Virus record (IMG/VR): IMGVR_UViG_3300005471_000005
Location: 1 to 48,152 of that record
Strand: one strand, 5' to 3'
Source: a virus
DNA: 48,152 nucleotides
Shown: one piece after another, positions 1 through 48,152 of the stretch
Numbering within the stretch: position 1 is the stretch's first letter
How the letters are laid out: every line of letters begins with the position of its first letter
Position numbers and translations under genes: made by a program
The notes under the pieces: generated by a model
What the model was told of the DNA's origin: nothing
Databases searched by the model: none
The model's input: the letters and a program-made list of their open reading frames with translations, nothing else

Positions 1-120
1 TTCGTCCATCCTAAAGCTTGAAGAAGAGATTGCCACCATGTAAATGGGGGTGGCGGTGGGGGAAATACAAGAGGAGGTGGCGGCGGCAATGGGGAAGTCG
101 CAACGCGAGGGGCTTCTACC
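1..120. repeat. Terminal direct repeat, left copy (identical to 48033-48152)
   Basis: Bases 1-120 are identical to 48033-48152. The endolysin frame continues without a break from base 1 into 48032, so the repeat is the overlap of a circular assembly or of a circularly permuted genome, with a unit length of 48,032 bp. A true short terminal repeat inside a coding region is less likely. Confidence 0.95.
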
Positions 121-602
121 CTCCCATTGAACCGATAGTAATCCAACGCCCGACGTGCAAAGCGAAGGCGACTAGGCAAGCCCCCCTTGGGATCGCTCGG
201 CCTCTCAAACGCCACCTCAAAGATATACACCGCGTCATCAAGGCTCTTGGTTTTACGAAGCCGTTGTAGGGCTCGGTTTTCAGAGCCAAGAAGCTCCTCT
301 ACAAGGAAACGATAGGCCGCCTCGTCAGACGAGATATCCAACCCCAACGCCCCCGCAAACGCCTCGAACTCTGTGCGTCTAACGCCTGTCCACTGAGCCC
401 AGCTCCAACCACCTCGACTGCCGGGCACCAAGGGATGACGTTCGTTCACCGGCAGCATCCCGCTTTCACCGCCGAGATTGCCAACGATGCCTGCCGCCTG
501 AAAATCCTCCAATGGCGCGACATCAATCATCAGATGCTTGATAACCCAAGCCCCGCGTTTCTCGAAGGGCTCGGTCTGATCCGGCATGTTGAACTCAGTC
601 AT
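1..602 (-). CDS. Endolysin, phage-tail-lysozyme (Phage_lysozyme2-like) domain; 5' part of gene crossing the circle junction
   Basis: Cell-wall hydrolase. The frame begins at ATG 602 and is open to base 1; on the circle it continues at 48032 and stops at TGA 48031-48029, giving 201 residues. Residues about 18-160 resemble the Phage_lysozyme2 family: GIVGNLGGESG with candidate catalytic Glu46, then WSWAQWTGVRR. Residues 171-186 are almost all proline (PLPPPPP...PPPPPP), followed by an aromatic tail (FTWW). No signal peptide or membrane segment is seen, so export would need a holin. The start overlaps the stop of the preceding gene as ATGA. It is the main lysis enzyme candidate of the cassette at 1-1381 and 47794-48032. 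Family assignment is by motif memory only. Confidence 0.85.
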   Translation of the reverse strand, partial: MTEFNMPDQTEPFEKRGAWVIKHLMIDVAPLEDFQAAGIVGNLGGESGMLPVNERHPLVPGSRGGWSWAQWTGVRRTEFEAFAGALGLDISSDEAAYRFLVEELLGSENRALQRLRKTKSLDDAVYIFEVAFERPSDPKGGLPSRLRFARRALDYYRFNGRVEAPRVATSPLPPPPPLVFPPPPPPFTWWQSLLQALGWT

Positions 603-934
603 TCCTCACTCCTCCCATACAATTCGGCCTCTGCCTTGCGTCGTGCTACGGAACCTGGAAATGCGCGACCAACAGGGGGTCGGAATAGAAAAGCGTATCG
701 TACACCGTCATAGTCACCGGCACGATGGCGAGCGAGGATGTCGGAGCGATCAAAGTTCGGAAGGCCCACGTCATAGGCATAGGATGTGAGCGCACCCAAT
801 TGATTATCATTCGTGCAGACATCCCCGACCCTCTCCAAAACCTCCGCTGCATATCGCCATATCTCCGCTACGTCTGGCCGGTGCCCATCAAAATGCACGA
901 TCAACTCAAAGGCCCGCCAAGGGATTTCACGCAT
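599..934 (-). CDS. Lysozyme-like protein (GH24 C-terminal lobe) without the usual catalytic residues
   Basis: 111 residues from ATG 934. Residues 44-110 match the C-terminal lobe of T4-type/GH24 phage lysozymes: NQLGALTSYAYDVG, then AGDYDGV, then PGSVARRKAEAELYG. The N-terminal 40 residues do not contain the usual E...D...T catalytic segment; HFDG is present where RFEG would be expected. The frame stays open to a TTG at 1000, but ATG 934 overlaps the preceding stop by 8 nt and is preferred. Its stop overlaps the endolysin start (ATGA). It may be an inactive or regulatory lysozyme relative, or a remnant. Confidence 0.6.
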   Translation of the reverse strand: MREIPWRAFELIVHFDGHRPDVAEIWRYAAEVLERVGDVCTNDNQLGALTSYAYDVGLPNFDRSDILARHRAGDYDGVRYAFLFRPPVGRAFPGSVARRKAEAELYGRSEE

Positions 935-1130
935 CTTTCGATCGCTCAATTTCCGCCACTCGCCCCTGTTCCATTCCCTTAAGCCTCGACAATTCCACAA
1001 GCTGATCGAGGCGGCTGTTAAGCGTCAGGTGCAAGTCAATAATCTTCTTCCTCGCCCCCATGACACCAACCGCCGCAATCAACAGCGTTGCCATGTTTAT
1101 AACAATCGGTGCCCAAAGGATCGCGCTCAC
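927..1130 (-). CDS. Small membrane protein of the lysis cassette (holin or spanin candidate)
   Basis: 67 residues from GTG 1130, which overlaps the preceding stop as GTGA. One strong hydrophobic segment lies at residues about 3-24 (WAPIVINMATLLIAAVGVMG), followed by ARKK and a helical, charged cytoplasmic or periplasmic part rich in Leu, Arg and Glu. This N-in single-span layout suits a holin-like or inner-membrane spanin-like protein. Neighbours are another membrane protein and two muramidase-like genes. The exact lysis role is inferred from context only. Confidence 0.65.
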   Translation of the reverse strand: MSAILWAPIVINMATLLIAAVGVMGARKKIIDLHLTLNSRLDQLVELSRLKGMEQGRVAEIERSKDA

Positions 1131-1381
1131 TTTGCGTGCAGCCCTACGACGATAACCACTGTACTAATGATCGCTGTCGCTACCCCAATAGATGATATCA
1201 TTATGGCGTATCGCGTTGTACAAGACGCAAGATGCTCCAATAGGCTCACCCGCAAGACCTTAATTTCTTCGGCCAAGGCCTCTATCCGCCCCAACCGAAG
1301 CCATAGTATTTTCTCTTCGCCCTCATCCAAGGTACGTCCCCTATGGTTACTAACAATTTGATACATAGGGGCATTAACCAT
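1127..1381 (-). CDS. Coiled-coil protein with C-terminal membrane anchor (XhlA/holin-like)
   Basis: 84 residues from ATG 1381; in-frame upstream codons reach TTG 1420, but no good ribosome site supports them. A Leu/Glu-rich helical stretch (residues about 20-50) is followed by a hydrophobic segment near the C-terminus (MISSIGVATAIISTVVIVVG) and a short basic end. This coiled coil plus tail anchor resembles the XhlA type of holin-associated protein. It opens the lysis cassette and its stop overlaps the next start by 4 nt. Start position is uncertain. Confidence 0.6.
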   Translation of the reverse strand: MVNAPMYQIVSNHRGRTLDEGEEKILWLRLGRIEALAEEIKVLRVSLLEHLASCTTRYAIMISSIGVATAIISTVVIVVGLHAK

Positions 1382-1401
1382 TTCACACAAGGGAGGTGTG
1401 G

Positions 1402-1791
1402 TTAAGGTGCCTTGCACCAAATATCCCCGTCCACATCAGGACAAACAGGAGGGGCACGGTTGGCAATCTTTTCCACCTCATGCTCCACTCGCCGTTGGTT
1501 CATGATTTCCCTCTCGATATACCACACGGCCTTCTGCAAGTCTTGAATGCAATCTGCCTTTCGCCCTGCACGAAGGAGGTACTTTAGCGCATTACCTCGA
1601 AGATAGTTGCCGCTTGCGAAGGCTTCTATAACATCAATGGCTTCTAGCCCCCCCTTCCCTTTGTAGTGCGAAGGGCTATGCACCATAGATGGCACACAAG
1701 CATGTCTTTCCCCTGGTTTATACAAGGTATGACATACAGGACAATCCACCTTACCATGTATTATTGGGTCAAACATTTCTTCCGGTGACAT
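1402..1791 (-). CDS. DUF3310 protein
   Basis: 129 residues from ATG 1791, preceded by AGGAG at 8 nt spacing; an in-frame ATG at 1809 overlaps the upstream stop (ATGA) and is the alternative. It begins with a CPVC...C segment that may bind zinc. The core, residues about 36-95, has the DUF3310 pattern: SPSHYK, GLEAIDVIEAF, NYLRGNALKYLLRAGRK, DLQKAVWYIEREI. DUF3310 is common in phages near nucleotide metabolism genes (some are annotated nucleotide kinase-like); no catalytic function is established. It lies next to ribonucleotide reductase in the same run of genes. Confidence 0.85.
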   Translation of the reverse strand: MSPEEMFDPIIHGKVDCPVCHTLYKPGERHACVPSMVHSPSHYKGKGGLEAIDVIEAFASGNYLRGNALKYLLRAGRKADCIQDLQKAVWYIEREIMNQRRVEHEVEKIANRAPPVCPDVDGDIWCKAP

Positions 1792-1805
1792 CCACAATAC
1801 TCCTA

Positions 1806-2057
1806 TCATTTATCGTTGTCGGCTTCCCGCTGGAGGGCCGGCTTCTCCCATGTTCCAAAGCATTGCCATAGGTCTTCGGCCTTGGAAGTCGCAACCTCCA
1901 CTGTCTTTCCGCTTGCGACATACTGCTGCACGATCCCAGCCCTAGCCGCGTCCACATCCCCCTGACCAAAGAACCAAAGGATTGCAAGGACTGCGGCCTT
2001 ACCGCTGGGTGGGGTCCAAAGGCAAGTACCGAATATAATTGCAAAGCCATTCATCAT
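1806..2057 (-). CDS. Hypothetical protein, possible N-terminal membrane segment
   Basis: 83 residues from ATG 2057, which overlaps the stop of the ribonucleotide reductase gene; its own stop overlaps the ATG at 1809 (ATGA). The N-terminal third is hydrophobic (GFAIIFGTCLW, then AAVLAILWFFGQG) and the rest is charged. No family is recognised. The second frame over the same bases (1769-2050) is rejected because it breaks the overlap pattern. Confidence 0.6.
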   Translation of the reverse strand: MMNGFAIIFGTCLWTPPSGKAAVLAILWFFGQGDVDAARAGIVQQYVASGKTVEVATSKAEDLWQCFGTWEKPALQREADNDK

Positions 2058-3745
2058 TCACATCCTCTCTCGCCGGTTATGGGATCAATAAAGCAAGCAG
2101 CGCCATCACTAAGAAGACCACTACGAGCGCCGCCGTCAGTGAAGGTGGCACAAGATTTAGCCCCACTCCTATAAGCGTATGCATACACATCCTTAAACTC
2201 CTGCCAGGGTAGGTCATGGGGGACGTTTACGGTTTTGCTGATCGCGCTATCAATGAAAGGCTGTGCCGCCGCAAGGACATCGACATGTTCTCTTGGAAGC
2301 ACATCACGCGCCAACCGTCCACGTACCCCAAGGTATGCCACCCCATAATCTTTCGCTTCGACATACATCTGCCCAGAGGGAGTATTAACTGCTCGTCTTG
2401 TTTCATAAGACCACACCGGCTCGATCCCTGACGAGACGTTATCGCAGGTTTGGGAAATGGTGCCGGTAGGGGCGATGGAGGTGAGGTGGGAGTTTCGGAT
2501 GCCCACCTCTCCAATACCTCCAAGTATGTCAGCAGGGAGTGTCTGGATGAATGCACTGGCAAGATACTTCCTCTTATCAAACAGGGGGAACGGCCCCTTT
2601 TCCATTGCAAGATCGACGCTGGCCCTATACGCCTCATCTCGTATCGTACGAAGGATCAAGCGCTCTTCAACAAGGAATCGGCTACTGGCGTATGGATAGC
2701 CTATTGCTTCAAGAGCGTTCGCAAGCCCCATGACACCGAGCCCCATCCGTCTCTTCGTCAACGCTTCCGCCCTCTGTGCATACAACGGATACCTACTCCT
2801 ATCCGTCACGTTGTCCATGGCCCTTACCACCGCTGGGATATCACACCGAAGCTGATGGTAATTGAACCGCCATCGCCCCGGAGTATCTAACGTTAGATAC
2901 TTTACGAGGTTGAAGGAGCCGAGGAGACACATCCCACCGGGAGGCAACACTTGCTCCGCACATGGGTTACTGGCCGCAATCGTCTCACAATACCACAGAT
3001 TATTCATTGCATTGACGCGATCAATGAAGATGACGCCGGGCTCTCCATAGTCCCAGGTGGAGCGCATGATTGTTTCCCATAGGGCGCGAGCGTCAATGGT
3101 TTCGTAGTTACGGCCATTGAAGCGAAGAGTGAACGGATGGCCTTCCTCCACCGCTGCCATGAACTCGTCCGTCACCGCCACCGAGAGATTAAACCCGGTC
3201 AGGGCATGAGTGTTTTGCTTGGCTCGGATGAATTCTTCGATGCTGGGGTGGTCCACTCGTAAAACGCCCATTTGGGCACCTCGCCTATGCCCTGAGCTAG
3301 CAGTAGCCAAGCATATGGCGTCAAAGATGTGCATGAATGAAACAGGCCCACTTGCCTGTGAGCCAAGCCCTCGGATTGTTTCCCCTCTCGGGCGAAGCGT
3401 TGAAAAATCATAACCCACCCCACATCCCATGCGCATGGTGGCCGCAGCCTCCGTTGCGCGTTGCATGATCGAACCGGGACCGTCTACGTAGCTGTCGGCG
3501 ATGGTATCAGAGACCGCGCAGTTAAACGCCGTGACCGCCTTGCTGCTGCCCATCGCGGCCTGAATACGGCCAGCGGGGACGAAGCGTTGTTCGCCAAAGA
3601 TGTCTCGCGTTTCATGGAAGTGATCGTCGCCATCGCAAAGGGCAGAAGCTATACGATTGATCTTCTCACGATAGCCCTCACCTTCCCCACGATACTTCAT
3701 ACCGTCGAGCTGATCGCTCCATTCGGTCATCGGCCCCCACGTCAT
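2054..3745 (-). CDS. nrdJ: Adenosylcobalamin-dependent (class II) ribonucleotide reductase
   Basis: 563 residues. It reduces ribonucleotides to deoxyribonucleotides for phage DNA synthesis, using B12 as radical source and needing no beta subunit. Diagnostic features are an N-terminal redox cysteine in AFNCAVSDT (Cys76), the active-site motif SNPCAEQVLPPGG (Asn260, Cys262, Glu264), the later APTGTIS loop, and a C-terminal cysteine pair in ACFIDPITGERGC. It is shorter than many bacterial NrdJ proteins but has both ends of the redox relay. Its start overlaps the phosphoesterase stop (ATGA). The gene contains an 18-bp perfect palindrome at 2883-2900, centred on CTAACGTTAG. Confidence 0.93.
   Translation of the reverse strand: MTWGPMTEWSDQLDGMKYRGEGEGYREKINRIASALCDGDDHFHETRDIFGEQRFVPAGRIQAAMGSSKAVTAFNCAVSDTIADSYVDGPGSIMQRATEAAATMRMGCGVGYDFSTLRPRGETIRGLGSQASGPVSFMHIFDAICLATASSGHRRGAQMGVLRVDHPSIEEFIRAKQNTHALTGFNLSVAVTDEFMAAVEEGHPFTLRFNGRNYETIDARALWETIMRSTWDYGEPGVIFIDRVNAMNNLWYCETIAASNPCAEQVLPPGGMCLLGSFNLVKYLTLDTPGRWRFNYHQLRCDIPAVVRAMDNVTDRSRYPLYAQRAEALTKRRMGLGVMGLANALEAIGYPYASSRFLVEERLILRTIRDEAYRASVDLAMEKGPFPLFDKRKYLASAFIQTLPADILGGIGEVGIRNSHLTSIAPTGTISQTCDNVSSGIEPVWSYETRRAVNTPSGQMYVEAKDYGVAYLGVRGRLARDVLPREHVDVLAAAQPFIDSAISKTVNVPHDLPWQEFKDVYAYAYRSGAKSCATFTDGGARSGLLSDGAACFIDPITGERGCE
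2883..2900. promoter_or_regulatory. Extended palindrome GTATCTAACGTTAGATAC inside nrdJ
   Basis: A perfect 18-bp palindrome whose 10-bp core CTAACGTTAG (2887-2896) is repeated at 15201-15210, 20261-20270, 20991-21000 and 21578-21587. It lies inside codons for YLTLDTP of NrdJ. It is a candidate protein-binding or modification site; function unknown. Confidence 0.6.
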
Positions 3746-4647
3746 ACCTCAAGTACCTCCCCTCTGAATGACACCAACCCAGCCCTTTCATCCAACACAA
3801 AGGCCACTTCCGGCCAGAGTAACCTTCCGCCCACAAACGTCAACACCACAAAGCCGCTCCTCCAATCGCACACCGAGGCTTCGGTGTAATTCACAAACTG
3901 CGGCCCATACGGTGCCGCCAAAGTTCCGCTATTAATGCCCCAACGAGTACCACGCCGGTCACTATAAGCGACCACCCCAAGTTGGTGATCGTGTCCAGTA
4001 ACCATGTGAACCCCTGACTTGATGGTGTTGTTTCGAGTGGCATACTCACCCCCTTTGTAGCGGTGCGTCACTTCTACCATGTCATCGGTGTTGGGGTTGA
4101 TGAGGATCGTCCAAGCCGGTTCCCAATCAGGGAAGTGATCCTTTAATCGGGTGCCGTGGATGCCTACAGCCTCGGGAGCAGCACCCACGAGATAGGTCTC
4201 GAACCTAGCATCATGGTTCCCCATAGTCCAACCGAAAAAACAATCGGTAGGGGAAACATCGTAGATTTCACGTAAACGGGATTGGGCTGTTGCAAGCTCG
4301 TCGAGCAACAAAGGTCTTGCTGCTGCGTCTTCCCAGGCCCCTGCGGGCCATCTGCTGATACGGCTTCCATCTATAACATCTCCGTTAAGGATGATACCAT
4401 GTGGATAAAGGTGCCTTGCAAACTCCACAAAAGCACGATGAGCAGTGCTAGGTTCCCCAGGCCAATAGTGACAATCTGAGCCAATGAGAACGATCCCATC
4501 AGGTATCTCCACAGGAAAGAAGGCGCGGTGGTCGGGGTCGGGGGTTGTGACATAACGTGCATTCACCTCCCCACGCCGTCGTCGGGATCGGATCGCTTCG
4601 GGGTGTTGGGAGTTCAATCTAAATACTTTCGTATAATCTTGGCCCAT
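3742..4647 (-). CDS. Calcineurin-like metallophosphoesterase
   Basis: 301 residues with the full set of metallophosphoesterase motifs in order: GSDCH (57-60), NGDVID (88-93), MGNHDAR (142-148), VTHRYKG (193-199) and TGHDHQLG (218-224). The two-metal centre therefore looks intact. Substrate cannot be read from sequence; relatives act on nucleotides, phosphoproteins or DNA ends. The N-terminus (residues 1-40) is basic and may be an accessory segment. Its stop overlaps nrdJ (ATGA) and its start lies inside the end of the 52-residue upstream gene, so it is part of the coupled DNA-metabolism run. Confidence 0.88.
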   Translation of the reverse strand: MGQDYTKVFRLNSQHPEAIRSRRRRGEVNARYVTTPDPDHRAFFPVEIPDGIVLIGSDCHYWPGEPSTAHRAFVEFARHLYPHGIILNGDVIDGSRISRWPAGAWEDAAARPLLLDELATAQSRLREIYDVSPTDCFFGWTMGNHDARFETYLVGAAPEAVGIHGTRLKDHFPDWEPAWTILINPNTDDMVEVTHRYKGGEYATRNNTIKSGVHMVTGHDHQLGVVAYSDRRGTRWGINSGTLAAPYGPQFVNYTEASVCDWRSGFVVLTFVGGRLLWPEVAFVLDERAGLVSFRGEVLEV

Positions 4648-4772
4648 ACAACCAAGATTTCTAGTTTTGTTTCTTCATCTATCATATACCATTCAGCTCC
4701 AATACCACCGCGATCCGCTATATCATCCTCTATAAGGCAGGCTGCTTCCATAGCCTTCTCGTCTAAAGTCAT
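4614..4772 (-). CDS. Hypothetical acidic protein, 52 residues
   Basis: ATG 4772 overlaps the stop of the upstream ATPase gene as ATGA, with GGAGG about 9 nt before it. The product is acidic at its start (MTLDEKAMEAACLIEDDIAD) and ends in a basic, hydrophobic helix (VVWAKIIRKYLD). It overlaps the first 34 nt of the phosphoesterase gene in another frame. No family recognised. The overlap with a strong ribosome site is the main support. Confidence 0.65.
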   Translation of the reverse strand: MTLDEKAMEAACLIEDDIADRGGIGAEWYMIDEETKLEILVVWAKIIRKYLD

Positions 4773-6007
4773 ACCACAAACCTCCTCATCGGCGCAAACG
4801 TCCTAGCCACAACCCTCAACTGCCCGCTCGTGACCAACCCATCCAACGTCATCCCAATCATCCTTGTGTCAAAGAAGTTCCTCATATGGGCACGGACCAA
4901 GGCTTCGGGAACCTCGCCGCCGCGCTCACGCACCCACTCTACAATCGTATCTTCCTTATGGCGTTGAGGGTTCGCCCCCACCATTGCCATGATGGCGTCT
5001 AGGTCTTCTTCGGTTCGCCAGAGGAGATCGAGGGCGGCGGCGAAATCCGACACACAAATGCTTTCTCTCCCTCGCGAACAAGCAATAACGAGTGATAATT
5101 TAGCCGCGTGTTCCGCTCGTCTATTACCATAGCCTTCCATAAGCCCGGCCCAAGTTCCAATACTCCCGTCTCGTCTTTTTTCATCACCGACCCTCTTCCC
5201 TGCCCACTGCGTAAAGTGGGAAAATGCCTCGGTAGTCCATTCCACATATCCTGCAACGGAGGATGCCACCTTCATCGACGGCCCAAGCGCACTCCGAACG
5301 CTCGCACCGAAATCGCCTATCGTTCCCTGGCTGAACACTCGCTCTTGTTCTTCCCTCCCCAACACGAAGTGTGTCCGTGCTGGCATCCCGAGTTGAAAGC
5401 GGGATAGGGGGATTGCTTCTTCTATCCATGCGGGCTGGGCTCCGAGCAGGGCTGTTATATAGTGGTTGTACGCGGTTGTTTCACGGTTCTGTTCTTGGGC
5501 GCGGACGGAGGTTTTGTCGTAGACTTCCTCCATGTCCCAAAGCTTGCTGAGCTGTTGGAGGGCGGTGATGCCGGCCTCCTTGCCGAGGATGACACCGACT
5601 TCATCAGCGAGAATTGCATAACATTGTGGCGCTGGCTCATCACGCTTCCTGTCCTTAAAGACTTTACCGATGTCACCGATCATCCTCGGGAAGGTGAATT
5701 CGGTGGGGGCGATGACGACTTGGGGCGTGGTCATAGGAGCACCGGCTACGATATCACTGACCCTCGTGACACCTGTGTGATCCCTCAGCGCCGCCCGAAC
5801 CGCACTGATCGTTGACGACTTCCCAAAGCCACTGGTCGCTACCAACATCACGTAGAGATGCGGATAAAGGGGCCGACCCGCACGGATCGTTGTCCAAACA
5901 CGCCGACCGAGGAGGCAACTGGTCAGCGCCATACCGCCCCAACGGCGGAAAAGCGGGTCGGCCCCAAGCGGTTCAGTGGCTTCCATAAAGGAGGCTACTA
6001 GGTCCAA
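4769..6007 (-). CDS. P-loop ATPase, DUF3987-like (helicase/primase-associated)
   Basis: 412 residues from TTG 6007, preceded by GGAAG at 8 nt; ATG 5986 is an alternative without a ribosome site. Walker A is ATSGFGKS (57-64) and Walker B is AILADEVG (131-138, Asp135-Glu136). The layout, with a short N-terminal helix domain, P-loop, and long C-terminal helical part, resembles DUF3987/DUF927-type phage replication ATPases that stand in for a replicative helicase. No other helicase or primase is recognised in the genome, so this is the leading candidate for origin opening or helicase function. Specific activity is inferred. Confidence 0.7.
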   Translation of the reverse strand: MDLVASFMEATEPLGADPLFRRWGGMALTSCLLGRRVWTTIRAGRPLYPHLYVMLVATSGFGKSSTISAVRAALRDHTGVTRVSDIVAGAPMTTPQVVIAPTEFTFPRMIGDIGKVFKDRKRDEPAPQCYAILADEVGVILGKEAGITALQQLSKLWDMEEVYDKTSVRAQEQNRETTAYNHYITALLGAQPAWIEEAIPLSRFQLGMPARTHFVLGREEQERVFSQGTIGDFGASVRSALGPSMKVASSVAGYVEWTTEAFSHFTQWAGKRVGDEKRRDGSIGTWAGLMEGYGNRRAEHAAKLSLVIACSRGRESICVSDFAAALDLLWRTEEDLDAIMAMVGANPQRHKEDTIVEWVRERGGEVPEALVRAHMRNFFDTRMIGMTLDGLVTSGQLRVVARTFAPMRRFVV

Positions 6008-6010
6008 GGA

Positions 6011-6211
6011 TCAATCTTCCAACCCAATAGTATGACGCCATCCCTCTGCGCCTAGCCGATCATCCTCATCTGCAAAATCGAGGAAGCTTTCCAAACCATC
6101 AATGTGCTCAAGCAAGGTGAACACATCTTTAGGCGTGGCTTTGCCTACGAGGTTTTTGCCTCGGATGATGTTGATTGCTCTTTCAGTATGAACGCTCCAT
6201 TTTGGCCCCAT
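6011..6211 (-). CDS. Hypothetical protein, 66 residues
   Basis: ATG 6211 lies just after the upstream stop (6217-6215), and the stop is 4 nt before the TTG start of the ATPase gene. The product has a basic N-terminus and an acidic C-terminus (LDFADEDD). No domain recognised. Confidence 0.6.
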   Translation of the reverse strand: MGPKWSVHTERAINIIRGKNLVGKATPKDVFTLLEHIDGLESFLDFADEDDRLGAEGWRHTIGLED

Positions 6212-6214
6212 CTC

Positions 6215-6466
6215 TCACGCCTCCCCCGCGATCGGGCTCACTGCCAACATCGCGTCCATGAACGCCCTCTCTTGCTCTTTCATCCCACGATGAAGCGTGA
6301 TATGCAACCCGTGGATCATAGCAAACACCTCCTGATAGTCCGCATGCATAATGGTACGGTAGCCGTCGTCGAACTCGAACACGGCTAGGTAGGTGTCGAT
6401 GCCGTGTTCCTTGCAGAAGACATTAAAGGCTTCTGCAACGGCTTCGGATTTGGTTTGGTTGGTCAT
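6215..6466 (-). CDS. Hypothetical protein, 83 residues
   Basis: ATG 6466 overlaps the DNA polymerase stop (ATGA). The product looks like a small mixed alpha/beta protein, with a segment reading TYLAVFEFDDGYRTIMHADY and a C-terminal helix (EQERAFMDAMLAV). No family recognised. Its place directly after the polymerase suggests a replication accessory role, by context only. Confidence 0.65.
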   Translation of the reverse strand: MTNQTKSEAVAEAFNVFCKEHGIDTYLAVFEFDDGYRTIMHADYQEVFAMIHGLHITLHRGMKEQERAFMDAMLAVSPIAGEA

Positions 6467-8118
6467 GCGATTTCTCCTTCCTTAGGCCAAGGTTGGCCGG
6501 GTTTCCACTTCCACATTTCGCTCTTTTTCCAAGAGCGACCGACAAGGATTTCAACGGGGATTACCATCCGCCGCCCTCGAATGTTCATCCCAAAAGACAT
6601 GAGATGTAAAATCCTTCCAAGGGCCACATCGTCTCCCCATCGCACCATACCAAGAATAGCATCGTGAACCTGTGCGAGCAGCCAAGCGCGATTGGGCTGA
6701 CCACTATGAGGAACAACCCCGAGTTCGACGCTTCCATCCAACTCCTCCCATATCCTACACAACGCTACCCCCACCCAATCCACGATCATTGACTGTTGAG
6801 TTTGTGCAAGAGCCTCACGGCGTGTATCGCGAGCACCATCGCCCACAAGCCGACCAAGAAAAGTCCTTCTGCGCCCCACAGGAGACACCAACTGGCCGGT
6901 TTCAACAACCTCAGCCCAAATTTCGTTCTGCCTTGCGCGAACTCTCGGGTGACGGGCGAAGAAAACCTGCTGATACTCCTTCGCCAACGCCAACTTGATA
7001 TGTGCATCGCGTGCGATCCCATGTGGGCTCATGCCGATGGCTGAGCCGTGGCCTATGTGTTTGGCGTAGTCCCTATACCCAAGGTTATCATCCCAAGGTG
7101 GATGTAATTCCGCGCTAACCCGATCCGAAACAACATCCGGCCAAAACAGTTTGGCAACCTCAGTGTGAAGGTCTTTACCCGCCCCGTGCGCCTCGATATA
7201 ACCCAAATCTTGTGCGTCATACGCCACCGCCTCGCTCTCGGCCTTTTCATAGTCCGCGTAGAACAACACCAAGCCAGGGTCGGCCACAAACATCCCCCGG
7301 CTTCGATCCGCTACGTTCTGTATGTTACCTCCGGTCCAAAAGGCGCTCTTGCTGCTAGAATATCTGCCTGTGACTGCGGCACCAACGTTAACTGAGGAGC
7401 GCCATCGCCCATCAGCGTCAAGAGTAGAGCGCAGTAATCCCAATTGTTTTCGGGCACCACGAGCCTCCAAGATCGCGTCCACAACGCTGGCTGTGGCCCC
7501 TCCGAATTTCCTTCGCAAACGATCGAGACATTCATCATCCGTGCTCACCTTGTGCTGTTTGTTCTTCTGGGGTTTCAGCCCCATCAGTTCGTAGAGAAGT
7601 TTCCGGCATTGGACATGGCTGTGGGGATTGAACAGCTTTGGAACCAGCCGGCTTTTTCCGCATGTACCACACACCACCCCCCCACCTGGGGTAGTATCGC
7701 TCGTGCTTTGGAAGGGCAGGGCCTCCGCTAATGCGTCTTCCTTCGGCCAACGATGAAGTTTGTTTCCTTCGCACTTCCCACTCCTCTTCTCTGTCTCGGT
7801 CCAATAGGGAGCGACGATGGTTTGGAGAGAGGCGATGGCCTCCCGCTCCACCTCCTCCTGCCCTTTCACTGCTGCGCTTCGCGCTTCCTCGCTGATCGCA
7901 ATCCCCCGCATCGCCATCGCAAACGCCGGGGATTGCTGCGCAAGCTGAAACTCATACATGCGCTTGTCGAGAGGGTCGGCTTCCACCAGCGGCAATAGCG
8001 CATCGGCCACTTCCGCCGTGATCGCGCAGTCCATGCAATTATAGAGCCAATGTGTCCTTACTGCACCGTGCCCTTCAAGGTCGCTCTCGCGAAGGATCAG
8101 CGCCACCCTGACCCCCAC
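6463..8118 (-). CDS. Family A DNA polymerase, polymerase domain carrying exonuclease motif III
   Basis: 551 residues from GTG 8118. Motif A is FYADYEKAES (Asp289), motif B is YRDYAKHIGHGSAIG (about 348-362, Ile at the usual Tyr position) and motif C is AQVHDAIL (485-487, Ala where HDE has Glu); both metal-binding Asp residues are kept. A C...H...CGTC zinc-ribbon-like insert lies at 116-153. Residues 24-34 (WLYNCMDCAIT) match exonuclease motif III (YxxxD) of family A polymerases, while motifs I and II sit in the separate gene at 8568-9671. The natural reading is that one UDG-exonuclease-polymerase gene was split by the two small genes between them. It is the phage replicative polymerase. Confidence 0.9.
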   Translation of the reverse strand: MGVRVALILRESDLEGHGAVRTHWLYNCMDCAITAEVADALLPLVEADPLDKRMYEFQLAQQSPAFAMAMRGIAISEEARSAAVKGQEEVEREAIASLQTIVAPYWTETEKRSGKCEGNKLHRWPKEDALAEALPFQSTSDTTPGGGVVCGTCGKSRLVPKLFNPHSHVQCRKLLYELMGLKPQKNKQHKVSTDDECLDRLRRKFGGATASVVDAILEARGARKQLGLLRSTLDADGRWRSSVNVGAAVTGRYSSSKSAFWTGGNIQNVADRSRGMFVADPGLVLFYADYEKAESEAVAYDAQDLGYIEAHGAGKDLHTEVAKLFWPDVVSDRVSAELHPPWDDNLGYRDYAKHIGHGSAIGMSPHGIARDAHIKLALAKEYQQVFFARHPRVRARQNEIWAEVVETGQLVSPVGRRRTFLGRLVGDGARDTRREALAQTQQSMIVDWVGVALCRIWEELDGSVELGVVPHSGQPNRAWLLAQVHDAILGMVRWGDDVALGRILHLMSFGMNIRGRRMVIPVEILVGRSWKKSEMWKWKPGQPWPKEGEIA

Positions 8119-8219
8119 AACTTCATCCCAATCAACACCAGCAATGCCACCCCAATCGCCTCAAGCGCGATCCCAACGTGCTTGTCAAACCACAGGTCGA
8201 TATGTATTGGGCATTCCAT
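8097..8219 (-). CDS. Single-span membrane microprotein, 40 residues, inside the split polymerase
   Basis: ATG 8219 overlaps the stop of the upstream 115-residue gene as TAATG. The product has a short polar start (MECPIHIDLWFDKH), a hydrophobic span (VGIALEAIGVALLVLIGM) and a short tail ending GWR. Its last 22 nt overlap the GTG start of the polymerase gene in another frame, so the two are likely coupled. Family unknown; could be a host-membrane effector or a superinfection-type small protein, which is speculation. Confidence 0.65.
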   Translation of the reverse strand: MECPIHIDLWFDKHVGIALEAIGVALLVLIGMKLWGSGWR

Positions 8220-8566
8220 TAGGGATTACGCCAGGGAAGGACAATCTGGACACGCCCTTCTGGAATAAGCCCCTTCTTCTTCAAGATTTCAATCTCTCTT
8301 TCAATTTGAGTAATGATAAACCCACACCCCTCATAAAACTCTTCCGTCTCCTTCACGGGGTCGCCCGGCGTGTATGCCGCAGGCGCATCCGGCCTTGGGC
8401 ACGGCAAATTCGCTCCCCCCTCCCCCGCCTTATAACACCAGCACTCTGCAACCATCCCGCCGTTCTGGATCGCGCAGATATGCTCACGCACAAAGCGCTC
8501 CTGGCGACGGATGGCTTCAAGGTGTTTGCCTATTTCATCGAAGTCATCGGCGGTGCGGTTAGACAT
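8219..8566 (-). CDS. Hypothetical protein, 115 residues, between the two halves of the polymerase
   Basis: ATG 8566 has GAGG six nt upstream. The N-terminal half is helical and charged (residues 8-30), the middle has several Cys (CAIQNGGMVAECWCYKAG) and a Pro-rich turn, and the end is a coiled helix (QIEREIEILKKKG). No homing endonuclease motif is seen, so it is not an obvious mobile element, yet it occupies the position where the exonuclease domain is interrupted. The stop overlaps the next start (TAATG). Confidence 0.7.
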   Translation of the reverse strand: MSNRTADDFDEIGKHLEAIRRQERFVREHICAIQNGGMVAECWCYKAGEGGANLPCPRPDAPAAYTPGDPVKETEEFYEGCGFIITQIEREIEILKKKGLIPEGRVQIVLPWRNP

Positions 8567-8567
8567 A

Positions 8568-9671
8568 TCAGGCCTCGCGTTTCTCTTCGGATTGTTGTCT
8601 AAGCAATTTCCAAGGGAGGGGTGGCTTCCCATATGTGCTCCCGAGAAAGGCCAGTGACTTAGGAAGCTCAGGTTGTAGGACGTGATGCATCAGCCTCGTA
8701 TCATGCCGATAGTTCATCACCTTTATCCCCATCCGCGCCCAGATGTAACTGACATCGTATAGCCCATTCTGAAAGACCTTGGGTGTCGCCGAGGCCAAAA
8801 CTTTCTCGATCCAGGACCACGCGGCGACCTCCTCCTCCGCTGTCTTCCAATACGATCGGTTCGGTGCTCGGTAGTCCACCAACGGACAACAAATGGCATG
8901 TCCCGCGTCGGCTGCAAACCCCACACACGTAACCTGACCGCGCACAGTTTCGATGTCTACGGATAATAGCATCGACGCGCTGCCATACTGATCCCACCAT
9001 AGGTCTAGGTCTCCGAGGGTTGGCTCGATCCAAAGTTCGCGGGTCAGCTTATGTAATATGACATCAGGAACCTCTGCCTCTTTGATCGCACGCATGATGT
9101 CGGCTGCGACAACCCCGAGAAAGCGATAGTCTTGTAGAACATGCGCCGGGTGAAGGGTCGGGACAATCTTCGTGCCCGACGATACACGTTGCGCGAATTG
9201 CACGATACCACGCGCCTCTGTGATCCCCGTAGAGCCCGTAAACGCCCAGAGGGCTCCAGCGCCCAAAGGTATGATAACATCCGGGGCATAGGCTTCCAGT
9301 TCCTTCGCTAAACGATCCAACGCAGGACGGTGTTCGGGGCGTAGCCAGCCATAGTTGGGAGCGTACCATTCAGTCTCCTTAAATCCATCCCGCTCGCCTT
9401 CCGCTGCCCCCGCAAACAACTTCTGCATGTCATTATCAGGAAGCTGTGTATCCCATACGTTCCCGATGAAGTGATCCTTCCTGGCCCACAACAGCGGCCT
9501 CAAGCCGTGCCGTTTCATATCGGGCCGGAAGCCGAGAGGTGGATCGTCTGTTCGCGCGAGCCCTGTCATCCTGAGCATCCGCCAGAAGAGCCTGCCGCTT
9601 GGGCCTACAAGAGGTTCATTGACAACCATCTCCTCATAAGATGGGCTTTCTGCCACAAATGCTAGGCGCAC
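8568..9671 (-). CDS. Uracil-DNA glycosylase (family 4/5-like) fused to the N-terminal part of a DnaQ-like 3'-5' exonuclease
   Basis: 367 residues from GTG 9671. Residues 1-180 carry UDG superfamily motifs: FVAESPSYEE...EPLVGPSGRLF (5-29), a GN segment at 70-71, VIIPLGAGALWAFTG (132-146) and PTLHPAHVL (171-179). Residues 230-345 carry exonuclease motif I (SVDIETV, Asp239/Glu241) and motif II (FQNGLYDVSYIW, Asn302/Asp306). Motif III is missing here and appears at the N-terminus of the polymerase gene at 6463-8118. The gene therefore looks like the front part of a UDG-exo-PolA fusion that has been separated. The start overlaps the end of the HNH gene by 10 nt. Confidence 0.85.
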   Translation of the reverse strand: MRLAFVAESPSYEEMVVNEPLVGPSGRLFWRMLRMTGLARTDDPPLGFRPDMKRHGLRPLLWARKDHFIGNVWDTQLPDNDMQKLFAGAAEGERDGFKETEWYAPNYGWLRPEHRPALDRLAKELEAYAPDVIIPLGAGALWAFTGSTGITEARGIVQFAQRVSSGTKIVPTLHPAHVLQDYRFLGVVAADIMRAIKEAEVPDVILHKLTRELWIEPTLGDLDLWWDQYGSASMLLSVDIETVRGQVTCVGFAADAGHAICCPLVDYRAPNRSYWKTAEEEVAAWSWIEKVLASATPKVFQNGLYDVSYIWARMGIKVMNYRHDTRLMHHVLQPELPKSLAFLGSTYGKPPLPWKLLRQQSEEKREA

Positions 9672-10087
9672 AACGCTCTCCGTATACGTTGGCCTTCCAT
9701 CTTACAAGTGTGACAATATCTTCGACCATCGGGACGTATCCTGTCCAACTTATGCCCACGTTGGCATGTCTCTGTATAATGATGCTTCCCTGTTGGGCGT
9801 CTCCCGTTTCGACAATTCTCTAAAGGCGTCAGTGTTCGCAAATGTTCTGGGTTCCAACAGCTAGGGTTGAAGCACATATGATCTACAACATGACCATTTG
9901 GTATCTCTCCAACATACATCATGTATGATAACCTATGTACATACACCAAGCGATCATGAAACCACGTTTGTCTATAGCCCCATCCACTTTGCGAGCCGGT
10001 AAATAACCAACAACCACTTACCTCATCAACTACGGTTTTACGCCATAGTTTTTGCGATGGGGCCTCGGCGATGAAGGCGAGTTTCAA
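9662..10087 (-). CDS. HNH homing endonuclease with a UDG-derived N-terminus
   Basis: 141 residues from TTG 10087, overlapping the upstream stop as TTGA. Residues about 20-105 form an HNH_3-type nuclease: SGCWLFTGS, VYVHRLSYMMYVGEIP, VVDHMCFNPSCWNPEHLRTLT. A second zinc-ribbon-like part follows (CQRGHKL...YCHTCK). The first eleven residues, MKLAFIAEAPS, nearly equal the first eleven of the UDG protein just downstream (MRLAFVAESPS), although the codons differ. The endonuclease thus appears to sit at the very front of the UDG gene and to use a copy of its start. It is a free-standing mobile element with likely DNA cleavage activity. Confidence 0.88.
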   Translation of the reverse strand: MKLAFIAEAPSQKLWRKTVVDEVSGCWLFTGSQSGWGYRQTWFHDRLVYVHRLSYMMYVGEIPNGHVVDHMCFNPSCWNPEHLRTLTPLENCRNGRRPTGKHHYTETCQRGHKLDRIRPDGRRYCHTCKMEGQRIRRALCA

Positions 10088-10248
10088 GAAGACCGATCCT
10101 TCAAGCCATTATTATAGCCTCGCTCAAAAGCTTTCTTCCCTTGGGCGCGAGCCTCATCCAGCAAACGAAACAAAAAGACCATGTTCCATTCCTCTCCCCC
10201 TCTAACATACTCTTTGCGTAAGGCGGCTTCCCTTTCTTTATCTGTCAT
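10084..10248 (-). CDS. Hypothetical charged protein, 54 residues
   Basis: ATG 10248 has GGAG seven nt upstream; an in-frame ATG at 10254 is too close to it. The product is helical and charged (TDKEREAALRKEYVRGGEEW ... GKKAFERGYNNG). It overlaps the previous gene by 11 nt and the HNH start by 4. No family recognised. Confidence 0.65.
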   Translation of the reverse strand: MTDKEREAALRKEYVRGGEEWNMVFLFRLLDEARAQGKKAFERGYNNGLKDRSS

Positions 10249-10411
10249 CTTCATGCTCCAACTCATCCGCCTCATCCAAGAGCGCAAGATACTTTTCGTA
10301 GAGCGCGATGATCCTGCGAAGGCGATGGTTCTCTTTCAATGCCGCAACGCGGAGGGTGTGCTCCTCCAACCACGCCTCATAATAATTCTCTGTCTTTGTA
10401 AAATCATTCAT
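10238..10411 (-). CDS. Hypothetical coiled-coil protein, 57 residues
   Basis: ATG 10411 overlaps the stop of the sigma-like gene (ATGA). The product is strongly helical and charged (ENYYEAWLEEHTLRVAALKE, later ALYEKYLALLDEADELEHED). A small coiled coil next to a sigma-like factor could act as its partner or anti-sigma factor, but that is inference from position. No family recognised. Confidence 0.65.
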   Translation of the reverse strand: MNDFTKTENYYEAWLEEHTLRVAALKENHRLRRIIALYEKYLALLDEADELEHEDDR

Positions 10412-10872
10412 TGCATCACCCTCCGTAAGTTCCGCCTAGTTGCATACCGCGCCTTCTTTTCCTCTGAATACTCCCCATTCACCACGAACGCCACCAACTC
10501 CCGACCGGCTTTGGTTTGATCCAGCACGTTTAGGGCCTCCGACAGTGCCACAGCATCGTCGCCGTTCGCTTGGGTCATTGGCATGTTGGAGCTGAAATCC
10601 TCATCCCCCTCCTCACCAAACACCTCAGGCGTCAGCGCCTCGGTCTCCCGATGAACCATCTTCCTCCGCTCATCCACAAAATGATGCTGGGCGACAGACA
10701 TCATCCAGGCCGGGGAATGTACGCCATCCCATTCCCTCTGCGCGCGAATGATCTTCTCCACAGCGCCTTGGGTAAGGTCTTCGGCATCAAGCTGGCTGCC
10801 TTTTGCAAAGTTCTTTGCCGCCCGGCGAATGCTAGGGAGGAAGGTAAGGATTTCGGTATCCGACAATGACAT
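10408..10872 (-). CDS. Sigma-70 family (ECF-like) RNA polymerase sigma factor, region 4 degenerate
   Basis: 154 residues. Residues 20-71 match sigma region 2: DAEDLTQGAVEKIIRAQREW, then SPAWMMSVAQHHFVDERRK, the pattern of ECF sigma factors. A linker of acidic and polar residues (72-105) follows. The end (ALNVLDQTKAGRELVAFVVNGEYSEEKKARYATRRNLRRVMQ) has the length and helix layout of region 4 but lacks a clear helix-turn-helix consensus. It is the only transcription-initiation-like protein in the genome and could redirect host polymerase to late genes. Confidence is good for family, low for promoter target. Confidence 0.75.
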   Translation of the reverse strand: MSLSDTEILTFLPSIRRAAKNFAKGSQLDAEDLTQGAVEKIIRAQREWDGVHSPAWMMSVAQHHFVDERRKMVHRETEALTPEVFGEEGDEDFSSNMPMTQANGDDAVALSEALNVLDQTKAGRELVAFVVNGEYSEEKKARYATRRNLRRVMQ

Positions 10873-10933
10873 ACAGACAATCCCTCTCTACACCCCGGAA
10901 GGGAGAATTCAACACTACAACTTTAACGCGAGT

Positions 10934-11010
10934 TGGTCTGGGAGGAAGGATTTGAACCTTCGACATCCGCCTTCCAAGGGCGACACTCTACCTGTCTGAG
11001 CTACTCCCAG
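10934..11010 (-). tRNA. tRNA-Pro (anticodon UGG), CCA end encoded
   Basis: A full cloverleaf is readable on the minus strand. The acceptor stem CTGGGAG pairs with CTCCCAG, the D arm is GCTC/GAGT, the anticodon stem is TCGCC/GGCGG with loop CTTGGAA (anticodon TGG), the T arm is GAAGG-TTCAAAT-CCTTC, the discriminator is A, and an encoded CCA follows. Total length is 77 nt. It lies in a spacer upstream of the sigma-like gene, transcribed in the same direction. No integrase is present, so use as an attachment site is unlikely. Confidence 0.93.
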
Positions 11011-11167
11011 ATCGTTGGGGGCCTCCCACCCCCTCGGAGGTTAACGCGCTGCTGGTAAAAACCCCGCCGTTGTACCTCTAAGTCTTGGAATGTTACGCGT
11101 TGATAACCGAGACGCGCCCCTCGGAAGGCGGCAATTTTAAACTAGGAATTACCCCAGATTGCCGCCC
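11011..11167. other. Non-coding spacer between DUF669-like gene and tRNA
   Basis: About 157 nt without a convincing gene. It holds a perfect 9-bp inverted repeat (11127-11135 and 11158-11166) directly after the upstream stop, a CCTCC/GGAGG repeat near the tRNA, and a run of five T on the minus strand after GGCGGGG. It may contain the tRNA promoter or processing signals; none can be assigned firmly. Confidence 0.5.
11127..11166 (-). terminator. Inverted repeat GGCGGCAAT / ATTGCCGCC downstream of the 11168 gene
   Basis: A perfect 9-bp inverted repeat with a 22-nt loop starts two nt past the stop codon at 11168-11170. In RNA it would form a GC-rich hairpin just after the gene. No T run follows, so it is a possible weak terminator, pause site or 3'-end-stabilising hairpin rather than a classical intrinsic terminator. 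Confidence 0.4.
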
Positions 11168-11635
11168 TTACTCTACAACCCGGAAGTTCGTCAGCGTGTT
11201 GCTCTTTCCCATCGTCCCATCCCGACGCTTGTAGGTCTTGAGGCCCACCGTCGCCAGCACCGTTCGGTTCTTCATGAGATCAACGGCCTCCGTCAGCGTT
11301 CGCCCCTCAAGGCTGATCCCATGTCCGGCGACAATCTCCCGCACCTGATACAAGTCCCTTTCGGTCTTGATATACCGCGTCGTAAACAGCGGCACACCAC
11401 GCCAGCTTCCATCCTCAACCGCATCCAGGTCAACGTTGGAATACGGCTCGACGGGAACATGCGTGAACTTCGCGATGCTCAAGGCATCGTTCTTGGGATC
11501 GCTCTCGTCATACTCTTCATTCTCGCTCTCGCGTGCGGCCTGACAGCGCAGAACCCACTCGCCAGAGGGAATGACATCCTTCGGCTCTTCCATCGCGCCC
11601 AGGTCGGTGTTCATCAGCTTCTCGTAATTGCTCAT
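11168..11635 (-). CDS. DUF669-like protein (possible single-stranded DNA-binding protein)
   Basis: 155 residues from ATG 11635, with GGAG six nt upstream; an in-frame ATG at 11656 adds seven residues without a ribosome site. The N-terminus (SNYEKLMNTDLGAMEEPKDV, then SGEWVLRCQAA) and the later beta-rich part with GVPLFTTRY and TNFRVVE resemble the small phage proteins found near Sak4/RecA-like recombination genes, some annotated as DUF669 or SSB-like. Here it lies downstream of a Sak4-like ATPase and a nuclease, which supports a recombination or ssDNA role. Family call is tentative. Confidence 0.5.
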   Translation of the reverse strand: MSNYEKLMNTDLGAMEEPKDVIPSGEWVLRCQAARESENEEYDESDPKNDALSIAKFTHVPVEPYSNVDLDAVEDGSWRGVPLFTTRYIKTERDLYQVREIVAGHGISLEGRTLTEAVDLMKNRTVLATVGLKTYKRRDGTMGKSNTLTNFRVVE

Positions 11636-11659
11636 CGTTGGCTCCTTTTTTGCCATCGG

Positions 11660-11818
11660 TCAGTTTGCCTTCTCCAAAACAGATACAAGCGCCTTATACA
11701 GAGCAAGTTGATCTATTTTAAGACTTGCTCTCAACCCCTCTGCCTCCTCCCTTGCCAATGTGATCCGAAAATCCCAAGGTGCTGGTTTGACGATCTTACG
11801 AACGCGTTTGATTTTCAT
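11660..11818 (-). CDS. Hypothetical basic protein, 52 residues
   Basis: ATG 11818 has AGGAG seven nt upstream. The N-terminus is basic (MKIKRVRKIVKPAPWDFRIT) and the rest is a helix. A nucleic-acid-binding role is possible from charge alone. No family recognised. Confidence 0.65.
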   Translation of the reverse strand: MKIKRVRKIVKPAPWDFRITLAREEAEGLRASLKIDQLALYKALVSVLEKAN

Positions 11819-11845
11819 GCTGCTGCTCCTTTCGGTGGGGTTAGA

Positions 11846-13075
11846 TTACCCTTTCACACAAAGAACTTGCTTAAGCGTATGTATGATATCGACAAGCTCG
11901 ATTTGAGCTGCCATTACAGCGTCAATATTTTTATACGCTCCAGGCGTTTCATCAAGCACCCCCACATCCTTACGACATTCCACTCCCTTAGTCGCCGCTA
12001 TATGATCTTCAATCGTAAAGGTTCTTTCCGCTTGCCGTCGTCCCATTACACGTCCCGCTCCATGTGAGCAAGAGTTGAAACTGTCTGGATTTCCTTTACC
12101 TCTGACGATGTAAGATCGAACCCCCATTGATCCTGGAATAATGCCGAGGTCGCCATCACGAGCACGCACCGCCCCCTTACGGGTTACAAAAACATTTTGT
12201 CCGAAATGGTTTTCGCGGGCGACGTAATTATGATGACAGTTTACGGCATCTTTGTCAACCGTTATATCGCGTTCAAGTTCCGTTCTAATCGCGCTAATGA
12301 CATTAGACAACATAATCCGTCTATTGACCGCCGCAAAATCCTGAGCCCATGAAACAGCCTCAATATAATCATCAAAAACCTCTGAGCCCTCAGGAAGATA
12401 AGCGAGATCGACATCTGGTAGGTTGATAAACCAACGCTTCATATCAACCTTCGCTTGTTCAATAAAATAACTACCGACAGCATTACCAATGCCCCGAGAG
12501 CCTGAATGTAGCATAACCCAAACATCTTGGTTTTCGTCCAAGCAAACCTCAATGAAGTGATTTCCCGTTCCGAGAGTTCCAAGATGGTGAGGTGCCCGTT
12601 GTGCAGCACGCCCTAAACGCTTATGCTTCTCCGTTATGTGGGTTAGACCGGACATAATAGACTGGTTCCCATTCAGACCAATTTCATACAATACCCTTGT
12701 AGGAGGATCGCTCCAAGAGCCTCGATCATTTACCCCACCATTATCCGTGCGCCCATGGGGAACCGCCTTCTCGATCGCTGAACGCATACTTATGAGACTA
12801 TCCGGTAAATCGTTGGCGTTTATATTGAGCCGGGCTGCGACCATACCACAACCGATATCAACACCAACTGCGGCTGGGATAATAGCCCCCTTGGTTGCAA
12901 TCACGCTGCCGACCGTAGAACCCTTACCCCAATGTACGTCTGGCATGACAGCTAGATGCTTGAACACAAAAGGCATTTGTGTGATGTTAATTAATTGTGT
13001 CACAGCGGCCTCTTCAACAGGCACGCCCTCAGTCCAAGATTTAATTGGAATACGACCACCACCTATCACATTCAT
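11846..13075 (-). CDS. rtcB: RtcB-type RNA ligase
   Basis: 409 residues, close to the length of bacterial RtcB. It seals RNA 2',3'-cyclic phosphate or 3'-phosphate ends to 5'-OH ends with GTP and Mn2+. All signature elements are present in order: MPDVHWGKGSTVG, GVDIGCGM (metal Cys), GTGNHFIEV, LHSGSRGIGN, NCHHNYV, IPGSMGVRSYIV, CSHGAGR (guanylated His) and the C-terminal DETPGAYKNID...HTLKQVLCVKG. The active site looks intact. The start overlaps the Sak4-like gene (ATGA). It probably repairs host or phage tRNAs cleaved by antiviral ribonucleases; this is inference, supported by the phage-encoded tRNA nearby. Confidence 0.95.
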   Translation of the reverse strand: MNVIGGGRIPIKSWTEGVPVEEAAVTQLINITQMPFVFKHLAVMPDVHWGKGSTVGSVIATKGAIIPAAVGVDIGCGMVAARLNINANDLPDSLISMRSAIEKAVPHGRTDNGGVNDRGSWSDPPTRVLYEIGLNGNQSIMSGLTHITEKHKRLGRAAQRAPHHLGTLGTGNHFIEVCLDENQDVWVMLHSGSRGIGNAVGSYFIEQAKVDMKRWFINLPDVDLAYLPEGSEVFDDYIEAVSWAQDFAAVNRRIMLSNVISAIRTELERDITVDKDAVNCHHNYVARENHFGQNVFVTRKGAVRARDGDLGIIPGSMGVRSYIVRGKGNPDSFNSCSHGAGRVMGRRQAERTFTIEDHIAATKGVECRKDVGVLDETPGAYKNIDAVMAAQIELVDIIHTLKQVLCVKG

Positions 13076-13932
13076 TTAGGGGCACTCCTATAGCCACACA
13101 CACCTTCCATGATGTCCAACAATCCCGTTTCCTGCGGATACTTCGCTTTCACTCCTTTCATTGGTACACCAATGTCTATGGGCATGTCGTCGGGGGGTGT
13201 AGTAAAAATCCACCTCTTCCCGTCTATCTGCTCAACAAGGACGCTCGCCGGTACACGACGTAGTATCTCTTGTGGGAGCGCTCTGCCAAGGGCAGTCGGA
13301 TAATAACGCGTCGGCATGTTCTTGGCATTCGCAGCGGATATCGCGGTCTTTGCCTTAACCAATTCCTCATCATCATCCTTCGCAAACCTCTCTGTCTTCG
13401 GCCCGATCAGCTTGAGATGCGCGGTTACGATAAGATGGCAATGGAAGTCCGGTCCCGCAAGCCAGGAGAGGAATTGATCCTCTGCGCGCATTGCCGCGCC
13501 CCACTCCAGATCACGGATCGCGCCAAACTGTCGATTGTTAATGAACATGACATTGTGGAAGGCTGCATCACCGAAGCCGGTGAGGCTGTCGAGCACAATG
13601 ATGCTTTCTGGCCCCCAAGAGGCCACCGGGCCCCAAGGGTGCTCCTTATCCACCTTCCCCCAATCATCGAGAGCACGATGGGCCTTGCGAAGGGCTTGGG
13701 GCTCGTCACGGAATGTCATGCTCCCATCGCTGTTGACTTTCATCTTGTCTCGAAGGGGAAGGATGGATAGGGTGTCGGGATGGTTGCCGCCGAAGGTGAG
13801 AAGGGGGTCTGCATTCAAATCAAAATCGAGTATCCCTATTCTAAAGCCAGCTTCCAGCAAACAAGCCATTGCGCCTGTCTTACCTGCCTTAGGTCTCCCC
13901 ATAGAAACCAATCGGAGGCGTTCAGCGAACAT
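13072..13932 (-). CDS. Sak4-like RecA-fold ATPase (AAA_24 type) for recombination
   Basis: 286 residues from ATG 13932, with GAAGGAG seven nt upstream, overlapping the nuclease gene by 11 nt. Walker A is GRPKAGKT (12-19) and Walker B is SIIVLDSLTG (Asp115). Short single-domain RecA-like ATPases of this layout in phages are the Sak4 single-strand annealing family. Company of a RecB/Cas4-like nuclease upstream and a DUF669-like protein downstream fits a phage recombination module. Distinction from other AAA_24 proteins cannot be made without a profile search. Confidence 0.75.
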   Translation of the reverse strand: MFAERLRLVSMGRPKAGKTGAMACLLEAGFRIGILDFDLNADPLLTFGGNHPDTLSILPLRDKMKVNSDGSMTFRDEPQALRKAHRALDDWGKVDKEHPWGPVASWGPESIIVLDSLTGFGDAAFHNVMFINNRQFGAIRDLEWGAAMRAEDQFLSWLAGPDFHCHLIVTAHLKLIGPKTERFAKDDDEELVKAKTAISAANAKNMPTRYYPTALGRALPQEILRRVPASVLVEQIDGKRWIFTTPPDDMPIDIGVPMKGVKAKYPQETGLLDIMEGVCGYRSAPK

Positions 13933-15004
13933 CCTTGCTCTCCTTCACATACCCAGCCTTCAACACATGTTCTCGTACACTCGGGGCTGCCGCGCACACG
14001 TCTAAAAACTCACAAGGCTTTCCACCAGCAGCGAAATTACAAACAGCAGTCCGACGAGGCCAATGACCAGCGGCATGATATCGATGGGCGTCTGCAATGA
14101 GAGATAGGATTTCGCGTTCGGTCTCGGCGCGGTGCTCTGGCCCCTTTGTGATCGGTGTCCTTGCAATCCGAACCCCTCCTGCCTGGATTTGCACAGCCTC
14201 CAGCATGACCCCATCGCACCGTATGCCAAGCTTGTGGGCGGCGAGATCGTAGGTAGCCACTTGAAGATTGGTTTCATAGCCTCTCCAGTAATCGCGTCCG
14301 AGATAGCGGGAGGTGGTTTTGCGCTCGTGAACGAAGCGGGTTTCGCCTAGGGAGGAATAACGGTCCCAATGGGTTTGGATGGTGAAAGTTCCGCCAAAAA
14401 GGTGTCGGGGCCACTCATCATCGCCCCAATGAAGCTCAAACTCCAACTCAACTTCCAGCCCCGGTTCCTGCCCGTTCACCGATGCCACCCCCAACCCTTC
14501 GCTGGCATCGCAATACGCCAAGACCGCGCGCAGGAGGCTCAACCTATTCTTTGCGGGATGATTGTTCAAGAGTTGGGTGCGATTTTCCACTGGCCTGTTG
14601 CATTTTGGACACAGGCGCGGACTTCCGATCCACCAATCGCGAGCGGCATCACAGGCGAACGAGCGTCGGGTGTGAGAGGGGTTCCACGATAGGCCGGTGC
14701 AGGTCCACTCGTCAACCACGGTGCCCCATAGGGGGCGGTTAGCTTCAAAGTCCCAAGTAAGGATCAATACAGTGTCAATTGCGTTGTCTGTTGCCTCTTC
14801 AATTGACACCCCAAAGAACCTATCGTGATCGAACTCCTCCACCACAGCATGAAATACCGTCCCAAAGTCGGCATGGGGGGCAGCCCCTACCTCTTCCGGT
14901 TTTCTCCATCCTTCTTCACGCATAGCGAAGCGTGCCGGACATTGATCGAGGATGGCAAGGGATGACGGACGCCATTTGGTTGGGAGATCAGGGTTGATGG
15001 TCAT
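13922..15004 (-). CDS. PD-(D/E)XK nuclease, RecB/Cas4-like with cysteine cluster
   Basis: 360 residues from ATG 15004 (ATGA overlap). The N-terminus has LPTKWRPSSLAILDQCPARF (Cys22), typical of Cas4/AddB-like nucleases. The motif HERKTT provides the E-x-K pair. The C-terminus has CNFAAGGKPCEFLDVC, which with Cys22 gives four cysteines fit for a 4Fe-4S cluster. An extra CPKC pair sits mid-protein. The Asp usually found a few strands before E-x-K (GxxD) is not obvious; GGTFTIQ is present instead, so catalytic status is uncertain. It is coupled to the Sak4-like ATPase. Confidence 0.75.
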   Translation of the reverse strand: MTINPDLPTKWRPSSLAILDQCPARFAMREEGWRKPEEVGAAPHADFGTVFHAVVEEFDHDRFFGVSIEEATDNAIDTVLILTWDFEANRPLWGTVVDEWTCTGLSWNPSHTRRSFACDAARDWWIGSPRLCPKCNRPVENRTQLLNNHPAKNRLSLLRAVLAYCDASEGLGVASVNGQEPGLEVELEFELHWGDDEWPRHLFGGTFTIQTHWDRYSSLGETRFVHERKTTSRYLGRDYWRGYETNLQVATYDLAAHKLGIRCDGVMLEAVQIQAGGVRIARTPITKGPEHRAETEREILSLIADAHRYHAAGHWPRRTAVCNFAAGGKPCEFLDVCAAAPSVREHVLKAGYVKESKDVR

Positions 15005-15180
15005 GACAATTGAGCGTAATGGATTGCCACAAAGCGTCCTACATAATAAAGCCACACTACCCCATCCCAAAACCCCATTCCGGGTTGGTTCATTATATGG
15101 ATTGCCCCACCAAGCCAAAAAAGAAAGCCAAAACTTACTCGTGTATTAAGAAAGCCGTTAACGTCAACCGATTTACGCAT
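15001..15180 (-). CDS. Small membrane protein, 59 residues
   Basis: ATG 15180 follows GAGGAG at about 7 nt. Two hydrophobic stretches are visible: VSFGFLFWLGGAIHIM and GVVWLYYVGRFVAIHY, consistent with a two-span membrane protein. The stop overlaps the nuclease start (ATGA). Function unknown. Confidence 0.65.
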   Translation of the reverse strand: MRKSVDVNGFLNTRVSFGFLFWLGGAIHIMNQPGMGFWDGVVWLYYVGRFVAIHYAQLS

Positions 15181-15397
15181 CATCGCTCTCCTCATTTTCG
15201 CTAACGTTAGATACCGTTTCCGGCGCGGCCCGATCACCACGTTTCAGCTCCCAGGCAGCACGTTCAGATCGGAGGCGTGCGATAAGGGCTGGCCTCGCCG
15301 CCGCCAGCCTATTAGGCGACATCGCCATGAAGGCATCAAGGGTTGGGGATGTGCGGATGCGCTCGATAAGGGCAATGGTGTCCTCTTCGTCATTCAT
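15173..15397 (-). CDS. Hypothetical protein, 74 residues, carrying a CTAACGTTAG site
   Basis: ATG 15397 has AGGAG seven nt upstream. The product is charged and helical (DEEDTIALIERIR, ALIARLRSERAAWELKRGD) with an acidic C-terminus. The palindrome CTAACGTTAG at 15201-15210 encodes SNVS near the C-terminus. No family recognised. Confidence 0.65.
   Translation of the reverse strand: MNDEEDTIALIERIRTSPTLDAFMAMSPNRLAAARPALIARLRSERAAWELKRGDRAAPETVSNVSENEESDDA
15201..15210. promoter_or_regulatory. CTAACGTTAG palindrome, copy 2
   Basis: Core of the repeated palindrome, within the longer shared string TCGCTAACGTTAG. On the minus strand it also extends to GTATCTAACGTTAG, as in the nrdJ copy. Confidence 0.6.
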
Positions 15398-15614
15398 CTT
15401 CAATCTCCTCTCTCGGCCCAAGAGAACCGTCAGGAAGACGAGGCCGGATATGACATGCAAACGGTATAAAAGTGTCTATAATATCTCTTATATGTATAGC
15501 CTCCTCGCGAGATACTGCGGGGATACAAAGAGTATAAGGGCGGTATTCAGCTTCGTCCGTCAATTGGCTGTTTTGTTCTTGTTGCGAGGTAGATGTTTCG
15601 GGGAGCGTTGTCAT
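15390..15614 (-). CDS. Hypothetical protein, 74 residues
   Basis: ATG 15614 lies 68 nt inside the upstream gene in another frame, an unusually long overlap for this genome. The N-terminus is polar and Gln/Ser/Thr-rich (TSTSQQEQNSQ); the rest reads as a compact domain (YRPYTLCIPAVSREEAIHIR). Its stop overlaps the next gene. A later start cannot be excluded. Confidence 0.5.
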   Translation of the reverse strand: MTTLPETSTSQQEQNSQLTDEAEYRPYTLCIPAVSREEAIHIRDIIDTFIPFACHIRPRLPDGSLGPREEIEDE

Positions 15615-15849
15615 CCTTCTTTTGCCCTTTCAAAATACCGTAGGCGAACGTCGCACGGAGTTGGTGGATGTCTACGAGGCCGGTGCGGAAGGCATTATAC
15701 ACCGCATCCGCAAGCGCGTCAAGCTCGGGGTTTTCGTCATGACGCTCGTAGCCTAGCAATCCAATGTGGTAGACATACTTCGCGTTTGGGCGCGCGTCAT
15801 GCACCCAGGCGAGGAAGTTGGTAACGGCTTGCGGCCTCTCATCCATCAT
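15547..15849 (-). CDS. Hypothetical protein, 100 residues
   Basis: ATG 15849 has GAGG six nt upstream and overlaps the preceding stop. The product has an N-terminal helix (RPQAVTNFLAWVHDARPNAK), a segment VYHIGLLGYERHDENPELDA and a helical domain (LADAVYNAFRTGLVDIHQLRATFAYGILK). No family recognised. The C-terminal 22 codons overlap the next gene. Confidence 0.6.
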   Translation of the reverse strand: MMDERPQAVTNFLAWVHDARPNAKYVYHIGLLGYERHDENPELDALADAVYNAFRTGLVDIHQLRATFAYGILKGQKKDDNAPRNIYLATRTKQPIDGRS

Positions 15850-16018
15850 TCGCCGCCTCGAAATGCTCCAAAATAGCGCGCAATTCTCGAAGCGTGAAGG
15901 AAGATATGATATTCGCGCCATCCGCCGCAAAGACGATATCTTTGGCGTCTGGATCACGATAAACCTTAATTACGCTACCGGGGGAATTCCAGTCCGGGAA
16001 AATCAAGCTATCAGGCAT
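15839..16018 (-). CDS. Hypothetical protein, 59 residues
   Basis: ATG 16018 overlaps the previous stop as TGATG with GGAGG six nt upstream; a GTG one codon earlier is a weaker option. The product ends in a helix (TLRELRAILEHFEAAND). No family recognised. Confidence 0.6.
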   Translation of the reverse strand: MPDSLIFPDWNSPGSVIKVYRDPDAKDIVFAADGANIISSFTLRELRAILEHFEAANDG

Positions 16019-16146
16019 CACTCACCTCCACTCACCTTCACAAGATACCAAAAGCCGAATTCGATGTCGCTGGGCAGCATATCGCGCCGCCAGACAAGGT
16101 GTGCGCCATCATAGGCGCGGATGCTATGGTCGTATTGGGATTTCAA
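16018..16146 (-). CDS. Hypothetical microprotein, 42 residues, TTG start
   Basis: TTG 16146 overlaps the upstream stop as TTGA and follows GGAGGA at six nt. The product reads as a compact beta-type protein (YDHSIRAYDGAHLVWRRDM, then FGFWYLVKV). The stop overlaps the next ATG (TGATG). The regular overlaps at both ends and the ribosome site support it despite its size. Confidence 0.6.
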   Translation of the reverse strand: MKSQYDHSIRAYDGAHLVWRRDMLPSDIEFGFWYLVKVSGGE

Positions 16147-16298
16147 AGTCCATCCTCCTCATCAAGCTCTTTATTACGTTCAAAGGCTAATTGCTCTGCA
16201 AAATCCTCCCAGCCTGGCTCAAATGTCGCTATAAGCTCTTCCCCATATAGAAGGGCCGCGATAGGTGGGTAAGGATATTCCACCTTAAACCTTTTCAT
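16143..16298 (-). CDS. Hypothetical protein, 51 residues
   Basis: ATG 16298 overlaps the stop of the upstream gene (ATGA). The product has a Pro/Tyr-rich start (VEYPYPPIAALLYG) and an acidic end (ELDEEDG). No family recognised. Both junctions are 4-nt overlaps, which supports translation. Confidence 0.65.
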   Translation of the reverse strand: MKRFKVEYPYPPIAALLYGEELIATFEPGWEDFAEQLAFERNKELDEEDGL

Positions 16299-16828
16299 GC
16301 CAACGCTCCATCAGGCAAATCGGGAATGGGAGGATCATCATCATCGTCACCAAAAAAATGTGACATGACATCTCTCATCACCTCGTTATCAGGAAACGAC
16401 AGCTTTTCAATCCGCTGTGCTGTGGGTGGTGGCATCCTCACGCGCCGTGAGGTTTGGCCTTCGGGAATGCGGGAGAGGATGACGGCATAGTGGCAACATA
16501 ATGTACAGCTATCAGGCCCAAAACCATGATCGGTGCATTGTGCTGGCCGCAGACACATTCCAGTCTCCCGTCGCACACCGACGCTCATCCGATCGAAATA
16601 CCCAATCCCCTCCCCTTTGGGATCAACCTCTGTGGCCTCAAAACTGCCAGGAGGGCCGAGGCGTGAGGCAGCACGAAAACGTGACAGGGCGGCGGCTGCG
16701 CGTTTGGCTTCGGCCTTTGTCGGATACTCCAACACCAACGTATCGTTTGGGCCAAGTTGTTCAGCAAGGAAAAGGTAGCGTGCCACAGGATGCGCTTCGG
16801 TTATCGTGCGGGATCGAGTTGTGGGCAT
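16295..16828 (-). CDS. Hypothetical protein with cysteine/histidine cluster, 177 residues
   Basis: ATG 16828 overlaps the upstream stop as TAATG. Residues about 92-113 hold five Cys and two His (CLRPAQC, then CTLCCHYA), consistent with a metal-binding knot. Before it lies an Ala/Arg-rich helix (KAEAKRAAAALSRFRAASR), and the C-terminus is very acidic (GDDDDDPPIPDLPDG). No family recognised. Confidence 0.65.
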   Translation of the reverse strand: MPTTRSRTITEAHPVARYLFLAEQLGPNDTLVLEYPTKAEAKRAAAALSRFRAASRLGPPGSFEATEVDPKGEGIGYFDRMSVGVRRETGMCLRPAQCTDHGFGPDSCTLCCHYAVILSRIPEGQTSRRVRMPPPTAQRIEKLSFPDNEVMRDVMSHFFGDDDDDPPIPDLPDGALA

Positions 16829-17127
16829 TACGTTCTCTTCCCAACAAGGGCTTCCGAAATCCGTCCGGTCGTGACGCCAATCTCTGCTGCCATGTCTGCA
16901 TAGTCCATATCGGGGTGTTGGGTGGCGAAGGCACGGATAAGGCGAACGGGCGGTGTTTTCTTCGATCTTGGGGCAAGGCGAACGGGTTTACGGCGATAAA
17001 GTTCCGTTTCGATCATACGAAGCCGCGCCGCCTTATCAGCAAGCGTCTGATTGGCGTCGATTTCTGCGTATTCATCCAACCACTCAGCAATAGCAAGCAG
17101 TTCGATCCTGATTTCAGGGATGACCAT
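16828..17127 (-). CDS. Helix-turn-helix DNA-binding protein, 99 residues
   Basis: ATG 17127 has GGAG seven nt upstream; the frame is open further upstream but without a ribosome site. The C-terminal part (VRLIRAFATQHPDMDYADMA, then AEIGVTTGRISEALVGKR) reads as a helix-turn-helix of the type used by small phage regulators. The N-terminal half is helical and may dimerise. It sits near the start of the second leftward gene block, downstream of the 17364-17694 non-coding region, so it could regulate that block; this is inference. Confidence 0.65.
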   Translation of the reverse strand: MVIPEIRIELLAIAEWLDEYAEIDANQTLADKAARLRMIETELYRRKPVRLAPRSKKTPPVRLIRAFATQHPDMDYADMAAEIGVTTGRISEALVGKRT

Positions 17128-17192
17128 TCCAATTCTCCATGCGGATAAGGGGATTAACGGGCGGGGGAGGAGAAGATGGGTGCGGCGGATTG

Positions 17193-17363
17193 TCACAGGG
17201 GGTAGGGATAAGCCCCTCCATCTGTCCAAGCGAAAATGTCCCACATTTCCTGCTCAGTTATCATACCATCGTCGCAATATTCATGGGCGATGGCGCGTAG
17301 CTCGACGGCGGTATCGTCACAGGGATTGTCCTGGTACGCTCCAATGGCTCGATCTAAGGTCAT
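17193..17363 (-). CDS. Hypothetical acidic protein, 56 residues
   Basis: ATG 17363 follows GGAG at 8 nt. The product is acidic (DDTAVELRAIAHEYCDDGMI, TEQEMWDIFAWTDGG) and probably helical. It is the first gene after the non-coding region at 17364-17694, so it probably heads a transcript. No family recognised. Confidence 0.65.
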   Translation of the reverse strand: MTLDRAIGAYQDNPCDDTAVELRAIAHEYCDDGMITEQEMWDIFAWTDGGAYPYPL

Positions 17364-17441
17364 GTCCCTTGCTCCGTAGTTTTGCACAACTTTCGCGTCT
17401 TACCTGTTATATCGGACCCCTCGCGTGCATCTACAAGGGGT

Positions 17442-17456
17442 GCGACAAAATGTCGC
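17442..17456. repeat. Inverted repeat GCGACA-AAA-TGTCGC
   Basis: A perfect 6-bp inverted repeat with a 3-nt spacer lies between the AT-rich tract and the 17193 gene. Possible operator. Confidence 0.45.
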
Positions 17457-17638
17457 GAAAAGGGGGATTGGTTAATCTTTTCATATACTTATATGAATAA
17501 CATAATATATATGTACTTTCACACCTTATATAAGAGTTACAATCTTTTACACACCCATTCCCCCACGCACACGGGGGGGTCAAAATCACAGGTAATTGTG
17601 CATAATTGGATATCAAACAGATGAGGGTATTAGCGGGA

Positions 17639-17666
17639 CTAGGGGCATTACCGTATTTGCCCCTAG
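17639..17666 (-). terminator. Hairpin CTAGGGGCA-N10-TGCCCCTAG
   Basis: A perfect 9-bp inverted repeat lies 29-56 nt past the stop of the 17695 gene in the leftward direction. It would form a strong RNA hairpin, without a following T run. It is a candidate transcription stop or pause between the first and second leftward blocks. Confidence 0.45.
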
Positions 17667-17694
17667 ATGTTGTGGCGTGCAATCCGCTCATCTA

Positions 17695-17889
17695 CTAATC
17701 CCTCCACCTAAACCATTGACAATCATCAATTCTATGCCGAGCTTGCTTGGCTCGCCACACTAAGTCTTTGATTGCATTGTGGTAGGTCACGGCGTCGGTA
17801 TGCAGCAGGCATACCGCAGCGGCCCAAAGTCGATCCGGTGATTTCACTAATGGGTTGGCAACGATGGAGAGGGCATCGGAGCGTGTCAT
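17695..17889 (-). CDS. Hypothetical protein, 64 residues
   Basis: ATG 17889 overlaps the stop of the 27-residue membrane peptide gene (ATGA) and has GAGG 8 nt upstream. The product is helical with Trp/Arg-rich C-terminus (LVWRAKQARHRIDDCQWFRW). It is the last gene before the non-coding region at 17364-17694. Confidence 0.65.
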   Translation of the reverse strand: MTRSDALSIVANPLVKSPDRLWAAAVCLLHTDAVTYHNAIKDLVWRAKQARHRIDDCQWFRWRD

Positions 17890-17969
17890 AACATGTACCT
17901 CGCGATGATGGGTAGGAGGATGGTTAAGAGGCCCCCTAGTAGGACCAAGGCTTTCATGTTTCGTGTCAT
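17886..17969 (-). CDS. Single-span membrane microprotein, 27 residues
   Basis: ATG 17969 overlaps the peptidase stop (ATGA) with GAGG 8 nt before it, and the stop overlaps the next ATG (ATGA). After MTRNMK the product is one hydrophobic helix (ALVLLGGLLTILLPII) ending ARYML. Two exact overlaps and a good ribosome site support it in spite of its length. Function unknown. Confidence 0.6.
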   Translation of the reverse strand: MTRNMKALVLLGGLLTILLPIIARYML

Positions 17970-18937
17970 CTCTCATACCTCGCTCCAAGGTCAAATCCCT
18001 CATCTTCGCAAGCTTCCACCATGTCTGCCACGTTCAACCCCATGCGCTCGATAAGCTGGGCGGCAACCTCAGGGTAATCGCGGCAAAGCTCAATCAAGGC
18101 TTCGTCAGGAAGCTCGATTTCCTTTGCGAATGTGGTTGCGTAGCTCACCGATGATTTCTTGGTGTAGTAGATCACGTCGTCATCGTCGATGTCGCCGGGT
18201 TGGCGCTCGAATACTAGCTTGTCATAGTCAAATCGCACAAGCTCATTCCGAAGGTTTTGCAGGAACCAAATGTCGAGGGTTTCGGTCGGACCATGTGCCC
18301 CCTCATAGCCTACGCTGATGTTGGAGCATTCACCGATCAGGTCCGTGTAGTTGGCGGTATCCGTAAACGTGCCTGTATCGTCAAGCTCCCAGGTCGGTCC
18401 CAATAGGCGGCATAGGGACTGCCCGAACGTATCGCTGCACGTTCTCGTCATCTGATGCGTTATGACGCTTGTGGTTCCCTTACGATCGAAGGCAATGGCA
18501 GCCTTATAATCGCGCAGCAACAAGCCATGCTCTTTGGCGATATACGCGCTCCCAAGCCCTCCAAATTCCTCGCCAGCGTGAAATACATACAAGCCGCTCA
18601 CGTTCGCCGCAATCATTTCCCTCATAAGCCAAACGCCCGCTGCATCGTCAGCGCCAAGGCATAGGCCGCGAACGGGGTTTTTGAGATGGGCTATCCCTTC
18701 TTTAATCGCGATCTTTTGGCGTCCGCTGGCATGGTGTACGGTGTCGGTATGGCAAGAGAAAAGAATGGGCGCTGTGCCAATCCTTACCATGCCATTGCCG
18801 AATTTGTCATAGTGGATGCCCGGAAGGGTATTAACGAAACGCTGCACAAATGCTGCCTCTGCATCGCTCTTATGCGGCCTGCCATAAGTCAGCATTGCCA
18901 ATAGGTCTTTGGTTGTTTCGGTTGCGAATTGGGTCAT
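17966..18937 (-). CDS. M20/M28-type zinc peptidase
   Basis: 323 residues. Metal and catalytic motifs of di-zinc aminopeptidases are present: SCHTDTVHH (His63, Asp65), LGADDAAGV (Asp97), HAGEEFGGLGS (Glu123, Glu124), AFDRKG (Asp151) and GAHGPTE (His215). There is no signal peptide, so it acts in the host cytoplasm. The C-terminal 90 residues are acidic and helical and look extra to the core. A complete cytosolic exopeptidase or deacylase is unusual among phage early genes; the substrate could be a peptide or an acylated small molecule. Its start overlaps the zinc-knuckle gene (ATGA). Confidence 0.85.
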   Translation of the reverse strand: MTQFATETTKDLLAMLTYGRPHKSDAEAAFVQRFVNTLPGIHYDKFGNGMVRIGTAPILFSCHTDTVHHASGRQKIAIKEGIAHLKNPVRGLCLGADDAAGVWLMREMIAANVSGLYVFHAGEEFGGLGSAYIAKEHGLLLRDYKAAIAFDRKGTTSVITHQMTRTCSDTFGQSLCRLLGPTWELDDTGTFTDTANYTDLIGECSNISVGYEGAHGPTETLDIWFLQNLRNELVRFDYDKLVFERQPGDIDDDDVIYYTKKSSVSYATTFAKEIELPDEALIELCRDYPEVAAQLIERMGLNVADMVEACEDEGFDLGARYER

Positions 18938-20412
18938 GGTAGCTCCACAATGCGATAGGGTTCTAGGGAAAGCGTAGGCGTAATTCTACCATCCAAGCGT
19001 CGATACCCAACGATAAACATCGTAAGCTGATTATAATCCTCCACTTTTGGACTTGTCGTCTTTAACAACACAAGCCCACTGGCGATTTCCCTCGGCTTGT
19101 TGTCTTGCTCATGCGCTTTACCAAACAAATCCGCATGATCCTCACGCCATTGTTCACATTCGCGGCAATCGCAGGCTTTGGCGTCATCCGCGAGCATCCC
19201 ACAATGGGTTTCCTCTAGGCGACTCGCACATTCCTCGCAATGATAATCGCCATTGATGTCTTCGCGCATGCCGCGATCGAAATACTCATCGCATGTCGCG
19301 CAAGCGGTATAGTTCTCGGCGCAATTTTCACACATATCGCCGTTTGAGGTATGGAGATAACATTCGCCTGCCACATCCTCATTGCATCCCTCGCAGTAGA
19401 AAGCGTCATTCTCTCGGCAATACTCGCACCACGTTTCGCCGCCGACCGTGTAGATTTCGCCGGTTGTGCGCTCTTCGCAATGTTCACAAAAAACGCCACA
19501 ATCAGCGAGGCCGTTTGTGTTGGTACATTCAATATCGCCATCATAAGCGAGTACCAAAAACCTGCCGTTATCCTCTACGTTAACAATGTTATCCAAATAA
19601 GGAACTATGAAACCATCCTCATCCTCAATCCTCAAAAGCCTAGCGCCTTCAAATTCGCTGTCACCGCGCTCAAACCCCGCTTCTTGCAATAATCCCCTCA
19701 ACCTACTCTCATCGCCATAAATCCGCCCATAAACCTTCTTTTCCGGCCAGCAAATCGCGCGGGCGGTAATGCGGGAGTTTTCGCCGCCCTCGCTATCACC
19801 AGCGCGTTCACATTCCAGGTTTTCAATATAAGCCACGGCTAGATCGCCAGCGCCATATACGCGAACGGGATGCTGTGAGCTATCGTAATAGCTAGCCTTT
19901 TTGCTCATACAACTCCTCGGCCCATTCGTATACACTTCCTCAATCTCATCTGGCGTTGTGGCAAATTTAAGCTCAATATCCTCATTCTCGGCGGCATACT
20001 TTCCGCACCATGCGCGAATATCATCCTGTGAGAGCTTATCGTTGTAATACGCGGTGAGGTATCGCCCTGGCCGCATGACAGTCTGAATATCCCGCTCGCC
20101 ATGCTCGTCATTCTTAGTGAACGCGAGCTTGCTAGGGGATTTGCGGGAGACATGAGCGAAGTGGGAGGCGATAACCCATGGCTCATCATGCCAGGGAGTT
20201 TTCTTGTAAACGCCAGCATCAAACAGCCGTTGCTCACGATTATGCCATGCTGGCTTGTCGCTAACGTTAGAGACTGCGATCTTAACAACGCGGTATTTGC
20301 GGCCTTTGACATCAGCCAACACACGCGCTTTGGTAGCGGCAAGCGAACCATTATAAAACGGTCCGCCTTCCCGTTCGCCTGTCTCAACATCGATCACAAC
20401 GAATTGTGTCAT
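18934..20412 (-). CDS. Large early protein with an array of Cys-x2-Cys zinc knuckles
   Basis: 492 residues from ATG 20412, with GGAG about 9 nt upstream. Residues 1-290 hold a domain with SCMSKKASYYDS, VYGAGDLAVAYIE, ARAICWPEKKVYGRIYGDE and LLQEAGF. Residues about 310-430 carry at least seven C-x2-C pairs in tandem (FCEHCEE, WCEYCREN, YCEGCNE, MCENCAEN, ACATCDEY, HCEECAS, CDCRECE), like a chain of small zinc knuckles or a LIM/B-box-like array. The C-terminus returns to a mixed domain. No enzyme motif is clear. It may bind RNA or host proteins. Confidence 0.75.
   Translation of the reverse strand: MTQFVVIDVETGEREGGPFYNGSLAATKARVLADVKGRKYRVVKIAVSNVSDKPAWHNREQRLFDAGVYKKTPWHDEPWVIASHFAHVSRKSPSKLAFTKNDEHGERDIQTVMRPGRYLTAYYNDKLSQDDIRAWCGKYAAENEDIELKFATTPDEIEEVYTNGPRSCMSKKASYYDSSQHPVRVYGAGDLAVAYIENLECERAGDSEGGENSRITARAICWPEKKVYGRIYGDESRLRGLLQEAGFERGDSEFEGARLLRIEDEDGFIVPYLDNIVNVEDNGRFLVLAYDGDIECTNTNGLADCGVFCEHCEERTTGEIYTVGGETWCEYCRENDAFYCEGCNEDVAGECYLHTSNGDMCENCAENYTACATCDEYFDRGMREDINGDYHCEECASRLEETHCGMLADDAKACDCRECEQWREDHADLFGKAHEQDNKPREIASGLVLLKTTSPKVEDYNQLTMFIVGYRRLDGRITPTLSLEPYRIVELP
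20261..20270. promoter_or_regulatory. CTAACGTTAG palindrome, copy 3
   Basis: Core of the repeated palindrome inside TCGCTAACGTTAG, near the start of the zinc-knuckle gene, encoding VSNVSD in that gene. Confidence 0.6.
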
Positions 20413-20418
20413 TGGATA

Positions 20419-20607
20419 CTACTCCACAAGATCACTCGGAAGCGTATAGCCCCAATTTACGGCATCGCATTCATTGCAGACTGGCCCAAAGCCATATTCA
20501 ACCAGCGTTGTTGGCTTGCCACAAACCTTGCAAGGCTGCGGTTCCTCGCAATAGTCGTGCTCGTCATCCCACGCATCGTCTTCCTCTTGCGTCCATTTCT
20601 TTGTCAT
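20419..20607 (-). CDS. Small zinc-finger protein, 62 residues
   Basis: ATG 20607. The product is acidic at the start (EEDDAWDDEHDYCEE) and then has CKVCGKP...GPVCNECDAVNWG, a C-x2-C...C-x2-C zinc ribbon. Its small size and position just before the large zinc-knuckle gene suggest a shared role. No further family call. Confidence 0.7.
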   Translation of the reverse strand: MTKKWTQEEDDAWDDEHDYCEEPQPCKVCGKPTTLVEYGFGPVCNECDAVNWGYTLPSDLVE

Positions 20608-20613
20608 GTTGTC

Positions 20614-21396
20614 TTACTCCATTTCCTCAGGGGTTAAAGTCCGAACCTCCATTGTTGGCTTTAGACTTGGCGTTGTGGTTGTTACAGGCGCTTGCGGCTT
20701 ATCCATACCCTCAAGCCTTGTGAGCAGCCTCCGTAACCTTTGGGCAATCTCGTTGCGCCGAGGGGCACTAATAGTAGGCCACGCCACGCTGTTATCAAGC
20801 AGCATGACATCAGCCTCAACGATCTTTGCCAACTCATACCCTGCCGCCTTGTAACGGCTGGCATGATCGATAACGGCAACATCGCGTGCCGTTGCCGTTG
20901 ATAATCCGCTTGCGGCGCTGTCCCAAACGGATTTCACCGGGTTTGGCCTCGCGGCCTCGATCGCTGCGACCGCTTCCTGCTTGCCTGTCGCTAACGTTAG
21001 CGCCCTTTCCGCCTCGCGCTTGCGCTCCATGCCAACACGCGCGGCCTCTTTTTCGGCTTCACGAGCAGCCACGGGGTCAGGCGAGCTTGCCAGTTTCATC
21101 ACCTTGTAGATGTCAGCCTTGGAGCGTTTGATGTTTGTCTCGTACCATAGCTTGAACGTGCCGTGTTCCTTTGGCGCGGCTTCAACCTTGGCCTTGGCGT
21201 CTAACAGCATCTTACCAGCGCTGATCCGCGCGTCAAATGCCATCGTATCCGCTTTGCTTGCGGCCTCAAAGCTGGCATTGATGGCCTTTGCCATGCTTCG
21301 AAGGGTTAGCTTGTTGCCAAGCGTAGTGCCGTGCATGACATCCGGCACGCTTGCCGCCTCATCGCGCGTGATTGTTAAGGCTTGGTCTGTCATCAT
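20614..21396 (-). CDS. DUF3102-like protein, 260 residues
   Basis: ATG 21396 overlaps the upstream stop (ATGA). The central part (SAGKMLLDAKAKVEAAPKEH, GTFKLWYETNIKRSKADIYK, VMKLA) has the DUF3102 pattern of a helical domain followed by a helix-turn-helix-like end, seen in phage and plasmid proteins near ParB-like functions. The C-terminal half is helical and Ala/Arg-rich, then a Thr/Pro-rich tail. It may bind DNA. It contains the palindrome copy at 20991-21000. Confidence 0.65.
   Translation of the reverse strand: MMTDQALTITRDEAASVPDVMHGTTLGNKLTLRSMAKAINASFEAASKADTMAFDARISAGKMLLDAKAKVEAAPKEHGTFKLWYETNIKRSKADIYKVMKLASSPDPVAAREAEKEAARVGMERKREAERALTLATGKQEAVAAIEAARPNPVKSVWDSAASGLSTATARDVAVIDHASRYKAAGYELAKIVEADVMLLDNSVAWPTISAPRRNEIAQRLRRLLTRLEGMDKPQAPVTTTTPSLKPTMEVRTLTPEEME
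20991..21000. promoter_or_regulatory. CTAACGTTAG palindrome, copy 4
   Basis: Core of the repeated palindrome inside the 12-bp perfect palindrome GCTAACGTTAGC, within the DUF3102-like gene (codons for LTLA, a different frame from copies 2 and 3). Confidence 0.6.
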
Positions 21397-21551
21397 GACA
21401 TCCTTTCGATAAGTGCCTCGGCGCGTTCAATCTGTTCACGGAATTGTGCTGCGATCCGAGGCTGATTGGCCCATGTTATCTCGTCACGCTCGTATTGCTC
21501 AATCGCAATCTCAAGCGCACAAATGATGTCATTGCGTTCCGTTTCCGTCAT
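21393..21551 (-). CDS. First gene of the leftward unit, hypothetical, 52 residues
   Basis: ATG 21551 has GGAG eight nt upstream. The product is a charged helix (MTETERNDIICALEIAIEQY, later AAQFREQIERAEALIERMS). It opens the leftward transcription unit directly beside the control region. The stop overlaps the next start. Confidence 0.7.
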   Translation of the reverse strand: MTETERNDIICALEIAIEQYERDEITWANQPRIAAQFREQIERAEALIERMS

Positions 21552-21577
21552 CGCTCACACTCCTCCAAATTCACTCT

Positions 21578-21587
21578 CTAACGTTAG
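21578..21587. promoter_or_regulatory. CTAACGTTAG palindrome, copy 5, upstream of the first leftward gene
   Basis: The only intergenic copy, 27-36 nt before ATG 21551, where an operator of the leftward promoter would be expected. Confidence 0.6.
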
Positions 21588-21609
21588 CGACTATCACGCC
21601 CATTGTCAC

Positions 21610-21649
21610 GTTTCAACTTGTTTCAAGATGTTTCAGGGTGTTTCAGTCC
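21610..21649. repeat. Four GTTTCA repeats with exact 10-bp period
   Basis: GTTTCAACTT, GTTTCAAGAT, GTTTCAGGGT, GTTTCAGTCC follow each other without gaps. On the minus strand this is four TGAAAC hexamers one helical turn apart, about 60-100 nt upstream of the first leftward gene. It could be an iteron array or a multi-site operator. Confidence 0.8.
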
Positions 21650-21708
21650 ATCGCCCTCACGCGCGTATGATTGCTCGGGCACGCGCGCATAGCACAAGCT
21701 CGCTGCCC

Positions 21709-21721
21709 TGTCACTGTGACA
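21709..21721. promoter_or_regulatory. Palindrome TGTCAC-T-GTGACA
   Basis: Perfect 6-bp inverted repeat around one central base, in the control region. Possible operator. Confidence 0.5.
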
Positions 21722-21739
21722 CATTGTCGCATCCTGCAC

Positions 21740-21756
21740 TATGCATATCATGCATA
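21740..21756. promoter_or_regulatory. Palindrome TATGCAT-ATC-ATGCATA
   Basis: Perfect 7-bp inverted repeat with a 3-nt centre in the control region. Possible operator. Confidence 0.5.
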
Positions 21757-21789
21757 ATGACTGCACCACCCATGCACGTTATCAATGAT

Positions 21790-21808
21790 GCGAATGATAA
21801 TCATTCTC
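21790..21808. promoter_or_regulatory. Fur-box-like site
   Basis: GCGAATGATAATCATTCTC matches the classical 19-bp Fur box GATAATGATAATCATTATC at 16 of 19 positions, with a 15-bp perfect inner palindrome. It lies midway between the two transcription units. It could be a host Fur site or an unrelated palindromic operator. Confidence 0.5.
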
Positions 21809-21810
21809 AA

Positions 21811-21835
21811 CAACACATGCCTAACTGATGTGTTG
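21811..21835. repeat. Inverted repeat CAACACAT-N9-ATGTGTTG
   Basis: Perfect 8-bp inverted repeat directly after the Fur-box-like site. Could be an operator or a hairpin in a leader RNA. Confidence 0.45.
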
Positions 21836-21968
21836 CATAAATGTCACACAACGCTACGGCACCGTGTCATTAATGATGCGAGCGCCAGCGACTATGCTTT
21901 TGTTCACGTTTTGTTCTCTTGTGGGCGTTCGCCTGGAGACCGGGGGTAGGGTGGCATGGGTGTTTAGG

Positions 21969-21980
21969 CTCGCGCGCGAG
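21969..21980. promoter_or_regulatory. Palindrome CTCGCGCGCGAG beside a TATATATAT tract
   Basis: A perfect 12-bp palindrome lies just before GTGTATATATAT, where a -35/-10 spacer for the rightward unit could be. Possible operator over the late promoter. Confidence 0.45.
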
Positions 21981-22067
21981 GGAGTGTATATATATCCTCC
22001 CACTGAACACCGGGAGTTGAAAATTGAAGACCCTAACAAAGGGCGGAAAACGTACTACATGTAGGAC

Positions 22068-22613
22068 ATGGCGAGACGAGAAGATGTGAAGCTGCCCCAG
22101 GGCGAGTATGGGCCGAAAATGAAGGCTCTGCCGAACGATCGGTGGAGGCTGTTTGTATTGGGGCTGTTGCAGTTTGGGGAGAGGGGACAGACCAAGGCGT
22201 ACAAGGCGGCGGGGTATAAGTACAAAGAGGGAGATGATCTGGGGGCGAGAGTGGAAGCCTCTAAGATGGCCCATGATCCGAGGGTTTTGGATGCCCTACA
22301 CGAAGAGGCTCAAAAGGCATTGAAGAACCTTGTGCCAATGGCATTGAGGGTGGTTGGGGATATCGTTGATAATGAGGATGCCAAAGACGCCGATCGGTTG
22401 ACAGGAATTAAGATGGTGTTCGATCGAGCTGGGTTGCATGGCGTGGCGGAACAGCGCGTTGTGCACGAACTGGCGGATGACACGGAGATGTTGGCGGAAA
22501 TCAGGATGCTGGCGCAGAGGAATGGGGTGCCGTTGGAAAGCCTCCTCGGAGGCCGCCTCACCAAGCAAATCGAGGGCGAATACAAGGATGTGACACCCGC
22601 CGATGACAAATGA
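22068..22613 (+). CDS. terS: Terminase small subunit
   Basis: 181 residues; first gene of the rightward virion unit. The N-terminal part (RWRLFVLGLLQFGERGQTKA, YKAAGY) looks like the helical DNA-recognition part of small terminases, the central part is helical (AHDPRVLDALHEEAQKALKN, LVPMALRVVGDIVDN), and the C-terminus is polar. It lies directly before, and overlaps by 11 nt, the large terminase. It would recognise the packaging site, probably within or near itself. Start is by position; the ribosome site is weak. Confidence 0.8.
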   Translation: MARREDVKLPQGEYGPKMKALPNDRWRLFVLGLLQFGERGQTKAYKAAGYKYKEGDDLGARVEASKMAHDPRVLDALHEEAQKALKNLVPMALRVVGDIVDNEDAKDADRLTGIKMVFDRAGLHGVAEQRVVHELADDTEMLAEIRMLAQRNGVPLESLLGGRLTKQIEGEYKDVTPADDK

Positions 22614-24075
22614 AATCGCCGCCACCCTCGCACAGCTCCGCGCTCTCGATGCCCATCGCCGCTATAACGCGATGGAGTTCTGGAAGCCCTACCCTAAACA
22701 AATGGAGTTCTTTAGCCTTGGCAAAACACACGCGGAACGATTACTCATGGCGGGGAATAGGCTTGGAAAAACAATGGCGGGAGGGTTTGAGACGGCGTGC
22801 CATCTCACTGGGCTCTATCCCGACTGGTGGCCTGGACGAAGATGGGATCGCCCAGTTAAGGCTTGGGCGGCAGGCGTCTCCACCACTGCCGTCCGCGACA
22901 TCGTTCAGACACAACTTTGTGGCCCTCCTGAGGTCGAAGAAGAGTTTGGTACAGGGTTCATTCCGCGCTCTTGCTTTGTCTCTCGTCCTACTTTGGCTCG
23001 GGGTGCTGTCAGCGGCAGTTATGATACAGCTCGAATATATCATCACACGAATGGAATAAGGGACGGGATAAGCACGCTACAGTTCAAAAGCTACGAACAA
23101 GGTCGAATGAAGTTCCAAGGGGCAAGCCTAGATTTCTGCTGGCCTGATGAAGAGCCCCCGATGGACGTGTATACGGAAATGTGTACGCGGTTTGCAGCCA
23201 CCCGTGGGATGTCATTTATGACCTTCACTCCGTTGGAGGGCATGAGCGATGTCGTGATCCGCTTCCTCTCCGAGGTCTCCCCAGACCGCGCCGTGGTCCA
23301 AATGGGCATCAAAGACGCCGCTCACATGACGCCTGAGATGGTGGAAGAGCTTTTAGGCCGCTACCCAGCCCATGAGCGCGAAGCGCGTATGAATGGCGAA
23401 CCCTTGTTGGGAAGCGGTCGAGTTTTCACCACCAATCCCGATTTCATCACCTTCCCTGTAGACCAAATCATCCCAGAACACTGGGCTAAGCTATGGGGGG
23501 TTGATTTTGGCATCACCCATCCATTTGCGGCCGTTCTTGCGGCCTGGGACAAAGACAACGACGTAATCTACCTTCTTGAGACGTATAAGGCATCGGATGA
23601 ACTTCCTCTCGCTCACGCAGAAGCTATCCGAAGGATAGCTGCGGAGGTGCCGGTGGCTTGGCCCCATGACGGGCACAAAAGAGACCCAGGAAGCGGGATG
23701 CAGCTCGCGAGTTTGTACAAAAAGCTCGATTTGCGTACCCTAGCGACCCACGCACACTTTGTGGGCGGCAGCATCAGCACAGAGGCGGCAGTTTTAGAAA
23801 TGCAGCAGCGTTTTCAGGAGAGCCGGCTGAGAGTTCGCGCCGATCTTGCTGATTTCCTTGAAGAGTACCGAATGTACCATCGGAAGGATGGGTTGATCGT
23901 AAAAGCGCGCGATGATCTGATTTCCGCCACCCAAAAGATCATTATGATGAAGAGGTATGCGAGAGCGGTAGCGTTGGGACATAGACCGAGGCCAGTTCCA
24001 GGTAGCGCACTTCGCCCCACTCGCGAAGCCCCATTCAGCCCATTTGATGGCCGCCCTATTGTATCTCCTTGGTGA
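22603..24075 (+). CDS. terL: Terminase large subunit
   Basis: 490 residues. It packages DNA into proheads by ATP hydrolysis and cuts the concatemer. Walker A is GNRLGKT (51-57), Walker B is FCWPDEEPP (Asp182-Glu183-Glu184), and the RNase H-like nuclease domain starts with GVDFGITHPF (Asp301) with later acidic motifs (WPHDGHKRDPGSG; ARDDLISA). Length is typical. It overlaps the small subunit gene. Type of genome ends cannot be decided, but a circular map is consistent with headful packaging. Confidence 0.93.
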   Translation: MTNEIAATLAQLRALDAHRRYNAMEFWKPYPKQMEFFSLGKTHAERLLMAGNRLGKTMAGGFETACHLTGLYPDWWPGRRWDRPVKAWAAGVSTTAVRDIVQTQLCGPPEVEEEFGTGFIPRSCFVSRPTLARGAVSGSYDTARIYHHTNGIRDGISTLQFKSYEQGRMKFQGASLDFCWPDEEPPMDVYTEMCTRFAATRGMSFMTFTPLEGMSDVVIRFLSEVSPDRAVVQMGIKDAAHMTPEMVEELLGRYPAHEREARMNGEPLLGSGRVFTTNPDFITFPVDQIIPEHWAKLWGVDFGITHPFAAVLAAWDKDNDVIYLLETYKASDELPLAHAEAIRRIAAEVPVAWPHDGHKRDPGSGMQLASLYKKLDLRTLATHAHFVGGSISTEAAVLEMQQRFQESRLRVRADLADFLEEYRMYHRKDGLIVKARDDLISATQKIIMMKRYARAVALGHRPRPVPGSALRPTREAPFSPFDGRPIVSPW

Positions 24076-24152
24076 ATTGCCCATTTTACAGAAACCAGTC
24101 GGGGATTGGCCTCAGACAGGCGGGGTGGACGTGGGATGCAAGGGAGCAGCCA

Positions 24153-24350
24153 TTGAAATTCGTTAACATCACATCGCACGCGGGAAGGCTTTGGGGGCTC
24201 ACGGACATCGGGACGCTCTATCAGCTTGCTCCCAATCAGAATTGGCGAGGTGGCCCGGCCAATACCGAGCCGAGGGACGTTTGGCAAATCCACGATTTAC
24301 CGACAGAATTTGCAGCTAAGCCAACGGCAGAAGTTAAAAAGGATAAATAA
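24153..24350 (+). CDS. Hypothetical protein between terminase and portal, 65 residues, TTG start
   Basis: TTG 24153 follows GGGAG at six nt. The same frame is open back to GTG 24072, which overlaps the terminase stop as GTGA and would give 92 residues; that alternative has no ribosome site. The product has a short repeat-like strand pattern (SHAGRLWGLTDIGTLYQLAP), similar to one blade of a tectonin/propeller, and a Lys-rich end. Function unknown. Confidence 0.6.
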   Translation: MKFVNITSHAGRLWGLTDIGTLYQLAPNQNWRGGPANTEPRDVWQIHDLPTEFAAKPTAEVKKDK

Positions 24351-24353
24351 CCA

Positions 24354-26138
24354 ACGTCCTACGACCTCTATACCGGCCCCTCTAACGATGAACAGAGCAA
24401 AATCGCGTATTTGATGTTGCTCTTCAATCAAGTTCGCATTCGGCGATCGGTTTTCGAGACGCAGTGGGAGGAAAGCGCCGCTCTTTGCTGGCCGGAATAC
24501 CGAAATTCGTTTGCGTTTGGGCACGTCCGCCCCGCAGGCGCAAAATATACGCAGTTTCAAGTAGATAGCACAGGCTCAATCGCCTCTCACCGTTTCATGG
24601 CGATCTGTGACGCGCTTTTGACGCCATTTTCGATGCCTTGGAGCGTCGTGACGACCGATAATAAGGATTTGTTAAAGGACCGAGCCGCAAAACTCTATTT
24701 CTACGAGGTGACGGAAGCTCTGTGGACGCAGCGTTACCGCGCTGAGGCCAATTTTACCGGCCAAAATCAGCAAAACTATCAAGCACTTGGTGTTTTTGGC
24801 AACATGGGGATGTATGTTGATGAGTTGGATACGCGGCCTGGGCGATTTGCCCCAGGATTGCGCTATGTCTCAACGTCTCCTGGGGAAATCTATGTCTTAC
24901 AGAACCATCAGGGCCGGGTCGATGGTTTTATACGTCATTTCCGATGGACCCCGCGTCAAGCATATCAGCGTTGGGGTGAGGCTATTCCCCCGGTGTTGCA
25001 CGCAGCGTTAGAGAAGAACAGCACGACGCTGTATGATTTCCTTCAATTCGTAATCCCGAGGACGGACTATGACCCAGCGAAAATCTTTGCGCCGGAAGGG
25101 AAAGCGTGGGGCTCTACCTATGTCAGTGTTACAGGATACACTATCCTTGAAGAGGGCGGGTATCGAACTTTCCCCCTTCCATTTGGCCGATATCAGCAAG
25201 CGCCAGAGGAAGAGTATGGTCGCGGACCCGCTCAAATGGTTCTCCCAGAACTCAAGACCCTCAACGCTGAAAAGGGCATATTCCTTAAACAAGGACATCG
25301 AGCCGCCGACCCAGCCTACATGATCGGCGACGATGGCCTGATGGACTTCAAGAGCCACCCAGGGAGTTATAACTATGGAGGGTTCAATGAACAGGGCAGA
25401 CCGCTGTTTGGAATTCTGCCCACGGGGGATATCAAGGTATCCGAAAATATGCTGGCGGCGAGCGCTCAGATTATCAACGACGCTTTCCTGACGACGCTAT
25501 TTCCATTGCTGTTTGATGACAAGGGAGGGCAAAAGAGCGCCCGTGAGGTGATCGAGGCCGCAAACGAGAAGGGTATCTTCCTGGCCCCAACCCTTGGGCG
25601 TCAATATGGCGAATACCTTGGCACAATGATTGATAGGGAACTCGATGTGCTATCGAGCCTTGGGCTGCTGCCGAAAATGCCGCCAAGTGTTCGGGAGGCC
25701 AAGGGGGAGTATAAGATCGTATATACAAGCCCGCTGGCGAAAGCCCTGAGTGGACATAAGACCATTGGCTTTATGCGGACGGCGGAGATGATCGGGAATT
25801 TGATCCAGGTGGGAGCTGACCCGGCGCTGGTGGACTATCTCGACTTTGATGAGGCCATTCCGGGGATCGCTGACGATCAGTTCGTGCCGGTGCCTTGGAT
25901 CACATCGCCTCAGAAGTTCGCGGCCAAACAGAAGGCCCGTGCGCAGGCGGCAGAGCGCGATCGGCAGGTTAAGGAACTGCCGGGTAGGGCCGCAATGGCA
26001 AAGGCTCAGGCGATACAAACGAAGGCGGCAACTGGCGGAAACACGGGTGGAACCCTCTCAGGGATGCCAGAAGGCGGAATGCCCATGATGCCGGGCCAGA
26101 GCGCCCCAGGAGGCAGGATTTTTGGACAACCCGGCTAA
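24354..26138 (+). CDS. Portal (head-to-tail connector) protein
   Basis: Up to 594 residues. It forms the dodecameric portal of short-tailed phages. The body matches the head-tail connector family of T7-like podoviruses (RRSVFETQWEESAALCWPEY near the N-terminus, a long connector core, and a Gly/Met/Pro-rich tail MPEGGMPMMPGQSAPGG). The first ordinary start codons are TTG 24411 and ATG 24414, both without a ribosome site. Protein-like sequence continues upstream (SYDLYTGPSNDEQSKIAYL) to ACG 24354, which follows AAGGA by 10 nt; an in-frame stop lies at 24348-24350. T7 gp8 also has about 25 residues before the equivalent point. The upstream start is therefore likely but unusual. Confidence 0.85.
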   Translation, partial: TSYDLYTGPSNDEQSKIAYLMLLFNQVRIRRSVFETQWEESAALCWPEYRNSFAFGHVRPAGAKYTQFQVDSTGSIASHRFMAICDALLTPFSMPWSVVTTDNKDLLKDRAAKLYFYEVTEALWTQRYRAEANFTGQNQQNYQALGVFGNMGMYVDELDTRPGRFAPGLRYVSTSPGEIYVLQNHQGRVDGFIRHFRWTPRQAYQRWGEAIPPVLHAALEKNSTTLYDFLQFVIPRTDYDPAKIFAPEGKAWGSTYVSVTGYTILEEGGYRTFPLPFGRYQQAPEEEYGRGPAQMVLPELKTLNAEKGIFLKQGHRAADPAYMIGDDGLMDFKSHPGSYNYGGFNEQGRPLFGILPTGDIKVSENMLAASAQIINDAFLTTLFPLLFDDKGGQKSAREVIEAANEKGIFLAPTLGRQYGEYLGTMIDRELDVLSSLGLLPKMPPSVREAKGEYKIVYTSPLAKALSGHKTIGFMRTAEMIGNLIQVGADPALVDYLDFDEAIPGIADDQFVPVPWITSPQKFAAKQKARAQAAERDRQVKELPGRAAMAKAQAIQTKAATGGNTGGTLSGMPEGGMPMMPGQSAPGGRIFGQPG

Positions 26139-26346
26139 TGAGGCCAATGGGTTTGAGATCGAGAAAATCCCCGCTATTGCTTTCTCTGAAATCGGGGACG
26201 GCTTCGGCAACACCCTTTGGGTTGAAAGACCCGGTATGAGAATTACGTTAAAGCGTAACAACGGCGAAGAGTTGTATTTTGATTTCACGATGGATGCGTT
26301 TCACGCCATTTGCTTCTATGCAACAGGGTTGGCGGTGGATGCATGA
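26122..26346 (+). CDS. Hypothetical protein, 74 residues, TTG start
   Basis: TTG 26122 follows GGAGG at 8 nt and overlaps the portal end. The product looks like a small beta protein (GNTLWVERPGMRITLKRNNG, EELYFDFTMDAFHAICF). No family recognised. Confidence 0.65.
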   Translation: MDNPANEANGFEIEKIPAIAFSEIGDGFGNTLWVERPGMRITLKRNNGEELYFDFTMDAFHAICFYATGLAVDA

Positions 26347-26629
26347 GTTTATCAGCCGGCTTGGAAGGCGATGGACCGTCGCCGAAATGGGAAGGGCGTA
26401 CAATCTTACCTTTAGAAATCCGACAGCAAGCCATTTCGTATTACCGGACTTGGCCGAGTTTACCCATGCAATGGACCCCGCGCCCCGTGAGGGTGATTTG
26501 TTCATGCAGGGTAGGGCCGCAGGACGGCGTGATGTGTACTTGCACATTGCTGAATGGCTCAACCTCACAGAGGAAGAACTGTATGCAATCTACTATCAAC
26601 GTAGCATTCTTAAACAAGGAGACAGATGA
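26339..26629 (+). CDS. Bbp19-like small virion-region protein, 96 residues
   Basis: ATG 26339. The C-terminal half (GDLFMQGRAAGRRDVYLHIA, EWLNLTEEELYAIYY) resembles the short helical proteins found between portal and scaffold in BPP-1-like podoviruses. The N-terminal half (WTVAEMGRAYNLTFRNPTAS) is unassigned. It overlaps the previous gene by 8 nt. Confidence 0.6.
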   Translation: MHEFISRLGRRWTVAEMGRAYNLTFRNPTASHFVLPDLAEFTHAMDPAPREGDLFMQGRAAGRRDVYLHIAEWLNLTEEELYAIYYQRSILKQGDR

Positions 26630-26811
26630 TGAAAATCTTTGTGCGTAATGAGGAGGATAAGCCGCAAGCGTTTTATGCGGGGAACGATAGGTATACTCCG
26701 GGGGAACTATACGTTCTAATGCCCAAAAGTGAGACGGTTTTTGAGGGGGTCGAGGGGATCACTATCGGCAAACCCTTTGATCCCGTTGTGAAAGGTTACG
26801 TAAATGGCTGA
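26629..26811 (+). CDS. Hypothetical protein, 60 residues
   Basis: ATG 26629 (TGATG overlap) has AGGAG seven nt upstream; ATG 26626 one codon earlier is possible. The product is a small beta-type protein (FVRNEEDKPQAFYAGNDRYT, ELYVLMPKSETVFEG). Overlaps the scaffold-like gene by 8 nt. Confidence 0.65.
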   Translation: MKIFVRNEEDKPQAFYAGNDRYTPGELYVLMPKSETVFEGVEGITIGKPFDPVVKGYVNG

Positions 26812-27592
26812 ATGGCATGAGGGGTTGGACCCGGCGCTTGTCGAACATGCAACGGCGAAGGGCTGGATCAAGGAAGGTGTGGGGGCTGAAGATGTAGCGA
26901 AGGAGGCGGTCAAGGCACATTACGCCATCCAGAAGTATGTGGGCGTGCCAGCAGAACAACTTGTGAAGCTCCCCAAAGATGCCTCCGACCCATCCTACGC
27001 AGACGCCTATAAGCGCGTCGTCGAGATGGGAGCCCCCAAAGACCCTAAGGATTACAGCTTTGATGGGGTTAAGGGGATTGGGGAGGAAGACGCGGCGTTT
27101 GTAAGGGGATTGGCGGCAGAATTGAAGTTGCCGGTGAATGCGGCGGCTAGCCTTGCGCAGAAGATTGTTGAGCGTGCAGAGGGAACAGCATCGGCACAGG
27201 CCGAAAAGAATGCTATGACCCTCGCCGCCGAACAGGCCATCCTTCGCTCTACCTGGGGGGCAAATTACGATCTTAACCTCTTTCGAGTTGGAAGGGTCGC
27301 CGAAACCCTCGGCTGGGACAAGGATACGGTCGATAAGCTCAACAACACGGTCGGAGGCACGAAGGTGCTCAATGGGCTCTTGCAGCTTTCCGGTAAGATG
27401 AGTGAAGCGGCGTTCTTGAAGGGCGAGACGGGAGGCGGCGAAGGGGCCATGACCCGAGAGCAAGCCACTGAGAAGAAAGCTCAACTCATGGCCGAGGCCC
27501 AGGGCAAAGTCACCGAAGAGCGCTTCATGGCGATCTGGAACGAGTTGAAACAGCTCGATACGATTATCGTTGGTGCGGCACAGGCACGATGA
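26804..27592 (+). CDS. Scaffold-like protein
   Basis: 262 residues, Ala/Lys/Glu-rich and mostly helical, with no cysteine. It lies between portal and major capsid genes, the usual place of the prohead scaffold. Helical segments include EDVAKEAVKAHYAIQKYVG, LAAELKLPVNAAASLAQKIV and the C-terminal TREQATEKKAQLMAEAQGK. The N-terminus (GLDPALVEHATAKGWI) resembles phage scaffolds of other podoviruses. Assignment rests on composition and position. Confidence 0.65.
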   Translation: MAEWHEGLDPALVEHATAKGWIKEGVGAEDVAKEAVKAHYAIQKYVGVPAEQLVKLPKDASDPSYADAYKRVVEMGAPKDPKDYSFDGVKGIGEEDAAFVRGLAAELKLPVNAAASLAQKIVERAEGTASAQAEKNAMTLAAEQAILRSTWGANYDLNLFRVGRVAETLGWDKDTVDKLNNTVGGTKVLNGLLQLSGKMSEAAFLKGETGGGEGAMTREQATEKKAQLMAEAQGKVTEERFMAIWNELKQLDTIIVGAAQAR

Positions 27593-27906
27593 CTTACCAG
27601 CCCGAGGTTGAGGTTTTGCGGCGGATTGCGGCATTGGTGGGAAATGCAAACCCCCCTGTGCGCTATTTTGTCTCCTCAACTCGTTGGGGGAATATAGCAA
27701 AGGAATTGAAGATGGACTATGCACTTGCCTTCACCGATCCCACCAACCTTCCCAATCCCGATAACTTTAAGGAAATGATGATTGGTAATGGTCTCCTCGT
27801 CATCAACAGCGGCACGGAAGACGAAGATGTGGTGAATTTTGTAAACCGTGCCGAGGCCGAACGGTGCAACTTCGCGAAGAAGCGCGATAGCTTGAGGGTG
27901 GCGTAA
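27589..27906 (+). CDS. Hypothetical protein, 105 residues
   Basis: ATG 27589 overlaps the scaffold-like stop (ATGA). The product has an N-terminal helix (EVEVLRRIAALVGNAN), a middle segment YALAFTDPTNLPNPDNF and a basic end. Position suggests a head assembly accessory. No family recognised. Confidence 0.65.
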   Translation: MTYQPEVEVLRRIAALVGNANPPVRYFVSSTRWGNIAKELKMDYALAFTDPTNLPNPDNFKEMMIGNGLLVINSGTEDEDVVNFVNRAEAERCNFAKKRDSLRVA

Positions 27907-27907
27907 C

Positions 27908-28180
27908 ATGGCATTCAAGGAAGAGCTTATTGATCTTGAGGTAAACGGGGCGAAAGCTCCGGCGATTACGGTGCGGTATGGGACCGACAAGAACCAGGGG
28001 AAGTTCGCTTTCGTGCGGTATGCTGACAATCCAAAGTATCTCGGCAAAGACCTGGAATACTGGAAGCAATGCGCGGACACGGCGCTGATTATGTGGCTGG
28101 GGAAGAATGCGTTGCAGGCGAACGGTCCTTGCCTGACCGAGCCGTTGTTTCCTCCAAACCGCATGGTGGAGTATATGTGA
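27908..28180 (+). CDS. Hypothetical protein, 90 residues
   Basis: ATG 27908. The product looks like a small alpha/beta protein ([20 protein letters not shown]) and ends NRMVEYM. Its stop overlaps the next start as TGATG. No family recognised. Confidence 0.65.
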
Positions 28181-28311
28181 TGCCGTTGAAGAGTGGGAGT
28201 TCAAAGAAGGTGATTGCTTCTAACATCAGGACGGAGATGCACGCTGGGAAGCCGCAGCGTCAAGCCGTCGCCATCGCCATGAGCAAGGCAGGAAAGAGCA
28301 ACAAGAAATAA
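28180..28311 (+). CDS. DUF6496-like small basic protein, 43 residues
   Basis: ATG 28180 in TGATG. The product [20 protein letters not shown]... continuing [20 protein letters not shown] has the pattern of DUF6496 phage proteins that often sit in front of or within head gene clusters. It is basic and probably a short helix; a nucleic-acid or packaging role is guesswork. Confidence 0.8.
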
Positions 28312-28479
28312 CGCCCTTGAACTGTGAAACAATCGTTCTAACTTTATAGACACGGGCGCGACACCGAGACGCATAACCCGTTATCTCTAGCCTACCGGCC
28401 CCCGAAAAAGGACAAGGCCAAAACAACCCCCCAGCTTGATTGCTGGCTTTGGCTTTGCAACCTTTTTCGGAGTGCCACA
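28312..28479 (+). promoter_or_regulatory. Structured leader of the major capsid gene
   Basis: 168 nt without a gene, the longest gap in the virion unit. It holds ATAAC-CC-GTTAT (28373-28384) and a large nested hairpin at 28402-28470. GGAG at 28469-28472 is the ribosome site of the capsid gene. It may contain a promoter for the capsid gene, though no clear -35/-10 pair is seen, and a translational control element. Confidence 0.6.
28402..28470 (+). ncRNA. Nested hairpin in the capsid leader
   Basis: Outer stem CCGAAAAAGG/CCTTTTTCGG (28402-28411, 28461-28470, perfect 10 bp), middle stem GCCAAA/TTTGGC (28417-28422, 28448-28453) and apical stem CCAGC-ttgatt-GCTGG (28431-28446). Its last GG is part of the capsid ribosome site GGAG. 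Likely a cis-acting RNA element, mRNA-stabilising stem or processing site. Confidence 0.65.
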
Positions 28480-29418
28480 ATGGCAAACGCACCTACCAAT
28501 CCTTTTGAAACCGAACTGCCAACTACGCAGTACACGACTATGCTGGAACTCTTGCTCCAGCAAAAGACCTCCAAGCTCCGTGGGCATACCAGTGCTGGCG
28601 CTCACGTTGGCAAAATGGCTTCGCCCATCCAGCAAGCCTCGGCGCTAGTCTACACCGCGCCTCAGGGCCGGTATAGCCCTCTGGTTTTCCAGCTTCAGAA
28701 CTACACGCGGCGTTGGGTATTTCCGACCGATCGCGATCTGACGGTTCCTGTCGATACCTTCGACGAGCTGAAAACCATCGTTGATCCCAAGAGCGCGATC
28801 AGTCAGGCGACAATGGCGGCGGCAAACCGCTTCTTTGACGACCTGATGATTACGGCTTTTAATGGTAGCGCGAGTGTTGGCGTGGATGCAAGCTCGCTTT
28901 CCACCGAGACCTTCGACACCACGAATGCTCTTGTCGCCGACACCTTTGGCGCTTCCGCTTCCACCGGCATGAGCTACCCGAAGCTCGTCGAAGCCTATCG
29001 CATCATGCAGCACTATCAGGTCGATCTTGAGGCTGAGCGCCCCTGCGTCATCATGGGCTCGCAGCAAATCGCTGACTTGAAGAAGCAGCAGGAGGTCATC
29101 AGCAAGGAGTACAATGAGCGCCCGATTATCGAAAACGGCGTCATTACCAGCCTTGCGGGCTTCGACATTCTGCACTCTGAGCGGCTGAACACCAGCTCGT
29201 CCAACTCCCTCCGCAATTGCTTTGCCTTCGTGCCAAGCGGCATGTACCTGGGGATTTGGAAGGATATGACTGTCAGCATCGACAATCGTAAAGACCTGTC
29301 GAGCCATCCGTGGCAGCTTTACAGCATGATCTCGGCTGGGGCTACTCGAACCCAGCAATACAAGATCATCCAGATCAATGCTGCCGACACGACCGGCGCT
29401 GATCCGACCTCGGTTTAA
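28480..29418 (+). CDS. Major capsid protein
   Basis: 312 residues from ATG 28480 with GGAG seven nt upstream. It follows the scaffold-like gene and matches phage capsid proteins of the podovirus type (HK97 fold expected): an N-terminal arm (ELLLQQKTSKLRGHTSAG), a central part (DTFDELKTIVDPKSAISQAT, AAANRFFDDLMITAFNGSAS), a FDILHSERLN segment and a C-terminal beta part (FVPSGMYLGIWKDMTVSID). Homologues form the icosahedral shell. High expression is suggested by the structured leader and good ribosome site. Confidence 0.85.
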   Translation: MANAPTNPFETELPTTQYTTMLELLLQQKTSKLRGHTSAGAHVGKMASPIQQASALVYTAPQGRYSPLVFQLQNYTRRWVFPTDRDLTVPVDTFDELKTIVDPKSAISQATMAAANRFFDDLMITAFNGSASVGVDASSLSTETFDTTNALVADTFGASASTGMSYPKLVEAYRIMQHYQVDLEAERPCVIMGSQQIADLKKQQEVISKEYNERPIIENGVITSLAGFDILHSERLNTSSSNSLRNCFAFVPSGMYLGIWKDMTVSIDNRKDLSSHPWQLYSMISAGATRTQQYKIIQINAADTTGADPTSV

Positions 29419-29429
29419 GGAGTAGATAA

Positions 29430-30149
29430 ATGACTGCACCTGTTACTGCTCCAACGACTGCAACCCTTTCGGGGATTATCACTAACCTCGATGCAACCCC
29501 GTCCCTGCGCGCCAATGCCGGGATGGGGGCTGCGGGGAGGCTGATGAGGGCACAGGGGACGATTACCCCTACTGCCTCGCAGGCGACGAGCGTTCTCAAC
29601 CGAATGGTCCGGGTTCCGTCCAATGCCAGCATCCAGAAGGTTGCGATCATCTTGGATGCTGCGGCCACTACGCTCACCTTCAACTGTGGAGTGTGGTATC
29701 CTGATGATGCCCGGTTCTGTCAGGCGGTGAATGTTAGCAATCTCACCGCCATCAGCTCGGCATTCTTTGCCTCGGTGCATGTGGGCGCGACCTATACGTA
29801 CCTGCCTGGAACTGATCCGGCGAACGTCGTGGGACTGTCCGCGCCAGTTGACATCACCTACGCAGCTGCAACCCTGGCCTTTACGGATGCCAACTACATC
29901 CCGAGCCAGAGCGGCAATCCCCTGTGGAAGGCAATCGCAAACTTGCTGGCCCTCCAGACCACGCCGGTTGGAGCCTTCTGCTCTAGTGCCATTGCTCCCC
30001 ACTTCCAGACGGCATCGGCAGGCGGCTCGGTCTATGTCCGAAGCGACGATCCTGGGGGCTTCCTTGATATCTGCTTGCAGCTCACCTCTACGGGCTCCAA
30101 CGCAAACGTCAAGACGACCCTGTTCGTCGATTACACGATGCCAGAGTAA
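29430..30149 (+). CDS. Head-associated structural protein, 239 residues
   Basis: Good ribosome site (AGGAG) before ATG 29430. The product is Ala/Thr/Ser-rich and beta-type, with few charged residues (TASQATSVLNRMVRVPSNAS, IQKVAIILDAAATTLTFNCG), as in capsid decoration or cement proteins. It sits directly after the capsid gene. No family is recognised. Confidence 0.65.
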   Translation: MTAPVTAPTTATLSGIITNLDATPSLRANAGMGAAGRLMRAQGTITPTASQATSVLNRMVRVPSNASIQKVAIILDAAATTLTFNCGVWYPDDARFCQAVNVSNLTAISSAFFASVHVGATYTYLPGTDPANVVGLSAPVDITYAAATLAFTDANYIPSQSGNPLWKAIANLLALQTTPVGAFCSSAIAPHFQTASAGGSVYVRSDDPGGFLDICLQLTSTGSNANVKTTLFVDYTMPE

Positions 30150-30160
30150 GGAGAAAACAA

Positions 30161-30835
30161 ATGGCAGGTAATCCGATCTTTGGCGGCTCTCCCGCAACGG
30201 CTCTTGCGGGAGTAGTCCAGAACCCAAAGGCCCAGAACCTTACCGATCTGAGCTTGATGCCGCTGACCATGACGAAGCAGGGCGCGATGCTGGTGGACAG
30301 TCATCACACGCCCTTCTACCAGATGGCTAAGCGGGGAAATTTGTTTATGTCCTCGACCTTGGTTGCGGGTGTGACGGTTCCGGCCCCGGCGACGACCTTG
30401 GCCTCGAAAGCTGGCATTCGCAATCCCGCAACCAGCACTGTGGATGTGGAACTGGTGGGATTGGGTATTTCTAGCGTCACCATCGAAGTTGCCCTCAAGA
30501 ACTTTGCGATGGAGTTCCAGATCAACGCGAGTGCAACTGGTGGTATCCCTACCAGCATCACTGATCTAACGGCATATTCCATGCCGCTTGGCTCTGGGAC
30601 GGCGACGAGTGTAGCGAAGGCGTATACGGCAGCGACGATGACCAATGCTGCCGCCAACCCGATCGTGCTGCCTCTCTTCGGGAACTATGCAACCGCTGTT
30701 GGCTTCATCCCCACTTGGTTTTCATTCAAAGACATGGGGATTATCTTTGGCCCTGATACAGTCATGGCTCTGACTTGTGTTGCGGCCCTTGCTGCTGTAC
30801 AGGTTGTCTACATCTGGGCTGAGTGGCCGCAGTAA
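30161..30835 (+). CDS. Structural protein, 224 residues
   Basis: ATG 30161 follows GGAG. The product is beta-rich and hydrophobic (FMSSTLVAGVTVPAPATTLA, later MGIIFGPDTVMALTCVAALA), near the capsid gene. It may be a second head decoration or completion protein. No family recognised. Its stop codon is followed at once by the ribosome site of the next gene. Confidence 0.65.
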   Translation: MAGNPIFGGSPATALAGVVQNPKAQNLTDLSLMPLTMTKQGAMLVDSHHTPFYQMAKRGNLFMSSTLVAGVTVPAPATTLASKAGIRNPATSTVDVELVGLGISSVTIEVALKNFAMEFQINASATGGIPTSITDLTAYSMPLGSGTATSVAKAYTAATMTNAAANPIVLPLFGNYATAVGFIPTWFSFKDMGIIFGPDTVMALTCVAALAAVQVVYIWAEWPQ

Positions 30836-30847
30836 TAGGAGGTTCTA

Positions 30848-31087
30848 ATTACCACCACCTACTACGCCAGTATTACCTCCGACACCCGCACCCTCTCGGA
30901 TGTGTCTCATGCAGGCACCTCCGGGACGGCGGCGGATATCATAGAGCTTCGGATGGGGAATGGCTCCTATGTGCCTTCCCGCGCCGAGGTTCTTTGGGCG
31001 TTGGAGACTTTTGAGCGTTGGATTGTACAGGGGGGTCTCGATCAAGCCGGGGCTAATATGGCACCGCCTGCCCACGCGGGGGGCTAG
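30848..31087 (+). CDS. Hypothetical head/tail protein, 79 residues, apparent ATT start
   Basis: The reading frame is protein-like from ATT 30848 (ITTTYYASITSDTRTLSDVS, later AEVLWALETFERWIVQGGL). AGGAGG (30837-30842) stands five nt before ATT. In-frame stops TAA and TAG (30833-30838) lie just upstream, so no ATG/GTG/TTG is available near the ribosome site; the first one is GTG 30902, 18 codons inside, without a ribosome site. Initiation at ATT is the simplest reading. Function unknown. Confidence 0.7.
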   Translation: MTTTYYASITSDTRTLSDVSHAGTSGTAADIIELRMGNGSYVPSRAEVLWALETFERWIVQGGLDQAGANMAPPAHAGG

Positions 31088-31090
31088 ATT

Positions 31091-31429
31091 ATGCCGCAGG
31101 GCATTACGCTCACTAACCAAGAGCGGTTCGCCATTCCGCTAAGGGCATCTTTTAACAACGTTGCTCTTGGGACAACCACGGGGAAATTCGAGCTTCCAGC
31201 CGGTGTTGGGTTGATGCGGGTGTTTATGGTGGATAACAACAATCCTGGCACCGCAACTCTGCAAAAGATCACAAGCGGAACAACGACTACGGAGGCGACG
31301 GTCACTACTGGCAGTGGAGACATGCCGGATCACTTCGGCTTTGCGAGGTTCCAGACCACAGGGGGGACTTTTCAAGTCGCCTGTACGATTGCCAAGATCG
31401 ACCGCGTTGCGATTTATTTTCAGGAATAG
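31091..31429 (+). CDS. Hypothetical structural protein, 112 residues
   Basis: ATG 31091. Beta-rich (PLRASFNNVALGTTTGKFEL, GLMRVFMVDNNNPGTATLQK), probably one jelly-roll-like or Ig-like fold. Lies between head and tail genes. No family recognised. Confidence 0.65.
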   Translation: MPQGITLTNQERFAIPLRASFNNVALGTTTGKFELPAGVGLMRVFMVDNNNPGTATLQKITSGTTTTEATVTTGSGDMPDHFGFARFQTTGGTFQVACTIAKIDRVAIYFQE

Positions 31430-31432
31430 CGA

Positions 31433-31729
31433 ATGGCGCTGAGTACAGTTTTCAACAGCGATGGGGTGGCGTTCACAGGCGCGACGGTGGACTTTGGCCC
31501 GTTCACGTTGCTTGGGGGTAGGTATGCATTTGGAACGTCCGCGCCCGACACGTCGATTGCTTTACAGGTTCTTATGCCAGATGGCACGACTTATCAGAAT
31601 GCCTCTGTGGCTCTAGTGGCAGCAGGGTTTGCTACTTATGATCTTCCTCCGGGCACCTATAAATTTGACATTGTAACAACCGCCGCTGTCCAAGCCTTCC
31701 TTGTTCGCGTCCCATATCGAGCGGCATAA
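31433..31729 (+). CDS. Hypothetical structural protein, 98 residues
   Basis: ATG 31433. A small beta-sandwich type protein (GPFTLLGGRYAFGTSAPDTS, IALQVLMPDGTTYQNASVAL), with the strand order of phage decoration or adhesin-like domains. No family recognised. Confidence 0.65.
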   Translation: MALSTVFNSDGVAFTGATVDFGPFTLLGGRYAFGTSAPDTSIALQVLMPDGTTYQNASVALVAAGFATYDLPPGTYKFDIVTTAAVQAFLVRVPYRAA

Positions 31730-31738
31730 GGAGTAGCA

Positions 31739-32332
31739 ATGTCCCTTAGGGAAGATACTGAAAGCGTTGTTACAATAGCGGCAGGCACCGCGCTTATCGG
31801 CAAGGTCGGAATTGACCAAACCACTCCGGGTACGACGGATAGCGTAACGGTAAAGGCCAATTCCTATAGTGCGGCGGTGACGCTGACCCGGACGGCGGAT
31901 ACGAACGCGTATACTGCTAATGATGTGATTGGCGCAGCGACCGGCTCGACGGCGGCGCTGACCTTCGCGACAATGGGGCCGAGTGCCGGGCGGATCATGC
32001 TGACAAGCTGCTCCCTTGAAATCGACCTCGCCGCAATCATCAGCGGCATGACGAGTTACCGACTGCATCTTTATAATGTCACGCCACCAAGCGCGCTGGG
32101 TGATAATGCGGCGTTCGATCTGCCTTCTGGCGATCGTGCTTCCTACCTTGGCTTCGTGGAATTGGGCTCCCCTGTAGACCTCGGTTCAACGCTCTATGTC
32201 GAACTGAATGGCCTCAATAAGCAAATTCTGCTCTCGGGAACGAGCATCTTCGCATACCTCGTGACGATTGGTGCCTATACCCCTTCATCGGCTGACGTTT
32301 TCAAGATCACGCTGCACGCTGTAGGGGTCTAG
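31739..32332 (+). CDS. Hypothetical structural protein, 197 residues
   Basis: ATG 31739 preceded by GGAG. Thr/Ala-rich, beta-type, with a C-terminal part (SYLGFVELGSPVDLGSTLYV, QILLSGTSIFAYLVTIGAYT) resembling small phage head-surface proteins. Function unassigned. Confidence 0.65.
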   Translation: MSLREDTESVVTIAAGTALIGKVGIDQTTPGTTDSVTVKANSYSAAVTLTRTADTNAYTANDVIGAATGSTAALTFATMGPSAGRIMLTSCSLEIDLAAIISGMTSYRLHLYNVTPPSALGDNAAFDLPSGDRASYLGFVELGSPVDLGSTLYVELNGLNKQILLSGTSIFAYLVTIGAYTPSSADVFKITLHAVGV

Positions 32333-32335
32333 CCT

Positions 32336-33370
32336 ATGCGGACAGCGGTTCGTATTGTCACCCAAAAGCCAGGATGGGTGCCACCATATAATCCTGATAT
32401 TGCCTTCGATTTTGCTCTCGGGGCCGGGTGGAAAGGCACCGGCACAGGTGGTGGCGCGGTTATAGCAGAAAGTAGTCTACTCTCCGTTACACGTGCCTCA
32501 ACAGCGACAGACCTGTTATCAACCTCGGCCTCAGGCTTTCCTTACGCATCGTTCGTTAGCGGACAGCGAGCGCGCTCGCCGAACGTCGGCCTCATGGTGT
32601 TCGAAGCGCGAACCAACAACCTGCTGAACTCAACCGCGCCAGCCACACAGACCACGGCCTCGCTCGCCACCGGCACTTATACACTATGGGTCAATGGCTC
32701 GGGCTCGGCCACATCATCGGCAGGAACAGCGGTCGGGACTGGCTTTGGCGCGGCTACCAACGGCACACCCAATATCTTCACGCTATCCGGGGCGGGCACG
32801 GTTGTTGTTACCGTCTCGGGATCGCTCAATGCTTTCCAGCTAGAACTTGGAGCGTTTGCCACATCGCTTATTGTAACGGCAGGAGCGACCGTAACACGGG
32901 CAGCAGACGTGATTACCGCAACGACAGTGCGCGCGCAGGCGGGGACGAACAGTTTGTTTGCTTCCGGCACCCCACAAGCAACCGTTACTTATGGTAGTAA
33001 TCAGGGTGCAGTGACCCTTTCGGATGGCACTGCAAACAATCGAGAGGCGCTGTTCCGATCGCTTACCACCGGGGTTGCTGGTGTTTTAGTTACCGTCGCG
33101 AGTGTTTCGCAGGGTTCCGCTGCATCATCCGGCGCTTGGGGGCAATCGACCTTTGGTAAAGCTGCTGCCGCTTTTGAGGTTGGGCGGATGGCTGTTGTCA
33201 GAGATGGCGGGGCGGTAGTAACGGCGGGTTCCGCTTCTGTGCCAGCAGTTACAACCGTCCAGATTGGTAATACGGGGGCTGGTTCTGGGTTGTTCAACGG
33301 CCCATTGCGTGTTCTAGCTGTTTGGAATGGCGCGCTTTCTAACAACGCTATTCGGGATTTGACACAATGA
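32336..33370 (+). CDS. Tail/receptor-binding candidate with concanavalin/laminin-G-like module
   Basis: 344 residues. The N-terminal 100 residues have the pattern SSLLSVTRASTATDLLSTSA, RSPNVGLMVFEARTNNLLNS, a module common in phage tail proteins that bind sugars; the part NAFQLELGAFATSLIVTAGA, TVTRAADVITAT is its usual follow-on. The C-terminal domain (ATVTYGSNQGAVTLSDGTAN, later LFNGPLRVLAVWNGAL) is a second beta-sandwich of lectin type. It is likely exposed on the virion and may bind the host surface. Confidence 0.7.
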   Translation: MRTAVRIVTQKPGWVPPYNPDIAFDFALGAGWKGTGTGGGAVIAESSLLSVTRASTATDLLSTSASGFPYASFVSGQRARSPNVGLMVFEARTNNLLNSTAPATQTTASLATGTYTLWVNGSGSATSSAGTAVGTGFGAATNGTPNIFTLSGAGTVVVTVSGSLNAFQLELGAFATSLIVTAGATVTRAADVITATTVRAQAGTNSLFASGTPQATVTYGSNQGAVTLSDGTANNREALFRSLTTGVAGVLVTVASVSQGSAASSGAWGQSTFGKAAAAFEVGRMAVVRDGGAVVTAGSASVPAVTTVQIGNTGAGSGLFNGPLRVLAVWNGALSNNAIRDLTQ

Positions 33371-33936
33371 GCGCCCCTGCCACTTTTGTCGGTGTCACTG
33401 CTGATGACAATGCAAATAGCGTAGAGGTATTCGACAGCGCGGGCCGGATGATTGGCCGGATCACCAATGCCGGGCGTATTGATCTAACGAAATTCACTAA
33501 CGACGGCGCGATCATGGTGCTGACCGGGAAGCCAGCCACGCCCGCTGTCGGTAATCGTGTCGGGCACTACGCCTTCGCGGGCATCAACGCTAACCTCCAA
33601 CAGCATTCCATCTCACTCATCGAAAGCCGATGGACCGACATTACCCCAACCGCCATGTCTAGCAGCGTCTCGCTGCGGTATATGGATGCTGTTGATGGAA
33701 TGCCGGGTGGGACTTACGCTTATCAGCAGCCGAATAAGAGTGTGACAGCCAGCTCGGCAGGGCTTTCTCTACCTAGCATACCGATCACCGGGGCGAAAGG
33801 TTTGGACCTTGAGCCGGCGGCAACCCCAACGGCCCCGAGCACCGGCTGGCGGCTGTTCTCTTCGACTGACGGTAGCCTAAAAGCCATCGCTGCAACCGGG
33901 GCCATCGTTACGCTCGCAACTCCCTGGGTGCCATAA
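33367..33936 (+). CDS. Structural protein, 189 residues
   Basis: ATG 33367 overlaps the previous stop (ATGA). It begins with a short beta unit (SVEVFDSAGRMIGRITNAGR) of the type seen at fibre or spike heads, then a longer domain ending TPWVP. It lies between the lectin-like protein and the tail tube genes. No family recognised. Confidence 0.6.
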   Translation: MSAPATFVGVTADDNANSVEVFDSAGRMIGRITNAGRIDLTKFTNDGAIMVLTGKPATPAVGNRVGHYAFAGINANLQQHSISLIESRWTDITPTAMSSSVSLRYMDAVDGMPGGTYAYQQPNKSVTASSAGLSLPSIPITGAKGLDLEPAATPTAPSTGWRLFSSTDGSLKAIAATGAIVTLATPWVP

Positions 33937-34941
33937 ATGCCCTTCACAACCCCCGTTGACATTGCAAACCGCGCGCTCCAACATCTAGGGATTGCGCGTA
34001 TCTCTACGCTTGCAGATAGCAGCAAGCAAGCCTCCGAAGCCAACTTTGCAATCGACAAGATACGTCGCGCGGAGTTGGAAAGAAGCGTTTGGAACTTTGC
34101 TACGCGACGTGCGGTGTTGCGTAAGTATACGGCGACTACGAAGATTGTTACACCACTTTTGTACAGCGCCGGCACTACCTATGCGGCAGGCAATATCGTT
34201 GTTGATAGCGCGGGCTATCCTTGGATTTCAACTGTAGGCACCAACCTTGCGCATACCCCTGGTGCAGGTGGTGTCAATCCTTGGTGGTGGTCTTATTTCG
34301 GGCCATTGGCTGCGGATGCCTGGGCAAGTGGTGGGCCATACTATCCCGGTGATGTGGTTTACGTTTCTACCACAGCATATATTCTTACCGGCATCACCAC
34401 CGCTACAACCGCCAATCCTGCCTCTGGCGCTCCTTGGGTAACAATAACCGGGGCGACCGTAGCTTCTCCAACGGTATTCTGGCCTGCCGGCGTCAACCCT
34501 CCCACCGGCACCACCACGATCCGCAACATCTATCAGCTCCCAGCGAACTACATTCGCATCGCTCCACAAGACCCAAAGGCAGCGGCAGTGGTACGGCAAG
34601 GGTTGACTGCTGGAATGGGCTACAACGATTGGGAAATCGAGGCCGGCTATCTATACACCGCCGATAGCAGCCCTATTATCTTTCGCTTTGTGGCTGACCA
34701 AACCGATGTGACTACAAACCATGACCTGTTTAATGAGGTTTGGGCCGCTCATTTGGGGATGGAACTTTCCCCTGCCTTGACACAAAACCAAGAAAAAACC
34801 GCCGAGTGCCTAGCGATCTACAACCGCTATCTCTCAATGGCGAAAGCGATCAACGCTATCGAGGAAGGCAGCACCGAAGGGGAAGCGCAAGAAGGTGGGC
34901 AGCCGGCACAGGGAGGCCAAGCTGCCCCAGGAGGGCGTTAA
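33937..34941 (+). CDS. Tail tubular protein A-like (T7 gp11-type) adaptor, copy 1
   Basis: 334 residues. The N-terminus FTTPVDIANRALQHLGIARI, then NFAIDKIRRAELERSVWNFA, is the gp11-type adaptor core, which joins portal and nozzle. Residues 75-175 are an insertion with two copies of a small module (TTYAAGNIVVDSAGYPWIST...W and PYYPGDVVYVSTTAYILTGI...W) like carbohydrate-binding CBM5/12 folds. The core resumes at QLPANYIRIAPQDPKAA and ends in a Gln/Gly-rich tail. It is a tandem relative of the next gene. Confidence 0.8.
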   Translation: MPFTTPVDIANRALQHLGIARISTLADSSKQASEANFAIDKIRRAELERSVWNFATRRAVLRKYTATTKIVTPLLYSAGTTYAAGNIVVDSAGYPWISTVGTNLAHTPGAGGVNPWWWSYFGPLAADAWASGGPYYPGDVVYVSTTAYILTGITTATTANPASGAPWVTITGATVASPTVFWPAGVNPPTGTTTIRNIYQLPANYIRIAPQDPKAAAVVRQGLTAGMGYNDWEIEAGYLYTADSSPIIFRFVADQTDVTTNHDLFNEVWAAHLGMELSPALTQNQEKTAECLAIYNRYLSMAKAINAIEEGSTEGEAQEGGQPAQGGQAAPGGR

Positions 34942-36156
34942 ATGACTTCCTCTTTGGCGTTCCAGACATCGGTAGATATCGCAAATAGGGCACTTCAACA
35001 TTGTCGTATGCTACGGATTGTTGCGTTCACCGACAGCAGCCCGAACGCGAAAGAGACGGGGTTTGTTTTCGACAAGGTTCGTGAGGCAGAACTGCGGAGT
35101 AATCTCTGGAGGTTTGCGACTAAGAGAGTAGTTCTGCGGCCTATAGATACATCCACGGTTACGCTTGCAACAAGTACGACGGTTTCAAGCGGCACGACGT
35201 TGACGTTCACCGATACAACCGGGGCCACCACTGGGCCTGTGTTTTCTTCTGACACGGACCTCCCCTCCAACACGACAGTCACGGCTATCACCGCCACCAC
35301 TGTTACGCTCTCACAGGCCATCACCGGGTCTATTCCCAGCGGTACGGCTATTACTTTTGGGCCACAAACGCTGGTTTGGACACCGCCGACGTATAGTGCG
35401 TCTACGACCTATGCTGCCGGGTCGGTTGTCGTGGATGCCAACGGGGAATGGTGGCAGAGCAAAGTGGCGGCTAACCTAGCAAACACGCCTCAACCGGGGG
35501 CCTCTTGGCAGCACTATACGGGGGTAGACACCGTACAGGCTTGGCTTACAACCAATACCTATTTCACGGGGGAGTTGGCGCTAGGTACGGATGCCAAGGT
35601 TTACATGAGTTTGTTGTCCCAAAACGGGGATGGCACGACAGGGAACGATCCAGTAACCACCTCTGGATTCTGGCTGCTCGTTAACGGCACCACCACGCCT
35701 TTGTCTTTTTTCTACCCCATTGGCACCGGGCCGGCTGTTGACAACAACACCTGGAATGTTTTTCGGCTTCCGCATGGCTTTCTACGGCAAGCCCCAACCA
35801 ACCCCAAGGGCAGCGCGAACGTTTGGCTTGGTGCCCCACATGGCAATACCCGAGAGGATTGGACGTTCGAGGGGGATTACCTTCTTTCCTCTAGTATAAA
35901 CTCCCTCATGTTGCGATACATTGCCAACGTGGTAGACGTGCCGGACTTCGACCCTATGTTCTGTGAAATGTTGGCAGCAAGGATCGCGGAGGAGACAGCA
36001 CCAATTCTAGTGACTGATCCTTCGTTGCTGACTACCATCCTTAACAACGTTCGCCGACATTACACCACCGAGCGTTACAAAGCCATAACCGTAAACGGGA
36101 TTGAGATTGGGCCGATTGATCCAGACGTAGACGATTTAATTACCTGTAGGATGTAA
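34942..36156 (+). CDS. Tail tubular protein A-like (T7 gp11-type) adaptor, copy 2
   Basis: 404 residues. The core matches copy 1 (SVDIANRALQHCRMLRIVAF, FDKVREAELRSNLWRFATKR, later FRLPHGFLRQAPTNPKGSAN). A Thr-rich beta insert lies at about 70-140 and two CBM-like modules at about 150-240 (TTYAAGSVVVDANGEWWQSK, and NTYFTGELALGTDAKVYMSL). Tandem duplication of gp11-type genes is uncommon. Its stop overlaps the gp12-like start (TAATG). Confidence 0.8.
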   Translation: MTSSLAFQTSVDIANRALQHCRMLRIVAFTDSSPNAKETGFVFDKVREAELRSNLWRFATKRVVLRPIDTSTVTLATSTTVSSGTTLTFTDTTGATTGPVFSSDTDLPSNTTVTAITATTVTLSQAITGSIPSGTAITFGPQTLVWTPPTYSASTTYAAGSVVVDANGEWWQSKVAANLANTPQPGASWQHYTGVDTVQAWLTTNTYFTGELALGTDAKVYMSLLSQNGDGTTGNDPVTTSGFWLLVNGTTTPLSFFYPIGTGPAVDNNTWNVFRLPHGFLRQAPTNPKGSANVWLGAPHGNTREDWTFEGDYLLSSSINSLMLRYIANVVDVPDFDPMFCEMLAARIAEETAPILVTDPSLLTTILNNVRRHYTTERYKAITVNGIEIGPIDPDVDDLITCRM

Positions 36157-38093
36157 TGGCTCGATCCGCCTTTCATCAAACAGCGTTCCTTGGAGGTGAG
36201 TGGTCCCCAAACGCACAAGGCCGCAGCGATCTGCCCTCCTACAAACATGCAATGAATGTTTGCATGAATGGGATGCCTGTGGAGGAAGGGGCATGGACAC
36301 GGCGCAGCGGCACACAGTTTATCGCATCCACAAGGAATAAAGGGTATGCGAAGCTTCTCCCGTTTCATGGAACGAATACCTCATATCTTCTAGAGTTCAC
36401 TGATAATTCCCTTCGGGTATACCAGGGGACTTCGCCGGTTTTCACGACTATAAATTCTACCGTTTCGGCCTCATCACTATCGGCACAATTCTTGACTGTG
36501 ACCGTGGCAACCAGCACCGGGTTTCTTGTCGGTGATGATGTAATGCTATGGGCACCAAGTACGTTGGACTACGCAGCTATCGGCCCATTCCGCAATCGCG
36601 TTATGAAGGTTACGGCCATCAGCGGCAATGATATAACAATGGGAGATGAAACAGGAGCGGCCTTTGGGGCTGGAGTGACAAGCGGGGCGAATGTCTTAGC
36701 TACCTGCGTGCTATACCAACTTATCCGAATGAACACCCCTTGGTCTGGGAATTCAACGCTTCGCGCACTGCGGGGTGTACAGGCGGATGACATAGGAACG
36801 ACTAATAGTATTATCCTATCGAGCACCGCGCAGCCCCATAAGATAACGATTACAACGGCAGGGGCGATGTCGATTGCAGCGTTACCTTTGCTAGACGGGC
36901 CTTATCTTGATCCACAAGCCGACACCGGAACGGTCAGTGGGTACAGCGGAACGATCACCTTCACCCCGGCCTCAAGCACTTTCACCGCCACCGATGTTGG
37001 CCGTACCATTCGGCTCTTCTCGCAGCCTGCGGCATGGTTGGTGGGGACCACCTACGCTCAAGGCGATACCGTAACATACCAAAGCTCTTATTGGAAAAGT
37101 GCAGTGGCAGGAAACATTGGTGTTATCCCTGGAACGCTTAACAGTTCTAATGTCATGGTATGGTTGCCGGCACCACAGGCTGCGTCTTGGGCTTGGGGGA
37201 CTATCGGGGCACAAGCAACAACCACAGCTTCCGTTGTAATCTCCTCTTCATCCCCAGCCTTGCAGAGCGCAAATGGCGCAACGATCACAAGCTGGCGACT
37301 TGGGGTTTACACCTCCGGTCAATATCCGACTTGTGGGGTTTATTTTGGGGGACGGTTATACCTTGGGGGTGCGATCGTTAATCGTTTTGATGCCAGCGTT
37401 AGTGGGGATTTCGATAACTTCGCTCCCACTGACCAGTTTGGAAACGTTCTAGATAGTTCCGCGATCTCACTCACCTTGAACTCTGACGATCTTAACAATA
37501 TCCGTTGGATGGCGGCAGATCATCAGGGGTTGCTGATGGGAACCTCCTCTGGGGAGTGGCTGATACGTGCCTCTAATCTAGATGATCCGATCACTCCAAC
37601 CAGCGTCCAGGCCCATAAGGTAACGCGATATGGATGTGCCGCTGTCGAGCCTTTCCGCGCCGGCATGTCATTGATTTTTGTCCAACGCTATGGGCAACGG
37701 GTGTTGGAGTATCTGGCTGATACGTTGTCTGGGAGGTTCACAGGACGGCATCTCAATGAGGTAGCGAAGCATATCACTGCGGCAGGCATCGTGGAGCTGG
37801 CTTATCAAGAAGAGAAGGCCCCTGTGCTATGGGCAATTATGACAGACGGTTCCTTGGCGGGATGTACATATCGGCGCGTTAGTAGGTTCGTCACTGAGGC
37901 TCCGGTCTTCCAGGGCTGGCATAGGCATGTGATTGGTGGAAGCTATGCAGGGGCGCTTGTGCGCGCAGCCACCAGCATAGCGGTGATCCCTGGCAATGAC
38001 GCTCTTAGTGATTTATTGTACATCGCCACAACCGATACGTCCGGCAATAACGGCGCTGTCGAAGTCCTACGTCCTTTGTATGAGGATGTGTGA
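36156..38093 (+). CDS. Tail tubular protein B-like (T7 gp12-type) nozzle
   Basis: 645 residues. The N-terminus (FLGGEWSPNAQGRSDLPSYK, later EEGAWTRRSGTQFIASTR) is the signature of podoviral nozzle proteins. The body is a beta-propeller-like series with FGGRLYLGGAIV, and the C-terminal part includes FVQRYGQRVLEYLAD and APVLWAIMTDGSLAGCTY. One CBM-like module occurs at about 290-335 (GTTYAQGDTVTYQSSYWKSA). It closes the tail and interacts with fibres. Confidence 0.85.
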   Translation: MARSAFHQTAFLGGEWSPNAQGRSDLPSYKHAMNVCMNGMPVEEGAWTRRSGTQFIASTRNKGYAKLLPFHGTNTSYLLEFTDNSLRVYQGTSPVFTTINSTVSASSLSAQFLTVTVATSTGFLVGDDVMLWAPSTLDYAAIGPFRNRVMKVTAISGNDITMGDETGAAFGAGVTSGANVLATCVLYQLIRMNTPWSGNSTLRALRGVQADDIGTTNSIILSSTAQPHKITITTAGAMSIAALPLLDGPYLDPQADTGTVSGYSGTITFTPASSTFTATDVGRTIRLFSQPAAWLVGTTYAQGDTVTYQSSYWKSAVAGNIGVIPGTLNSSNVMVWLPAPQAASWAWGTIGAQATTTASVVISSSSPALQSANGATITSWRLGVYTSGQYPTCGVYFGGRLYLGGAIVNRFDASVSGDFDNFAPTDQFGNVLDSSAISLTLNSDDLNNIRWMAADHQGLLMGTSSGEWLIRASNLDDPITPTSVQAHKVTRYGCAAVEPFRAGMSLIFVQRYGQRVLEYLADTLSGRFTGRHLNEVAKHITAAGIVELAYQEEKAPVLWAIMTDGSLAGCTYRRVSRFVTEAPVFQGWHRHVIGGSYAGALVRAATSIAVIPGNDALSDLLYIATTDTSGNNGAVEVLRPLYEDV

Positions 38094-38812
38094 TGACGCT
38101 CTCACTTAACAACGCATGGTTTGTAGATCGTGGGGTAGGGAAAGGGGTATTAACAACCGCGATCAATAACAGCCCCCCTGGGGAAATCACCGTCGTAACT
38201 GGTGAAAAGAAAAGCGGCTCGGCTGCGGCCACAACTGTAGTGCTGGTGGTGACTGCTAACGTGGGAGATACCTTGCTGGCGTGGGTATATTCTCATGACG
38301 ATACGGTGACAAGTGTGACAGCGGCAAGTGGTGTATCTCTCGGCTTTACTGCTCGCGGCAGCGCCAGCACGCATCTAAAATTCTTCATCGGGCGGGTTGA
38401 TAGTGCGATGGTAGGTGTAAATGTCACCGCAACAGTCAGTGGCACTAATGGGGCCTCCTTCATCGTCCTTCCCATTCGAGGCGCGTACAATAGCACAATG
38501 GCTTTCTTTGATCCAAACTCTGCGCTTCCTTTTCACAATGGCCCAAACGACAGCACCGGGCAGAACTCTTCAATCACTACAACCAACCCACGAACAATGC
38601 TGGTATATGCTTGCGCGGCAAAAGGCCCTTTGGTTAACCTCACCGATCCTTCTGGATGGACAGGTATTGCCAACACAGGCTATGTAAACGCCGATCTTGC
38701 GACGTGGTACAAACTTGTTAACGCCGCCCAAAATGGTCTTGCTGTGGCTGCCGGCACCTCCGATGCTCACGAGACCGAGAGCTACGGCGATGCTATCAAT
38801 GGGCAACTATAA
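38093..38812 (+). CDS. Tail-associated structural protein, 239 residues
   Basis: ATG 38093 in TGATG. Beta-rich with N-terminal VLTTAINNSPPGEITVVTGE and a sandwich-type middle (TVVLVVTANVGDTLLAWVYS). It follows the nozzle gene, so it may be a fibre adaptor or accessory virion protein. No family recognised. Confidence 0.6.
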   Translation: MTLSLNNAWFVDRGVGKGVLTTAINNSPPGEITVVTGEKKSGSAAATTVVLVVTANVGDTLLAWVYSHDDTVTSVTAASGVSLGFTARGSASTHLKFFIGRVDSAMVGVNVTATVSGTNGASFIVLPIRGAYNSTMAFFDPNSALPFHNGPNDSTGQNSSITTTNPRTMLVYACAAKGPLVNLTDPSGWTGIANTGYVNADLATWYKLVNAAQNGLAVAAGTSDAHETESYGDAINGQL

Positions 38813-39495
38813 TGGCAGCGCTTGGGGGGCTTATAGGAAAGGGCGGCGGGGCAATTGCCAACGTCGATCAAAACCTGCAAATCTGGGGGCTGTATCATCT
38901 TATAGGACAGACGGCATCGGTGGCTATCCTCGGGCTGGACCTTGGAGATTTTACTGTTGCCACAGATGGTTCCGTGACAGTCTCGCTTGTTGCATCAGTC
39001 AGTCAAACATCTGCTTGGTCCGCTGCGCAGCTCATTGCTGCTGACAGTTCCTCCTATGGCGAAAACGCTACGCCAATCTCCGTGAAGAATGGAGGGGCGG
39101 CAGTGCAAGTAACTGTACCGATTGTTGCCGGCTCCCCCTATGTCTCTCAAGGCCAGCGTCTTCGCCCTGTTACACAGGATGACGGAAAGGCCCAAACCGG
39201 GGCCATCCTTGGAAATATCCGTGTTGGCTATCAATACGCCGTCTTCATGCAAAACGCCCTTGTAGTACAGTTTGGTACTGTGTTGACGCCCTCTCCTTCC
39301 GGCAATATGGAACAGGTGGTTTTCAAAGACAGCGCTGGAGTGGACTTGGCGGCTGGGGTGGCGTTTAGTGGAATATTCTGGGGGCCGCTTACAGACACTA
39401 TGGGCTATGACAGCATGTTCTGTTGGCAAAATGTACGTCCGTACCCATGTACAATCGTGTCTAGCACGATGTTCCTTACACAAGCCGAGCACTGA
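38812..39495 (+). CDS. Tail-associated structural protein, 227 residues
   Basis: ATG 38812 in TAATG. Gly-rich N-terminus (AALGGLIGKGGGAIANVDQN), then beta-type sequence ending in NVRPYPCTIVSSTMFLTQAE. Probably virion-associated by context. No family recognised. Confidence 0.6.
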   Translation: MAALGGLIGKGGGAIANVDQNLQIWGLYHLIGQTASVAILGLDLGDFTVATDGSVTVSLVASVSQTSAWSAAQLIAADSSSYGENATPISVKNGGAAVQVTVPIVAGSPYVSQGQRLRPVTQDDGKAQTGAILGNIRVGYQYAVFMQNALVVQFGTVLTPSPSGNMEQVVFKDSAGVDLAAGVAFSGIFWGPLTDTMGYDSMFCWQNVRPYPCTIVSSTMFLTQAEH

Positions 39496-40343
39496 TGGCG
39501 ACGTTTACATTCCCAACCACGATGGGGCTTGGAGGGGTAGGTGGTCCTCCTTGGGCGAGCAACGCCCCCGCTTACTTTAACGGGAGTTCGTGGGTAAGAA
39601 ATCCAAGCACGACTGCTACTCCTCAGCCTGACACAACTCTTCTCGAAAACATCACCGCAGACATCACGAACCTTAAGGCAGAAGCGATAAAGGCGGCGGC
39701 GAGTGAGAAGGCTGCTCGCACACAAGCTGCTGGGTTTCTTCGAGAGGTCGAAGCATACAAGAACATTGGAGCGATTGCGGAAGAGAATGCGACATTGGAG
39801 GGAGCTGCTGGCGAAATCAAACAGCTCCAGGCCAACAGGGCGCTGATGAGAACTATAGGTAGCCAGAGGGCAAGCATAGCAGCCGCAGGGTTCGCGAACG
39901 CCGGCACGTCCCTTGATCTATACAAATCCTCCATGCAGCAAGGCTATCTAACGGATCAGCTTATCCGCGTGCAAACTGCTGTAACACAGGGTGGGTATTT
40001 TCAAGAAGCAGCGGCTGCACGGGCAGAGGCGGCTGGGGCGCAGGCAACTTCGGATGCAGCGCTTGAACTTGCACAGGGGGAAGCGGCAGCGGGGGCTCTT
40101 GCGACAGCCAACATGACCAAGCAGACTGTGGCTTTAAATGATTATTTCAAAACCACACGTCCTCGCGGCCTCAGCTCCCTCGATCAGCTTGTGACTAGCA
40201 CAATCTCAGGAGACATAAATCAGCCCCCTGAATTCAATATGGGAAATGTTTTTGGGGGTATTAATCCAGTAGATTGGGGGCCGGCCCCCCCAAGGTACGC
40301 TTCCTCGGGTTATGGTTCGTTGCCTCTTGGTAGAACCTTCTAA
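39495..40343 (+). CDS. Internal virion protein, coiled-coil type (T7 gp14-like)
   Basis: 282 residues, Ala/Gln/Glu-rich, with a long helical part (residues about 50-215) of the kind found in ejected core proteins. The part NRALMRTIGSQRASIAAAGF, ANAGTSLDLYKSSMQQ matches the conserved segment of internal virion protein B of podoviruses. The C-terminus is Gly/Pro-rich. It is probably ejected with the DNA. Confidence 0.7.
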   Translation: MATFTFPTTMGLGGVGGPPWASNAPAYFNGSSWVRNPSTTATPQPDTTLLENITADITNLKAEAIKAAASEKAARTQAAGFLREVEAYKNIGAIAEENATLEGAAGEIKQLQANRALMRTIGSQRASIAAAGFANAGTSLDLYKSSMQQGYLTDQLIRVQTAVTQGGYFQEAAAARAEAAGAQATSDAALELAQGEAAAGALATANMTKQTVALNDYFKTTRPRGLSSLDQLVTSTISGDINQPPEFNMGNVFGGINPVDWGPAPPRYASSGYGSLPLGRTF

Positions 40344-41089
40344 TGCCGAACATTGTAGAATACACCGCACCGAACGCTGACATCAATCCTTCTGAACGGG
40401 GAGCCGCTGCTTGGGGACATGCGGGGAGCCGAATAGGAACTCTCGCTAATGAAGAGGCAAGCTTTCAACGACAAGCTGGAAGCCTAGCTGCCGCTGCCGC
40501 CAAGCAGCGCATGTGGCCGTTTGATATACTTAAGCTATATCAAATCCAAGCCGCGCAGGAAGCGAAGGAAGCGGCGGGGGGCGGGGGTGATAATGTAAAG
40601 ATCGCCAACCGTGGGCGAGCCAGCGATCCGTTCGCGGCAGGACGTACTACCGGGGCAATCCCACAAGGCATCGAGCAGCTTAGCGCAGGCGTTGGGGCTT
40701 TGGGAAGGGGACTGGCTGATGGTGGGTATCAGGCCGCGCGGATGCCACAAGGAGGTGGAGGTAGTGGGGGCGGTATTGAAGAGCCTAGCGGGCCTGATTA
40801 CACATTGTTGGGAGGAGAACTTGTTTCCATGCGAGGGGAGAGACAGGCGGAAGCAGAGAGGCGAGCGGGAATAGATAAGGAAATGGGGCGCTATTGGCGA
40901 GAACAAACTGATTTGCGAGATTATTGGACACGTTACAATGGGCTAGACCCCGCCACAGGCGGCCCTTATGGCGATCCAAGCGGCTTTACCCCAAGCACTT
41001 CTACTGGAGGATATGGTGGGGATGTTTCCGCCCCGAGCCCAGATATCCCCTCTGGAGGGTCTCCGTATAATCCTCTTAATTGGTTCTAA
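40343..41089 (+). CDS. Internal virion protein candidate, 248 residues
   Basis: ATG 40343 in TAATG. A helical N-terminal third (RIGTLANEEASFQRQAGSLA, AAAAKQRMWPFDILKLYQIQ) is followed by long Gly-rich, low-complexity sequence (PQGGGGSGGGIEEP; TGGYGGDVSAPSPD). Composition and place between gp14-like and gp15-like genes suggest an internal virion or ejected protein. Confidence 0.6.
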   Translation: MPNIVEYTAPNADINPSERGAAAWGHAGSRIGTLANEEASFQRQAGSLAAAAAKQRMWPFDILKLYQIQAAQEAKEAAGGGGDNVKIANRGRASDPFAAGRTTGAIPQGIEQLSAGVGALGRGLADGGYQAARMPQGGGGSGGGIEEPSGPDYTLLGGELVSMRGERQAEAERRAGIDKEMGRYWREQTDLRDYWTRYNGLDPATGGPYGDPSGFTPSTSTGGYGGDVSAPSPDIPSGGSPYNPLNWF

Positions 41090-41091
41090 CA

Positions 41092-42651
41092 ATGGCTGAC
41101 GATTTCGAGGATATTACCGGCTCCCCGCCTGCGGAACAATCCCCCGCTATCCAGACGTTCCAGGATGCCTTCACACATCCCGTGGCGCAGGAATGGTCGG
41201 AGGAGGTTGGCGCTCGGCTCAATGATTACTTCACCCGACGCCAGATCGCTGACGAGAACATTGCTGCCGGTGAAACCTTCGTGCAGGACATGGAGAGTTT
41301 CAAATCCGGTCTTGTGCAGGGTGTACAAAAAGACCCGCACTTTGTCTACACGGCAATGGACATCGTGCCTCCAACGATTGATGCGTTCGGAAGAGCATTG
41401 CCAGAGTTCCCCGGCGACGAGCACGCAACCAATCTAACCAGCCATATCCAAGGGGAGATTGCGACTGCTGCCATCACGAAGATGGCGGAAGTGAATGCAC
41501 ATGCGGCAAGGACGATGCTTGGTGACGAGCGGATTAAGTCGCTGCTTGGGGAAAATGCCCAGGCGCTCCACACCTATATCAACTCTCAGGAAACCGCTCG
41601 GCAGATTGACTATCAGGCTGAGGTGGAAGCTCTGCAAGCGCAGGCGGCGTTGAAAGCCGACGTGGTTGCAGTTGAGAAGCTTTCTAATCTAGTGAACCCC
41701 GCAAGCAATACCGTGCAGTTTCCGGCGCAGTGGAACCAAAGCGTGTTGGCTGACCCGAACATTCCGCCGCCTGTAAAGGCTGGGCTTATCAATACATACG
41801 ATCACCTACGCCGCAATGGCGACATCGAACGCTCCGATCCGTTTGTAATCACCGATGCGATACGGCGTGCAGCCAATGGGGAGCCCCCTCCTGCTGGAGA
41901 GATCGCGCAACGCATTGGCAAAGACCTGACCTTGAGCGATGGACTGTCGCTTATGCGTCGGTTGTCTATCTCTCCTGCTGCCCATGCCGAGGCCCAAAAC
42001 ATCCAGCAAACTCTTGACGCTGTTCGCGAGCAGATTGCGCCGATAGATAGTGGGGCGGCGGGGGCAGCGGCGTATGGTCGCTTCGTCAACTGGTTCCTCC
42101 CCGAATACATGCGTCAGGGACCGTCCTCGCTCAACCCCCGTGCCGACAACTGGATGCTAAACCCAGAGGTGCCGGGCAATCCAATCGCACGGTTTCAGCC
42201 CACAGGGGATGATTTGGTTGGGATCGAACAACTTGCCAATCGAGCTAACCGTGCCATTCGCCCCTCTTTGGGTCAGATATTTAGCGGAGGGCGTGAGCAT
42301 ACGGCCCCGGTCTATGAGGCCCCAAAGGGCTATCAGTATGATGCTGGTGGGAACCTTGTGCCTACGCCTGTAGAGATGGGGGCTAAAGGTCCGTTCTACG
42401 GCGTCGAGCGCCCTTACACCGATCAGATGGTCAACCCTCCCGGCGTGGATAAGGACGCGGCTGGGCATCCGCTTGTGCAAATCAATACCGACAGCGGCCC
42501 CAAATGGGTATCCCCGCAGGAACTTCGCCAGCAACATCGCGGGCCACGTCCTATCGCCCCACCGCCATTGAGCGAAGAAGAACAACAGACCTTCCAGAAC
42601 ACCGGGCGCATTCCAACACGCGGTGTCCGTAGCCCACGTAGGAAGCGATGA
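41092..42651 (+). CDS. Internal virion protein (T7 gp15-like position)
   Basis: 519 residues from ATG 41092, two nt after the previous stop. Mostly helical in residues 20-330 (WSEEVGARLNDYFTRRQIAD, QALHTYINSQETARQIDYQA), with a Pro-rich C-terminal third. No enzyme motif, in particular no transglycosylase signature, is seen. Its place before a very large last internal protein fits the gp15 role in the ejection channel. Confidence 0.65.
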   Translation: MADDFEDITGSPPAEQSPAIQTFQDAFTHPVAQEWSEEVGARLNDYFTRRQIADENIAAGETFVQDMESFKSGLVQGVQKDPHFVYTAMDIVPPTIDAFGRALPEFPGDEHATNLTSHIQGEIATAAITKMAEVNAHAARTMLGDERIKSLLGENAQALHTYINSQETARQIDYQAEVEALQAQAALKADVVAVEKLSNLVNPASNTVQFPAQWNQSVLADPNIPPPVKAGLINTYDHLRRNGDIERSDPFVITDAIRRAANGEPPPAGEIAQRIGKDLTLSDGLSLMRRLSISPAAHAEAQNIQQTLDAVREQIAPIDSGAAGAAAYGRFVNWFLPEYMRQGPSSLNPRADNWMLNPEVPGNPIARFQPTGDDLVGIEQLANRANRAIRPSLGQIFSGGREHTAPVYEAPKGYQYDAGGNLVPTPVEMGAKGPFYGVERPYTDQMVNPPGVDKDAAGHPLVQINTDSGPKWVSPQELRQQHRGPRPIAPPPLSEEEQQTFQNTGRIPTRGVRSPRRKR

Positions 42652-45600
42652 GCGATAACGTTGATCCGTTAGCTGGGCGAACCTTTGGCGAGGAGGTTCC
42701 GCTACCGGCCTCCAACACCTCGGGCGAGGAAGTCTCGATCCCCGGCTATAGACCATCAGGTTTTCAGGATGGCCTAGAAAACGCACGGCAGTATGGTTAT
42801 GCTTGGTCCGCCATCCACGATCATCTCGCACAATCCACACTGGCTGCAATGGACTACGGCTACAGCGAGAACGAGATTGATCGGCATCTCGGGTTCAATG
42901 ATCCAAGCGATTTTGAAGGTCGGACGAGAGATAGCTGGGCCAAGCAGTTTGCTAGCGATCCAGACTTATTGACCGAGCTTTCTGCCCCTGGTCCGAAACT
43001 CGACCTGACAATGAACCCCTCTCTTCGACAGGATTACGCTGATGCCTTGTTGAAAGGGGATGTGAAAGGCCCGCGCGATTTTGCGGAGCGTTATGCCGCT
43101 GCCGCCCTCAACGCCGCGCACGAGCTGCATGGGCTGGACGCGAGCGATAACGAGGTGCTGACCAATCGGAGAGCGATGGCCGCTGAGCAGGCGCGGCGGC
43201 TTGCCCTGATGCTGCCCAATCGGGAAGACCTCGCCGATGGTGCGGTGGCGTTGTCAGGAGGAGACCCAAATCAAGCTGCTCGCGCCCGCCAAAATCTCTT
43301 GGATAATTGGGTTGCAACAGGCACAGGGATCATTGATGCAGCCACCCACGCGCAGACTGATCCCTCATTTCTAGATAGGCTTATGGGAGGTGTCGGCAAA
43401 GCCTTCCACGATCTTGGGCCACTTGGTGATTTAATCAGCGACCTAGGCTTCGGGATCGCTGCTGGCTTCGCCTTTCCTGACGAAGAGTTCCGTGCTCGAT
43501 ATGGCGCGGATAAGATCGCCGAAGCCTTACGCCAAGGCCCGCCGCCCAATCTCGCTGAGCATGTCACTGCCGCCATCACCCATGCCGTACTTGCGCCGGG
43601 CCGAGAATATGCACGGGCGCTGTTGGAGAGCGGCCCCGAAGTTGTCCAACGCGTGTTAGAGGGCAAAGGCTTCACCGTCGAGGAGGCGCTGGACCTCGCG
43701 TTTCTTGCGCTCACACCGGCTGCTGGCAAATATCCTGGGGGCAACCTTCCTCCCAATCCCGAAATTCTCCCACCTCTCCCAAGAACAGCGCTTCCGCCCC
43801 CTGAACCTGGATTGCCGGGTGCCCCTGGCGGTCCTATCATCGAACACGAACCCATTGGACCGCTGATTAAACTGCCTCCAATGCCACCGCTAGAGGTGAT
43901 TGATCCACTCGCGCCGCTCGGTACGCCAAGGCAATTGATTAGCCCCAAGGAAGCCCTTGGTCCAGTGCCTGCGGAAGAGCGCACGATCAATGCCGCTGCT
44001 CAAGAACTATCCGACATCCCTATCGCAGAACGTGAGGCTAAACTTCAAAAGCTGGCGGCGTTAGAGGTTGAAAACCAAGCCCCAGAAGGCGGCGGGACGT
44101 TCTTCCAACGCATCCTGCAACAGCAGATCGACCGCGGCGAAATCACCCCGCAGGCTGCCGCACGGATTGAGGAGCCAACGCCTCAGCACCTCACGGAACT
44201 TGCCGAGGGCTACGACGCCGCCAAATCCCTCTTCCAGCATTTTTACGGCATCCTCGGCGAAGTCCTTAAAGACGAGAGCGGCGCGCTACGCTGGCGCACA
44301 CCGGACCAGCAAGCCTTTTGGGATACCTTTGCGCGCTCACGCGATATCGCGCACCGCATCCTGATCCCCAACATCATGCGCGGCGTGAAGAATGATGTCT
44401 TGTTGTCTCGCATGATGGATAGCTATCGAGGTGATATTGCTCCTCATGTCAATGAGTTTGCCCGCGCCTCTCGCGCTGGTGATGGCATGGCAATGATTGA
44501 TAGCGAGATTGGCAAGTTCCTAGGCTATGTAGAGAATAGAAATTGGGGCGGGGTTCTTCGTAACTCCAAACTCCAACCGCTTGCTGACGCTCTCGCCGCC
44601 ATCGCGCAACACGGCGAAAAGATGATGCGTGATGCTAAGGCGGAAGGTCTTATTGACGACGTTAACATAATCGACAACTGGTACAAGCATCTCTGGAAAG
44701 ACCCCAAGGGGCCGAATTGGGAAAACCTTATGGCTCATTATGGGATGGGCAAACAAGGTTCTGGAAGTTTCCTTGGCGAACGCTCTTGGCCGACAATGTA
44801 CGATGGGATGAAGCTTGGGGTATCCCCGATGTTCGACAACCCAATAGATCAAGCTTTGTTTGGAGAACATCAAAGGTCTTATTACCTCAACGCCCTCCGT
44901 AGTATTAAACAAGCTAAGGCCGAGGGGCAAGTCTACTATGCATATCGCCCCGATAAACCTGGCGATATCGCCCTTGACGGTGTGCGTAACGAGGTATCAG
45001 CAGGCGGTATCCTTCGCCTTTATGGAGAGCCTGGGTTCGCACGAGCCTACAATAACATGCTATCTCAAGGTGCTAACGCTTATCCACTAGCGGCCTCAAC
45101 ATACCAACGCCTTCTTTGGGCAGGTAATATGTCCACGGCAATCAAACTGCTATGGCCCGGCTTTCACATGCGGGTGATGGGGATTGGAACGCTCGCTAGC
45201 GGCTTTGCACAGGGGATGGATGAAGTAGGCCGAGGAGAATTTCTCAAGGCTCTCGGAAGTTTTGGGAAGGTTGCCGTTGCCCCTGTTCAAATCGTCGATA
45301 ACCTATGGGTTGGTTTCCGTTCGATCTATCGCTATAACCGCGACATGAAAGACCCGGTGTTGGATTTGATAACGGAAGCCGGGCTTCGTGTGACACCACG
45401 ACAAAGCATCTACCATGTCGGGGCCGAGAGCCTTACAGAAACAATGAAACGTGGAGGCTTCATACCTACCCAAGGAAAATGGGATGTGGTTGGAGGCGTG
45501 CAGGAAATTGTCCGCACTATTGGTAGGGACATTCAAGCAACAGGAGGTGATCCGCGTGTCGAAGGAAGCCTTTATCGAATGTTCCGTCTACCGGATCGAG

Positions 45601-46637
45601 CAATCATTCAGCTTCCCCTTACAGAGGTCGGTCGTGTTATGCAGACGGCCACCTCTCCTTTCTTTGATTTCGTTATTCCAGCTCTTAAGGCAGGGGCGGC
45701 ATACAATCGTCTAAGCTCTTGGCTTGATAAGAACCGCTTTGCAACTGACGAACAAAAATGGTTCCAAGCCCGTCAGGTGGTTCGTGATGTTGAGAACCGC
45801 ATGGGAGAGTTGAACCAAGATGTTTTGTTTGGTCCCAAGCTAGCCAAACAGATTGCTAACCTTGGGATGGTATCGACAGGTTGGAAGTATGGCTCTTGGC
45901 GCGGCTTTCTTAGTGCTGTGGGGTATGATTTTGAGCGAGGAGGTAGGCTAGGCAAGCTCCAGTGGAACCAGCTTATGACAAACTCATTGATTGGCACTAT
46001 GGCTGTTTATTCTATGTTCAACGCACTAGAGCAAGTCGCGCATGGGCAGCCGCCTTTCTATAAAACAGATACAGCGATATATGATTTAATGAATGCCCGT
46101 ACAGGGGGCACCTCTCGTTGGGGAGGCCCCGCGCGCCTCATGGACCCTTCGGAGTTGAAGGAGGTTTATGACGCAGCTAAGGTTGTGCTTACAGCTATCT
46201 ACTCCCCAAAGGACGGGCCAACTGCCGCCGCTGAATACGTCATGAATGCCCTCAATCCTTTCTGGCACGCTGTTTATGGAACGATCACTGGAAGGGATGG
46301 GATCAGCCCCCAAGCGCGAAGCGTTTATGATCGTCCTGGCGGTTATCCGGCATTCCTAGAAGAAACCTTTGGGCCTATCGTGTATCAACAACTCAAGGAA
46401 ATTCGTCCTGGCTCGGGATTAAACCCAATCGAAGTCTTCATGGGAACGCGCGAAGCCGCCAAGTGGGTAACAAACTGGACCGAGTACATCCAAGCGGTCA
46501 ACAAAGGCCATGAACGAACAATGAAGGATGAGCTTCGACGTGAGCAATACAAACAGGGGATTACGCCCCCGAAGAAAGAGCGCGGCGGCAGACGCAACGA
46601 AAACAAACCCACTTGGGGCAAGGGCTGGTACCAATGA
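42648..46637 (+). CDS. Large internal virion / DNA ejection protein, 1329 residues
   Basis: ATG 42648 overlaps the previous stop (ATGA). The largest protein of the genome, in the place of T7 gp16. The N-terminal part has repeated helix pairs (QYGYAWSAIHDHLAQSTLAA, MDYGYSENEIDRHLGFNDP), a Pro-rich linker lies at about 365-430 (LPPNPEILPPLPRTALPPPE), and the rest is helical to the end. No lysozyme or polymerase motif is recognised. It probably forms part of the ejection conduit across the cell envelope. Confidence 0.75.
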   Translation: MSDNVDPLAGRTFGEEVPLPASNTSGEEVSIPGYRPSGFQDGLENARQYGYAWSAIHDHLAQSTLAAMDYGYSENEIDRHLGFNDPSDFEGRTRDSWAKQFASDPDLLTELSAPGPKLDLTMNPSLRQDYADALLKGDVKGPRDFAERYAAAALNAAHELHGLDASDNEVLTNRRAMAAEQARRLALMLPNREDLADGAVALSGGDPNQAARARQNLLDNWVATGTGIIDAATHAQTDPSFLDRLMGGVGKAFHDLGPLGDLISDLGFGIAAGFAFPDEEFRARYGADKIAEALRQGPPPNLAEHVTAAITHAVLAPGREYARALLESGPEVVQRVLEGKGFTVEEALDLAFLALTPAAGKYPGGNLPPNPEILPPLPRTALPPPEPGLPGAPGGPIIEHEPIGPLIKLPPMPPLEVIDPLAPLGTPRQLISPKEALGPVPAEERTINAAAQELSDIPIAEREAKLQKLAALEVENQAPEGGGTFFQRILQQQIDRGEITPQAAARIEEPTPQHLTELAEGYDAAKSLFQHFYGILGEVLKDESGALRWRTPDQQAFWDTFARSRDIAHRILIPNIMRGVKNDVLLSRMMDSYRGDIAPHVNEFARASRAGDGMAMIDSEIGKFLGYVENRNWGGVLRNSKLQPLADALAAIAQHGEKMMRDAKAEGLIDDVNIIDNWYKHLWKDPKGPNWENLMAHYGMGKQGSGSFLGERSWPTMYDGMKLGVSPMFDNPIDQALFGEHQRSYYLNALRSIKQAKAEGQVYYAYRPDKPGDIALDGVRNEVSAGGILRLYGEPGFARAYNNMLSQGANAYPLAASTYQRLLWAGNMSTAIKLLWPGFHMRVMGIGTLASGFAQGMDEVGRGEFLKALGSFGKVAVAPVQIVDNLWVGFRSIYRYNRDMKDPVLDLITEAGLRVTPRQSIYHVGAESLTETMKRGGFIPTQGKWDVVGGVQEIVRTIGRDIQATGGDPRVEGSLYRMFRLPDRAIIQLPLTEVGRVMQTATSPFFDFVIPALKAGAAYNRLSSWLDKNRFATDEQKWFQARQVVRDVENRMGELNQDVLFGPKLAKQIANLGMVSTGWKYGSWRGFLSAVGYDFERGGRLGKLQWNQLMTNSLIGTMAVYSMFNALEQVAHGQPPFYKTDTAIYDLMNARTGGTSRWGGPARLMDPSELKEVYDAAKVVLTAIYSPKDGPTAAAEYVMNALNPFWHAVYGTITGRDGISPQARSVYDRPGGYPAFLEETFGPIVYQQLKEIRPGSGLNPIEVFMGTREAAKWVTNWTEYIQAVNKGHERTMKDELRREQYKQGITPPKKERGGRRNENKPTWGKGWYQ

Positions 46638-47797
46638 CCGCGCCTTTGAATATCAAGCTTGATATCCGAACGCCAATCCCTTCGGGATATATCATCGGGC
46701 GCTTAAGCCTCGGCACAGGCCCGGCTGAACTAATCAGTGTCGATAGCATTGGGGCGTTTGTCGCCAGCAGTGGAAGGGTAGCGGTTGGTGGGTCTGGGCT
46801 GACGCCGATAGCCAACAACAAGGTGCTGGGGAATACTAGCGGTGCGGCGGCGATGCCAACAGCCCAATCGCTAACACAGCCAGCGGCAGGGCTCACGATC
46901 ACAGGCGGTAGCAATGCGTTCACGTTTGCGCTGGCGAATGATCTAGCCGCGCTGGAAGGCATGGCTGGCACCGGCCTCGTCACACGCACCGCCAGCGAGA
47001 CCTACGCGCAGCGAACTATCACCGGTACGGCCAGCAACATCACGGTCACGAATGGTGATGGTGTTAGCGGCAACCCAACGATAGACTTACCAAATACCGC
47101 TGTATCTGCCGGAAGCTATACCGCAGCCAACATCACCGTAGACGCTAAAGGGCGGCTCACTGCGGCGTCGAACGGCTCGGGGGGAACTGGCGTTGGTCTC
47201 TATAACCAAATCCTGTCTGCTACACCTACATCTACCAGCACCGGCCTTAACACTTGGGGGCAGCAGAATGGAGCGACGGTTAACAATGCCTCCACTGGTA
47301 TCTGCATCACCGGCTCCGTCGTCGCCACCGACATCAGCATTCGTCATACCAACGGAACTGTGCCGTCCACTCCCTATACAATCACAGCCCTAATCGCAAC
47401 CGAAACAACCGATTTCGCTAATGCATTCGGCGCGGTGTTCGGCTGGTACGACGGAACAAAGATCGAAGTTATTACGCTTTATAGCAAGGCTGGTGGGGCT
47501 GAGGCACAGATCAATGTGCTTGACTACGCCACGCTTACAAGTGCCGCTGCCGCCGCCAACGTCCGCTTCTCTGGCACCACAAACCTTACCCGTGCTTGGT
47601 TCTCGATCACGGACGACGGAACCAACGTCACGTTCAACTATCTCCCCGAGGGGAATGCCGCAAACGCCCAACAGCTATACACCGTTGCAAAAGCAGCCGG
47701 CTACCTTGGAGCAACTGGCTACTCTAGCATTTGCTTTGGGGTGGCCCGACGAGGAGCGGGCTCCCATGTTACGCTGCTAAGCTGGACGCAGAGCTAA
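46634..47797 (+). CDS. Tail fibre protein
   Basis: 387 residues from ATG 46634 (ATGA). The N-terminal 60 residues are the probable virion-binding part. Residues 120-190 have the typical fibre shaft sequence RTITGTASNITVTNGDGVSG, NPTIDLPNTAVSAGSYTAAN, ITVDAKGRLTAAS. The C-terminal domain (NTWGQQNGATVNNASTGICI, later VTLLSWTQS) is a beta-sandwich likely to be the receptor-binding tip. It is the last gene of the rightward unit and converges with the leftward unit. Confidence 0.85.
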   Translation: MTAPLNIKLDIRTPIPSGYIIGRLSLGTGPAELISVDSIGAFVASSGRVAVGGSGLTPIANNKVLGNTSGAAAMPTAQSLTQPAAGLTITGGSNAFTFALANDLAALEGMAGTGLVTRTASETYAQRTITGTASNITVTNGDGVSGNPTIDLPNTAVSAGSYTAANITVDAKGRLTAASNGSGGTGVGLYNQILSATPTSTSTGLNTWGQQNGATVNNASTGICITGSVVATDISIRHTNGTVPSTPYTITALIATETTDFANAFGAVFGWYDGTKIEVITLYSKAGGAEAQINVLDYATLTSAAAAANVRFSGTTNLTRAWFSITDDGTNVTFNYLPEGNAANAQQLYTVAKAAGYLGATGYSSICFGVARRGAGSHVTLLSWTQS

Positions 47798-47856
47798 TAG
47801 CCCTTGCCCTTTTTCATTGGAGGGCTGTTCTTTGGCGCAACCTTCTTCTTCGCCAT
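47794..47856 (-). CDS. Lysine-rich micropeptide, 20 residues
   Basis: ATG 47856 overlaps the stop of the small membrane protein (TAATG) and has GGAGG eight nt upstream. The product is MAKKKVAPKNSPPMKKGKGY. Its stop lies opposite the stop of the tail fibre gene, at the point where the two units converge. A real but tiny gene is likely from the overlap and ribosome site; function unknown. Confidence 0.5.
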   Translation of the reverse strand: MAKKKVAPKNSPPMKKGKGY

Positions 47857-48032
47857 TACGCCTTCCTCCCGACAGGGGTAGTCGTAAGAAAGCGAAGCCC
47901 CATTACCGCGAGGCCCGCGCCAGAGGTAATCCAAGGACCATACGCGCTCCAATCAATACTGTCCGCGTAGGTGAGCAGCCCCGGCACAACCGCGAGCACC
48001 GCACCAAAACCTACCGTCCGCCAACCTTTCAT
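47856..48032 (-). CDS. Small membrane protein, holin-like, 58 residues
   Basis: ATG 48032 overlaps the endolysin stop (ATGA) and has AGGA eight nt upstream; the frame is open to ATG 48041 and 48071, which lie inside the endolysin gene. Two hydrophobic segments are visible (VGFGAVLAVVPGLLTY and YGPWITSGAGLAVMGL) and the end is RFLTTTPVGRK, a pattern common in holin-like proteins encoded beside phage endolysins. It is probably the holin or a holin partner. Confidence 0.75.
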   Translation of the reverse strand: MKGWRTVGFGAVLAVVPGLLTYADSIDWSAYGPWITSGAGLAVMGLRFLTTTPVGRKA

Positions 48033-48152
48033 TTCGTCCATCCTAAAGCTTGAAGAAGAGATTGCCACCATGTAAATGGGGGTGGCGGTGGGGGAAATAC
48101 AAGAGGAGGTGGCGGCGGCAATGGGGAAGTCGCAACGCGAGGGGCTTCTACC
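48029..48152 (-). CDS. Endolysin, 3' part (continuation of the gene at 1-602)
   Basis: The same frame as at 1-120 is read here to the stop at 48031-48029, giving the end of the 201-residue endolysin: the proline-rich linker and the tail FTWWQSLLQALGWTK. Only bases 48029-48032 are not duplicated at the left end. Confidence 0.85.
   Translation of the reverse strand, partial: VEAPRVATSPLPPPPPLVFPPPPPPFTWWQSLLQALGWTK
48033..48152. repeat. Terminal direct repeat, right copy (identical to 1-120)
   Basis: Identical to 1-120; see the left copy. Confidence 0.95.

Follow-up and report, generated by a model that had tools for sequence, protein, structure and literature searches.

An HNH endonuclease gene in this phage opens with a copy of the first 11 codons of the gene that follows it, which encodes a UDG-exonuclease. 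In the history that we consider probable, a homing gene of the HNH type entered the UDG gene past codon 11, took over the start of its target, and now lies ahead of a synonymously different copy that restores what it displaced. Both genes are on the minus strand of the window, that is, the whole 48,152-nucleotide stretch that was analysed. In the ORF list, the HNH ORF spans 9662–10087 (141 aa, TTG start, MKLAFIAEAPSQKLWRKT...) and the UDG-exonuclease ORF 8568–9671 (GTG start, MRLAFVAESPSYEEM...). The upstream copy of UDG codons 1–11, MKLAFIAEAPS (10055–10087), is the start of the HNH ORF and presumably the resident UDG start. The downstream copy, MRLAFVAESPS (9639–9671), provides the working UDG start; no in-frame start other than its GTG retains motif I of the UDG. 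The two starts are 416 nt apart and the two ORFs are in different frames, so that the UDG needs a start of its own.

The junctions on either side of the HNH gene are compact. The original prediction described a 10-nt overlap where the HNH gene stops and the UDG begins, and the ORF coordinates place it at 9662–9671; such an overlap is unremarkable alone, as 143 of 168 surveyed HNH genes overlap a downstream ORF start with their 3' end (ORFs of at least 80 aa). Four bases ahead of the GTG, within the 3' end of the HNH gene, the sequence reads GGAGAG (9676–9681, minus strand), the likely ribosome-binding site of the UDG. On the other side, a small ORF (10084–10287, minus strand) ends in a TGA that overlaps the HNH TTG (TTGA), an ordinary operon junction that would fit an original UDG start at 10087. 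Slightly further upstream, the window encodes a Sigma-70 region 2 match (ORF 10408–10872, minus strand; 1.9e-7), a tRNA-Pro gene (10934–11010, minus strand) and, near the latter, a 409-aa ORF (11846–13075, minus strand) that looks RtcB-like by eye and has an unusually low GC3 (0.41).

The resemblance between the two protein starts, the core of the original prediction, was borne out. Seven of the ten residues after the initial Met are identical, and the BLOSUM score over residues 2–11 is 40, compared with 23 for the runner-up among 102,378 ORF pairs in the window. No pair among 20 million random pairs scored 40, and the score tops all mismatched pairs (12,473 to 28,032 pairs). We also built a UDG profile from 17 N-termini of UDG relatives, with the window excluded, and scored with it 132,830 start codons, each with 10 open codons after it. 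The HNH N-terminus received 17.5 bits, and only two true UDG starts scored as high. The window UDG's own start (AESPS) received 11.8 bits; the HNH leader (AEAPS) is thus the nearer of the two to the UDG family. Because this profile score is otherwise reached only by real UDG starts, the HNH start is, as far as sequence can tell, a UDG start by origin. We regard a chance match, or a leader peptide common to HNH proteins, as having a next to negligible probability. Only 11 residues match, and an unrestricted search over many starts and frames yields scores of 26–28 randomly, but the score of 40 lies above every mismatched pair and refutes chance for the window; a common leader is at odds with the specificity of the match to the UDG profile and with its absence from related HNH proteins in the alignment.

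At the nucleotide level, the two 33-nt starts share 19 of 33 positions, 3 of 11 third positions and no identical run longer than 6 nt. The synonymous sites of the two copies are as different as under independent codon choice, in agreement with the earlier view that this is not a recent duplication. Pooling the window with two further cases described below (L079 and L117), 3 of 16 shared residues use identical codons and 13 differ, compared with 6.0 identical codons expected under independent choice, a difference that is not significant (P 0.085). Since the downstream copy is spelled differently, it does not recreate the original target sequence.

The same divergence would also be expected if the HNH gene had arrived from another phage with part of a UDG start already attached to it. 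In this alternative, which the original prediction named beside a rebuilt start, the downstream copy would be the resident one and nothing would have been rebuilt. The synonymous sites show no recent common ancestry of the two copies, and phage HNH genes move between lineages. Base composition leans the other way: the leader copy has a GC3 of 0.82, unlike the HNH body (0.40), whereas the downstream start is closer to the HNH body, with a GC3 of 0.36 over UDG codons 1–22 (9606–9671, minus strand) and 0.62 over the remainder of the UDG gene. The HNH gene as a whole has a GC of 0.47, against 0.54 for the phage. This pattern fits an upstream copy that is resident and a downstream copy brought by the element, and the first 22 codons may be an imported patch or co-conversion tract. 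However, gene starts often favor AT-rich codons anyway, and the composition test is weak (Fisher p 0.023 for codons 1–22 against the rest, p 0.01–0.02 post hoc, changepoint p 0.11), so we do not take GC3 as proof of the resident copy; it is suggestive at most. The TTGA overlap upstream, a normal operon junction, also speaks against an imported fragment, an origin that we consider unlikely.

The HNH protein itself is predicted to be an intact nuclease. It matches Pfam HNH_3 over residues 48–91 (9815–9946, minus strand) with 7.5e-15 and 54.7 bits against a cut-off of 24.8, and also matches PHROG HNH families. In an alignment of 20 HNH proteins, its D69, H70 and N91 occupy invariant columns and align, with the same spacing, with D74, H75 and N96, the catalytic residues of I-HmuI (PMC12724721). 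Four further invariant columns (C108, H112, C125, C128) mark a C-terminal CxxGH...CxxC segment that resembles a zinc ribbon (9704–9766, minus strand). The conserved core of these proteins opens at (R/K)(F/L)W.K(V/T), directly past the 11-residue leader, and native HNH relatives start at or near the end of the leader. The original prediction had proposed an insertion at UDG codon 11/12 that left the UDG start doubled, and this position of the core supports it. No ATG, GTG or TTG lies between HNH codon 1 and codon 47, which is already inside the nuclease domain.

Structure prediction assigns the shared residues different roles in the two proteins. In the HNH model, residues 1–10 are predicted to be disordered (mean pLDDT 52), while in the UDG model the leader residues form the first beta-strand (residues 3–7) and the motif loop (mean pLDDT 92 over residues 1–10). 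By these models, the leader is baggage for the HNH protein and structure for the UDG. The best PDB match of the HNH model is I-HmuI (1u3e), which is of the same HNH type with the catalytic D-H-N, but is intron-borne and has no target-derived leader. The window's gene appears to be free-standing, outside any intron or intein. An HNH gene within a self-splicing intron, whose removal from the message would link codons 1–11 of the upstream copy with codon 12 of the UDG gene, would agree with the frequent intron-borne state of phage HNH genes and with the in-frame reading of the HNH gene from the upstream start. Yet an Rfam search at the locus gave no match even at E up to 10, the HNH ORF occupies the 416-nt interval and leaves no space for a ribozyme core, and a downstream copy of codons 1–11 would serve no purpose; splicing is therefore a very improbable explanation. 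The best reading of the gene is a predicted free-standing homing endonuclease of the I-HmuI type, which would cleave and home.

The target belongs to the replication machinery. The UDG ORF matches Pfam UDG (5.7e-10) and the N-terminal half of phrog_17, a DNA polymerase family; it carries AESPSYEE (motif I) and LHPAH (the HPA motif), and its PDB matches by profile and fold (1vk2, 1l9g and 9qhs) comprise family-4 UDGs and the phiLo family-A polymerase. ORF 8568–9671 is a family-4-type UDG with a 3'-5' exonuclease; it makes up the N-terminal portion of a family-A DNA polymerase that is split, the polymerase domain being in a separate ORF (8118–6463, minus strand). As part of the replicative polymerase, the UDG-exonuclease is likely to be essential. 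The earlier idea of a homing element in an essential gene holds with respect to the means by which such an element can sit in a needed gene. Within the split (6463–9671, minus strand), the UDG-exonuclease reaches phrog_17 position 788 and the polymerase ORF restarts at 808, and a 137-aa ORF with no assigned function (8219–8632) lies between the two. Comparable splits, with different small ORFs, are present in the polymerases of Caulobacter phage Kuura, L001 and L002. An insert that resembles an intein by eye, running from roughly GCLTAGHEVLTPSGWAP to ISLTGNS, lies in the polymerase ORF of L001 (5214–7922, 902 aa) and is missing from that of the close relative L002 (616 aa).

Relatives without the HNH gene agree with an insertion. 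About 40 UDG relatives in viral contigs each have one UDG start and no HNH gene within the fetched DNA. The comparison with HNH-free phages suggested by the original prediction thus gave the single UDG N-terminus it anticipated, although the nearest relatives are only 31–41% identical, too distant to make an empty site visible. The collections contained no closely related HNH-free allele, and the insertion point and the resident copy are those proposed from the window's own sequence. Among 50,697 phage records, none matched the locus at the DNA level, and searches for close relatives of the HNH protein, the polymerase and the locus DNA found none. The DNA pattern LAF[IV]AE[AS]PS matched four contigs, all unrelated, and was discarded. 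We also looked for related HNH proteins that carry the same N-terminus with no UDG nearby, which would contradict the prediction; none was found, and this again argues against a fragment that travels with its nuclease.

To place the locus in a wider context, we set the HNH N-terminus at every fetched HNH locus against that of the adjacent ORF downstream, with mismatched pairs as the null. Restricted to adjacent ORFs, three pairs scored at least 26, where 0.07 were expected among 156 HNH genes and 0.09 among 168. By score alone, the two weaker pairs are not outstanding once the adjacency restriction is dropped. Taking over a target's start is not the usual route, as 165 of the 168 surveyed HNH genes have no target-derived start. 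HNH genes at 37 bacterial genome loci and nine annotated phage HNH loci contained no additional case.

The second case, L079, is firm by sequence, and we regard it as an independent instance of the same architecture at an unrelated target gene. Its HNH protein starts MDITRTVEPKS and the next gene MDLAHSIEPNS; the target is one of a large family of actinophage genes that begin MDLTESIAPKSDQLNAEDLL. On a profile of the target family's starts, the HNH start received 21.7 bits. The other starts that score this high all have the form of the target family (79 of 128,971 in all). Here, too, the insertion is placed after codon 11. The target gene has a single start, and no HNH gene ahead of it, in L259 (78% identical to the L079 target) and in phages Whack, Holliday and Faja; likewise, most of 80 viral contigs with an L079-family gene are HNH-free with a single start. 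The gene ahead of the HNH-free targets is usually a direct neighbor, an exonuclease where annotated. In L079, an extra ORF sits between this exonuclease and the HNH gene, a point in favor of a travelling fragment. In the third pair, L117, MARIGAL (HNH) precedes MARVGAL (glycosyltransferase), with five shared residues, all with differing codons, and a score of 26. We treat L117 as a likely but tentative case, which may still be a chance match, since the glycosyltransferase has a single phage relative, a distant one (39%).

The site just upstream of the MDLTESIAPKS-family gene is an insertion hotspot: different HNH genes lie directly before it in several actinophages (L260, L279, L300, L319 and L079), and two HNH genes ahead of it have a WKPVVGYEGLYEVS-type start. 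In L260, the HNH start MAPKTRPAIDRF just ahead of the L079-type target could hold the eroded remains of APKS, but the stretch is too short for a claim. We also rejected Arthrobacter phage Faja genes 72/73 (L177:2254–3220), where an HNH gene overlaps an SSB start by 8 nt and the two starts (MAKVGR and MANDQP) are unlike.

The additional cases bear on the order of events. If the 5' end of the UDG gene had long ago been duplicated in tandem, and an HNH core had moved in later, the same anatomy would arise as a by-product, with no selection for homing; duplication is also common. This would, however, require two independent events at one codon, and the same architecture is found again at an unrelated gene, an HNH gene being present each time, while no HNH-free phage with a doubled start occurs among the UDG and L079-family relatives. 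We therefore find this history improbable, and favor insertion of a homing gene that restored its target.

Under insertion with restoration, a free-standing HNH gene of the I-HmuI type would have entered the UDG-exonuclease gene past codon 11, within conserved motif I, and lost its own start, so that its translation would begin, in frame, at the target's start codon and use the target's ribosome site. Its product would carry 11 UDG residues ahead of the HNH protein proper. At its 3' end, the element would supply a ribosome site along with another set of codons 1–11 that differs at synonymous positions; from the GTG of this set, the interrupted UDG would be translated in full, with translation coupled to the HNH stop. 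In uninterrupted alleles, the nuclease would cut around codons 11–12, and repair would copy the HNH gene together with the differently spelled codons, with one arm formed by the upstream gene plus codons 1–11 and the second by the sequence from codon 12 on. The altered spelling may block re-creation of the target site, and thereby protect against cleavage, and may lower loss by recombination between direct repeats; this protection, like the identity of the resident copy, is inferred. Such an element would behave as a naturally occurring "home and rescue" drive. More broadly, HNH genes coupled to a recoded target 5' end that their own nuclease cannot cut may form a recurring class of phage homing elements, a splice-free home-and-rescue drive, a generalization that we offer tentatively and consider somewhat less likely than not.

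For homing genes in protein-coding genes, the usual solution is an intron or intein, a split that the target tolerates, or an intergenic position. In the open-access literature, we found no description of an HNH gene in a phage that has adopted the N-terminus of its target, and several known systems share part of the arrangement. Mobile ORFs of fungal mitochondria, in Allomyces atp6 and in Glomus atp6, atp9, cox2 and nad3, carry a replacement C-terminus that encodes nearly the same protein with different codons (63.5% nucleotide and 91% amino acid identity in Glomus atp6; PMC3630166). As in the window, an endonuclease lies beside a duplicated, synonymously diverged end of a needed target. They differ in replacing the C-terminus with LAGLIDADG or GIY-YIG enzymes in organelles, whereas the window has an HNH gene at an N-terminus in a phage, and only in the window is the displaced target start reused as the start of the nuclease gene. 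The ShiLan domain is an HNH insertion in mycobacteriophage methylases in which no intron or intein was found; the first 11 HNH residues resemble 11 target residues past the insertion site, for which the authors weigh a possible intron signature (PMC11855218). An HNH insertion in a phage gene and an 11-residue likeness to the target are thus common to both. However, in ShiLan the insertion is mid-gene, with the nuclease out of frame and hidden and the target frame open through the insert, while in the window the HNH gene is in frame with target codons 1–11 and stops before UDG codon 12.

The T4-type HNH genes mobE and mobA are free-standing, lack promoters and are translationally coupled; they lie in replication genes or next to them, their flanks are co-converted, and they sit between genes or split their targets (mobE in Aeh1 nrdA, mobA in gene 60; PMC2988022). 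They resemble the window as free-standing HNH genes at replication genes; unlike the window, the target is split in two, and a doubled, differently spelled terminus is not described. Engineered HomeR drives place a homing nuclease in an essential gene together with a rescue (PMC7968924), as the proposed element would; this is an analogy of design only and implies no relatedness.

The window thus points to a further solution for homing genes: to take the target's start and return a differently spelled one. This would link phage HNH genes with the mobile ORFs of fungi and offers a reading of the unexplained 11-residue likeness at the ShiLan insertion. It also provides a simple signature that can be searched for in all phages, an HNH N-terminus that equals the N-terminus of the next gene.
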